Shown here in pieces: positions 1-64,000 of a DNA stretch of 64,000 bases (within the stretch, counting starts at the first letter, position 1; every line of letters begins with the position of its first letter). Source of the stretch: Selaginella tamariscina (taxonomy: Eukaryota > Streptophyta > Lycopodiopsida > Selaginellales > Selaginellaceae); assembly GCA_003024785.1 (NCBI GenBank), contig PUQB01000111.1:498926-562925 (forward strand), written 5' to 3'. The position numbers and the translations under genes are program-made. A model generated the notes under the pieces. The model was not told the origin of the DNA. It was given only the letters and a program-made list of their open reading frames with translations, and did not search any database.

Positions 1-45
1 CACTCAGAAGGTAACAGCGAAGAAGAATTATTAATGAATTGTTAG
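1..45 (+). pseudogene. C-terminal end of ParB/methyltransferase-like protein (partial)
   Basis: The first 45 bases encode HSEGNSEEELLMNC followed by a TAG stop. This matches the tail HSEGNSEEELIMN of the full gene ending at 58507. The rest lies off the left edge, so intactness cannot be judged. Confidence 0.7.
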
Positions 46-314
46 AGTGACGAATAGTTGTAAATGAGTGTAACATAAGGCATTTTTGTATATTTCGTTT
101 ATATTTATACAGAAAATAAATTCTCAAGGATTAAAGAAGCTTTTTGTTCAAACATGGGTCACACATTAACAAGGTAAATAATATACCTTGTTAATTATAA
201 GGCCAGCTAACTATCATTTTGCAGATGTAATGAAACAGTTGAGAATATGGATTTTCAGCAATGGCATGAGGTAAGAGAGGGGTTTGGCAAAAATTTCTTG
301 TGCCACATGTCAAA

Positions 315-1410
315 ATGACAGAGTTCATATAAGAAATGGATAATAATGCAGCTCAAAACATCCTTACTATGGGGACCACTTCAGTTTTTGCATCACCATT
401 TTTATTGCCTTTAGTTCCTACATCACTTTCTTCAGCACCTGAAATATCTGAATCTTATAAGGATGATGTACAAGTAAATGATAAAGGGATCGGCAACAAT
501 ATAGCATCAAAAGATAAATGTGAAAGGGACCAAACAAGTGATTTGCAAAGCATTCAAGAGGCAACGCTGCCCCTTATTACTCATGGTCATATTGTGTTGT
601 TGGATGTTAATGGTGTTTTGTTTCATCGACAAAGGTGCGAGGATAGAGAAAAAGAAATCAAATAAGGAAATTTCATTCGTTGTCATAGTAAATTTCAACA
701 TGATATTATTTTTTGTCGGGGTTGGACCATCTCTTTCAAAAAGCTTAAGGAGATGGGTGCACTTGTGGAGATTTGGTCATGCATGCAGTTTCACAACTTG
801 ACACCGCTGTTAAATTTGCTTAACAAACATTGTAGTGTTGCAAAAGAGGTGATTCATAAAGATTGGATTTTTAACTAGCGAATATGTTATAAACCTCTCG
901 AATTCTAGGATGTAAGAAAGGAAAGCAAGCCATACTTCTTTAAGAATGAAAGATTAATTGGGCTTCATTAGAAAATCAATCAGTTAAGGATTATGAAGAA
1001 TGCACATATCTTAGTGGTAAACAACTCTCCTCAAAAGGTTATACTTAATCAAACATTGCTTGTATCCATCCAATCACTTTCGACCCATATTCTGATATTA
1101 ATACCATGGATGAACTAGTGAACTACTTAAATATGTGCTTCAAAAATAGAATCTTGAAAACTTTTGTAAGCAATATCGACTATATAAAGCATACTCTAAC
1201 ACTTTTCTTTCTCGTAATTTTGAATTTTATAAATTAAAGGAGAGCAATCAGGCACTCTACAATATTATTATTAAAGAACATCTTGGTCTTTATGCACTTA
1301 TGTTCTTATCACAGCTTATGTATTAATAAGGATGGCAACTCTTAACTACATTCGTAAGAGTGTTAAGTGGTGGTAAACAACATAAAGATATTAACCAAAA
1401 TGATTCAATT
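315..1410 (+). pseudogene. FCP1/NLI-interacting-factor-like HAD phosphatase, decayed copy 1
   Basis: The first ATG at 315 is followed after a few codons by a stop; an open segment from 336 to 662 ends in HIVLLDVNGVLFHRQ. That string resembles the N-terminal catalytic motif of the FCP1-like HAD phosphatases (DxDG/N), here with Asn at the third position. Downstream, in other frames, come KLKEMGALVEIWSCMQFH and, near 990-1030, LRIMKNAHILVVNNSPQK, matching the second HAD acidic motif, which has lost its aspartates in this copy (NN for DD). Several frameshifts and stops interrupt it. HAD phosphatases of this type act on phosphoserine, for example on the RNA polymerase II tail. The gene lies inside the DNA element in both copies, so it is probably captured cargo, no longer functional here. 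Confidence 0.6.
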
Positions 1411-1694
1411 AATCCGGAGAGTGATGACATAACAAAATGAAGAAATTTCTTTATATGGTTAAGGAGAAAGTAATTACAAATAGATTAACAAGTTGATAAA
1501 GAAATGATTTTATTTGTAATTTAGGAATATTCTTTACTAAGTAAGGTTAATGAATTAATTTGTTAATTAATTTAATAATTAAGGCTTAATATTATATTTA
1601 TTAAATAATTAATTAATAATTAAAACTTAAGTATTAATTAGTAATTTATTTATATTCCCATTTTCATGTATCCCATTTTAGTTACAACGTGCAT

Positions 1695-4360
1695 ATATTC
1701 AAATTATTTTGAAATTGTTTTATATTTATATTATTATAAAAAGTTAAATTCGATTATTTACATGTTCAAACTTATTATATATTATATTAAATTTAGTAAT
1801 TATATTAATTATTATTATTTTAAAAGCAATTGCTAAATCTCAATATTTAATGAAGATTTATATACAAGAATGTAAAATTGAAAAGTAAACTTTAAAGTGT
1901 ATTCAAAATTAAAAGTATAACTTCTTTATGAGAAGATATATAATGGGTTTTGAAAATAAATAAAAATTATAGTGAAAACAATCAAGATGCTCTAAATAAA
2001 AAATGTAATAATATTGAATAATATTAAAAACTTAAAAGCATGGTATAAAAAATATTATTATGATATGCACAAGTTCTCACTTGTTATAAATAAATTGAAT
2101 ATATTAACATTGTACCAAAGAGAAATTATTATATATGTTATGTGATTTTAAAAAAATAAAGGATGAATCACATGTCATTTAGGAGAAGTGCATCATGAAC
2201 TACATATTATTTTAATACGTTTAACTTATATAATGAATAACATAAATTTATAAAATCACTTAATTTTACATTGTCATAAAAAATTTTAACATTAGAGAAT
2301 TTATAAGCACTTGTTAATTCTTATGTGAAATTTTAAAAAAATGAGAAAAGATTATATCAAGAATTAACATAGTTCAACATTTAAATTATGTTGAGATGAG
2401 TTTTTTTCATTACGAAATGGTTTTTTTTATCTTGTTATGAAACATAACTCATTTCAATTCTAAGTGAAACAACGTTATTTATATAATAAAATCTTTTATT
2501 ATTATTATTGAGGCCTTTGCTTCAATTAATTTCCTAGCATGGTCTTATTAATATTATTAATAATAATATTTTTATAGATAAAAATCCTATAAGTATTTTG
2601 ATTTATTAATTATTTTAATATATGAATTTCAAATTTAAACAAGTAATCATATGTTAAAATAAAGAAACCTATTATTAGTTAGGGTTAAAGGGTAATATGT
2701 GGGCATATAAATAAGCCTAAGTAGTATGTTTACTCAAATTAAAGAAAAAACAAAAAAAAAAGTAAAAATACATTACATTATATATATATATATATCCCTT
2801 CCACATTACCACATTCCACCATGTCACTTTAAGTGACATTGTAAGTGGAATGCAGTGAGTGACATGGCAGGTGGCCTACATGTGTATCTTTTTCATTTTA
2901 ATTCATAATAAATGTAAGAATAATAAATTAATAAATATTAAAAAACTAAGAGAAATAACATATATAAAAACAATATATATAAATAAAAACATGCCTGAAG
3001 GTTTTTTATGTATAAATTTATGTGAAAATCAAATATAAAAATAATAAAATACTAAATATTGAAAACCAAAAGATAAAAATATTTAGATTGTGTATAACCC
3101 TAAAGGTTTTTGATGTATATATTATTACATTTTAAAATTTAATAATAAATTAATAAATATTTCAAAACTAAAAGGAATATTTTGTCTAATCACTCTTCAA
3201 AAATATTATTAACCACCAAAGCATATTTAAGTTCAATATTAAAGTAACTATAATTATAATAATAATAATTATTATTATATATGTGTGTGTGTGTGTGTAT
3301 AATTCTATATATATGAAGTAATAGTAATCATAACTATTTATATATACCAACTTACTAATACAAGTAATACGTAACTTATCGATATAAGAGCATCTCCTTT
3401 GGTAGTAATTAAATGTGTGAATAAACCTATTTTACTTAAATAATTAATTTATTATTAACAAATATGGTCATAATTAATTATTCCACCGTGCAACTATATC
3501 TAGTGTAAATATAATTAAAAATTTAGTTTTATAAATTTTATGACCATATTTGTTCATCACAATCTTAAATAAATGTCTTTGTCCTTACTATCCACTTTCT
3601 ATATTATGTCATACGAAACTTCTACTACATCATCACTAAAAGTTTCTAAGGTCTTCAATGCATCTTCTATTGCTTTAATATTACTTCCTCCTTAGTCCCA
3701 AGTCATTAAGACACAACGTGAAAGAAGGAAAAACTTCTTCAATAAGGAGACGAGTAGCTCGCTAAGTCTTGGCTCAAGATTGTGTAGGATCTTATGATTC
3801 ACAATAAAAAGAAGGCCCTCAAGTTAATTTTATGCCCTCAAAATCTCATTTGTATGTGAAATTTTTCATGTGACTTTGAAATGCCATGATCCAAAGGTTC
3901 TTTAACAGAATGTTGAACAATCTCCTGCCCAGTTCTCAAAATATCATATTTTCCATGAAATTTCTTGTCTAACCTTGGAATGAAATTCTTGAAGCTGGAC
4001 AAAAAATATGTAATTTAAGTAATTAATTTACACATGGTACCAGGTGGAGCAAGCACAATCCATAAGTGATTAATTTGAATTTTTACATGCCATTCCACAT
4101 TATATTTAATTTCAATTGGTGGAGATGCTCTAATTATGTATGTATATATTATGTTAACATTAATAAAAATTAGTGAAAAACAAACATGGATTTTGATTTT
4201 CCATATACTTTAATTTTGATGTGGAACAGTAAAATACATTATCAATTTTATTTATGCTCTTGTGAGAAACACAATTTCTTCATCTCACATAGTTTATTAT
4301 AATTTTACTATGATCACTCTTTACTTTGAAGGTTGACTATTGTTACCTATTGAATTATAT
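1695..4360. repeat. R-family repeat, left part (split by retrotransposon)
   Basis: AT-rich DNA without convincing genes that aligns with 16020-18830 nearly end to end, for example the hairpin segments at 2799-2876 and 17158-17245, and the stretch near 4130-4350 with 18590-18815. It continues after the retrotransposon at 12492. A (TG)n run lies near 3282-3298. Relative to the other copy it lacks about 230 bp corresponding to 17550-17780. Confidence 0.75.
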
Positions 4361-5052
4361 TGGTCGACGGTGGCCTGTCATCGCGGCCAGCCGGCAGGAC
4401 ACCCACCAGCGCGGATGAGCGACTAGACGAAGTGCCGGATAAGGGGAGTTACTTTAGGTATGAACTGATGGCGACCGGTGTTAGGCGGCGGCGGCATAAC
4501 CGGGCGAAGATCCGATCGTCCGGACCAACTACCTAGGGTACGAAGGACAGCACGCGTGGGGAGGCGCATAAATGTGATAGGCAAGACTCTGTCACCAGGC
4601 GGCAGACCAGTGGGAGAGCGCCACCTATAGCTAGGGACTAGCGGTAGGGTCCCAACACACAACCTCCACTTCAATTTCCAGATATTAAAGATGAAAATGT
4701 GCACAAGAAGAAGAAAAAGAAAACTTGCTCCCCTGTCGGAGATAGTTTGTACTCAGACAAGCAATATATATCCATTTTTATTTTATTCACCCCACAAGCA
4801 GGCATTCCCCGCTTGCCTGACTCCTGGGCCCTGCAACACTCTCTACCCAGCCATCACTGTAGAACTCCCCCTTACCTGTACATGAACCCTCGCGGCATCC
4901 GGGTAGAGGCCATCCAATACCTTCCATTACTCCTGAGGTAAGGACCGGCTTGCCGGCCGAACCCCAGGGTTGGACGCCCTCAACAGCGTCCTAGTGACCA
5001 CTGTAGCTTCCTGAGAAGCACCACATCTGGCATGCGGAGTCCCCGACGACCA
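4361..5052 (+). repeat. 5' LTR of gag-only retrotransposon
   Basis: It aligns with 11821-12491 from TGGTCGAC to CGACCA. Between about 4650 and 4720 the two LTRs differ strongly: here an unrelated AC-rich and AAG-rich tract replaces the segment that in the other LTR holds the TATA-like ACTATATAAG. The LTR is followed by TTTGTGGCAACCACGG, where the primer-binding site should be; the matching tRNA was not recognised. Confidence 0.85.
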
Positions 5053-6437
5053 TTTGTGGCAACCACGGAGGGATAGACAGTACACACAGATGGAGTTCAC
5101 TATAGCAAGTAGAGTGACGGCCCGACGAAGAGCCGGGATTAACTCATTCGAGCAAATAGAGATTGACGAGCAACAACTGACCAGGAGAACGCGGCAGGCT
5201 AGCCGAGGGAGAGTGATGGACGGCGGCGAAGCACCTCGGTTGCCGCAATCGGCCCTTGCCTCACCTACCCGAGGGAATGACGGTAACGCCACATGGCCGA
5301 ATCTCCGAGAAGCGGTACTCGGCACACCAACGGCAGAGGCGGTCACACCACTGATGACGAAGAAGGATATGAAGGAACCACAGCACGTCCGGATGACAAT
5401 CCAGGCACAGTAGCATGCGGGTATGAACAGCACCCGACGGGCGACTTCGCCCGACAGTAACCTATGATGCAGAGTGGGATGGATGGCAAGACGACGAAAG
5501 CCCTCCGCCCCTCAACGTAGGTGAAAGTGACCGCCACGAAGAGCCCCCATATCAACGAGCAGAACTAGTGTTTGACAAGTACCCTGAAAGGAGGAAACCT
5601 CGGCCAGGACAACCCTAGGAGAGGGCAGGCCTACGACGAAGGCAAGAATCTCGAGGGGGCAAAAGCAACACGGATAGCGACGGAGGACGTGAGCTAAAGC
5701 CCAGCATGACTAGCGCCACGATGGAGGTAAGATAGGAAACCCAGGGCCATCGTCACCCATCAGGGTGATGCAGGGGGACCGTATTTGCCTGGAAAGAGGG
5801 GAGGAAGAGCCTCATCCGGGAAGCCCCCGTAGGGAGGGGCATCGATTGCCAACAAGGCAACCTCTGCACCAAGAGTTCAGCCGATCGGACGACGCAGCAG
5901 GTTAGGGTGGTTACCAAGATGAGAATCCAAGGCTTCGGAAGGCCGGGGTACACATGGGCGACCGCCTGCGGAGGCAATTGGACGTCGACGAGCTGACAGA
6001 CTGGGAGGAGGCACCATAAAGAGGGGCTGCATAGTGGCTACCTTGGAGAAGGGACGAGAGGAATTCGTCCAAGGGCAGGAGAGATTCGCCCGAGCAACTA
6101 GTATCGCACCAGCCCTACGAGGGAAATCTGCTAGGGCACACGGCAGAGCTGCAATCATTACCAGACGGGGGATACCATCTCGGGGCGATGAGGAATTGCA
6201 CTGGAGGAGGGAAAACCATCCAGCCAAGGTAAGCCACGCCACCAGCCATCATGTTGGTACCGCGGCGGGGGTCCCCGAGGGACAACCGGGAGGAGCCCGT
6301 CCTCGTCACCCACCCTAAACGGGAGGGCAAAGCCGCGAGGAAGGAGAAAGGTGCCCACAAATTACCAGGACGTGGACTACACCACGTCCGAAGCGGAGGG
6401 TCCGGATCGGAACAACTCTCATGCACAACGGGACGCC

Positions 6438-7285
6438 ATGGGAACCGACCCGGTCACCTTATTAGCCCGAGCGCTCAATCGGATGTAGGAGAGCACCGTA
6501 ACAGTGCCCTTACCCGTGTTCCGTGGAGCAAAGGGGGAAGACGCAGATCAACACGTCCACAAGCTCGAACAGGTGTGCGAACTTCGGAGTGTGAACGACA
6601 ATCACAAGAAGTTGAGTGCCTTTGCATGCACTTTGGACAAGAAGGCACACGCTTGGTGGATGTGATTCCACGAGGCAAACGAAGGAGCCCGCTGGGAAAC
6701 CGCACAAAGGGCGTTTCTGGATACCTTTCGGGAAGAAAAGAGTGAAGAGGAGGTGATCCACAAGTTAACGAGCTTGAAACAGAAAGCAGGAGAATCAATG
6801 ACGAATACACAGTCCGCATGCTGGGATATATCGCCAGGCTGAGAGACGCCCCAGTTGACCTGACCAAGAAAATGTGGTACCGAAAGGGACTGCGGCCGGA
6901 GATCCGCAAGTGGATCGGCCTAGATGACAATGGACGTTCGATAAGTTGCTCCGGTACGCCAAAAAGCCGAAAAGCGGGAAGCTAAAAGACGCCAAGAAAG
7001 GAAGGTGCAGGACAAATCGAACGCAGAGGAGGCGAACGATACCGCATCGGATGAGGAAAACCTCTCGGACGCTCCAAGGTCGACCAAAAAGGAGAAACGG
7101 TTGGGTACCAAGGGACACAAGCAGCTGCAGGGGAAACCCTACAAAGGGCCACACGAAAGAAGACTTATCCACGACACTGGCTCAAATGGGATACACTGCA
7201 TGGGGGATAAGTATTGTCGGGTGTGTAACATCCGCGGATCTCACAACACGACGATTGCTACCAGCTGGCCAAACTCCTGAGCAAA
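6438..7285 (+). pseudogene. Gag polyprotein, Ty3/Gypsy-like, broken
   Basis: Starting near an ATG at 6438, translation gives MGTDPVTLLARALNRM and then, across stops, the retrotransposon gag core: FRGAKGEDADQHV, AHAWWM, ARWETAQRAFLDTFREEKS, ARLRDAPVDLTKKMWYRKGL. Near 7204-7250 a CX2CX4HX4C zinc knuckle can be read (CRVCNIRGSH, then a one-base shift before the last cysteine). Gag forms the virus-like particle and binds the RNA. Stops and frameshifts show it is not functional. Confidence 0.8.
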
Positions 7286-8074
7286 AGGCCACCACATGCA
7301 GCCACACTGACGGTAGAACGAGGAGCCGAAGGGGGGCAGATGGCGAAGAGTTATGGCCGCAGGACGGAGGGAGACAACCAACCCCGTAGGAGGTCCCGTT
7401 TGGGAGACCGGAATCGTAGGTCCCACTCCCGAGAACAGCCACCGTATCGACCCAGGTATGGCAACAAGAGAGACGACCAGAACGCAAGGAGGTGTTGTGC
7501 GCACTGTGCGGAGGCCCACACCCGCTCTACTGATGTTCATGGGTATCATTGATCAAACCAATGCTAGAAGCACAAGCAGCCGGCGTCGCCAGGACGAGTA
7601 ATGGGCAGATCCCCGCAAACCCAATTCCACACTCCACACCTCAAGTAAACCAAGTAACGGTGGTATTACCAGAACAGGACGTCGGGACAGACATAGTACC
7701 ACAGGCTCCCTTAGCGGACGAAACAAGGGAAACACAAAGGCGGAGAACCAAGGGAGCGCGAAGGCGCGAAAAGAGAAGACAGGCAACAAAAACCCCGGTT
7801 TTAAAGCAGTGGGTAAGAAGCAAACGCAAGAACTGACATCTCGGAACCTGTGGAGCCCACCGAGGCCAAGAATCGCTAAGAAAATTAAGGAGAAGGCGAA
7901 ACCGCACATTCATAAGGGGGAGGCCCAGATGGGGTCAGAACAGGAAATGCCGCTGGTTCCCACCGCATGATGGGAGAATCGGGTACGACCAACAGCAAGA
8001 CCCCCACCAAGAGGCACTGCAACTACAGTGGACTACGTGAACGACGTACCAACTATCGGTTCGCATGGCAGGTC

Positions 8075-8395
8075 ACACAATCAGCGAAGTGATTATAGAT
8101 GGGGTCAGCAGTCAATGTCATGTCAGCAGAGCTCCACAGGAAATTGCATATGCCAACTCCGGAGCCCACTCCATTTCAGGTAGGCATGGCTAATCAAGCT
8201 GAGGTGGCGCCCAATGGCATTTTGAGGGCAGTAGAGGTCGAGATCCAAATGGTCAAATTTTGGATCAACGTTGTGGTCCTGGATATGCATGCCAAGGGGG
8301 ATTCGACCTACTTCCTCGGTCGACCCTGGCTCAAGGGTGCAAAGGTACAGCACGATTGGGAACACCAACAGATACGGTTCCGCAACGGGCGATAA
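8075..8395 (+). pseudogene. Retropepsin-like protease of the gag-only element
   Basis: An open stretch of about 98 residues from 8099 reads GSAVNVMSAELHRKL at its start and FLGRPWLKGAKVQHDWEHQ near its end. This is the plant Ty3/Gypsy aspartic protease pattern (DxGSxxN ... LGRPWL). The catalytic Asp lies just upstream (VIID near 8088), one frame away. No reverse transcriptase follows, so pol seems to end here. Confidence 0.75.
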
Positions 8396-10346
8396 GGTCC
8401 ATATCCACAGGCAAAACCCAGGCCCCTGCACAGAGATTCGGGGCGTTGGAGCATCAGGAGCCCTGTAGGCGCGAGGGACGGAGCGAGGGCGTAACAGCGG
8501 CCTCGCAGGCCGACTTTCGGGATTGGGTCGTGCTAGACAGGAGGCCTCGCATCAGAGGCAGGCCAACGTGAACGAACTAAGGATCACAAGAGCAACCGAA
8601 ACCTGAGACTATCCGGCACCGAGACATCGGTTCACCAACCACAAGGACAAGTCCGGAGGGCTTATGTGGACATACCTAAGCTGAACGGCCGCTCCAATCA
8701 AGTCGAGCCACCCCAGAGCCGTATCAATAGGGATCGACAACCCTTTTTCGGTCCTGGTCCCAAGGAGAAATATCCACTACCTGGGCCGATCTCCGATCGG
8801 CCCAGGAAGTGGGGGGGGAGAAGCTCCGGCATAGACCCTCCCGGGGAGAAGTAGGACACGAAAACCTAGATAGGGGACATACGGGGCTAGTGTGGGGAAG
8901 AAGCGGTAGGAAGGGATCAATAGGTAAGACTGTGCAGTTAGAGCCAGGATGAGCCTCACCAGGCGGCAGCAAAACCACCACAGTCTACGTTAACGGACAA
9001 GTACCATGACGAACGGCCGATAGTAGCCTTGCTGGTCACCCAGATGGAGCACAGAGTGAGGAATCCCGGGGCAGAACCAGCGAACCATGGGGCGAAGAGA
9101 TAGGGAGGACGAAGGAGTCGGAAGCAGGATCTCCAAATGCACGTGTGGCCAGCTCACAGGATCACATGGTCCACGAGGTTGGACCACAGGCGTGAGGCAC
9201 GCACTACAAAGGCAATGATGGTCAGGCAGTGCCATCATTGCGTATCCAAGCGCAGAGATAGACGCGCCAGTCACCTCGGAGGACGCCACAAGGACTGCCA
9301 CGGCACCTACACTCAGAAAGGAGGTGCACAATGCCACACCTCCATTACCATGACCACGGGGTGGACAAGAGAAATTGGTTAGTGGTGATTAAAGAAATTC
9401 GCGTGCTCATCAAGGGCCAAGAATGAGCAGGAAGCTAGTATCGCCTAGGTACTCCAAGTTCAAGGAATTAATCGGGCAACCCGACGTCCGGCGAGTCAGG
9501 AGGTAATTGCAATTGGACGAATTCTTTGACCTTCCGTGGGGAGAAGTGGAGGACCCAAGATTTGATGAGAAGGCCAGACAATTCCTCCAGTCAGCGGAAT
9601 TAGTGGCTAGTCAAACCAGGCATAGGGAATACAATTCTGCATGGATGGGAGCGCCGTCTTCCGCATTATGTTCGACGAACTAGTGATAGTCTTCCGACTA
9701 CCAAGGGACGACCTAGCCCTAGGGGAATGCTCAGACGCGGAGGTTCAACGGCCCGCTACCACAGGAACTCATGGACTACGAGGCATAAAAGCGAAGGAGG
9801 AAGCAGCCGAGTTTGTAACGCTAGTGGCCTTCATGCTCATCAGAAGAACAGGGAGTCGAATCACCAGGCAATTGGCGTACGGCCTTTGTAGGGCATGGGA
9901 AGGAGTCGCGATAAATTGGGCTGATTGCCTTAAGCAGTACCTGATTCTGGCTCTAACTAGTGGGATTCACAGAGTTCGAGCGGCATTGAGAAAAGGCTAC
10001 CCACGGTTGGCCACATTGCTATTATGACCACGGGCTCGTTCGGCTGAACGGTAGTAAGAGCACCACCACCACGAATAGCCAGAACCCCTGAAGTCAACAG
10101 AAAACAGGATTCAATGGAAGGACCGTGTCTACAGAAGAATAGGGCTCAACAGAAGAACGGGTGTCAATAGAGGAGCAGGCGGAGGGTAGCCTCCTTCTAG
10201 ACCAGGAATCACCAGGGTATGTAACGCAGGAACCCATACACGCGATTCCCCTAGCTATAGGATCCCACTACTGGAATCCTCGTCCGAGCAATCTACCGGG
10301 CCCAGCCAGGGAAGGAAGAAGGACAAGCCCGAGGACAAGTATGAGA
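8396..10346 (+). other. Internal region of gag-only retrotransposon, no recognised domain
   Basis: This GC-rich stretch holds short open frames. The longest sense frame, 9641-10027 (128 codons), contains RRTGSRITRQLAYGLCRAW and is not recognised. I looked for reverse transcriptase strings such as YxDD or LDLxSGY and found none. It may be decayed pol or unrelated filler. Confidence 0.4.
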
Positions 10347-10351
10347 GTAAC

Positions 10352-10938
10352 TATCACAACCCGATACAGGATTCCGGATATAGGATATGAGTTGCATGAT
10401 TTTCCTACAGGATATTCCTACCAGGATTCCGGACACAAGATACGGTTGCAGGATATTCCTACAGGATATGCCACATGATATGCCTAGAGGATAAGGGACA
10501 TGTGGACTCATCTTAGCCTCTGCATGCATGCAGTCACTTTGCATGCATGCAACCACTTTTAGCACTCATGCCTAAATTAGCTCTTGGAGTTGTGAGCATA
10601 AAAGCTCGACCTAATTGTTGTACAATCAATTACTATCAACACCAATCTTACTACGATCAATCTCGTCTTGTCTTGTTCTTGTCTTATTTCCTGTCCTGCT
10701 CCTGTCTTGCTCCTGTTCCTGTCCTGCTAGATCCTGTCCTGCTCCTGGATCCTTCCTGCTCCTGGATCCTATCCTACGCCTTCCTGTCTTGCTCCCGGAT
10801 CCTATCCTGATCCTGTCCTGCTCCTAGATCCGTCCTGTTCCTATTCCTAATTTCTGTCCTGCTCTCGGTCCTACTCCTGAGTCAAGCCTTCCTGTCCTTG
10901 GAATCCGTTCTCTTCTGTTCCTGGATCGTGGCTTGACA
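10352..10938 (+). repeat. Solo LTR nested in the retrotransposon
   Basis: This 587-bp segment aligns with the 5' LTR of the element at 61861-62457: the degenerate GATACAGGATTCC/CAGGATATTCC repeats, the GAGTTGTGAGCATAAAAGCT promoter-like segment, the pyrimidine-rich TCCTGTCCTGCTCC tract, and the terminal GGATCGTGGCTTGACA. It is flanked on both sides by GTAAC (10347-10351 and 10939-10943), a perfect 5-bp target duplication. No internal sequence remains, so it arose by LTR-LTR recombination. Its first two bases are TA instead of TG. Confidence 0.85.
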
Positions 10939-11100
10939 GTAACTACCAACACTTCCAAGCTAACGGACGATGGACCTCCACAATCTATACCAGGCTCGCG
11001 GGGGTCTTCGACCAGCTAGATGAAGCCATGGCGATATATGACGGCCTCGACCTCCAACGGTGGCAAGGGAACACAATGACATAGTGATAGAACTCACGGA

Positions 11101-11415
11101 GTGGTGGCAGAGAGCCGGGAAGTTGCCCAAAGGGCTAAGGAGCTACTGAGTGAAGGGGGCCGACTATGTATGATGACAATGAAGAGAACGAAGGATGCCT
11201 GGGAAAGTTGGAGCGAAAGGAGAGCGAACTTCCAGTGGTTGTACAGTGAGTGCGAAACTCTCCTAGGGCTACTCAACGATGACCAGCACGCCCGCAACCG
11301 GGTCATAGCCGGAAGGGAACAACAGATACAAGAATGCAAAGCTCGGTTAGAACGAAGGTGTGGGGAGCTCACTAAGGCACAAGCAGAACTAACGGCGGTC
11401 AGAAGGAATTACTGA
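11101..11415 (+). CDS. Coiled-coil protein of the gag-only retrotransposon
   Basis: An open frame of 104 codons rich in Glu, Arg, Leu and Ala. Segments such as REVAQRAKELLSEGGRL and ECKARLERRCGELTKAQAEL have heptad-like spacing of leucines typical of coiled coils. Just downstream (11526-11650) a second interrupted frame also looks coiled-coil (AREQELQHSRERVQDLEG, LQQARE). Extra coiled-coil frames between pol and the 3' LTR occur in some plant Gypsy elements, but no family is recognised. It may be part of a longer broken gene. Confidence 0.4.
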   Translation: MVAESREVAQRAKELLSEGGRLCMMTMKRTKDAWESWSERRANFQWLYSECETLLGLLNDDQHARNRVIAGREQQIQECKARLERRCGELTKAQAELTAVRRNY

Positions 11416-11820
11416 CAAAGACTCAACTCTCCAAAACCATAACCACACCTACAGCCAGCCAACCGGGACCCCTACTCAAGAAGCCAGAAGTGAGCGCCAC
11501 CAGGCCAACCAGCGACCTAGACCATCATGGAGCTAGAGGTACACACCCAGCTATAGGCCCAACTCCTCGCGGCAAGGGAACAGGAGCTACAACACTCGCG
11601 AGAACGGGTACAGGATCTGGAAGGTCAGCTCCAGCAGGCCCGGGAATAGACATGGTCCGAGGCAAGGCTCCGAGGGTGATCACGCTTCGAGAGGCGACCA
11701 TCACCACATTAAAGACCACGCTAGCGGCAACAGAGAGCGAGATCGCCATGTACGGGTTCCAAGGGGCAAATAACTAGGGCACATGGCCCGAGAACGTGCC
11801 AACGAATAAGTCCGGACATC

Positions 11821-12491
11821 TGGTCGACGATGGCCCATCATCGCAGCCAGCTGGTAGGACGCCCACCGGAGCGGACGAGCGATTGACAAGCCCCAGATAA
11901 GGGAGTTACTTCAGGTATGGACTGATGGCAACCGATGTCAGCGGTGGCGTAACGGGCGAAGATTTAATCGTCCGGACCAACTACCCAGGGTACGAAGGAC
12001 AGCACGCGTGGGAGGCGCATAAATGTGACAGGCAGGACTCTGTCACTAGGCGGCAGACCAATGGGAGAGCACCACCTGTAGCTAGGGACTAGCGGTAGGT
12101 ACTCACTATATAAGCTGGAAGGCTAGTAGTGGGTCGGGGGCTTTGAGGAGTCAAGTCTGCGTCTTATATCTTGCTCCCTGTCGGAGATAGTTTGTACTCA
12201 GACAGGCAATATATATCCATTTTCCTTCTATCACCCCAAGCGGGCATTCCCGGTTGCCCGACTCCTGGGCCCCGCAACACTCTTTGCCTAGCCATCTTTG
12301 TAGAACTCCCCTTACCTGTACATGGACCCCGTCGGCGTCCGGGTAGAGGCCATCCAATACTTTCCATTACTCATGAGGTAAGGACCGGCTTGCCGGCCGA
12401 ACCCCCGGGGTTGGACACCCTCAATAGTGTCCTGGCAACCATTGTAGCTTCCTGATAAGCACCAACTGGCCTGAGGAGTCCCCGACGACCA
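11821..12491 (+). repeat. 3' LTR of gag-only retrotransposon
   Basis: 671 bp, TGGTCGAC to CGACCA, pairing with 4361-5052. It keeps a TATA-like ACTATATAAG at about 12104-12113, missing from the other LTR. It is followed by TATGT, which pairs with TATAT before the 5' LTR. Confidence 0.85.
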
Positions 12492-13930
12492 TATGTTGAT
12501 GAGCCCTAAATGTTATAAAAAATAAGCTCACTTAGTGCATTTGAATATCTAGTAATGGTCCGGCCATGTGTTATTAGGTATTGTAAAAAACTCTAGGCAA
12601 AGCTAGCATCTTCATTTATAAAACTCTCCCTTAGTTTAATGTGTCTAGATTAGATTCATGGGTGGTTCTGGTGAGTTCAACCTTAGTTTGGCCACCTAGG
12701 GTTAGGGCTTAAGAGTGATAAATTATTATGTTAAACTCATCAATTATATTTATATTAAAATAAGATTCCTTGCTAACTCACTTTATAAAACATAGAACAA
12801 AGGGGGAGAGGAGGTCTCTATCACATATATTAAGTAGAATAAGTGTGGGGAAAGCATGCCAGAGATTGAGAGGTGTCTAGTTTCTTCATCCTTGCCAGTG
12901 TAACCCTAGCTTATGTCGTTAAGGCACACTTTTTGTGCCATTCTAACTTCCAACTAGTAGGGGCATGTCATACCTTGAGGGTAGCCTACCCTTATTGTTG
13001 GCGGATCCACACTATTATACCCAAGTACATCGCATCTAGGGGGTTTTCTAACTCCTTTCGTTTGGTAACCCGATTGCACACTTAAGAGGTCTTATTAGAG
13101 TAGGGTTCTCTTTACCAAGTTCTTGAGGGGTTCTAAAGTTGGCATTTGCAAGCCACGTTCGTGGCACAAAGTGTAACTTGAGTTTAAAGGGCTATGGCAA
13201 AATAGCAAAAAATAGTGTCACATGAACATGTGACATTAGGCTAAAGGACACATGATACAACGCCTGAGGCATGCCTTTTAGGGTTGTGACATGGATTTAA
13301 CATTGAGGCTAACAAGCAGGCGTGCTTGGGCTTGCATTAGGGTGCTAAGCCTTGGGCACCTACTAATGAGAGGTTAAATCTCATAATCGAGTGTACTAGC
13401 AAGCACACTTGGTTAGGGGTGTTCTTCCTGAGGGTTTATGAACATGTCAAGGAGTTGAACAACTTAAGTTCATTAGCACAAGCCCTATCATGAGGCACTC
13501 GCGTGGTAGGGTTCCCTAAACCTAGCCTTAGGGGTTTACTTAGCATAACATTTATGTCTGCCTCAGGTGTACACTCGTGTTAACATTCAGTACTAATCAT
13601 GGGGTGGGTGGGTCAGGGTACCCCTTGTCACCCTAAAGAGGTTGTATTCCTATATGAGGGTGATTCTTTAAGGGATAGGTCACGATGTCTTAGCTCTATC
13701 ATTAGGGTATGTGTAAGGCATGTTTCCTTAGTGAGGCTATGGCATAAGCCTATTTAGGTCCCCTAGTGTAGAATCTTAAGGTCCGGAGATAATCACTTTA
13801 GATGATTTAGGGTAGGCCCTAAATCTTGTGCCTATTTAGGCATTTGAGTTAAACTCTTATGATCATCTTAGAAGATTTAATATTACTCACACATGATGTT
13901 GATGCCACACTTATTAACCCTTCATGTTAA
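12492..13930. repeat. R-family repeat, right part (uninterrupted relative of the 15-kb element's target)
   Basis: This continues the R repeat after the retrotransposon. Its first 200 bases match 18820-19020 and 44340-44720. The segment around 13135-13200 corresponds to both flanks of the 15-kb element (45151-45176 and 60163-60210) joined together, so it shows what the empty site looked like. It holds no convincing gene. Confidence 0.75.
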
Positions 13931-14187
13931 AACTTTAACATAATTAATCCATTCAATCTTTAAGTTTAAAACCATTGTTACTACCAAAGTACATATAGTA
14001 TTTAGATATCTATATGCACATGCATACGCATGCATATACATATATAGTGCACAAATGTATATACACTATGTCTATTTAAACTATATTGTATGCATATAAA
14101 AATAAAAATATATATATTTACATTTATTATATAATGTATAATTGTAAAGTATTTATAAAATGTGGAGAGTGACCTATGCGCCAGCTT
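13931..14187. other. AT-rich spacer with nothing recognised
   Basis: Simple AT-rich DNA with ATAT runs; no gene, RNA or element ends seen. Confidence 0.5.
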
Positions 14188-14357
14188 TACAAATATGATT
14201 GGCCATGAGAATGGTCCTGGGGGCAATGGGGCTGATTTTCTATAACTAAAGAAATAATACCACAAATTCCTAACAATGCAAGCAAGCTAAATGTAACAAT
14301 ATCCTCCATAGTCACCATATTATATAATGCAGGCTTCTTAAAGGCATAATGAGGGTG

Positions 14358-14401
<44 letters not shown>

Positions 14402-14810
14402 CATACGATGACTCCCAATCATATGAAGGTACTGTCGTGTCTTACGTTTGAATATGGCACAAGGAGACACAAATAATAGAACATATAGTATTAATATACG
14501 ATCAAAATATCTGAAGTAGACTGATTATTGTGCAAAATGAGTGATTCCATGCCTACAACTTGCAGAGAAAAGTTCAAAGTAGTCACATCGTCGGTTGATG
14601 CTTGCTACCAGCATACCGTCACTACCTTACCTATTATATATCATCTACAAGGGGAATATATTACTGGGCCAGGAAAATCACACAGCACAGTTCACTGCAC
14701 TATATGCATATCCGCATGAATATATATCCACACACGCGCGCGCGCGCGCACAACATTTATGCATATACACACGATATAAAATCATATGATGCATGTTGAA
14801 CCTCGTCGGG
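14188..14810 (-). pseudogene. Inverted duplicate of the P450 promoter and 5' end
   Basis: Read on the minus strand, 14318-14188 starts MVTMEDIVTFSLLALLGI and reaches, after a one-base shift, SAPLPPGPFSWPII, nearly the N-terminal anchor and proline hinge of the P450 at 26202. Homology then stops abruptly. Upstream on the minus strand, to about 14810, it also matches the P450 5' flank at 25780-26200. The copy is therefore truncated after about 45 codons and in opposite orientation. It includes a (CATA)n(TA)n tract at 14357-14402 and a (CG)n tract near 14735. Confidence 0.8.
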
Positions 14811-15759
14811 TCCACGTATCAAATCAATGGTCAAGTTGACATGTGACAAGAGTCATAATAAACATGAGTACATGAATACCCAGACAAAAAAATATACGTA
14901 TTAAAATTGAGATTTTATTGCTACAGGATAATAAAATGTATTCTTTTAATTGAAAAAAACATAAATCTGTATTAAATTGAGCAAAGCAAATTGTTGAAAG
15001 ACACTTTAAATATAAACAAAGTTGTCGACTCTGCTATATTCTGTTCACACTTCGTATGTACGTGGCTATGTATAAAATATTATCACACTTAATTTGTGTA
15101 TAACATAAACCAAGCAACAAGTAAATTAGAAAATATATATAGGCACACATTATAATATACTCACTATGTACTGAGCCAATAAATCTATAAAATTAAAGAG
15201 GAATATACACACACAACATGTATATATATACATGTATGGTGCCATTTTTATCATTTGGCTTTTTGTATGACATTTGGCACAAAATCTGGCAGTTAAGTGC
15301 CACACATAAGATGTTAGAAGGTATATTCACAGCATTTATTACTAAGAAACAGTTTTTCTATAATTACACGTATTATATGCCACTTTGCTACTGATTGTGT
15401 ATTATTAAATTATATACTAATTTAGTATATTAAAATGAACTAAGTTAGATGTCTTTTATATTGTTTCATATTGTATTCTCAGATTTCTTATATATCATGA
15501 GCAGTATATAATATTCTTTTTCTCACCATTTGGTCGGCCTGTGTGTAAACCATGTGTTTGTGTGTGTGTGTGTGTGTGTGCACAAGAGAGAGAGCCTGCT
15601 GTGCATCTGTGAGAAAGATTGACATATGTATGGAGATGTGTGTGGGAGAGAAATTGTGGACAATGGTGGTGAAAAGGCACATTGCTGCAGCCAGCAGGTA
15701 GATTTCATTGTTAGGCCAATCTTTACTCAGCCACATGCTGCGAATGTAATGCAGAACTT
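14811..15759. other. Intergenic spacer with microsatellite
   Basis: No gene recognised. A (TG)n run lies at about 15558-15581, with (AG)n next to it. Short open frames here on the minus strand are products of this simple repeat. Confidence 0.45.
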
Positions 15760-18700
15760 AAAAATTATTTATAATTTATAATATTAATTTCTTTGTTATG
15801 TATTACAAATGAAATTGTTTTATATCTTGTATTATTATAAGAAGTTAAATCATGTAAAAATTATACTAAATTGTTTTATATCTTGTATTATTATAAGAAG
15901 TTAAAATCGAACCTCCGCATGTTCAAATTATACTGAAATTGTTTTATATCTTGTATTATTATAAGAAGTTAAAATCGAACCTTTGCATGTTCAGATTATA
16001 AAATCGAACCTTTACATGTTTAAATTATACTGAAATTGTCTTATATCTTGTATTATTATAAAAAGTTAAAATTTAATATTTGCATGTTCAAACTTATTAT
16101 GTATTACATTAAATTTAGTAATTATATTAATTATGTTATTATTTTAAAAGCAATTACTAAATCTTAATATTTAATGAAGATTTACATACAAGAAAGTATA
16201 AGATGGATGTAAAATTGAAAAATAAACTTTAAAGTATGTTCAAATTTAAGAGTAATAACGTTGAGATTTATTATTAGAGATGATATCATGAGAAGATATA
16301 AAATGGGTCTGGAAATAAATGAAAGTTTATCATGAAAACATTCAAGATGCTTTAATATTAAAAATGTAATAATATTTAATGATATTAAAATTTTAAAAGC
16401 ATGATAAAAAAAATAAATTATTATAATACACACAAGGTATCAAAAGAGAAGTTATTATATATGTTATGCGATTTAAAAGAAATAAAAAATGAACCACATA
16501 TGATTTAAGAGAAGTGTGCATCGTGAATTACATATTATTTTAATATATTTTCTTATATATGAACAACATAAATTTATAAAATCACTTAATTTTACATTGT
16601 CATAAAAAAAAATTAACATTAGAGAATTTAGAAACACTTGGTTAACTCTTATTTGAAATGTTTAAAAAATGAGAAAAGATTATATCAATAATTAACATAG
16701 TTTAACATTTAACTTGTTGAGATGAGTTTTTTGGTTACGAAATGTAATTTTTTTTATCTTGTTATGAAACATAACTCATTTTGAATTTTGAGTGAACAAG
16801 TATATAAAATCTTTTATAATTAGCCTGATAATAATTTCCCAACATGGTATTATTAATATTAATAATAATATTTTTTTAAATAAAATTCTATAAGTATATT
16901 TTGATTTTATGATTATTATAAATTTAAAATTTTAAAAATTTAGAAAAGGAATGTATATTTTATTAGTAACCATATGTTAAAATATGTTGTAAACGTATTT
17001 TTGGTTAGGGTTAAAGGTTAATACATGGGTTTTATTCTTACAAATAGTAAATTATAATAAGCTTAATTAATATATTTATTCAAAAAAAATTATTTTAAAA
17101 AAATACATTACTTTATATATACTATATTGTATGGGACAATTTTGTTATATAGCCCCCTTTCACATCACCATATTCCACGTCACTTACCTTGTCATTTTAA
17201 GTGACATTGTAAATGTGGAATGCAATGACATGGCAGGTGGCCTACATCCATTTTAATTCATAATAAATGTAAGAATAATAAATTAATAAATATAAAAAAC
17301 TAAGAGAAATAAACATATATAAAACATATGTATAAATAAAAACATGCCTAAACTTTTATGTATACATTTGTGTGAAAATCAAATATAACAATAATAAATA
17401 TTAAAAACCAAAATAAAAATTTTAGAATTTTATGTGTAAATTTAAAAACATGTTGCATTAACCTTAAAGGCTTTTATGCATATCTTTATTACATTTTAAA
17501 TGAAAATTAAATTTAAATAATAAATTAATAAATATTAAAAACTAGAAGGAATGGGTTTTTCTTCATGTCATCACATGCTATGTTTACAAATTATTGATGT
17601 GGCATGTGATGACATAGAGGGGTTGTATAACAAATTTATACACTTTATATTAAATTTAAAATAATATTATTAAAGTTGCAATTTAAATGTTGTTGTCACT
17701 TTTATTTTTATTTATTTTGATAAATAATTTTTTTACTTTTATTTTTACCCCAATCTTTGTTTGATTTGCTCTTATTTCCCTAATTACTCTTCAAAAATAT
17801 TATTAACCACCAAAGTATATTTAAGCTCAATATTAAAGTAACTATAATTATAATTGTTACATCTCCATCGGTAGTAATTAAATGTATAAGTAAACCTATT
17901 ACTTAAATAATTTCATTTTCGGCCATCCACTAGTGCGACTATATCTGGTGTAAATATAATTAAGATTTAGTTTTACAATGTTTGTGATCATATTTATTCA
18001 CTACATAGTCTTAAGTAAATGTCTTTTGTCCTTACTATTCACTTTCTATATGCCACACGAAACTTCTACTACTACACCATCATTTATTCCTACAACAGTT
18101 TCTAAAGTACTTAATGCATCTTATGTTGCTCTAATTACTTCCTCCTTAGTCCTAAGTCACTAAGACACGATGCCAAAGAAAGGAAAAATTTCTCCAATAA
18201 GAAAAATTAACAACTTGCTAAGTTTTGATTTAAAATTGTGTAGGATCTTATGATTAGTAATAAGAAGAAGGCCCTCAAGTTGATTTATGCCCTCAAAATC
18301 TCATTTGTTATGTGAAATTCTCAAATCTCATTTGTTATGTGACTTCATGTGACCTTGTTCTTTAACAATGTTGAACAATTTCCTACCTAGTTCTCAAAAT
18401 TTCATATTTCTTATGAAATTCCTTCATTTAGCCTTGGAATGAACTAGTTCTTGAAGCTGACTAAAAAAATGTAATCTAAATAATTAATTTACATATGGTA
18501 CTGGGTGGAGTAAGCACAATCCATAAGTAATTAATTTAAATTTTTATATGATAGTCTGTAATTTATTTAACTTAATATACTCACCACTGGTGGAGATGCA
18601 ATTATGTATGTATATGTTATGTTAACATTAATAAAAATTAGTGAAAAACAAACATGGATTTTGATTTTCCATATCTTTCAATTTTAATGTGGAACACCAA

Positions 18701-19020
18701 AATACATTATCAATTTTGTTTGTGAGAAACATAATTTTTCCATCCCACATAGTTTATTATAATTTTTACTATGATTGTTCTTTTTTTGAAGGTTAACTAT
18801 TGTTATTTATTAAAGTATATTGACAAATTCTAAATGTTGTAAGAAATAAGTCTGCTTAGTGTACTTAGATATTTAATAATGGTCCGACCATGTATCATTA
18901 TGTAGTATATGAAACTCTAAGCGAAGCTAGCACCTTCATATAGAAAACTTCCCTTAATTTTATGTATCTTGATTAGATACATAGGTGGTTCTGGTGAGTT
19001 CGGCATATCGGTAGGGTTGC
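15760..19020. repeat. R-family repeat, second copy
   Basis: It aligns with 1695-4360 followed directly by 12492 onward, which shows where the retrotransposon inserted in the other copy. Its left edge has about three tandem copies of a unit of roughly 75 bp built on TTGTTTTATATCTTGTATTA (15815-16070). No protein is recognised in it. Confidence 0.75.
17138..17640. mobile_element. Possible MITE inside the R repeat
   Basis: The segment begins with TTTTGTTATATAGCCCCC and ends with a related inverted sequence (GGGGTTGTATAACAAATT), with further inverted symmetry around TGATGTGGCATGTGATGACA near 17605. Such terminal symmetry with no gene suits a miniature inverted-repeat element. Target duplications were not resolved. 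Confidence 0.4.
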
Positions 19021-19038
19021 CCTAACTTCATGCCCTAA

Positions 19039-19458
19039 GAGGCGGTTCACATGTGCCCTCACCCTCACGTGAGGGTGAAGGTGAGGGTGAGGGTCACATG
19101 TGACCTATTTACCCTAGTGTTATTAATTTAAATTTAATAAATTTTATTTTTTAAAATAAAATAAATATAATTAGAATTGTAAGTGTCTCATTTATATATA
19201 TATTTTATATATAAAATAAATTAAATTTTTTATTATTTATTAATATATTTTAAAAATCTTTATTTAAACCTATCATAATGAGACACGTGACAAGAAAAAG
19301 CATATTCTTACCCTCACGAGGGTGAGGGAATTTAATTAAATTTAAGCTTATTTAAAATCTTGCCCTTGAGACCTTCATGAGGGTGAGGGTAAAATATCAC
19401 ATGTGACCTCTTGAGGGTAAAAAGATTCTTGAGGGTGAGGGCACATGTGAACCGCCTC
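19039..19458. mobile_element. MITE with long inverted ends, PIF/Harbinger-like
   Basis: The left end starts GAGGCGGTTCACATGTGCCC and the right end is its reverse complement; the match extends about 29 bases into CTCACCCTCA. Both sides are flanked by TAA, a 3-bp duplication as produced by PIF/Harbinger transposases. The inside is AT-rich and has further GAGGGTGAGGGT direct and inverted repeats. No coding capacity; 420 bp long. Confidence 0.8.
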
Positions 19459-19461
19459 TAA

Positions 19462-20224
19462 ACCCCTCATGTTATCCTAAAAATGTTAAACTAATTTGTA
19501 TTAATTTTTACAATTACTTTCTTATCAAAAGGAAGACTTTGTAGTGAAACTTTTGTCATTCACTTCATATATTAACATTAAATTTAATATTCTAATTAAG
19601 CATTTTCATGAAGAAAGTTTCATCAAATAAATCCTATAAGTAATTATTATAACTTTGTTTCCCCCACACGCACACCCTCAACAAATATCTAGTTAAAACC
19701 CAAGATCACATCGTATAACTGCAAAGGTATCACCCTAAGTGGCAATGTCTTAAAGTATGACCCATTAAAGTCATAAATTTATCTTCCTAAAGGAGTATTA
19801 CTTTCTCAAACATCTTTAAAAGGGTTATGGTTTTTTAGAATCTTGGTAGTATAAGTGTTAATATCATGTAATAGTAAGTTACAAATCTATATAAATTATA
19901 ATAATGTTATATGTGTACAATGTAAGTGTTATTAAAAGGTGTATAATAAGTCTTATTAAAAGAACCTATGTTAGAAATTCTTTTAAATTGTTATGTGTAA
20001 GAATTGTATGGAATATACTTATATATTTCCATAATATATTTGAGTTGATACATACTACCACATAGGATGTTGATATGAAAAGGTTTTTGACATTGTATAC
20101 ATCTTTTAATTGAATATTAAGTCTTTTCATTAGTGAACAAGTTGGGTAATTCCTCTTCTTCTTTTTTTTCTTTTTTTTTTGTTTCGTTTATGATCTTTTT
20201 GTGGCCACATTTTCATCTTGATCA
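19462..20224. other. Intergenic spacer, nothing recognised
   Basis: AT-rich DNA with a T-rich run near 20155-20180. No gene, RNA or repeat ends seen. Confidence 0.45.
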
Positions 20225-21100
20225 ATAGTTATTCCAATGGAGCAACTTTTGCATGCAATTATGAAGCAACAATGTAGACACAACAATTGTTTGGGGTATC
20301 AGTGCAACATCGATAATCCTTAGTTAGTTACAATTCTTGTCTTCATTTGGGTTCTTTCTTAGAGGAAGCCACAAAGATGTTCATGTTTGGATCGAACATT
20401 TTTATATAGTTACAAATTATCATCAATGGGATTATGATCACTAACTTTGTGAATTGCCTCCTTGTGTTCATGGATTTGCCATATTATGGTTTTCACATTT
20501 GGTTCTAACATCAAATGTACAATTGACTTAACACTATATGCAATGATGATTACCTTTGGTTATTATGCAAATGCAATAGTGTCTTTGAATGAAATTTTCT
20601 GAATGCGTTGGAATGTTAGCAAGACAATTACTCATTTTGATGTGCATTTCTAAAATTATCTTTCTCGTGTGAATCCAAATATGTCTGAGGTTGCAAAGAA
20701 ATACATGTTTTATCAAGTAGGTGCTACTGGAATTTTGGTTTGTGAGCATCTCTTCACATCATTGGAAGATGCAATTCAAATTGCTCAAGGCCTTGAAACT
20801 TCTTATTCTTCAACATGGGCTATTTATTGGGTTAACTTCTTTTACTCACATAGCTACTCATCCACACGTAGATGTTCCAATTTCACAAGCCGCATTTCAA
20901 CAAGTTCAACAAGGATGTGGATGTGATCATGGTTAGTGGACGTGGTTGTTATTATGGTCATGGTATACAATGTTTTGAGTGTTAAGCGTTTGGTCATCTT
21001 TTTACCATTGCTTATCACAGTGTTCAACTTAGAAGTTGTATTCCCTACTCTAGTGGATGTTTTTTATCTTCCTAATGGTGAGTAGGGAACTAATTTTCAT
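20225..21100 (+). pseudogene. Relic Ty3/Gypsy gag
   Basis: Across frames one can read MEQLLHAIMKQQ near 20236, DVHVWIEHFYIVTNYHQWDY near 20373, VNPNMSEVAKKYMFYQ near 20665, EHLFTSLEDAIQIAQGLETS near 20747 and a zinc-knuckle-like QCFEC..FGH near 20967. These match the gag of the element at 33043-37880 (PNMSERIKLGML, TLDDALRLAQRYESS) in order. Stops and frameshifts are frequent. No LTRs were found. Confidence 0.65.
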
Positions 21101-23955
21101 TGCTAATGTAGTAAAGGAATTAGGTGATGAAGTTTTACAATTTCTCCTCTTGATTCAAGTTTAGTAATTTCATTTATTTATCATTTCGTGGTGACATAAT
21201 GCTCTTTTCTAGTTAAGCCTACTCCAAGAACACTTTGAGTGTTCTATGGTGACAAAAAGTTTTTTGCTTTTTCTTTACAAACATGTTATGCTAGTAAATG
21301 TAATGTATTTACATTAATTATTATTTTTATTCTTAAAATTTAAGTGAGAGCATGTCATATAAATACAAATTCTTAATTTATTCAAGTAAATATTTAAGGA
21401 AAAATGTGTTCACATATGAAGACATTTAATTATTTACACTCTTAATTATTTTACACATTATATATAATATTATAGTATACTAAAGATTATTATTTTTATT
21501 ATGCTATATAACTTTAAACTTGTAGGTATGGAATATTTGGATATATCCGTAAGTTTATTGTTTTAATATATATTTAAGAAATAAAATGAAGTGTCTTTTG
21601 ATTTTATATAAAATCAAAATAATATTAATTATTAACATATAAAGAGTTAAACATCAATATGGCATATTAAATACAAATTTATAATGAAACCATTTATATT
21701 AATCAAACGTGTTGCAAAAGGAGAGTCATTAATACTTTGATTATAAATTAGATTTCAATATGAATTTCAAATAGTGTACATGTGGATTTGCCTATATTTA
21801 ATATTTTATAAAAAATATATTAATTTTTTAAATTGTTTTATTAATGATAATAATATGATAGAATTAATAATATTTAGCATGCATGTTAACATTGTAAATA
21901 AACATGAATTTTATATCATTATTTATTATATATAGTTATCGTAATTATATATAACTAATATATATATTGTATTATATATACTTACCTAACTTTACATAAC
22001 TACGAGTATATAATTTATTATCCTATTTAAAAATGTATAATTGCATTATGTGTGTGTGTGTGCCCCTGCGCACGTGTATAAGTATATATAACTACTATAT
22101 TAACTGTGAAATTTCTTTTTTATTTAATTAAGGTAAACTAAGTGTTTTTTAATTAAGAAAATTAGAAGTGGAAACAACAGTTTCTGAAATAAGATTTGTT
22201 AAGAGAACTCAATATCTATTAAAAGAAGCTCAACCACACTAAATTATGAATATATAATACCCGGTGTCACATGTAACTCTTTAGACCAGATGAGTTGACC
22301 CACGGAACAAATAAAGTTGTTGAGATCACATGTAATGTTTACCACATCACAATATTATTTTTCCAGTGGTAATATTATGCATCACCAACCAAACAAAACA
22401 AATTTGAACCGAACAAAAAAATTCTGAATTTAAATTTGCCACATACAACGAGTTATTGTTGGTAAGGCCACAAGGCAGCTATAGAGGTGTGAAAAATCTG
22501 GTGGTTCAACCAGTTAAACCATTGGTAAGTACATGTGACACTTGCCAGAAACATATTCAATATGGCCAAACTAGGTAAAGAGCTCACATGACACAGCCCT
22601 TATGATATATATGTTTACATATTTGTGTTAACACTTTTGCATTTAAGAGGTCCTTAAAACATAATTGGAAAAGTTTAAATAAGTAAAGTTATGTAAGAGT
22701 TTGGTGTAAATAGGTTTTCTTTTAAAATTTAAATTTTAAGTTAAAGGTCAGTGTGAATGGCCCCATATACCATCGCAGTTTACTAACGTACATGCATATA
22801 CACACGTCTGATCGTGACTAGTAGCCAGACTAGTAGTTTTGTTTGATGACATAAATGCATATATCACCAAGTTTACTAACGTACAGCGCAACACACACAT
22901 ACACCATTTGAACCACATGCAGGCATCAAAGTTTACTAAATAACCTACATGCATGTACACATGCCCTACGCATGCATACATATATTTATTTATTTATTTC
23001 CACACACACAATGTACTAACACTCATGCATATATAATAAGGACCGTTAGTCATTAACTTAATTAAATAAGATTTGTGGAAAGAAAAAAAGAAATAGTGTG
23101 TTTCTAACAACTCAAGTTCATTGAGTACGATTTACCTGTTGAGTAAAGTCAATGAGTCTATAAATTTGACTCAGGTCAATAGTGAACTATTCAACTTTTT
23201 ATTATGAGTCCCTAAATAAGTTAGATTTGTTATAAACTTTCACTCGTGATGAATTTTGTTATGTACATAACCATTTTATAACTAGAGTCAATTACTGTCA
23301 CTACAAGGTTCATTGTATAAATTTTATATACTATATTAATTATATCATATAACTTTGTCATTAATTCATTTGTGATCAATTATTTCATATTCGTAACCAC
23401 TATAGAACCAAAATTGATTAGTGTTAACCAACTATTGATTATTATGGACCCTATTCTAATCATTTATTAACTATTGTTGATCATGTTTGACTGGTGTTGA
23501 GTAATTTCCAAATCTGATAGTTAAATTATCTTTGACTATTGTTAACCATTGTTAATGTGTTTTTACAAGTCCAAAAACCGGAGTTGACTTTTAGTTCTTG
23601 ACGAACAAAAGTCATGAAACTTTAAACGTGGAGGTTTTGTTTTGTAGAAAACTATTATAAATGAATCTACTTAAACATAATTAATAGTTACAATATGTCC
23701 CAAAGAAAGAATATAAGAAACATTTTAATTGTCTAACGAGGCTCTAACAAAAAAAAAAAGAATAGTAACGTAGTTAAGTAACAGAAGAACCCACCAAGAA
23801 GAATACGAGTTAGATATTAAATTTGTTTAACTAGTGCATATTATGAGTGTATATTATTTGTATATGTTACTTTTCTTTGTATGATTGTGAAAACTTCAAT
23901 AATGACGATACTATCACTTGCACATAATCTTTAGTAAGAATAATATAAACGTATA
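21101..23955. other. AT-rich intergenic region
   Basis: No gene recognised. Near 22640-22765 lies a segment ending GTGTGAATGGCCCC that resembles one end of the inverted-repeat elements at 23960-25740. Simple repeats: (TG)n near 22050, TATT runs near 22983. Confidence 0.4.
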
Positions 23956-23959
23956 AGGG

Positions 23960-25366
23960 ATTGTTCACATCGATCCTTATTTAACTTAAAATAAATTTGA
24001 AGAGAAAATCTGTTCACACCAAATTCTTATATAATTTTTCACTTACTTAAAATTTTAAGAAATTTTTTTAAGGTGCAGTTCATTCCCACCAAATTACGAC
24101 TCTTAAAAGTTAACTGAAGTGAAGTGAATCACGATTTATTTTTTAAGGAACTTACATAGATCCTTAACATTCTTAATAATTTGACATGAACAATAACAGT
24201 TTTTATGTTCAAGTTTACAATTTGATAATGTGGAGAAGACCTATGGTTTTTTTTTTTTAATTTATTTTAACTGTGGTGAAAAGTCAATATAATTATTATT
24301 GGGGTCGTTGAATTCTAAAGCTCTTCTCCACTATCTTTTACCTTATGTGCCTTTAGAAAATTATTATATTTTTTACCATGCATTAATTTACCGTGCATTA
24401 ATTTTTAATACGCATATACACACGAACAACAGTTATAGATTTTGATGTAATACCCTTACTTAAGAAAACATTTCATGCATTTTCACATTTAGAATCAATT
24501 AAAGTTATTTTAAAAATATTCTAAACTAAGCATGTTTAGAAGTGACTAGGTTATGGATTGCCAGATATGCATCCCAAGTGTGTATATATATATAGAGAAA
24601 GAAAATATATATGTTACATTCAATGTACTGCTTGATTTTAAATATTTATGCGTACAATACACACACTAGAATAAGAAAAGCTTATATAATATTCAAGCAC
24701 CATATATAGCACATATAACATATTTATGTATATCTTATAAATAAATTAAAAAATCCAGCATTTTTTATTTTAAGTCAAGGAAATTGCCTATGTAACACAA
24801 GCACACATATGCACACTCACCCATGATATATCAAATGTAGACACATATAGCCCACCCTCCCCTCGTGTGTGCATGTGCCCTACACAATACAGATCTATAA
24901 CATATATTAAATATATACTATCACTAGATGAATATTCCAAAAGAACCATTATACGTGCTATATATATAAATGTCTGCATGTAAAGTATACATACATGTAG
25001 GAGTACATATTACATTATATTTAACTTAACTTTTTAGAAAATTAATTTTTAAGACTTACTAACAATGGATGCATTAACATAATTATATAAATATAAATAT
25101 ATATTATGTTTTAACATTGTAGTTAGAACTTGTAAAAACTTAAAAAAAGTAAGTTTTTATACGTGAACACATTTTTCCTTAAAATTTTATTTTAATGAAT
25201 TAAGAGTTTACTTACTTAGATTTTAAAAATAAAATAAAGAATTTGATGTGAATAAATTACACTTACTTATAACTTTAAATAACATTTGATGAACACAATT
25301 CACACTTGACACTTATTACACTTACGTAACAAAATTAAGATAAGGATCGGTGTGAATGGCTCGTAA
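23960..25366. mobile_element. Possible inverted-repeat element, GTGTGAATGGC family
   Basis: The left end contains GTTCACATCGATCCTTAT and the right end ATAAGGATCGGTGTGAATGG; these are inverted repeats with few mismatches. The same terminal motif bounds the smaller element at 25468-25740. Inside there are no genes. Target duplications are unclear and the interior may hold several fragments. Confidence 0.4.
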
Positions 25367-25467
25367 GATATTATATTTATTTTAAATTAATATTATAAAT
25401 TATTTAAGAGTGATATCCATAATTTCTAATTGACTCTTTCAAAAACATAATTAAAAAAAAACCCCTT

Positions 25468-25740
25468 AGGGCTATTCACACAGACTCTTTCTTACCTTAA
25501 GTTTAAATTTTAAGAGTTTTAAAACTTATATAAAATATTTAAGAGATTTTTTTAAAGGATTATGTCATTCATATTAAATTAAGACTCTTCAAAATTAAAA
25601 AAAGGTGAACAGTGAATTACATGTATTTTTAAAGGGATTCCTTTATATATTTAACATTCTAAGTGTGAACACAATTAATTATTAGCATTTATTACATTTT
25701 TATAAGAAAAATAAAGGTAAGAGTCAGTGTGAATGGCCCT
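25468..25740. mobile_element. MITE of the GTGTGAATGGC family
   Basis: The left end, AGGGCTATTCACACAGACTC, and the right end, GAGTCAGTGTGAATGGCCCT, are inverted repeats with about three mismatches and extend into TACCTTA on the inside. The 273-bp interior is AT-rich and noncoding. No clear target duplication was identified. Confidence 0.6.
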
Positions 25741-25774
25741 ACTTGGATATTGAATATTTTGTACGTGGTTTCGA

Positions 25775-26201
25775 CGCAGCTCAACATGCATCACACGATC
25801 TTATATCGTGTGCATAACTGTTGTGCGTGTGCGTGTGGATATATATTCATGCGGATATGCATAGAGTTCTGTGTGTATATGGTTTAATATTTATTTTTTC
25901 CTGGCCCAGTAATATATTCACCTTGTAGATGATATATTATAGCTAAGGTAGTGACGATATGCTGGTAGCAAGCATCAACCGATGATGTGACTACTTATGA
26001 ACTTTTCTCTCATTTAGCACAATAAATTCAATCAGTCTACTTCAGATATTTTGATTATGTATATCTTTTTATTAATAATATATTTTCTATTTTGTGTATC
26101 TCATTCAAACGTAAGACACGACAATACCTTCATCATATAAATATGTGTATACATGCACCTTCTTTATTGTACGTCCTTTGAAGCCTGCATTGTAAGGTAA
26201 T
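25775..26201 (+). promoter_or_regulatory. 5' flank of the P450 gene, duplicated elsewhere in the window
   Basis: This stretch precedes the P450 start and matches 14320-14810 in inverted orientation. It includes a short hairpin ACACGATCTTATATCGTGTG at 25794-25813. Its duplication with the start of the gene shows that gene and promoter were copied together. No TATA box was assigned. Confidence 0.45.
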
Positions 26202-27729
26202 ATGGTGACAATGGAGGATATCATAACATTTATCTTGCTTATATTGTTGGGAATTTGGTGGTATTATTCCTTTAGTTATAAAAAATCAGCTCCATTACCC
26301 CCAGGACCATTCCCCATGGCCGATCATAGGATCTTTATTGTCCTTGAGATTACCACTACATTGCCACTTTGCTGAACTCAGCAAGAAATATGGTCCCATA
26401 ATCTATCTCAAGGTCGGTATGGTACCGTTTATTGTTGTAAACGACAGCAAAATGGCCAAGCAGGTACTGAAAGTCCACGATATTGAGTTCGCAAGCCGGC
26501 CAAGGACTGAGTTTCTCAGGATTTATGGCCTCGACTGGAACGATATTGGTTGCTCCCCTGTAGACAAACAGTGGAGGAGACTGAGGAGAATAAGCAACAT
26601 GCATCTCTTCTGCAACCAGGCATTGAATGCAAGTGCAAGCTATCGGACTAGGGAGCTCAAGCGTGCACTTGCATTCATATTGCAAGCCTGCAAAGAAGGA
26701 CAGTTAGTGAACTTGAGGTCAGTGATTAAAGAGTTTGGGTCTAACTCACTGTGTCTCTCTCTCTTTGGTAAAGAACATCCGCAAATAGTAGAGTTAGTGG
26801 ATTCCGCGATGTCCCAATCATTAAACTTAAATGTAGGGGAACTAATCCCTGCTTTGGACTGGTTGGATTTGCATGGAGCTTACAAACAACTGAAGAACTC
26901 TGTCCTTACTTTAAAAGCTATTATCGATCGAGAGATTGAAGAACACAAACAACGAGCTGCTCAAGCAACTGAAGATTTTGTGTGTCGAGATTTTATAGAT
27001 GCTCTTATATCTCTAGGAGAAGATGAAATCTCGGATGTCTCCAAAGTTGGCTTACTTATAGTAAGTCATCCCCTCTCTCTCGCTCTCAGATAAGTGTATT
27101 TTTTTTTGTACAGGACATGGTTAGTGCTGGACATGAGACGAGTATTACTGGGCTTGACTGGGCATTGGCAGAGGTAATTCGAAATCCACAAGTGAAGTTG
27201 AGAGCCCAAGAGGAGATCGACAGTGTAATAGGGAGAAAGCGTATTGTGAATGAGGATGATCTCCAGAACTTACCGTACATTCAAGCGATTGTGAAAGAAG
27301 TACTGCGGTTGCACCCAGTTCTTCCCTTGGGGATTCCTCACTACAACAGTAACGAGGTAAACTTGGATGGTTACAGAATTCCGGCTGGTTGTAAGGTGTT
27401 GGTGAACATATGGGCAATCGGACGAGACGAGACTTACTGGACTGATGCGATGTGTTTAAACCAGAGCGCTTTCTTGAATCTAATATCAATGTCACTGGGC
27501 AACACTGTCACTTCATTCCGTTTTCTGCTGGGAGACGTATATGTGCTGGTTATCCACTTGCAATAAGGATTATACCACTTGTTATAGCTGCATTACTGCA
27601 GGCATTCGATTGGAGTCCTGTTGAAGATATCAATATGGAAGCGGGAGAAACACAATAACAGCTAAACGTTTATCGGATTTGGTTGTTGCTGCTGCTCCAA
27701 GGAAGGGCGTACATTATGCTTTTATATGA
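26202..27729 (+). CDS. Cytochrome P450, CYP71-clan (A-type), with frameshifts
   Basis: Two exons (26202-27060 and 27114-27729) around a 53-bp GT-AG phase-0 intron encode about 508 residues, the usual plant P450 length. Visible in order: N-terminal membrane anchor (ITFILLILLGIWWYYSF), proline hinge PLPPGPFP, the AGHETS oxygen-binding I-helix motif just after the intron, K-helix EVLRLHP (ExxR), PERF, and haem loop FSAGRRICAG with the cysteine ligand. It should be an ER-bound haem monooxygenase using NADPH-P450 reductase; substrate unknown. The I helix has His-Glu where AGTDTS is common. Three single-base indels break the frame: an extra base near 26317, a missing T near 27451, and a missing A near 27645. 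Two are in homopolymers, so sequencing error is as likely as pseudogenisation. A partial inverted copy of its 5' end lies at 14188-14810. Confidence 0.9.
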
Positions 27730-28571
27730 TTCAAAACATCCATGCATGCGTGTAAATATAACGAATGTTCTGAAGAACAATATGAATAAATACAAGGTGT
27801 GAGATTGGTTTTTAGTCTTCATAGTTCAATTTTCAGCTCTGTCAGCACTAAGTGAATTTGAAATTGTACGGCTGAAATCTTAAATTATACTGTAGAGTGC
27901 GATAGGTTACTTATATAGTTAAAAGAAATGTATATACATGTATTTACAAATGTATGGATGGCTTATCTTGGTGTTTATGCTTTGCATAAATATAACATGA
28001 ATGGGTTTACTTTTATTAAATTTTAATCAATCATAAATTGATTTAGTGATGACATCAAACCATGTGCAACATTAATAAAAGCTGACTGCTTACTTATAAT
28101 AACTAATAAAAAATTAATTAAAGTATTTAATATATAATAAAAATCCATCTTTAATCTATCAGATTATTTGAAATTGACAATTAGGCTATTAATTTAATTA
28201 ATTAAATATTTTGGCTGCCACGCGTGTATAATTTCTTTTAATTATAAAAGTAAAGGGTTAATTGGTGGTAGAATGAAGATCCTATGTTACTTTATTATAT
28301 AAATTATATAATATAATATATGTAAATGACTCTCAAGAATAGTAATTAAATAACAATTATGATGTCACTACCTCTTAAACAAATGAATATCCTTATTCAT
28401 AACTTTCATACATCACTTTAACAAGTTTTATAGAGATAATCCTGGTTAAGTCCAAGTAACACACAAGAATCTTACTCACAAGTCACAAATATCATGGTCA
28501 CCAGTCAAAATTATGACATTACTTTTTGAAATACAGTTATTTGATTAAAATATCAACTTTGCATTTAACTA
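27730..28571. other. 3' flank of P450 and spacer
   Basis: AT-rich. AATAAA-like signals occur near 27785; nothing else is recognised. Confidence 0.4.
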
Positions 28572-29820
28572 TGTAAGATCCATGTGTACGACTGTATATG
28601 CACATACTATTATTAGTGTAGTGGGTTTTGATATCTATCGGATTAGTGATCACTAGGGTTATATAAGTTAGGGTTTTAGATTAATGAGATATACACATTT
28701 CTATATTCCGAGCTTTCACATTGGTAGAGTTGAGGGGCACCTTTAATTGTTCATACGGCACTCGGATTTATGTCTTTTTTTGTAATCTTCTTTGTCTTTT
28801 TAAGATCTAGCTTCTCCATTGTTTAAATATATTGTCTTTTTCTTCTTTTTTTGTCCATGTAATGCACAACATGCAAATTCTTCATCTGTGAAGCAACTAC
28901 TCATGTAATTGTTAGATGCCATGCAAATGCAACTAAACAATCACTCTCAGTTGATGACAACATTCATATCCCATAATACTTTTCCTTTTGTTCTTATTGC
29001 AAATCTTCGTCGACTGAATTTCTTTAGCGGAAATTCTGGTGATGATGTGTATCATTGGTTTTAACCACTCACCGTGGTTGTCACATATCATTCATGGGAC
29101 AATGCTAAATGTTTATGCAAGTTTCCTACTTGTTTTAAAGGGACGGCGTTGCAATGGTACAATGGTTTAGACGTTACAACTCGTGAAAATTGGAGTATTC
29201 TTCTAGATATCTTTAAATGTGCATTTGGGCATGCGGACGACTGTGATAATGCTTTTTAATAGGAGCCATCTGAGTCGGTGATATAGTTTAGTGTTTGCTT
29301 TCAAAGCCTTTTGCTATGCCGAGCCTAACATGTTAAATGCATTAAGTTAGGTATGTCGTGGCCAACACTTCATCAAGACCTTGTGGGTCTTATGCATGCA
29401 CTAGCTCTAGTGACTCTTTAAGGCTAGCACAACGATATGAGTTATCACCTCTCCCACTTGCATCTTCACGTTCTCTCATTCCATTTCATGTTAGGGATGG
29501 TCCTTCTTGACAGAGGTTGATGCTATTGCTGCTCATGTACCAACACAAGGTTGGGTTCATGGACGTGCAGTTCGTTGTTGGGTGTGTGATGAGGTTGGAC
29601 ACATATTAGTGTTTTCAACGGTTTCCTGATTTGCGTATTCCATTTCGAGGTGGAGGCCCTAGCATCAATAATGTCCGATTGGCACTATTGCAGTGGAAGA
29701 TCTTGATGTGGTGGATCTTCCGGGATCTTCCGAATAAATTAATGATCCCTCCGTCTTTCTTCCGGGAGTATCATTCAAGGGTTCACTCACACCAGTTCAT
29801 TCGATGACACACATTAAATT
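28572..29820 (+). mobile_element. Truncated short-LTR Ty3/Gypsy relic
   Basis: It starts with an LTR of about 149 bp (28572-28720, TGTAAGATCC to TTTCACA) related to the LTRs at 33043 and 37724. Gag remnants follow, including TALQWYNGLDVTTRENW near 29138 and FKCAFGHADDC near 29210, and then the region before the protease. Homology ends near 29820; pol and the 3' LTR are missing. Many stops and frameshifts. Confidence 0.8.
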
Positions 29821-31049
29821 CAATTTGATATATTCCGCAAGCTTGTCTCCTCTTGTACACTATGCATTCATTATCGCATGTTCTATCCATTTTTGTTGCA
29901 AACCTTTGTTTGAAACTTCCTAATTAATATTAAAAACATTTGCTAATCTCCTCATTGAATTGTTCATTAGTGTATTGTGTCTCTTGGATATCTAGTTAAT
30001 GATTGTTGGTTCTTGTTGCACTGACTTGACAACTTAAGAATCTTGTATGCATAAGTGCCTCCATAAGATCATCACAACAACATTATACAAGCTAGTGTAA
30101 GACTTATAACTTCTTGCAACTAACCAATTGTGTTTCATTTTTGTGTAATTTATTTTCGGGATTTGAGCAGCTTCCATGAACGTTTTCCCTTGCATAAATG
30201 AAAGAAGTGTTAGCGAGGTTCACCTTCAAATAGGAAATTATTTATTACCTTGTGTATAAAGTTCCACCATTTGAAAGCTTTTGCATGTCACCATGACAAC
30301 CACGAGCCTAGGTACTTTCGGTTCAAAAAGTTTAACCTTTCTTCTCATCATTTCTGAATGGCTAAGAAACACTACTTTACCACCAACTTAATTGGAGCAT
30401 TCAACCATTCCCTATATAGCCTAACATGTTCTACATCTATAATATATTTGTTGTGATGCAAATTCTATTTGAAATGAAAAACACATGATTTCTCCCTTTT
30501 TGGATAATTCTTGCCCAAAGTAAAAGTTTTTGATTGCATTTAAAATTGCATAAGCCTCATACGCCATTAATTCACAAAACACAAGTGTGAATAAAGTTTT
30601 CTCTTCACTATATATAGTTTAGTCCAAAACAGGGAGTGTGTAACTAAATTTTCAATTTTAAATTTGTAAATGGTTAGGGTTACAATGGTTCTCAATTTAA
30701 AATTTAAATTCTATATTATATTTGTATTCAATTTGAAAATATATGAATCTTGATCATAAACATGAGCATCCATTATTACTCAATCCTTTATCTTATGCAC
30801 ATAAAATTGAAATGAACTTAAACTTCTTCCAAATATTCTTTGATTGCATTTTTCTCATTACATCTATTTCACTTTCAAGTCTTTTATTGACATTTTATTA
30901 CAAAGCACTTATCTTTTGTTAAATATATTAATTGATATGGAAATCAGTGATCCTTAAAAGAAATCGTCCTTCATATGTTGTTGAAGATATATAATATTTA
31001 AAAATTCATTTTATTCTAGTCTTATATCTCATTAAATGTTGTACACCTA
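29821..31049. other. AT-rich spacer, nothing recognised
   Basis: No gene or repeat boundaries seen on either strand. Confidence 0.4.
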
Positions 31050-32946
31050 TCTTATACCACTTGAGCTCGAGTATTATAATTTATATATTTTAAATACTAC
31101 AAGTCTTATTACATAGCCCTACTCAAGATTGAGTAGTGCTAAGCAATACCTCTCATTCTCAAGTAGTATTGCTTAGCACTATTTAAGCTCAAGTAGTAAT
31201 ATTGAGCAATATTACTCACAAGTTTGAGTAGTGCTAAACAATACTACTTGAGTTTGAGTAGTACTCACAATATTATTATTTTCAAACATGTTTTTTCTTA
31301 TTAGCAAGTGATTTTAATTCTCTATTGATAACAAATTTTGTTGATTCTCATCCATCGTGAAGAACTTTGATTTCACCATATAACTTCTTTTTTAATGAAT
31401 CTTAGTCTTTTGATCCAAACTGTTTAGCTTTCTCCTATACCATCTTCTTATTTTTTATATTTTTGTTATACTTTGCACTATACAATGAGGATGCCTATGA
31501 ATAAAACAATGTATAATGAATATGTTAAGTTTGATATCATTTGACCTAACATAATACATTATACTAAAACAAAATTAAACATAAATTGGTTGTATGTGAC
31601 AATGCAAGCATTTAAAAGTGCCATGCTCCTTTGATTTCCAGTGATCAAGAGATGAAATACATTGTTGATGCGGTGGAATCGCATGCAAAAATCCAAGATG
31701 ATAACCCGATTCACAATTTGAAGAGAAAAATCTAAGAACACCCTATAAAGGTGAGACAGATGTGAGCCACATTTTTACCATCATGGACAGTATAGAATAT
31801 CTTTACATGATGAATAAGTATTTAAAAATCGTTGCCAAAAGAGTTGCATATATGTATTTATTTTTAAAGTTTATTTAATAGAGTAAATATATGTATTTTA
31901 TAATATAATTACCATCAATGTGTTTATAAGATTATATTTTATATGAAACCACTTGAGCTCGAGTGGTACCAATTATAATTTAATAAACATTAATAACATT
32001 ATTTTATATGTTCTATTCGGTACCATTTGAGCTTGAGTGGTACTTATTAATATGTAATCATTATTACATTATGTTGTACTTTATTAAATATCATTTAAAC
32101 TCAAGTGGTATTGACTTATTAATGTAATTTATATATTACCACTTGAGTTCAAGTGGTATCAATAAGACTAATCTTTTTAATCTTTATTACATTGTCTAAT
32201 GTACTCTCTGGTTCCACTCAAACTCGAGTGGTAATATTAAATCATTAATTATTATTAAATATAATTTTATCTAGTACCACTTAAGCTCAAGTGGTATAAG
32301 TTAATTTAATTTATAATCATTATTGCATTGTCTTATGTACGTACCACTCAAGCTTGAATGATATAAAATAAAATTAATTTTTTATATTACATTGTCTAAT
32401 GTACTTTATTTGACAAGTCAAACTCAAGTTAACAAATAAGACTAATTTTTATTTTTTATTACAATGTCTAATGTATTTTATTTAGTGTTACTCAAGCTTA
32501 AGTGGTACTTATTAAAGTAATTTCTCATTGTTATGACAATGTCTTATGCATTTTATTTAATACCACTCGAGCTTGAGTGGTACTATATAATAAAAATTTA
32601 ATCATTAATACATTATTAAATATATTCTATTAAGTACCACTCGAATTTGAGTTGTGTATGTTTTAAAAATATATTATTATAAATTTAATTATTATAATAT
32701 TAATTACAATCCAAAATATCTTCTAACTAGTACCAGTCAAGCTTGAGTAATATCAATACGAGACACTATAGTTAATAAGAATACGTTTCTTATTCTTATA
32801 AGTTATAATATAAGATACCACTTGAGCTTGATTGGTACCAATTGAAATGTATTTCACACTCTAGTTAATAAGAATATGTTCTTTATTCTTATAAGTTACA
32901 GTGTGAAATATATTCTAATTGGTACCACTCTAGCTCAAGTGGTGTC
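31050..32946. repeat. Array of AT-rich palindromes centred on AGCT
   Basis: From 31949 to 32946 about 14 copies of a roughly 22-bp palindrome recur every 63-105 bases: half-site TACCACTTGAG followed by its inverse CTCAAGTGGTA. Examples start at 31949, 32138, 32274, 32559 and 32921. The centre is usually AGCT or a variant. Spacers are AT-rich and share motifs such as CATTATTACATTGTCTAATG. A more diverged group lies at 31050-31270. Many copies have changes in only one arm. The Gypsy element at 33043 inserted at the right edge; palindrome-like GTACCACTTGAT resumes at 37881. Confidence 0.85.
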
Positions 32947-33042
32947 AATTGGAGTGTATTTTACATTGTAACGCATTTAATTTTTTAACATAAATATAGT
33001 GTTCAACTCTTAGACATGGTGCAAATATTCAATAATTAGTAC

Positions 33043-33203
33043 TGTAAGATCCACGTGTACGGCTGCATGTGCACATACTATTATTAACATAGTGGATTTT
33101 GATAGCCGTTGGATTGGATTCAATCTGGACCACTCGCTCTTGTATATAAGTTAGGGTTTCTGAACTAATGGAGATACACATTTCTATATTCCGAGCTCTC
33201 ACA
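33043..33203 (+). repeat. 5' LTR (161 bp)
   Basis: TGTAAGATCCACG to GAGCTCTCACA, with a TATA-like TGTATATAAG near 33143. It is followed by TTGGTGGAGGTGGGGCACC, where a primer-binding site is expected; the tRNA was not identified. Confidence 0.85.
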
Positions 33204-33408
33204 TTGGTGGAGGTGGGGCACCTCTAATTGTCCCTACGGAGTGCTCGGATTTGTGTCTTTTTATCAATTTTCTTTATCTTCTTAGGTCTAGCTTTTCCAT
33301 TGTTTAGATCTATTCTTTTCTTGTGGATTTTGTCTCTTCTTCGTCCATGAATCCATAACAGGCAAATCCTTGTCTGTGGAGCAGTTACTCCTGCAATTGT
33401 TGGATGCC

Positions 33409-34300
33409 ATGCGTGTGCAACTGAACAATCATTCTCAGTTGATGGCAGCATTCACAGTCCAGGGTACTCCTCCTATCATGTTGCAACCCCCGTGTCCGGC
33501 CGGATTTCTTTCGCGGAAATCCTGGAGATGATGTGTACCATTGGTTTGACCACTTCACTGTGGTTGCCACATATCATTCGTGGGACGGTGCTCAGTGTTT
33601 GCGCGAGTTTCCTACTTGTCTTCAAGGGACGGCGTTGCAGTGGTACAATGGTCTGGACGTTGCAACTCGTGGAGATTGGAATATTCTTCCAGAGATCTTC
33701 AAACGTGCATTTGGGCATGCGGACGACTGTGATGATGCTTTTCAGCAGTTGCATCGTATTCGTCAGGAGCCATCTGAGTCGGTGATGCAGTTTGGTGTTC
33801 GCTTTCGAAGCCTTTTGCTGCGTGCAGAACCTAACATGTCGGAACGCATCAAGTTAGGTATGTTGTGGCCAGCACTTCGTCAAGACCTTGTGGGGCTTGT
33901 GCATGCACTAGCTCCAGTGACTCTTGACGATGCTTTGAGGCTGGCACAACGATATGAGTCGTCACCTCTCCCACTTGCCTTCACGTGCTCGTTCCACTCC
34001 ATGTTGGGGATGGACCTGCTCCGATGGAGGTTGAGGCTGTTGCCGCTCGTGTACCAGCACAAGGTGGGCCCGTGGACGAGGACGTGGACGTGCAGTTCGT
34101 TGTTGGGCGTGTGATGAGGTTGGACACACGTATCGGCGCTGTCAACGGTTTCCCGATTGGCGTCCCCCATTTCCAGGATGGAGGCCATGGCGTCAACAAC
34201 GTCCGGTTGGTGCTGCTGCAGTGGAAGGTTGTGATGGTGGATCTTCCGGGAAACGACGAATCGCACGAGTAGAGGAGGGTCCTCGTGCGAATAAATTAGT
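33409..34300 (+). pseudogene. Gag of the short-LTR Gypsy element
   Basis: The largest open piece (33533-34114) includes TYHSWDGAQCLREFP, TALQWYNGLDVATRGDWNI, FKRAFGHADDCDDAF, RFRSLLLRAEPNMSERIK and VTLDDALRLAQRYESS, a typical Ty3/Gypsy gag with the W..G..A..W core. A zinc-knuckle segment (CWACDEVGHTYRRCQ-like, across shifts near 34090-34150) follows. Frameshifts at both ends of this piece. Confidence 0.8.
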
Positions 34301-34399
34301 GACCCCTCCATCTTTCTTTCGGGAGTATCATCAAGGGGTTCACTCGGCACCAAATCATCCGGTTTTCACTTTTCAAGCTCGTTTTAATCACACTCACGT

Positions 34400-37300
34400 C
34401 CTGTTTTCCTTTCAGTGTTGGTGGATACAGGTTCAAGTTTGTCCTCTGTTTCTCAATCTGTTGCTACACGTTGCAGCCTTCATTTGCGTCGTGCGGTAGA
34501 ACCAGTCTTCATTCTGTACGGCAACGGACATACTCATGCTTGTTCGGGATGAAGTGGACATTGTTGTTCGTGTGGATGATGTGAGCTCGAGCTTCAATCT
34601 TTGCGGGTGGTGCCGAGTCAAGCTTTTCACCTTATTCTTGGTATGGATTGGTTAACTCGCAATCATGCCAAGTGTGACTTTGAAAAGTCTCCCCCTTGTT
34701 TGACTCTCCCTCGTCTTTCTTCCATTCCTCTTACTTCTATTCCACTTCGTCCATCTGCTTCCACCTCTGCTTCCATCACTTTTGTCTCACCCTATTTCCA
34801 ACCATTTTCCCTTCATGCTCTTCCTTTCCTTCTTGGATCCATCAGATGATCGTCGTGCTGTAGTTGTTGATCAACTCAAGAAGGAGTATGCTGATCTTTT
34901 CAACTTCGACTTGTCATCTGGGGCCAAGATTGCGACACGCCACCCTATTCCAACTGGAGAAGCTAGGCCAATCAAGGTACCTGTTCGGCGTCGTCACCAA
35001 AGGAGCTCAAGATCTTACGAGCGAATGTCAAAGAGATGTTGGAGAAGGGTGTTATCCGGAAGTCTCGAAGTCCTTGGGCGTGCGAACCTCACCTTGTGAC
35101 GAAGCCTGATGGGAGCGTTCGATTCTGCATTGACTATCGCCCTTAAATGAGGTAACCGTCTCAGATGTGTACCCACTTCCTCATACTGCAGACCTTTTGG
35201 ATCGACTGGGGCGGAGCCGTTGGTTCACCAAGTTAGATCTCGCATCTGGATATTGGCAAGTTCCGATGGCTGACATGGACATTCCCAAGACTGCTTTTCG
35301 GACACCATTTGGCCTGTACGAGTTCCTGGTGATGCCTTTCGGTTTGAGCAATGCTCCAGCAACTTTCCAGCGTATGATGGACGAGGTTCTTTGCGACATG
35401 CCGGAGGTGACTGCGATTTCATCGATGATGTTTTGATCCATTCGGATGGAACGTGGGAGGAGCATGTCGGTGATGTACGTAAGGTTTTGGATCGCTGCGG
35501 GAAGTTGGTTTGAAGTTGAAGCCATCTAAGTGTGTTTGGATCAAAGGACACCACTTATCTGGGTTATCGCATTTCACGTGAAGGTTTGCAAGTCGATCCT
35601 GACAAACTAGTTGCAGTTTTGAAGTTCCCTACGCCAAAGTGTGTGAATGATGTGCAACGCTTTCTTGGCAAGGTACAATATCTGGGTCGTTTTGTGGATC
35701 ATCTTTCAGATCGTACTGCACCGTTGCGCGCGTTGTTGAAATCGTCAATGACTTCTTTTGTTTGGTCTAAGGATTGCAAGCAGGCATTTGCAGATCTCAA
35801 AGAGTTGTTGACGACTCCCCAGTTTTGGCGTACCCGGATTACACCCGTCCTTTCATCTTGCGTGTAGATGCTTCTGACATCGGCCTCGGGGCGTATATGC
35901 AGGAGAGTACGAGTGTTCCTGGCAACGACATCCCATTGCGTACATCAACCGTACATTGCAGCCAGCAGAGGTGAATTACTCCACGACAGAAAAGGAGTGT
36001 CTAGCAGCAGTTTGGGGTTTTGAGAAGCTCCATGCCTACTTGCATGGTTCGCGGACGTTGTTGGAAGGCGATCATGCAGCGGTCACTTCGTTGTTAAGCG
36101 AAGAATTTGATTGGTCGTACTGCTCGGTGGGCCTTGAAACTTCAAATTTACGACTTTGAAGTTGTTCATCGTCCAGGGAGTTCCATGGCTGATGCTGATG
36201 CTCTTTCTCGGGCTCCTCTTCCACCTTCTCTCTCTTCTGTTGCCCCAGAGGAACCAGTTGTTCCAGCTTCAGTGGACTTTTTGGATGAAGATTCCGTACC
36301 ATCAGCAGTTGCTGTGCTTGACGTTCAGTGTCCGCAGAATGCAGAGTTAGATTTGCGTCGTTGGATGAGGTTCGGGAAGCTCAAAAGGTTGAGCCGTGGA
36401 TTCGAAGGCTTCGTGATGGGTTTGAAATCCTGCATCACTTGCTGATGACTTGCCTTTCAGGCATTTACATTCACAGTATCGCCTTCAGGATGACCTTCTT
36501 TATTTTGTGGGGACTGATCCAGATGATCCTTTGCGGTTGGTGGTGCCTTCAATATTCATTCCACGATTCCTCCATGCTTACCATGACTCTCCTATTCTTG
36601 GTGGGCACATGGGACATCGTCGGGTGATGGAGAAGCTGCGCAGATCTTTCTACTGGCCGGTTGCGAGGAGATGTGATTCGGTATGTGCGTAGCTGTGTGT
36701 GGTGCCAAGCTCGCAATACTCCCCCATGTGCTTCGAAGGACGGTTGGAGTCAATTGCAGTTTCTCGTCCATTTGAGTTGGTGGCATTTGATTTATGGGAC
36801 CTTTTCCGCGGTCAACTGCTGGTAACGAGTACGTTATTATTGCTTCTGATTACCTAACTCGTTGGGTAGAAGTTGGTGCTCTTGCTAGTGCGACTGCTTC
36901 TGCTGTTGGTCAGTTTCTCCTTAATCGGGTCGTGTTTCAGCATTCTTGTCCGGAGCGAATTCTCTCGGATAATGGTCCTGCATTTATGGCTGAGGCATTT
37001 CATGTTTTGACGTCTCGACTAGGGATACGCCACACTTTCACAAGTGCTTATCATCCTCAGACGATGGTTTAGTGGAACGGCTCGTCAGAACCTTCAAGGG
37101 GATGATCGCGAAGTATGTGAACTTTCAACATTCGGATTGGGATGGTTATGCCGTCTCTCCGATATGCTTATGTCACTGGAGTTCAAAGTTCCATTGGTAC
37201 TTCCCATATAAGCTCTTATGGTCATGACCCGGTGTTGCCAACGGAGTTGGGTTTGCCTTCTCGGTTACCGAGAGCTGCTGATGCTAGGTCGTGGATCGGT

Positions 37301-37728
37301 ATCTGACGAGCATTCTTCCATTGGTTCGTGCGGAGTCAGCAGAACACTTGGGCCGCGTACAAGTAGGACAACAACAACGCTACAACTCGCATCATCGTCC
37401 TCCTACGGAGTACAAGGTTGATGAACTGGTGTTGGTTCGTTTTCCCAAGCTTATGGTACGTGGTTTAGCTAAGAGTCTCCTTCCTCAGTGGAAAGGACCG
37501 TATCGAGTGCTACGGCAAGTAGGCCACAGGTTTATGAGGTTCGGCACGACATTCAGCCCGATCCTCCAGATTGTACATGTGCAACGGTTGAAGCATTTTG
37601 TGCAACGGGAACAAGTTGTGCCGCCTACAGATCCACCAGTACCTCCTCCTGATGTTCTCCAGATCCGGGCCCGTCTACAAGAGAACCCTAACCAACTTAC
37701 ACCCTTCCGAGAGGAGGGGATGATGTAA
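34400..37728 (+). pseudogene. Pol polyprotein (protease-RT-RNase H-integrase), broken
   Basis: Protease: VDTGSSLSSVS near 34420 and LILGMDWLTRN near 34640. Reverse transcriptase: VYPLPHTADLLDRLGRSRWF near 35168, KLDLASGYWQVPM near 35232, MPFGLSNAPATFQRMMDEVL near 35333 and FIDDVLIHSDG near 35420 (the catalytic DD). RNase H: FILRVDASDIGLGAYMQE near 35850 and TTEKECLAAVWGFEKLHAYL near 35983. Integrase: HMGHRRVMEKLRRSFYWP near 36605, SDYLTRWVEV, RILSDNGPAF near 36957, HPQT near 37053, and the C-terminal LPQWKGPYRVLRQVG near 37480. At least ten frameshifts or stops. No clear chromodomain follows the integrase tail. Confidence 0.9.
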
Positions 37729-37880
37729 GATCCACGTGTACGGCTGCATGTGCACATACTATTATTAGCGTAGTGGATTTTGATAGCCGTCGATTGGATT
37801 CAATCTGGACCACTCGCTCTTGTATATAAGTTAGGGTTCTGAACTAATGGAGATACACATTTTATATTCCGAGCTCTACA
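37724..37880 (+). repeat. 3' LTR (157 bp)
   Basis: It pairs with 33043-33203 with a few small deletions. The pol frame runs to its first bases. Followed by GTAC, the target duplication. Confidence 0.85.
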
Positions 37881-37884
37881 GTAC

Positions 37885-40800
37885 CACTTGATACAATTGG
37901 ACAATACTTGAAATATCTCAAAATCAATTTTTTTAAAACAAAACTTAATTACAGATTGATATAAATTAACCCTTACTATTAACTTAACAATAGCAATTAT
38001 AAATTTGATTTCTTTTTAAAGGTGGTTAAAGAAAATGTTAAACGAAAGAAAAAATGCTACCACTTTTGACATCAATAAAAGATTTGAAATTAGAACGTAC
38101 AATGTATATAAATGATAATATCTGGTTGTCCAATCAAGCCACCATTCAAATTATCAACTTCATAATTTGTCAATCATTTAATTCGTTAACCACTTTGAGG
38201 AGTATAAGAGTAAAAAACATAAAAAACATTTTAAACATGTTTAATTACTTATTGATGAATCCCCGTAATGACGCTTACCCCTTATTTTTTATAACTTATG
38301 ACAAATAAGTTAATCTCATTTTAGAAAGGGTTTTGAAAGTTTTTCATAACATTTTTTATTATGTTAATGTGGATGCTACATAGAGCTACATGTATGCTAT
38401 ATATATGCTAAGATGAATGCCATATGACGCCACATATATGTTCATTTCAATAAAATAAATTAATTACATTTATATCATGTTTTAAAAGCAAAGTTACAAA
38501 GAAAGTCTCTCAGTTTCACTTTTCTTTGAGCTAATTAGAATTACTAAACCATTAAAGGTTTTGATGTAAATCTAAATATTTCTATACTAGTTAAGTCAAA
38601 ATGTAACATCAATTCATAGTCCTAAAAGTCACTGTCAATTCCTCCCTTGCTCAATTATGCACTAGCCTTGGCTAACAATCCTCGCACTATTCAATTGTAA
38701 AACTCTAGCACACACTACCTTATGTTGAAAGTGGCTCCTTTTTTACTATCTCTTGCCAATTCGCATGGTCATTTGACACACACACTGTACAAAAATAAAC
38801 ACATGCACATGCATAAGTACCCATACTAAATTTAATTAGGATTGTTTTATGAGCAAAGCCAATGCAATTTTTTGTTAGTGTTTCATTAATTGTGTTGAAA
38901 AAATTACGACTACTTCTTATTTATTGATTCTTGGTTGGGAATTGTTTAAGACAATAATTGATAGTGATTCCATATTCTACAAAATGCATTCAAACAATAA
39001 CTAAGAATGTTAAATCGAAAAAAGAAAACTTACATTATCATTACTTCCTCAAATTGTTGCATTTATACTATGAATCCACTTATCTTCCTTGCCAGCTAAT
39101 AAATGATACTTTGCTCTTATGAAAATAAATCACCTCCCTCTTGTTCTATCATGTCATACATCAACATACAAAGAATACCATAAATTTGATTATGTAGTAT
39201 GATATAACATAAGGATATTCATATATGTACATCTTTGCAAATAGCTTTTATAATGATGTTAACACATGAGGCAAAGCTTTTGAGCATTTACCATGACATC
39301 AAGATCCACTTGTAGTACTTCACCACGACCAATAACATTGCTCATGATAGTGTATAGTCATTTCACTAGAAAACATATTTCTCCTCCTATACAACATAAA
39401 TACAACATCAATTTGAATATCTAAAAAGAAATCAACACTTATATATGTATCATTAACAGCTTTTTCCTTTATCGGGCTTGAGCAGTCAACAAAACTTATT
39501 AAAGATCTCTTTGTTATCAATGTCTCCTATAAAAATTTGCAAATTACACAATCAAATATAAGTGTGTATGTATGAGAGAGAGAGTGTGTGTGTTCCTTAC
39601 CTTTATCATTATTGATACATCCTCCTTCCTACATAACAACTACTTATATCCCACGCACACAAAAAACACACATTCATAAAACATAGACACAATCACACAC
39701 TAATACATGCACAAACATGCAAGCTTAAATAGGGTCATTTACAATTGAAGATCGTCCTACAATAGGTATGCGCCCATGACCATCTTCCTATAGACCACCA
39801 CATACAATAGTGGCAATGGGACCATCTTCTTACGAACCATGTGCAAGACTAACATTTGATTACCTTGGGTTCTGTTGCAAGACATTTTTTTTTACAAGAT
39901 TGTGTTTTGTTACCATCTTCTTTTGTATTTACTTTGTTCATTAATTTACATTTAAAAACCAAATCTTTAAGTTTTCATTTGAAAACCAAAATTTAATATA
40001 GATTTTCAAAAATTAATATTAAATATGCTTAATTAATATAAAACATATTTTATTAAGGTTTATCTAGACCATCCAATAAATAGAGTCTTGATTTTAGAAT
40101 GTAATTTAAGGTTCATGTGTATTAAGGATTACAAATTGTAACTATTTTGAAATTAAAAACATTATAGTGAAATTATGAATTATTTTAGATATTGTACACG
40201 TGGTTACAAATTATAATTGTCTTGAGATTAAAGGTATGTGTGTATATAAGAAGTGTGAGTTTCCATATTAAAGACATTTTGTGGTTGTAATTATAAATTA
40301 TTTTAAATTGGTAAAACTTTAAAAACTTAAATATTTTTAAGAACATAAATACAGAATACAATGTTGAAAATATTAATACTTTTTATAAAGAATTTTTTTG
40401 GAAAGAATAAGAAACAATAAAAGAAAGATAAAGAATAAAAGGTTTACATAATTAATAGAAGATTAATATTGTATTATCAGAATTAAATGCCAAAATGGAA
40501 AATGTTATGCTTATGAGGTTTTAAAATCTTTTAAAAATCAATTCTTAAAAACATGATATTATATGTTGTAAAAACTTATGAAAGCATAAAAAACTAAAGG
40601 TATTCAATTTTTTAATACAAATGATTTTTTATAATTAAATATAATGATTCTAATATAACAAGCTACATTTGTTTTAAAAAGAATTTTGTGTGTTTAAATA
40701 TTATTAATGAAAGTTATTATAAGTTGAGATTAAGAAGATTATAACAAAGTGTTATTTTAAAATTAGTAACAGCTTTTACCGTAGGATCGGTATTATTAAT

Positions 40801-41985
40801 TATAAGAAAAGACAGATACATATGTTGAAAAATAATACACACTTTAAAATTATGTTTAATATTTGCTTAAACATTTTTAAAAGTTGATGTGAATATTAAA
40901 AAAATGGTTGTAATAGCCATTGTACCAAGTGTTATAACTAGAATTTAAATAAATTGGTATAAAGTTTAATATTATATTTTTGAACTTGTAAGGTTCATGT
41001 AGTGCTCATCATAAAACTTTAACTGTACAAATATTTATAAAATATTTTTAAATCAATATTGCAAACAAGTTTGCTTAGATTTACATTTATGTAATAAACT
41101 TTGATATTCATTTAAAAGTTAAGGAGTTATTAAGAAATTTAAAAAATGAAAAAGTTCACAATGTGAAGATGTATAATTACTATTGATTATCAAAGAGTGA
41201 TATTATTATTATCATTCTATACTTATTAAGATGAATTAACGAAGTTACTTTAATAAAGTTTGTTGATAATTTTTAAAAATAAATAACTTAATTTATTACA
41301 ATTTGTAAAAAATGTACATTAATATGTTTGTCGTTTAAGGAACTAAAAAATATCTCAGCAATAATATAAAAATGAAGATTTTTTAAATTGTATAAAATAT
41401 AAAGTCGAGGATAGTTGCCTACTTAAGATATTTAATTTCATTTAAATTTTTAAAATACATATAAGTTAAAAATGATGAATATGTACATTAAAAGGCCAAG
41501 TATGGAGGTTACAAATAAATTAAATAAAAAGTTTATAAATGTTTCATTATTTAATGTTTAAGGAAATTATAAATGCAGAACATCATTGAAATTCTTTATT
41601 AGGAATTAATTACATGCCACAAGATATGGTTAATTAAATGAAAGCATATGATAAGTGGTAGCATCCCCATGAATATGAAAGGACAACTATAAGGTTAATA
41701 AAATGTTTTATTTAATAATTAATTTGACAAATGTGAGTTTTCACTTGACATCTAACTATTAATGTATTGTTTTCATTTGAAATCAAACAAAAAAACATTT
41801 AAAATTTATGTCTTGGGCGATCGGTTTCGGCAAGTGGACATAGCTGAACAACACACACACATTTTCGTAACGAAGACCGGTTTGTATGTTGTGTAAGCGA
41901 CATCTGGTCTATACGAGACGGTGATATGTAAAGATATATTGCACACACAAATACATACAAACCAACCAATATATTACTGGAGAAC
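37885..41985. other. Long AT-rich intergenic region
   Basis: About 4 kb without a recognisable gene, RNA gene or element boundary on either strand. Short open frames (for example 38054-38308) show no known motif and have the base composition of the spacer. (AG)n/(TG)n lies near 39570. The last 170 bases are presumably the 3' UTR of the amidase gene. Confidence 0.4.
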
Positions 41986-42552
41986 TTAATATCTAGTAAG
42001 TTTTATCAATGGACGCTGCCTGACCTTGGTGGCTTGCTCCAAAGCAAATGCAAATCTCGATAAGCGTGGGCTCTGATCCTTTAGTCCCCATGAAAGTTAT
42101 CCCAAATGGAACACCCACACCATCCTGAATATATATATGAAGTTACACATTATATGCATACATACGTGTATGCGTGTGTGTATATAGAAAATTACGAGTG
42201 TTTGTATTACCCAGCCTGCTGGGATTGTAATTGCAATAGCCAGCAATTGCTGCAGGGGCGCCGATAGAGGAACTAGTTGGTGCAACAAGTGCGTCCAGAT
42301 TAAGTGTCTTAAACAGATGATAAACTCCGTGTTTAGTAAGGAACTTGTCACGTTGTAAAGCTCGTTTGTAAGTCACAGAATCTGTACCATTTGTGTTATT
42401 TGCTAATAGAAAAATCTCCTGCCCGAATAACTTCATTTCCTGCTCATTAACAAGCATTAGTTGTGTCTGTCTGTGTGTGTGTGGTCTTTTATATAGATGG
42501 ATATATGTGTATCTATATTTTCTTTTGTATATCCACGGATAACAATGCGTTA

Positions 42553-42587
<35 letters not shown>

Positions 42588-44080
42588 GCACGCACGCACG
42601 CACACAACACATACAGCTACCTGGTAAGAGTGTTGGATGTTGAACTGTATAATGTCTGCAAGACTACGAACTGGACTCTCCAAAAGATTGTTCAAATATT
42701 TGTTTAGGTCCTCTTTAAATTCTGTCTGTATCACAACAGTCTCACTTCTGAATGATAGAATTTCATTTGCATTAGGCAGCGTAAGATTATCAACCAGAAC
42801 TGCTCCCAGACTCCTGCATTCGTGTATGAATAGTGTGTGTATGTATATATATAGAGAGAGAGAGAGACTTTGCAGTTAAGAGGAGCTTATCAATAGCTGC
42901 AACTTCTGTGGAGGAACCTCTTGGGAAAACGGATATCGGAGGACACCAAGACGTTTAGTAGTTAAACCATCGTGTTTAAGAAACTGTTTGTAGCCACCAG
43001 AGGGTATATACTTAGCAGCATATTCTGTGGCCCGATCCAGTTTATCCAGTCCAACAATTACGTCGAGAACCTCAACTGCATCTCCCACTGTCCTGCATAT
43101 CGGCCTGAAGAAATACACACACAATATATATATGTGTGTGAGCATAAACACTGTTCCACACGCACGCACGCACGCACGCATACACAACCCGATGGTGTCC
43201 TGTTATGAGAGATGGGAACACTTCCAGATCGGCTAGTGAGTCCGACTGTGGGTTTATACCCACCACTGCATTTTTACCAGACGGGCAGAGTATTGAACCA
43301 TCTGTCTCAGTTCCGATTGTAACAGATGCCAGGTTTGCTGCAGCTCCTACTGCTGATCCACTGCTTGAACCACATGGATTCACCTCCAGATTATATGGGT
43401 CCTACACATAACAATACACATCATTTGTGTGTGTGTTGCGTGTGTGTGTGAGTGAGAGAGGATGCCTTCGTTTGGCCACCACGGGCACTCCAGCCGCTTG
43501 TATTATTTGCGGAGGACCTAAAATTGACCACTCGCTAAGGTTTGCTTTGCCAAGTATAATAGCTCCAGCCCTCCGCAGCCTGGAGATAATGCCAGCGTCT
43601 CTTGGCACCTTAGAACCCAACAAGGCCAGTGAACCTAAGAAGTACACAGTGCTCGTGTGTGTAACACAAATGAAACACACACGCCGGAACCTGCTGTTGT
43701 TGTTGAGTTTGTCAGCTGGCAATGTTGTCCTTGATAAGGATGGGTATTCCTTGCAATCCAGTGCTTTGTGTTTTCCTTCTTCTGCAGTCTGCCTCATTTG
43801 CAAGACTGATAGCATCTGGGTTCACCTATATATACACTCAGTGTGTACAGAATACAATACACATATGTATGTATGCATTCCTTACTTCAATGACTGCATT
43901 GAGGATGGGATTGAGCTTGGAAATGCGGGCTATGTAAAACTCTACCAGACCCCGGGACGTGAGACGGCCTGAATTCAGTGCTGCTTGGAGATCTTGGATG
44001 CTTGCTTCTTCTATCTCAAAGTCTAATCCATGGACAATTGCACTACTTAACAACAGGACAACACATATCTGGAATGCCAT
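41986..44080 (-). CDS. Amidase-signature (AS) family hydrolase, secreted, 8 exons
   Basis: Exons on the minus strand, approximately: 44080-43886, 43825-43691, 43634-43466, 43401-43199, 43104-42871, 42813-42621, 42442-42211 and 42124-41986. The product starts with a signal peptide (MAFQICVVLLLSSAIVHG). The AS catalytic triad is visible: Lys in IPILIKDNIA, Ser in GSSSGSAVG, and Ser in TETDGSILCPS. Later come PICRTVGDAVEVLD, GVPFGITFMGTKGSEP and an end at LIKLTRY. This layout matches plant homologues of the putative amidase At4g34880 type, hydrolases of amide bonds entering the secretory pathway; substrate unknown. Single-base shifts occur near 43527, 43245, 42225 and 42070, and the exon 3 donor reads GC instead of GT. 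Introns carry CA/GT microsatellites. It may be a pseudogene or contain assembly errors. Confidence 0.88.
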
Positions 44081-44330
44081 AGCTTCTTACAATGGTCGTA
44101 TCGTACAAATATATATATTAGTATTTTTAATAATTAATATTATTTTATAAAGGTATTCCATAAAATCTATATATAAGATAAACTTTAATTAGTAATATAA
44201 TACAAATTTATATATTTAATATAAACACATACTATAATACTTTGAGAGCTCACAATAAAAACTTGTACTAGGCCAAAAATGTCATAATTTTAATTACGGC
44301 CTTTATTTTAATTTTGAAGTTACTTATTGT

Positions 44331-45176
44331 TACTTATTAAATTATATTGATAAGTTTATTTAGTGCACTTGGGATCTAATGATGGGCTGGCTAAGTGTCA
44401 TTAGATATTTACACAAATTATATATTGAATTAATCAATGCATTACATGCATAATATATGTATGTGTGTAACATCTGTGCATATTTAACTAACATATGTTA
44501 CATGTAAATACTACAATTTTTATTAATATTTGACATAAAAGTAAAATATACATGTCTATTATAAGAAATTTTGGATGAAGTTAGCACTTCATTTAAGAAA
44601 CTTACTTTTTATGTGTCCGAGTTGAATTATTAGTTACTTTCGATGAGTTCAACACATTGAATATAGATACAAACACCTCTAGGGTTGCCTTAACCCCACC
44701 ACTTAAACCCTTGGTAGTCTAAACTCACCAAGTATATTCCCATTAAAATGAGATTATGTGCTAACCCACTTTATAAAACATAAAAATAAAGGAGGGGCTC
44801 TATCACATATATTAAGTAATATATGTAGGTTCACGACTGAGCTCGTTATTCTTTATCGATGCAAACTTTAACTTGTGTCATTAAGGTACAATCCTTTGTT
44901 GTGCCGCCTCAACTTTTAAACATAAAGGTACGTCCCACCTTTGGGATAGCCCTACCTTTAACGTTGGCAAATCCATGTCTATAAAGTTTTATCAATGAGC
45001 ATGTTTTAAGGGTTATAGGTTGAGGCATGTTTCCAACCTCCTCATTCATGTCAAGTTAGGAGTAGCACTCACATGCACCTTTGTGTCCTTGTTCAACTAT
45101 AGATTAATTGACAAGTTCTCTTACTAAGTTCCTTAGGGTTCATAAAGGAGTTTTAAAGTTGACATTTGAGAGCCAT
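44331..45176. repeat. R-family repeat, left flank of the 15-kb element
   Basis: Aligns with 12492-13156, for example TTTAAAGTTGACATTTGAGA at 45151 against TAAAGTTGGCATTTGCAA near 13135. It is interrupted at 45176 by the DNA element and resumes at 60163. The 250 bases before it (44081-44330) are the AT-rich upstream region of the amidase gene. Confidence 0.75.
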
Positions 45177-45202
45177 ATGCAAGTTGTAACTAAAATGGGC
45201 AT
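45177..45202 (+). repeat. Left terminal inverted repeat
   Basis: Starts ATGCAAGTTGTAACTAAAAT and continues GGGCATG. It is the imperfect inverse of the right end at 60138-60162. GAATATTC-rich sequence (45272-45330) lies just inside, as it does near the right end (59968-59998). Confidence 0.8.
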
Positions 45203-45683
45203 GGCTATAGTCCCATTTCCTAATAATTAGCAATTTTAGCTATTTAATTAGCATTTTCTAATATTAAAGGAATATTCTTTAGAATATATGTTTGAAAAGA
45301 GAATATTCTTTAGAATATTCTATTTTGTATTCTACCCTTTAATAAATTATAGCATTCATTGAACAAAAATTAATAACATTATAAAAGTAGAATGTATTAA
45401 ATTATATAATATATTGCCTAATATAACAATTAAGGAAGAGCATAAGAGGTACATTATATAAATATTGATGTTGTTATTAAAATATTAATATTTAAATATA
45501 ACATTATTAATTAAAAATTTGTAGTAGTAATAATATATATATAAAATCCTATAATAATATAGTCAATCTTCCATATCATTTTTTAAATTTATATAGTTAA
45601 GTATACAATTTGGTACTATTATTAAAGAGTTTATAATAATTATGAATATTAAATATATGATATTTTATAATTTTGTAATTGCT

Positions 45684-48600
45684 TTAAGCTTCAGAAAACA
45701 TACATTCCCTTGCAGTTTTGTTAATCGTGACTTTATCAACGCTTCTTGACATCCACCCATATCGAATGGATTTAACATTTATAAAACATGCTGGGTCTTT
45801 TTGATTGGGAGACCATGTTTTCTCTAGGCATCCATTATATCTTTCGCTCTCCTTCTCGTGTCGCCTTTTTTGTGGTTTGAACCATGCAACCTTAACAATA
45901 CTATTTTTTGTGATTACTTCAGGTGTGTCGATAATTTGACCCATCCAAATAGGCTGATTATATGACGCATCTGGAGTAATGAGAACCATCATTAGTTTTT
46001 GAAGATCCTTGCAGCAATCAAAGTATGCTTTAGGTTTTTGGTTCCTTTGTCCAACAAAGTGTGGGGTTTGCACTTCCACATCACTACTGGCTTCTATGTC
46101 GTCTGTGCTCAGTGATGTCATTTCAATCTCCTCTCGCCACCTTGTTTTAGGCCAGAAAGGGTGTTGCAATTCTGTACTTGTGACAGTAGGCCCTTCCAAC
46201 TCTCGAACAACAGTCTCCCAATAGTTGACCACATGCTTATATAGTTCTGAGTAACCAGTTGCCTTATCAGAATTCTTTGGCATCGATTTTTGAACCCATG
46301 CCACATATTTTTTGATGCCATCAATAATAACCTCTTGTTCCTTGAGCTGGGCACTCAATGGAATAGGGTCTGGTTGTCCTTCTGGGAGAAGTGGCTTTCC
46401 ATCCTCTCCACTTTTGAAGAGCATTAAGCCCTCTTTCGGTAACCACTCCTGCTCTGATGGCCGTAACTTGTACTGCATAATAGGTATACCATCTCGTATG
46501 GAGAAAAAGAATTGTAGCGGCACAAGGTGACCAACTAAAGAATCACTCCCTTCTTTTATATACTCCTTGAGAAATTTTTTGAAGTCTGGCACCTCAGTCA
46601 CAAGCAAAGCACAACTTTTTTTGGAGATGCAATTTTCAAAAAGATTCATCATATGCGGTAAGGTAAGTGCACTTGTCCTTTTTGTAGAGTTGGAGACCTT
46701 GCTGAAGAACGCATCAATATCTTCATGAGTGTGACCAACCATAAGGAAACTGAGCGTGATTGTTTCAAACACACCTTTGGCAACAAGCATTGACAAGTAT
46801 GCTAGCACATATCTAGAAAATAAAAGTAAGTATGAGCTTGAGAAACCCTTAAGTAAAATGATTTACCTATTTTTGTTCTCGCCTGCACAATTATCCATCT
46901 GTAAAAGCAAATGACGAGGAAGCTTATTTGATGTTGAGGACACATGTACACTATTTGAGCTAGATCCCTCCACTGAACCTGAACTCTCAACAGGGCCATC
47001 TGTTTTTTGTGCAGGTTGCTGACAATGCCTCTCATATTCCCAAGTAGCCTCAAGTGCAGACGTGTTCATGAGAGCATTATGTAAAGGTTGAAGGTGTTGT
47101 TTCTTCACTTTGAGATCACTGATAGGACTTGTCTGTGAGTGGGCTTCAAGGTTTCTGAAACACATGGCTAACGACCCAATAGTGAAATTGGAGTCGCTAG
47201 ACCAATGTGGAAGTGAAAAGTGTCCATATGACTCACAACCGTGTCCATGTGTTAGCACACCTTCAATGAAATCGGAAGTTTCATGACATTTCCAAGGCAC
47301 TTTGGTGTTGCAAAGAGCTTTGGAATGCTGGTCTTTGAATGATCCATCTTGTATGGATCAAGCACAGGTACTCTGATGGGCGTGACACAGAAAGCATGCG
47401 GTGTGCATAGTACTGAGACCGACAAGTTTGTTGTGCAATCATGTGGGCCTCCATCTTCCTTTGAATGGTAGTGATCTCCACCAAGGTTTTTGCACAAGCC
47501 TCTGCAGCCTTCAATGATGTACAAGTGTCACACTTAGAAAAGCTAGAGTGTTTTGCAATCTCCACATCCTTAAAATGAGTATTCCATATGTTGTTGAAGG
47601 TACCAGTGCAGATTGCTTGGAGCCCCATCAAACTGAGGCACTTGTTCACATGTTCACACAGTTTCAATTGAGTGTAGATTGAAGGTAAAACCTTGAGATT
47701 TTCCCTGACCCCTGCATTTGTGGTTCGGCATTTGTGAGGCATCCTGTCTGCATTTGCTTCCACAAAAGCCTTGAGTATCTCTATGGCTGCCATGATGTGA
47801 GAGCGGGTTTTGACCAAGCCAGTGTTCCCATGAACTGAGGTTCGCGCTCCATCTAGCCACTCATCCCTCCGACGGTAGAACGTGGTCTTTGGGATCCCGT
47901 ATATACTGTACCAAGCTTTGAAGCAGATGGCCACCTTATTAAATACCATGGATGTACTCTGATAACCTGTGTCCGAGGCCATTCCATCAATACACCCAGT
48001 TAGTGCAGCATATACAAACTCATGCCTTTGCTTTTGGGTGAGCATACGAAAGACATGTCTACATTGGGTAATTTCATTCCGGTCTGCCATCTGACAACAC
48101 TTCTTCTTGCAACAGTCAATCGTGGAAATGCTCGTAACACTTTCGGAAGATGTAGGATCCATCTTTACCCTCTTGCTGAAACTTGCAGGGGAAGATCTAC
48201 AACCCATGAATCGCCTTTTTCTTACAATAGGACCAATGCAAGGAACCTCTTCAAATATGAGTTGTTCTTCCGGGTTGTTATTATTGAAATCCAACCCAGA
48301 ATATGTTGAACCATCTTGCCGTCTTAATTCAGATGTTCGCCACCTCACGAGGGATCCAGGATACAATGTGCCATTAGGTGAAACCTCTGTCACAACTACA
48401 CCCACGAAGTCGGACCCTAGTTTCTCTTCTGACACTGCTTCCATTGGATTTATAGCTGTGATGATGCCTCTTCCGACTTCAATCTCACGAAGAAAGAGAA
48501 TCACCTCATCCATTACAGCAGGCAAGCCATCATCTGGTAAACTCGTGCTACTATTTGTTTGTGACTCTGCATATTTTGTGTCAGCCTTGACTTCATCCAA

Positions 48601-48812
48601 ATTCCACAATACAGGAGAACCCTCCTCAAATTCCATTCCCAGAACCTCAACATGCTTGAAATGGTGTTCACCCATACGTACACACAAGATCCTTGGGAAA
48701 TATTGTGACATGATGCATTATTATCTCGAACTTCCACAGTTCCAGTGCCAACTATCTCGTTGTTCCGAAGAAGACATACTTTATCTCCAGTATTAAACAT
48801 ATTGTCCTGCAC
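45684..48812 (-). CDS. DDE/RNase-H-like protein of the DNA element (candidate transposase)
   Basis: Read from 48800 (MFNTGDKVCLLRNNEIVGTG) to a stop at 45684, about 1000 residues across frameshifts near 48712, 47400 and 47290 and a 54-bp intron at 46813-46866 (minus). In order: an N-terminal region with EIVGTGTVE; a Cys/Lys-rich stretch CCKKKCCQ; a helix-turn-helix-like YGIPKTTFYRRRDEWLDG; a Cys pair in FSKCDTCTSLK; then DPYKMDHSK, LLLQMDNCAGENKNR, LSFLMVGHTHEDIDAFFSK, and a long C-terminal region to 45684. The pattern D..DN..ENKN..GHTHxDID suits an RNase-H fold with acidic catalytic residues, as in the DUF7869-type proteins of plants, oomycetes and animals, often suspected to be transposases. 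The position inside inverted repeats supports this role. Catalysis and family are inference. Confidence 0.75.
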
Positions 48813-48950
48813 ATAAATAATTGTATTATTTATGATATCTGTTTATGCAATATTTTTAAGAAATCTGAATTACGGTTACTTAATAATATGCATATGCAAT
48901 AATACATAATTATGTTTAGAGATAATATCTCATGTTTGATTAATACAACT

Positions 48951-49824
48951 GATGGGCGGGATTAATCCCGCCCACGAATCCCTCCGACGAGGAACGGTCG
49001 GCGGGATTAATCCCGCCGCCGACTCAACCCCTTCGGAGAGAGTCGGCGGGATTAATCCCGCCTTGGACTCCCTCCGACAAGGAAGAGCCGGCGGGATTAA
49101 TCCCGCCTCTTCCTCCTCGGGGGGAGTCCGGCGGGATTAATCCCGCCGACTCTCTCCGACGAGGAAGGGAGTCCGGCGGGATTAATCCCGCCGCCGACTC
49201 AACCCCTTCGGAGAGAGTCGGCGGGATTAATCCCGCCTTGGACTCCCTCCGACAAGGAAGAGCCGGCGGGATTAATCCCGCCGCTCTTCCTCCTCGGGGG
49301 GAGTCCGGCGGGATTAATCCCGCCGACTCATCCTCGCCGGAGAGAGTCGGCGGGATTAATCCCGCCGGACTCCCTTCCTCGTCGGAGGAAGAGGCGGCGG
49401 GATTAATCCCGCCGGCTCTTCCTTGTCGGAGGGAGTCCAAGGCGGGATTAATCCCGCCCACAATTCTTACGACGGGGAATGGGTGGCGGGATTAAACCCG
49501 CACATAACTCTCTCCAAAACTATGATTTCAAAGAGATCTCGGGATAAATCCTGTCCCCAAATCTTTAAAACAGGGAAGTGGTGGCGAGATTAATCCCGCC
49601 ACCCCTTCCCTGCCTCCTAAAATGGTTGGCGGGATTAATCCCGCCGACAACTCTTTCTAATAAATTCTGGTAACTCTTCATCAGTTGAGAAGGTTATCGA
49701 CGGGATTAATCCCGCCACTCTTTTTCAGTGGCGGAGAAGCATTGCCCGGGAGATGGTGGCGGGATTAATCCCGCCACTTCTTCAAAGAGGCGAAAAAGAA
49801 ATGGCCGGATTAATCCCGCCGCCC
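48951..49824. repeat. Palindrome array 1: about 18 copies of GGCGGGATTAATCCCGCC
   Basis: Eighteen copies, mostly exact, spaced about 40-47 bases in the left two thirds and wider to the right. It lies directly upstream of the start of the DDE-like gene. The spacers are also ordered: the block from 49020 to about 49195 is repeated from 49196 on, and the unit at 49063 is the exact inverse of the unit at 49394-49457, so the array is a palindrome built from palindromes. Open frames reading GINPA or AGLIPP here on both strands are translations of the repeat, not genes. The rightmost copies carry single changes. Confidence 0.95.
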
Positions 49825-52576
49825 GGTTAACCTAGAATATTAAGTTAAAAGGATATTTAAACGTGATAAATCCCTAACGGAATATATTATAATCCTAATG
49901 CATTTCTAAACCCCTAAATTGTAATTTTAAGAGAGAATGTAAGAGAGTGAATCTTAATAAGTATTTTTAAATTTGTTTATAATACTTACTTGTAAACAGC
50001 ACTGAAGGCGCCGTGCTTTCCTATAAAGAATAGCACCCAATTTAATCTCGCTCCTGAGATGATCACTATGAAGAAAAAAGAAGATCTAAAGAGTGAAAAA
50101 TACAGAAATGAAGAAACCCTTGCCGGAGAAAGAACCAGATCTGAATTTGAGTGGGAAATTAAATGCATTTTCAAATTTACATGTCAGACCGACAATACAT
50201 ATGTCAGAAATTCAAATTTTTTAAAAAGAACAGAAAATAAAATTTAAGATGAGTTGACACAAATATCCGACACTCTGACATATATACTCTCCAGTTCCAA
50301 TGAGTATTTTAAAATTGCATTTAATGTTATTCAAGTGATTCAAGCTGTTTAATATTACGAAATTTTAGACTATATTCTACATTCTTAGTATTCAAGTATA
50401 TTTATATTATATATATATATATAAATATATACTTATACAATAAATAAATTGATATATTATTATGTATCATTTAAAATATATTCATAGTCTGTTTATTATT
50501 ATTATTTTCTTAATTACTCGAGTATTTAGTTTTCATTTCCTAGTATCAATGGGATATTCTTTAATATTTTATTAATATTTGAAGAATATTCTAATATTAA
50601 ACCTGATTATCATAATTAAATTAGTCTTGTTCTTAATTATTGCAGTAATTATTCTACATTTGTATATATTAATGGGATTTTCTCAATTAATTTGTTATTA
50701 TTTCAAGAATATTCATGTGTTAAACCTTATTATCAATATTAAATTAATACACACTATGAACATATTTTAAATTATACATAATAATACATCATTTTATCTA
50801 ATATATAGTCATATATAGTTTTAATAATATATATATTAATATCATTTCCTTAATTACTTGAGTAATTAATCTTCTTTATATTAATGGGATATTCTTTATT
50901 ATTTTCTTATTATTCCAAGAATATTCCAATATTAAACATGATTATGATAATTAATTTAGTTAATTATTTGAGTACTTAATTTACATTTGTATATATTAAT
51001 GGGATTTTCTCAATTAATTTCTTATTATTTCAAGAATATTTCAATGTTAAACCTTTTTATCAATATTAAATTAATATATATTATTAAAACTATATATGGC
51101 TATATATTAGATAAAATCATATATTATTATGTATAATTTAAAATATGTTCCTAGTGTGTTTATTAATTTTATTTTCTTAATTATTCGATGTTTGTTTTGC
51201 ACACATATATAAACACAATCATAAATTTACACACGCATTACAAGAACTTACAAAAACACATATGCACACACATGCACAACCCTAAACCAAACTGAAGAAA
51301 TAGGTTGCTTCTTTATTGAAAACATCATGTTCAACGCATGTATGATATATGTACTCAATCTGTGTGACTGTATGTAACACATTGAATTTACATGTGTAAT
51401 ATTTATATTAAGCTTGTTGGGAGCAAACCCTAAACCCTAAACCCTAAACCCTAATATGTAACACAATGAATTTACTCATGTAATATGTATGTATGTCTGT
51501 GTGTATACACGTGTGCATGTATATATGTGTACTCTGTATGTATATATGTGTACTTTCTGTCTTCTCTCATACATACACACCATGCATGATCCATGTTAAT
51601 ATGTACTGTCTCTCTTCTCTCAAACATACACACCATGCATGATCTATAATATGTACTCGGTCTCTCTAATATTATGTACTAATATGTATGTATGTCTGTG
51701 TGTATAATACACACCATGCATGATCCATATTAATATGTACTGTCTCTCTTCTCTCATATACTATGTATGTATATCTGTGTATAATATGTGTAAGTATATA
51801 TGTGTACTAATATATGCAATGTGTACAAAAATAATTTTTCAACACTCTCTCTTCTCTCATACATACACACCATGCATGATCCATCCTAAATCCAAAACCC
51901 TAAACCCTAAACCCATGTAATATGTGTGTATGTCTGTGTGTATACACGTGTGTATGTATATATTATGTGTATTAATATATGCAATGTGTATGTATGTATT
52001 GATACACATGAAACTTTAACACTCTCATGGACACACACATGTTAAATCCCTGCATGATTTATATTTTTGAGGTGTATGTGATACACCCACGCACACGCAC
52101 GCGCTAATAATATAATGAAAGAATATTCGTTTAGGGCGAATCTATATTTTATTCTTTTTAGGGTTTAAGTATATTCTCAGAAGGAATATTCTATTAGGGT
52201 TGATATATATATTTAATTCCTTTAGGGTTTAGGTATATTCTTAGGGTTTCAAGAGGCGGCGGCTGTGAAATCGGCGGCGGCGGCTGTGCACACAGGTGAG
52301 ATCTGTGTGTGTGTGTGTGTGTATGTATGTATATATGTATAGGAGTGTGCGTATAATTTTATTTATTAGTTTTATCTCTCGCACACACACGCACACTCCT
52401 GTGTATGTATATGTGTGTGTGGGTGTGTGTTTGTTTATCTGTATGATTTTATTTGTTTCGCTCACACACGCATACACACGATATACATATACACATATAT
52501 ATATATACCTATATACATATATACATACATATATTATGTGTACCAGTATCTGTAAATTTTTTTTTATTGATCTTGC

Positions 52577-52652
<76 letters not shown>

Positions 52653-52714
52653 GTGTACCAGTATCTGTAAATTTTTTTTTATTGATCTATCTCTCCCACA
52701 CACACGCGCACTGC

Positions 52715-52805
<91 letters not shown>

Positions 52806-53505
52806 ATGCATATTAACAAATAGTATACAACACTAGTTTATATATATGCTTATATATTCATATGGGTTATATATCTATATACACACATATTATATGTGTG
52901 TGTTTTCTGTATAATTTATTTATTTATTTATTAGTTTTATCTCTCGCACACACACGCACACTCCTGTGTATGTATATGTGTGTGTGTGTGTGTTTGTTTA
53001 TCTGTATGATTTTATTTGTTTCGCTCACACACGCATACACACAATATACATATACACATATATATATACCTATATACATATATACATACATACAACACTA
53101 GTTTATATATATGCTTATATATTCACAGACTCTCTCTCTTTCTCTATAGATTATATATCTATATACACACATATATATGTGTGTGTTTATATGTATAATT
53201 TTATTTATTTATTAGTTTTATCTTTCGCACACACACGCACACTCCTGTGTATATATATATGTGTGTGTGTGTGTTTGTTTATCTGTATGATTTTATTTGT
53301 TTCGCTCACACGCATACACACGATATACATATACACACATATATATACCTATGTACACACATATATTAGGTGTACCAGTACTGTATAATTTATTTATTTA
53401 TCTATCTCTTGCACACACACGTACACTCCTATACATACATACATACATACATATATATACACACACATATATATATGTGTGTGTTTTTATCTCGCTAAGC
53501 CCCTC
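49825..53505. other. Central spacer of the DNA element: AT-rich, telomere-like runs and microsatellites
   Basis: No gene recognised. 50400-51200 is AT-rich with repeated GGGATATTCTTTA/AATATTCTAATATTAAAC motifs. (CCCTAAA) runs lie at 51426-51454 and about 51896-51914. A unit containing CTTCTCTCATACATACACAC recurs at about 51560, 51615, 51747 and 51851. Long (CA)n(TA)n tracts are at 52575-52648 and 52718-52803, and a larger unit with GATTTTATTTGTTTCGCTCA recurs at about 52445, 53008 and 53290. A short segment GGCGGCGGCTGTG lies near 52255-52285. Confidence 0.7.
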
Positions 53506-53506
53506 G

Positions 53507-55075
53507 AGCGGCGGGATTAATCCCGCCGCTATAGGTTTATAGCCTCGGCGGCGGGATTAATCCGCCGCTATATGTTGGGGCCATGGCGGCGGGATTAATC
53601 CCGCTGCCGAGGCCCTTCAGGCATGGGTGAGCGGCGGGATTAATCCCGCCGCCGAGGCCCTTCACGCAGGCTATGGCGGTGGGATTAATCCCGCCGCTCT
53701 ACGACAAACGAAGAGCGGCGGGATTAATCCCGCCGCCCATGGCCTGCGTGAGGAACCTCGGCGGTGGGATTAATCCCGCGCTCATCCATGCCCTGTGCGG
53801 AATGCGGCGGGATTTATCTCGCCGGCAATGGCCTGTGTGAAGGTTCTAATGGCGGGATTAATCCCGCCGGATTCCGCGCAGGGCATTTACAGGGAATGGG
53901 CGGCGGTATTAATCCCGCTGCCGAGGCCCTCACGCAGGCCATGGGCGGCGGGATTAATCCCGCCGCTCTTCGGTTTGTCGTACAGCGGCAGGATTAATCC
54001 CGCCGCCCAGGGAATTCACGCAGGACATGAACGCCGGGATTAATCCGGCCCACGCTCATGCCCTTCGCGGGATTAATCCCGCCCCACCCATCCCTGTTCA
54101 AAAATGCCGCAGCCAATATATATGTGTGAGCGCATGATTTACGAGAGGGCGGCGGGATTAGCCTCCGAACTTCATTACCCGGTGGCGAGATTAATCTCCG
54201 AACCTTCATTACCCCATTGGTATGTTGAATCAATCCCGCCTAACTCTGTCTGAGACGGAGAAGGTTTACAAAATACCAATGGAGGGAACCGAGAAGGGTG
54301 GTGGGATTAATTTCACCATCCTTACATGGTGGGCGGGATTAATCCCCCGCGTACACATGCCCTGCGCGGAATCGGGCGGGATTTATCCCGCCGCCATTGG
54401 CCTGCCTGAAGGGCCTAGGCGGCGGGATTAATCCCGCAAGATTTCGCACAGGGCATTGGCGTTCGGCGGGATTAATCCCGCCGACTAAGGCCCGAGTGAA
54501 GGGCCTGGGAGGCGGGATTAATCCCGCCGAACGCCAATGCCCTGTGCGAAATCGGGCGGGATTAATCCCGCCGCCATTGGCCTTCCTGAAGTGCCTAGGC
54601 GGCGGATTAATCCCGCCCGATTCCGCGCAGGGAATTGGCGTCCGGCGGGATTAATCCCGCCGCATAGGGATCGAGTGAAGGCCCTGGGCGGCGGGATTAA
54701 TCCCGCCGAGTCTTCAATGCCTGTTGGAGAAATGAATCTCCGCCACCCTTCCTTTTTCCTCCATTGGTGAGTCGGACCAATCCCAAACGTTTCTGTCTAA
54801 GACGTAGAAGGTTTACAACATACCAATGGAGGACTGGGAAGGGTGGCGAGATTCATTTAACCATATCACTTACATGGTGGGCGAGATTAATCCCGCCCTT
54901 TCTGGAGTCACTGAAGGGGTGTGAGAAATAAATCCTGCCCAGTTCTCTCTGAGACCGAGAAGGGTGGCAAGATTAATTCCGCACTCCCGTTCAAGGCCTC
55001 CAGAAAGGTGGCGAGATTAATCCCGCCCACTCTTTCAGGAGGCATTGAAGGGGTGGCGAGATTAATCCCGCCGCA
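53507..55075. repeat. Palindrome array 2: about 29 copies of GGCGGGATTAATCCCGCC
   Basis: About 29 copies with an average spacing near 43 bases up to 54710, then sparser. It sits upstream of the ParB/methyltransferase-like gene. Many copies are exact; others differ by one or two bases, such as GGCGGGATTTATCTCGCC at 53806. Spacers share words such as GGCCTGCGTGA, CCCTGCGCGGAAT and GGCCCTTCACGCAGG, in both orientations, and these words differ from the spacers of array 1. Copies to the right of 54840 are mostly of the form GGCGAGATTAATCCCGCC. Confidence 0.95.
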
Positions 55076-55186
55076 CCTTCCATGTGAATATATATGTGTA
55101 TTAGTATATATAAGTTGCATATCTCATTTTATTTACTTTTATCATCTTATCATAATATTTCGAGTAAAAGCTAGGAATCTATGTAA

Positions 55187-55273
55187 AACTGTCCAGAGCT
55201 CACATTTGTGGTGGTTCTAAAACGAAATGTTATCTTTCTTTTGCACTAACACAAATGTGAGCTTCGGACAGTT
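55187..55273. repeat. Hairpin upstream of the ParB/MTase-like gene
   Basis: AACTGTCCAGAGCTCACATT at 55187 continuing to 55210 is the near-perfect inverse of 55250-55273, with a 39-base loop. It lies between palindrome array 2 and the first exon of the plus-strand gene, so it could form a stem in the 5' transcript or mark a small insertion. Confidence 0.7.
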
Positions 55274-55377
55274 AATTACGTCTACTTCTCTCTGTGTATT
55301 ATTTTTGTATATTCGGGTTTATACAAGTGTGTGTGCGTTTTTATATAATTTATATTTATAGTGTATTATTTTGCAGA

Positions 55378-58300
55378 AGGACGATTTGATCAAACAAGGA
55401 GATCGAGTCATTAGTATGGAGTCGTCGTCAAATTCTGGGTAAGAATTAAAATAAAATCTGTTATACTCGGATACTTGAACTAATCATTTTTGTATTCAGA
55501 TGTGGAATTGAAGTGACATTAAAGACAAGAGCAGGAGAAGAGATGGGCAGGGGGATTCTGGAATCAACTTGGCCATATTTTAAGATAAATGGGAAGCGCA
55601 TTGGAGCAACCATGGTTGCTGTCAAATTAACCTCTGTCACATCTCATGGACAAGCAAAACAATGGAAAGTAGATTCGCTAGTCAAGCACCCGAAAGCAGG
55701 CTGCGAACCCAGATTGGACGATGCTCGACAGATATGCCTTGTTCCATCCAATGTCACGTTCTCGGATCCAGAGGTCGTCAGTTACAACATTAATCTCGGG
55801 TGGTTTTGTCGACTTGTGGATAATGATGTTCACGTGTTCACTAATGATGTTGACCTTGGAGTTCTTCTTCAACTCAACGAAAGCCCATCTATGGAGGGGA
55901 TCCATCTGGATGTCTACTTCGAAGATCTTCAGACTCATCGAGTAGGTGTATTGTCAGGAGATATTGTTCACAATACAGAAAATCAGCAAGTGGAGCAATC
56001 TTCCCTCTTGACATTGAAGAAGAACACAGCGACATCATAAGGGAGATTGAGAAGGTGGCTCGGTCTCAGGTTCTCTACAGATCACGTTCAATTTGCTTAG
56101 GAAGCTTCGGGAGCTGGAGGAGTGTGCCGAGAACACTAGAACAGCTGCAGTCGGGGATCACACATGTTGATTCGGATCGCAAAAGAAAATCATCAATCGT
56201 TTTGTCAGCTGCACCTGTGGCATCTCATGCTGCAATAAGTCACAAGGAAATGATGTTGGATGATAAGATTTATCCTTGTAGGGTTAAATATTGCAGCGTC
56301 AACCCAAACTTCAATTACAGGCCACTCAACCAGGAACGTGTAGCTGAGCTCATGGAGAAGATGAAGGACGACAATTCTTATACCGTTCCACATAATGCTG
56401 TTTTGTGTCCATACTATGAAAGAAGGAAGGGTGCTGACAAAGTCTGGATCACAACACCAGAACAACTCATGAAGATTCAGACGGAGAATAAAAGATCTAT
56501 CAAGTACTACATCATTAGTGGCCAGCACACAATAACGGCAGCCCAACGACTTCTCGAGAACACAACAAAGGAACGATGGCAACAAAACTTTCCGAGCATA
56601 CCCGTGAGAAGCTGACAAAAAGATCGGCGTTTTTAGCTAATCTCACAATCGAGCAGTACCATAAGTTATCGGCGGAATGGGACGCTGCCGACACCAACCA
56701 CTACAACAGCAAAATATGGGAGAAGTTTAAACACACGCGAGCCGTGTGGGAATCTCTTCAGCGACCACAAAGAGCTACCGCAGGGAATACACAATCTGCG
56801 GAATACCGGGTAAGCAAATTGTTTGGGCGGGATTTATCTCGCCGGTATATTAATCTGTCTTTTTCCTCAGAGAGTTGAAGAAATTGCAGCAGTTGATTTT
56901 GCCCAGGTGGGCGGGAAGGAAACATCATTTCTGATGATGTTGATTTCTTGCCCCGAAGATAGGATCTTTGCCAAATGGTTGGGGATTATGGAATCCTTTT
57001 CAAAAGGAACACTGAAGAAGAAGCAGACAAGTGAAGGGGAGCCCTCAGAAAAGTCTGCAAAGAAACCCAGTAAGACGCCGAAGGCTAAGTCTGTTCAATC
57101 TACAAAGGATGTAGACAACGATTTCAAGCTCACATGGTTGAAGCCTTTAAATGGAACAACGATGGAGGAGATGGAAGTCTTGGCTGATTTGGTGATCGAT
57201 GGCAAACTACAAATTAATAACAGCAGCCCAACCTCTCCTTTTCATCTCAAGGCAATGGAGTTGAAGACGGTCAGGCATTTCAAGGAGTGGTTGGGAATAC
57301 ACTGCCACAAACTGGGTTGGACCTCGACTTCAACATATGAAGAGGTCAGCAAATATTTGCATGTGACGAACGATGATATGCTTGTCGAATGGGTGAACCA
57401 ATCGGAAGATCTAGGCAAGAATCTATTGCACGCCAACGCCAAAAAGGAGAACATTGGGATGACGCCTTCTCTTATGGCAGTCCTTCAGCAGCGGAGAACC
57501 GAATTGAACCTTATAAAGGAGGATGCTACGAATCACGACAAGCCCTACAGATGTTTGTTGTTAGATTCGGAGACTTTATGGGGTAACATCACTGCTTGTA
57601 GGAAACCGTTTCAATTGTTCGTGATGGATCGGCGGGTGTCAAAAAATCTTTCGACAGATAGGGCACTAGAGGATCTGGTGGAGAAACTTAGCCGTGCAAG
57701 CATATACATAGAAGGTATTTATTATTGAATTCATGCTTGCGCTCTTCACTGATACCTACTTTTTCAGGTATTTATTTCTTGATTCTTGCTCATGTCACCG
57801 ATACTTTTGCCTTCGCCTTCGCCAAGAAGAATAGACATCGTTGGACAGGATTTTATATGAATGCTAATCCCAAGTGCATTGATACTGTTGTTCACTTGGT
57901 TGTTAGGAATGCGCCAAACAATTTCAAGCTTCCAAATGACTGGCCAGGCATCTGTTTGCACTCCAACGGCCCTGAACCTCCATCCGATACACCGATAGGT
58001 ATGAGTGACGTATTCGGCAATGTACGTTATCCAAACATTACAAGTCAAGCGGCACGGAGCATCGTCAACTTGATCAGGGGTCCTCACAGTGATGCGTGGG
58101 TTTTTGACTACTGCACTAGGGGTCCGTCTTGAAGGAGTGTTACCTTCGGCATACATGTGTGTTTGCCGTTGAGAAGGATAAGACCATGGTTGAGGACCTG
58201 AACAAGTGGATAGATTGGGTCTCAACTGAGTACCCCAACGATTCCATAAAGGCGTATTTGAGAAAGTTCCCTCCAGATAAGTGCGATAGCTCTGAAGGTG

Positions 58301-58507
58301 AATCTGGTTCAATCTCGGAGTCTGAGAACGAACATCAATCAGATATTAGACCGGAAGTTATCTCGAGGAGTACAGAACATTCGCACACTCCAGGACCCAT
58401 GGAAACACATAGAAGATGCAGAAGATCTTGAACCATCTCACAAGCGGCTTAGACCTTCTTCGCCTCATTCAGAAGGTAATAGCGAAGAAGAATTGATAAT
58501 GAATTGA
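55378..58507 (+). CDS. ParB-like plus DNA-methyltransferase-like protein of the DNA element
   Basis: A coding exon can be followed from about 55378 (in frame with ATG 55416, MESSSNSG), with GT-AG introns at 55439-55499, 56811-56870 and 57715-57767 (53-61 bp), to a stop at 58507. Domains: a unique N-terminal region (TLKTRAGEEMGRG, GVLLQLNESP); a coiled-coil-like RKLRELEECAENTR near 56100; a ParB-like domain near 56270-56575 (NPNFNYRPLNQERVAELMEK ... YYIISGQHTITAAQRLL); a Lys-rich linker; and a C-terminal region that looks like a class-beta DNA methyltransferase, with FQLFVMDRRV at the place of the DPPY motif and VFDYCTRG..VLKECYL then VFAVEKD at the SAM-binding motif. Both catalytic motifs look degenerate. 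ParB-methylase fusions are known from prokaryotes and phages. Frameshifts occur near 55990, 56095, 56170, 56570, 58120 (G run) and 58360. It is divergent from the DDE-like gene across the palindrome arrays. Confidence 0.65.
56826..56843. repeat. Degenerate 18-bp palindrome copy inside an intron
   Basis: GGCGGGATTTATCTCGCC, differing in two bases from the array consensus, lies in the 60-bp intron at 56811-56870 of the ParB/methyltransferase-like gene, outside both arrays. Confidence 0.85.
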
Positions 58508-58780
58508 TAGAGTGATGAATAGTTGTAAATGAGTGTAACATAAGGCATTTTTGTATATTTCTTTTATATTTGTACAGAAAATAAATTCTCAAGGATTAAT
58601 GAAGCTTTTAGTTCAAACATGGGTCACACATTAACAAGGTAAATAATATACCTTGATAATTTTAAGGTCAGCTAATTATCATTTTGCAGATGTAATGAAA
58701 TAATTGAGAACATGGATTTTCAGCATTGCCATGAGGTAAGAGAGGGGTTTGGCGACAATTTCTTGTGCCACATGTCAGAA

Positions 58781-59808
58781 TGACAGAGTTCATGCAGGAA
58801 ATGGATAATAATGCAGCTCAAAACATCGTTACCATGGGGGCCACTTCAGTTTTTGCATCATTATTTTTATTGGCTTCAGTTCCGAAATCAATTTCTTCAG
58901 CGCATGCAATATCTGAATCTTGTAAGGATGATGTACAATTAAATGATGAAGGGATAGCAACGAAATAGTGGCAACGGATAAATGTGAAAGGGAGCAAACA
59001 AGTGATTTGCAAAGTATTCAAGAGGCAACGCTATCTCACGTTACTCATGGCCATATTGTGTTGTTGGATGTCAATATGGTAAATTTCGATATGATATTAT
59101 TTTTCGTCCAGGGTTGATCGTCTCTTTCAAAAGCTTAAGGAGATGGGTGCGCTTGTGGGGATTTGGTCATGCATGTAGATTCATAACTTAACACCGCTGT
59201 TGAATTTACTTAAGAAACATTGTAGTGTTGCAGAAGAGGTGATTCGTAAAGATTGGATTTTTGACCAGCGAATATGTTATAAACCTCCGAATTTCACAAT
59301 ATAAGAAAGGAAAGCAAGCCGTACTTCTTCAAGAATGAAAGAATAATTGGGACTCATGGGGATCAGTCGCTTAAGGATAATGAAGAATGCACAGATGTTA
59401 GTAGTAGACGACTCTCCTCAGAAGGCTATGCTCAACCAAAACATTGCTTGTATTCATCCAATCACTTTCGATCCATATTCTGATATCGATATCATGGATG
59501 AGCTAGTGAACTACTTGGATACGTGCCTCAGAAAGAAGAATCTCGAAAATTTTTGTGAGCCAGTATCCACCGTATCATACATTTCCTGAAGCTTTTCTTT
59601 CTCGTGATATTGAATTTTTAAAATGAAGGATAGCAACCGGGCGCTTTATAATATTATTCTTAAGGAACGTCAGTTTTTAGATGAGCCTTTATGCAGACCT
59701 TCTCTTATCACATCTTATGTATTAACAAGGATGGCAACTCCCAATTGCATTCGTGAAGTGTTAAGTGGTGGCAACAACATCAAGATATTGACCAAAATGA
59801 TTGATTAA
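58781..59808 (+). pseudogene. FCP1/NLI-interacting-factor-like HAD phosphatase, decayed copy 2
   Basis: The open start at 58781 (MTEFMQEMDNNAAQN) parallels the copy at 315. HIVLLDVN near 59051 should lead into the first HAD motif, but about 75 bases including GVLFHRQ are deleted. The downstream part is better kept than in copy 1: LRIMKNAQMLVVDDSPQKAM near 59368 has the DD pair, followed by ELVNYLDTCLRKKN, and after a shift ALYNIILKERQFLDEPLCRP to a stop at 59808. Loss of the nucleophile region means it cannot be a working phosphatase. It lies between the ParB/methyltransferase-like gene and the right end of the element. Confidence 0.65.
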
Positions 59809-60137
59809 TCCGGAGAGTGATGATTTAGACAAAATGAAAAGATTTCTTTGTATGATAGAAAGAAAGTATTTATAAAAAAGTTAACATGTTGATAAGAAAA
59901 TAATTTCATTTGTAATTATGTTTGATAGTATTTCTTCATTATTGTAAACTATTTTTAGAATAATATGAATATTCTAAGATATTTAGGAATATTCCTTACT
60001 AAGTAAGGTTATTGAAGGATTAATTAATTAATTAATTAATATTTAAGGCTTAATTACATATTAATTAAATGATTAATTAATAATTAAAACTTAAGTATTA
60101 ATTAGTAATTTATTTTATATTCCCATTTTCACGTATC

Positions 60138-60162
60138 ATGCCACTTTAGTTACAACGTGCAT
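60138..60162 (-). repeat. Right terminal inverted repeat
   Basis: CATGCCACTTTAGTTACAAC followed by GTGCAT, ending at 60162, the imperfect inverse of 45177-45202. The same end closes the copy at 1-1694. CCAT follows at 60163-60166. Confidence 0.8.
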
Positions 60163-60879
60163 CCATGTTCCTAACACTTTGTGTAACTCTTGAATCTAAG
60201 GCACTATGGCATGATAACCCACATTTTGGGAAATAATGTCACATGAGTAGGCTAGATGGCACAATGCCTAAGGCACACCTTTAGGGTTGTTTCATGGGGT
60301 TAACACCGAGGGGTTAAATACTCTAGTAAGCAAGCATACTTATGTTCACATCATGGTGTCATTGACTAAAGGGAGGTTAAGTCTCATAACTAAGCGTATT
60401 ATTAACACACTTGGCTAGGGGGTGTTCTCCTTAGAATCCAAGGGTTGAACAACCTAAGCTCATTAGTAAAAACCCTTTTGTGAGGCACTTGTGGAGTTGA
60501 ATACTTAAGGTTATCTAAAGTTAGCCTTAGGAAGTTTACTTAACAAAACACTCATGTTCACTTATGGCGCACACTTGTGTCCTCATTAAGTACTAGTCTA
60601 AGATCTAAGGTATGACTTGGCCACTCAACCCTTAGGGTTAGTCATGGTCTCTATCACAAGGGTATGTGCAATGCATGTCTTCTTAGTGGGGTTAGGGCAT
60701 GAGCATGTCTAGGTCTTCTAGATTATTCTCTATAAAGTTCAGGGGACAATCAAGGAGGACCTAAGTCTTGTGCCTATTGAGCATTTGAGTCAAGCTTTTG
60801 GGGTTGTCTTGGAAGACTTATTATTATTCACATAGAGTGTTGACACTAATTGGCCACTTGATAGTCAAGTTTTGTCATG
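60163..60879. repeat. R-family repeat, right flank of the 15-kb element
   Basis: Aligns with 13153-13930, for example GGGTTGAACAACCTAAGCTC at 60443 with the matching stretch near 13456. It is cut on the right by a minus-strand Gypsy LTR. Confidence 0.75.
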
Positions 60880-61029
60880 TGTTAGCTCTTCGGGTTAAAA
60901 CTCTAACACCAAAGCCTTAGGTTATATATAGGAACAAGTGGTTAATATTGAAACCAATTAAACAATTATTAAAAACCCACTATATTAATAATAGTATATA
61001 GCATTGTAGCCATACATGTAGACCTTACA
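60880..61029 (-). repeat. LTR of the short-LTR Gypsy family, minus strand
   Basis: On the minus strand it reads TGTAAGGTCTACATG ... ACTATTATTAATATAGTGGG ... GAGCTAACA, matching the LTR at 37724-37880. It follows integrase remnants, so it is the 3' LTR of a minus-strand relic. Confidence 0.7.
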
Positions 61030-61858
61030 TCATTCCTCTCAGAAGGATGAAAGTTATTAGGGTTCCTTGGTAAATAAGCCAAGATCTGGAGGAATATTAG
61101 GAGGAGGCACCAGTGGATCTGTAGGCAGCACAACTTGTTCATGACCCTGTTGCATGAAATGCTTTAAGTATTCATGCATAGCCTCAAGTATTCATGTTGG
61201 AAAATGAATCAAACAAACTCATCCACTTTGTACTCCACAAGTGGATGATGATGAGAGTTATAGCACCATTGTTATCCCACTTGTATGCGGCCCAAGTGTT
61301 CTATAGGAAAATGAATCAACACCAACTCATCCACTTTGTACTCCACATGTGAATGATGATGAGAGTTATAGCACCATTGTTATCCCACTTGTATGCAGCC
61401 CAAGTGTTCTATAGACTTCACTTGGACTACTTGTATGCGGCCCAAGTGTTCTATAGACTTCACTTGGACTAACAAGAGTTATAGCACCACTTGTATGCGG
61501 CCCAAGTGTTCTATAGACTTCACTTGGACTAACAGAGAGTTATAGCACCATTGTTATCCCACTTGTATGGGCCCAAGTGTTCTAATGATGATGAGAGTTA
61601 TAGCACCATTGTTATCCCACTTGTATGCGGCCCAAGTGTTCTAATGATGATGAGAGTTATAGCACCATTGTTATCCCACTTGTATGCAGCCCAAGTGTTC
61701 TATAGACTTCACTTGGACTAAGAGAGAGTTATAGCACCATTGTTATCCACTTGTATGCGGCCAGTGTTCTAATGATGATGAGAGTTTAGCACCATTGTTA
61801 TCCACTTGTATGCGGCCCAAGTGTTCTATAGACTTCACTTGGACTACGAATGCAAGTA
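61030..61858 (-). repeat. Minisatellite grown from an integrase C-terminus relic
   Basis: Read on the minus strand, 61030-61200 matches the end of the Gypsy pol (coding for a proline-rich tail before the LTR), and 61200-61300 matches EHLGRVQVGQQ..YNSHH..EYKVDELVLV of the element at 37340-37440. From 61257 to 61858 a block of about 60 bases, including CACTTGTATGCGGCCCAAGT, is repeated roughly nine times with variants, some units carrying an extra TAGACTTCACTTGGACTA. The repeat is thus an amplified piece of a transposon gene. Confidence 0.85.
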
Positions 61859-61860
61859 GG

Positions 61861-62457
61861 TGTCATGACCCGATACAGGAACAGGATACGACATATAGGA
61901 TTCAGCTACAGGATATGCGATACAGGATTCGGCCCGCAGGATATTCTCACAGGATATGGCCACAGGATATTCCCGCAGGATATTCTCACAGGATATGCCT
62001 ACAGGATATTCCCGCAGGATATTCCTACAGGATATTTCCATAGGATAAGGATGACCAATTTTGGCTAGTGACTAGATTAGGCTCATGACCAGATTAGTTT
62101 GGAGTTGTGAGCATAAAAGCTCCGACCTAATTGTTGTACAATCAGTTACTATCAACACCAGTCTTTCTACGATCATTCTTGTTCTTGTCTGTTCTTGTCT
62201 TGTCTTGCTCCTTTGCCTCTTGCTTTTGTCTCGCTCCTAGATCCTGTCCTATTCCTATCTCGCTCCTGGATCCTGTCCTGTTCCTATCTTGCTCCTAGAT
62301 CCAGTCTTGTTCCTGTCCTACTCCTGGATCCTGTCCTGCGTTCTTGTCTTGCTCCTGAGTTCCTAGTTCCTGTCTTGTTTCCTATCTTACTCCTGAGTCA
62401 AGCCTTCCTACTCTTGGAATCCTGCTCACTTCCTGTTTCCTGGATCGTGGCTTAACA
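61861..62457 (+). repeat. 5' LTR
   Basis: Contains degenerate CAGGATATTCC/CAGGATATGCC repeats in its first 180 bases, GAGTTGTGAGCATAAAAGCT (TATA-like) near 62102, and a TCCTGTCCT-type pyrimidine tract in its last 290 bases. TG..CA ends. It is followed by GTTTGATAGTAACTAC, the expected primer-binding position. Confidence 0.85.
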
Positions 62458-62562
62458 GTTTGATAGTAACTACTTTCATAGCTCTCTGTTTCCCAGCTAC
62501 TTTTTTTTTTTTCCCCTTGATTCTTTTCCTTCGTTTTTCTCCTTTCTTTCTTTCATAAGATC

Positions 62563-63545
62563 ATGGCTGATTTTGAGCACTTTCAACGCGAGCACCAAAT
62601 GTTGCTTCATGAGCTGGCCACTTTGCGCCAAGTTGTCACCAATCTGCAAGGCTCCACCCATGCGGCACATGCAGCTGCTGATGCTGATGCATCCTCCAAA
62701 GCTGCTGCGCAGGCTCTCTCTCAGGCATCGGTGGTTCCTTCTTCATCGAACTTTTCTCCGGAGCCGAAGATCAGCATGCCAGAAAGTTCAGTGGCAACCG
62801 TGCTGATTTCCAAGGTTTCCTGAATCAGATCCGGCTCTTGATCCGCATGCAAACCACGCCGCTACTCGACGGATGCACAAAAGGTTGGCCTTTTGGCATC
62901 CTTACTAAGTGGATCTCCACGGGCTTGGGTTGCTCCCTTGCTGGAGCATGACGACCCATTGATGGAAGACTTTGAAGGTTTTCGTGGTTGCCTTTGAAGC
63001 CTGTTTTGGAGATCCCGATAAGTACCGTTCTGCATGCACGAAGTTACGGAAGCTCACACAAGGATCTAGACCAGCTTCCGTTTATGCATCCGAATTTCAG
63101 CAATTGTGCACGAACATTCCATGGGACGAGACTACATTGATCGAACACTTCCGTTTTGGGCTGAGGGATGATGTGAAAAACCTTCTCCTTACGTTACCGG
63201 ATGCTCAACGTTAGCGGAGATCATGCAATAGGCCGTTCGCTGCGACAACCGTTTGTGTCGAGCGTCGTCAGGAAAAATTCCGTCAGCAGTTCCTGCCAGC
63301 CAATCCTGTAGCCGTAACACATGTTCCTATGACACCTTCTGGAGCAGATCCTATGGAGGTTAACAAATCCAAGCGTGGCCCACTTTCAACTGCTGAGAAG
63401 CAACATCGTCGGGGTGAAATCTATGCTTGTATTATGGTGAAGCAGGACACAAGGTGGCGGAATGTCCTAATAAAGCCAGGAAAGTTCAAGACGCGTGAAG
63501 CCGAAGCTGAAGTTCAGTCGGAAAACTTCAATGTCCACTTCGTCT
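62563..63545 (+). pseudogene. Gag of the 3'-edge Gypsy element
   Basis: The ATG at 62563 opens MADFEHFQREHQMLLHELAT, followed by an Ala/Ser-rich stretch. After frameshifts come PRAWVAPLLEHDDPLM, ACFGDPDKYRSACTKLRKL, SVYASEFQQLCTNIPWDET and HFRFGLRDDVKNLLLTL, the Ty3/Gypsy gag core. A zinc knuckle CXYYGEAGHKVAECPNKA can be read across a shift near 63428-63480. Frameshifts near 62820, 62950, 63212 and 63430. Confidence 0.85.
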
Positions 63546-63639
63546 AGGAGCCGCGAAGTTGGACGTAGGTGCAGGCTCCATTGGTGCTGCTCATACCATT
63601 CCATCACTCAAGTTTCCTGTACACATTCGCCTCATAACC

Positions 63640-63932
63640 GAGAGCTCAAGGAGTTTGCCCTGTTAAACACTGGTGCAAATGCATGTTTCATGGATGACAC
63701 TTTTGCAGCTCAACATGGCATTCCGATGGTGAAGTTGAAGCGTGCAGTTCCTGTAGAGGTGGCCGATGGTCGTTTGATTGCTTTTGGCGCAGTTACCCAC
63801 GCTACTACACCTCTCTCTTGCAGTCATGGCGCATTCAACTGTTCAATTTCCTTCAACTTGATCAAGACTCGGTCGACTCCCATCATTTTTGGCATGCCAT
63901 GGTTCGTTGTTGCAAATCCGCAGATCGACTAG
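63640..63932 (+). pseudogene. Protease of the 3'-edge Gypsy element
   Basis: LKEFALLNTGANACFMDDTF has the retropepsin active site, with Asn-Thr-Gly in place of Asp-Thr-Gly; PIIFGMPWFVVANP matches the ILGMPWL segment near the domain end. The Asp-to-Asn change would remove activity. A stop follows at 63930, before the reverse transcriptase. Confidence 0.8.
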
Positions 63933-64000
63933 AGGTCTAGGACGCTCACGTTTTCCTCTCCAGCAGCCAGGATCAATCATGTACCTTCCTGCGTGCAGGA

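What the first reader, a model, noticed from the sequence alone, without database searches (positions are those of the whole stretch)
45177..60162. A 15-kb DNA element with both ends, target duplication and empty site visible, of unclear superfamily
Sequence: inverted ends of about 25 bp, CCAT on both sides, flanks that join to give the R repeat seen uninterrupted at 13135-13200, and a second right end at 1-1694 in a different context. Knowledge: 4-bp duplications occur in a few superfamilies such as Sola. Inference: the combination of DDE-like, ParB/methyltransferase-like and phosphatase-like genes with two palindrome arrays does not match any transposon architecture I know.
Basis: partly seen in the sequence, partly recalled or inferred. 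Interest (0 to 1): 0.95.

Follow-up and report, generated by a model that had tools for sequence, protein, structure and literature searches.

The report
Giant recently active Sola-like plant transposon
A 15-kb jumping gene that has recently spread through this genome carries, besides the enzyme that moves it, a second gene that looks like a DNA-binding regulator and two arrays of near-identical palindromes that could be its docking sites, which offers a testable case of how a large mobile element may control or protect itself.

Summary
45177-60162 is a DNA transposon with ~26-bp inverted ends and a CCAT duplication; a diverged repeat copy at 13.1 kb shows the uninserted state. The 300.7-Mb source assembly has 857 exact 37-bp left ends (reversed control 0). 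100 listed ends contain 21 facing left/right pairs (median 14.6 kb). 12 of 23 inspected insertions keep a perfect 4-bp duplication; 11 of 13 copies read lie within 1% of their majority, so the spread is recent. The copy at 1-1694 is an old relative. The minus-strand gene is a DUF7869 protein with a predicted RNase-H-like DDE/D core. Duplication, ends and size fit Sola. A 21.5-kb Sola1 element with an opposite-strand ParB-methyltransferase gene is published from Ectocarpus (PMC12477816), so the architecture has a precedent. Gene 2 here shows purifying selection but no database relative; its ParB likeness rests on motifs and one sub-threshold hit, and no methylase PP motif was found. Palindrome arrays (cores 88-97% alike, spacers 32-35%, ~45-bp period) lie upstream of both genes; an NIF-type phosphatase gene is also carried. 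Best reading: a Sola-like transposon whose accessory protein binds its own promoter arrays, comparable to VANC anti-silencing. Binding is inferred, not shown.

The parts
45173..45176 (.). target duplication CCAT, left
45177..45203 (+). left terminal inverted repeat
   Evidence: same end in other contexts; 857 exact 37-bp copies in the genome
45684..48800 (-). transposase gene, DUF7869 (PF25273); 54-bp intron 46813-46866; in this copy about three frame breaks (~48.66, ~47.35, ~47.24 kb) against the majority of 7 copies, where both exons are open
   Evidence: Pfam; frames; majority ORFs; coordinates; relatives; fold of relative P0001
48955..49820 (.). left palindrome array: 18 sites of GGCGGGATTAATCCCGCC within 4 mismatches, mostly 45 bp apart, 155-1020 bp upstream of the transposase start
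49823..53509 (.). AT- and microsatellite-rich middle between the arrays
53510..55072 (.). right palindrome array: 28 sites within 4 mismatches, most often 44-46 bp apart, 471-2033 bp upstream of the gene 2 start
55543..58504 (+). gene 2: exons about 55543-56809, 56871-57716, 57821-58504 (boundaries from the majority reading); ParB-like segment near 56240-56600, weak methyltransferase-like segment near the end; frame breaks in this copy
   Evidence: frames; majority reading; longer frames in other copies; exon coordinates; selection; sub-threshold ParB
56826..56843 (.). palindrome (2 mismatches) inside intron 1 of gene 2; one at the corresponding place in the old copy
58720..59872 (+). gene 3: NLI-interacting-factor-like (FCP1/SCP type) phosphatase, broken in this copy, longer frames in others; start not fixed
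60137..60162 (-). right terminal inverted repeat
60163..60166 (.). target duplication CCAT, right
13080..13300 (.). related repeat without the insertion (empty-site paralogue, CCAC at the site)
1..1694 (+). right part (gene 3 and right end) of an old relative, copy 2; the rest lies left of the window (L060)

Best explanation
It is a giant cut-and-paste DNA transposon of the Sola kind, closest to Sola1. Shown: defined inverted ends, 4-bp target duplications, hundreds of dispersed copies with near-identical sampled members, and a DUF7869 protein whose predicted fold has an RNase-H-like DDE/D core. Inferred: this transposase cuts at the ends and inserts with a 4-bp stagger. The divergently transcribed gene 2 makes an accessory protein, probably a ParB-like domain with a degenerate methyltransferase-like tail, that binds the palindrome arrays upstream of the transposase gene and of its own gene. 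By doing so it keeps the element's promoters active or free of silencing, as VANC proteins do for VANDAL elements. The phosphatase gene is a further helper or passenger.
Confidence: 0.6

Rival explanations
1. Self-methylating accessory: gene 2 is an active ParB-methyltransferase that binds the arrays and writes N4-methylcytosine or N6-methyladenine on its own element, as suggested for the algal proteins.
For: Published proposal for the Ectocarpus Sola1-1 protein (PMC12477816, passage); a C-terminal segment resembles motif I of beta-class methylases by eye (motif recalled).
Against: No [DNS]PP[YWF] motif in the majority gene 2 or in the three forward frames of the gene 2/gene 3 region; no methylase family hit; last exon weakly constrained.
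Confidence: 0.12
2. The palindromes are binding sites of the transposase or of a host factor (enhancer or insulator), and gene 2 does something else.
For: Arrays sit upstream of both genes; they are GC-rich with CpG observed/expected 1.04-1.11 against 0.41-0.73 in the genes (the motif itself forces part of this). Repeated sites for a transposon protein are known in En/Spm (recalled).
Against: They lie at least 3.8 kb from the left and 5.1 kb from the right end, not subterminal, which argues against a role in end pairing. All 47 window sites are inside the element, and the 100 genome places listed, all on one contig, lie in clusters, which speaks against a host factor with scattered sites; the other ~27,000 places were not inspected.
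Confidence: 0.3
3. The arrays are selfish or structural DNA (cruciforms, hairpin RNA) without a dedicated binding protein.
For: Arrays form long inverted repeats (I2, I4, I6); tandem arrays can homogenise.
Against: Homogenisation would keep spacers as alike as cores, but spacers are near random while cores are almost identical.
Confidence: 0.15
4. A DNA transposon of a new superfamily that only resembles Sola in its 4-bp duplication.
For: No direct comparison with Sola was possible; no paper of the library names DUF7869.
Against: Size, ends, duplication and the opposite-strand accessory gene agree with published Sola and Sola1.
Confidence: 0.15

Closest known systems
Sola1-1_Ec32, Ectocarpus (PMC12477816; passages read)
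   Same: Giant Sola1 DNA transposon; accessory gene on the strand opposite to the transposase with ParB-like and methyltransferase-like parts.
   Different: 21.5 kb, brown alga, methyltransferase predicted active, no array mentioned in the passages read. Here mostly 14-15 kb, probably a land plant, catalytic motif not found, palindrome arrays, NIF phosphatase gene. Sequences not compared.
Sola2 elements of dictyostelids (PMC3627910; passages read)
   Same: 4-bp duplications, short TIR (12-21 bp), transposase of ~900 aa, extra genes carried.
   Different: Extra gene is Fanzor1; not compared at sequence level.
VANDAL/VANC anti-silencing system, Arabidopsis (PMC5735166; passages read)
   Same: Element-encoded accessory gene plus element-specific short motifs in tandem repeats upstream of VANA and in introns.
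   Different: Mutator-type element (recalled), motif YAGTATTAY, no sign of a related protein; function shown there, only inferred here.

Membership tests
Sola superfamily | 4-bp target duplication | tested here: met
   12 of 23 pairs perfect; by my estimate chance gives about 1 in 100-250 per pair
Sola superfamily | terminal inverted repeats within the reported 11-1124 bp | tested here: met
   ~26 bp
Sola superfamily | DDD-type RNase-H-like transposase | tested here: inconclusive
   RNase-H-like fold and conserved D, D, E/D cluster; third catalytic residue (E366, D367 or D369) not resolved; Foldseek E above 0.001
Sola superfamily | sequence relationship to a reference Sola transposase | not testable with these tools
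   No Sola sequence at hand; Repbase not available
[quoted passage not shown]
   same order in the old copy
Sola1 with ParB-methyltransferase accessory gene | ParB-like domain | tested here: inconclusive
   PHROG ParB E 0.093; no Pfam hit to ParB; model unusable
Sola1 with ParB-methyltransferase accessory gene | N4/N6 methyltransferase with catalytic PP[YWF] motif | tested here: not met
   motif absent from the majority reading
NIF/FCP1-SCP phosphatase (gene 3) | PF03031 above gathering score | tested here: met
   49 bits against 21.8, majority reading
VANC-type anti-silencing | accessory protein that binds the arrays and removes silencing | not testable with these tools
   needs binding and methylation data

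The most novel reading that the evidence does not exclude
The element carries a eukaryotic ParB-like loading system: gene 2 protein loads at parS-like palindrome arrays next to both promoters, spreads along the element, and with a catalytically dead methyltransferase-like reader excludes host silencing, which allowed hundreds of ~15-kb copies to spread recently.
Probability: 0.2. Interest if true: 0.88.

Novelty: new variant of a known kind. Interest (0 to 1): 0.62.

Why it matters
ParB-methyltransferase genes in giant algal transposons are described, but the passages I read name no target sites. Here a recently amplified element pairs a similar-looking gene with a very regular palindrome array upstream of both genes, so binding, promoter control and resistance to silencing can be tested directly. 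It also suggests that proteins of the uncharacterised domain DUF7869 are DDE/D transposases.

Tried and rejected
Short non-autonomous copies: no facing pair under 10 kb among the 100 listed ends, but one ~240-bp derivative with ATAT on both sides lies in the old copy. Gene 2 was searched against Pfam, NCBIfam, PHROGs, PDB, phages and the 5.8-billion-protein set without a significant relative; weak unrelated names such as LuxS, DUF658 and PH_BUD3_C also appeared near threshold, so the ParB hit at 0.093 is no stronger than chance by itself. The majority reading used held a short mis-framed stretch at the end of the first gene 2 part (about 12-16 residues), seen later; searches used the mended frame. 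AF2 of the ParB-like exon (5 rows) gave pLDDT 34.9 and was not searched further. PDB by sequence: nothing for transposase relative P0003 and nothing of note for gene 3. Papers: no paper names DUF7869; none held all of transposon, ParB, DNA methyltransferase and 'eukaryotic transposons'; Selaginella with Sola, Repbase and superfamilies gave one review; the Ectocarpus paper turned up. Academ was considered for its 3-4-bp duplications (recalled); not pursued, as no XPG-like hit came up in the scans of the main ORFs. Molecular dating was left out: the copies show many indels that may be sequencing errors. The host was not identified; the assembly size recalls Selaginella tamariscina (recall only), and a land plant is inferred from the P450 fragment and Ty3-type gag.
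Full report
Observation. The inverted repeat is about 26 bp, ATGCAmGTTGTAACTAAA..., and its 12-bp core occurs three times in the window: both ends of this element and the right end of copy 2.

Genome test. The window lies in a 300,702,823-bp assembly of 1391 contigs. The 224-bp left end gave 767 first-look candidates, of which 40 were scored; the answer lists 41 matches, 40 of them full length and 100% identical. The 17-bp end pattern occurs 2769 times and its reversed control 0 times; the exact 37-bp left end 857 times, control 0. The 100 places listed contain 21 adjacent facing pairs, all left-with-right, median 14.6 kb; the other 58 ends are unpaired by this rule. Thirteen copies were read end to end: the window's; two of four followed from the left-end list (the other two had no exact right end in the fetched stretch); and ten of the 21 pairs. 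Ten more pairs were read at their flanks only and one was not fetched. Perfect 4-bp duplications: CCAT, ATGT, TTAT, AAGA, TCTA, AAGG (6 of 13) and TATC, AACG, CTAT, TTAT, TGGT, ACAT (6 of 10). Against my estimate of one in 100-250 by chance, 12 of 23 settles that insertion duplicates 4 bp. The 11 without may be recombinants, assembly joins or decayed sites; I did not test which.

Age. Over 6.1-7.0 kb of aligned coding sequence, 11 of the 13 copies differ by 0.09-0.88% from the majority, with a median pairwise difference of 0.56%; two are 2.1-2.7% away. The two copies found through the 100% left-end list were preselected for similarity; the ten others were chosen only for exact 17-bp ends. The copy at 1-1694 continues to the left (L060) and is an old member, 82-89% identical in its longer matches, with the same order of parts. 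Its gene 3 part finds 2445 first-look candidates, of which 40 were scored; one is 98% and the other long rows are 82-87% identical. So the family is old and has recently multiplied again. Counts are lower bounds; with 857 left ends, or 27,128 palindromes at about 21 exact per copy, several per cent of the assembly is a fair inference.

Gene 2. It runs divergently from the transposase. Longer frames joining its parts were seen in copies L027 and L035. Changes shared by at least two of three older copies against the young majority give pN/pS 0.29, 0.09 and 0.20 for its first three parts, comparable to the transposase (0.21 and 0.13), but 0.80 with one stop for the last part. In the oldest copy the values are 0.36-0.57 for gene 2 with stops, as expected for a copy that also decayed after insertion. 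I read this as a selected protein gene with a relaxed end. The segment VNPNFNYRPLNQERVAELMEKM...VLCPYY...YYIISGQHTITAAQRLL resembles the ParB N-terminal fold by eye; the only computed support is a PHROG ParB match at E 0.093, and unrelated families reach similar values. The C-terminal segment resembles motif I of beta-class methylases by eye; no [DNS]PP[YWF] motif was found. No relative was found in the protein set or in phages.

Gene 3 matches the NLI-interacting-factor phosphatase family. In the old copy it is as recognisable as gene 2, so it is a long-standing part, though its constraint is weak (0.49).

Arrays. All 47 sites within four mismatches of GGCGGGATTAATCCCGCC in the window lie in the element: 18 upstream of the transposase, 28 upstream of gene 2, one in gene 2's intron. 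Cores are 97% and 88% alike, spacers 35% and 32%; sites were picked by likeness to the core (at least 78%), which inflates the first figures but does not explain the gap. Pooled over the 13 copies, 216 of 418 intervals under 400 bp are 44-46 bp. The old copy keeps 20 sites within four mismatches, 18 of them with the ATTAAT centre, and many changes of the CG-to-TG/CA kind, as expected after methylation (inference). Genome-wide there are 27,128 exact sites, control 0; the 100 listed, all on contig C1, fall in clusters, several paired 3-4 kb apart and some single. One cluster without an exact listed end (L058/L059) proved to be a diverged copy of the element.

Mechanism. Shown: an element with defined ends and a 4-bp duplication, recent spread, a conserved transposase and a constrained accessory gene. 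Inferred: gene 2 protein binds the arrays and acts on the two promoters. The nearest functional precedent is VANC, whose motifs are likewise tandemly repeated upstream of VANA and in introns (PMC5735166, passages). The nearest architectural precedent is Sola1-1 of Ectocarpus (PMC12477816, passages), where the authors suggest that such proteins bind and modify their own transposon.

Verdict. A real, recently active, Sola-like giant transposon; its architecture is known in algae, here in a probable land plant, with palindrome arrays that make the accessory protein's target testable.

Noticed in passing
L060:5567-5805 (G000 C125): About 240-bp derivative holding both element ends and no middle, with ATAT on each side, inside old copy 2: a MITE-like non-autonomous form.
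   Followed up: partly
L060:23-144 and 1928-2307: Stretches 99% and 97% identical to the young left and right ends lie inside old copy 2, so young copies insert into older ones.
   Followed up: no
window 26338-27093: Cytochrome P450 fragment, PF00067 E 4e-22.
   Followed up: no
window 33533-34114: Retrotransposon gag, PF03732 E 4e-10.
   Followed up: no
window 61213-61874 and 37336-37424: Short tandem units with CACTTGTATGCGGCCCAAGTG-like inverted repeats, on opposite strands at two places.
   Followed up: no
coding parts of L018/019, L028/029, L058/059: Synonymous divergence from the young majority differs by region (transposase 0.02-0.06, first three parts of gene 2 0.04-0.13, its last part 0.02-0.06, gene 3 0.01-0.03), which suggests exchange between subfamilies.
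   Followed up: partly
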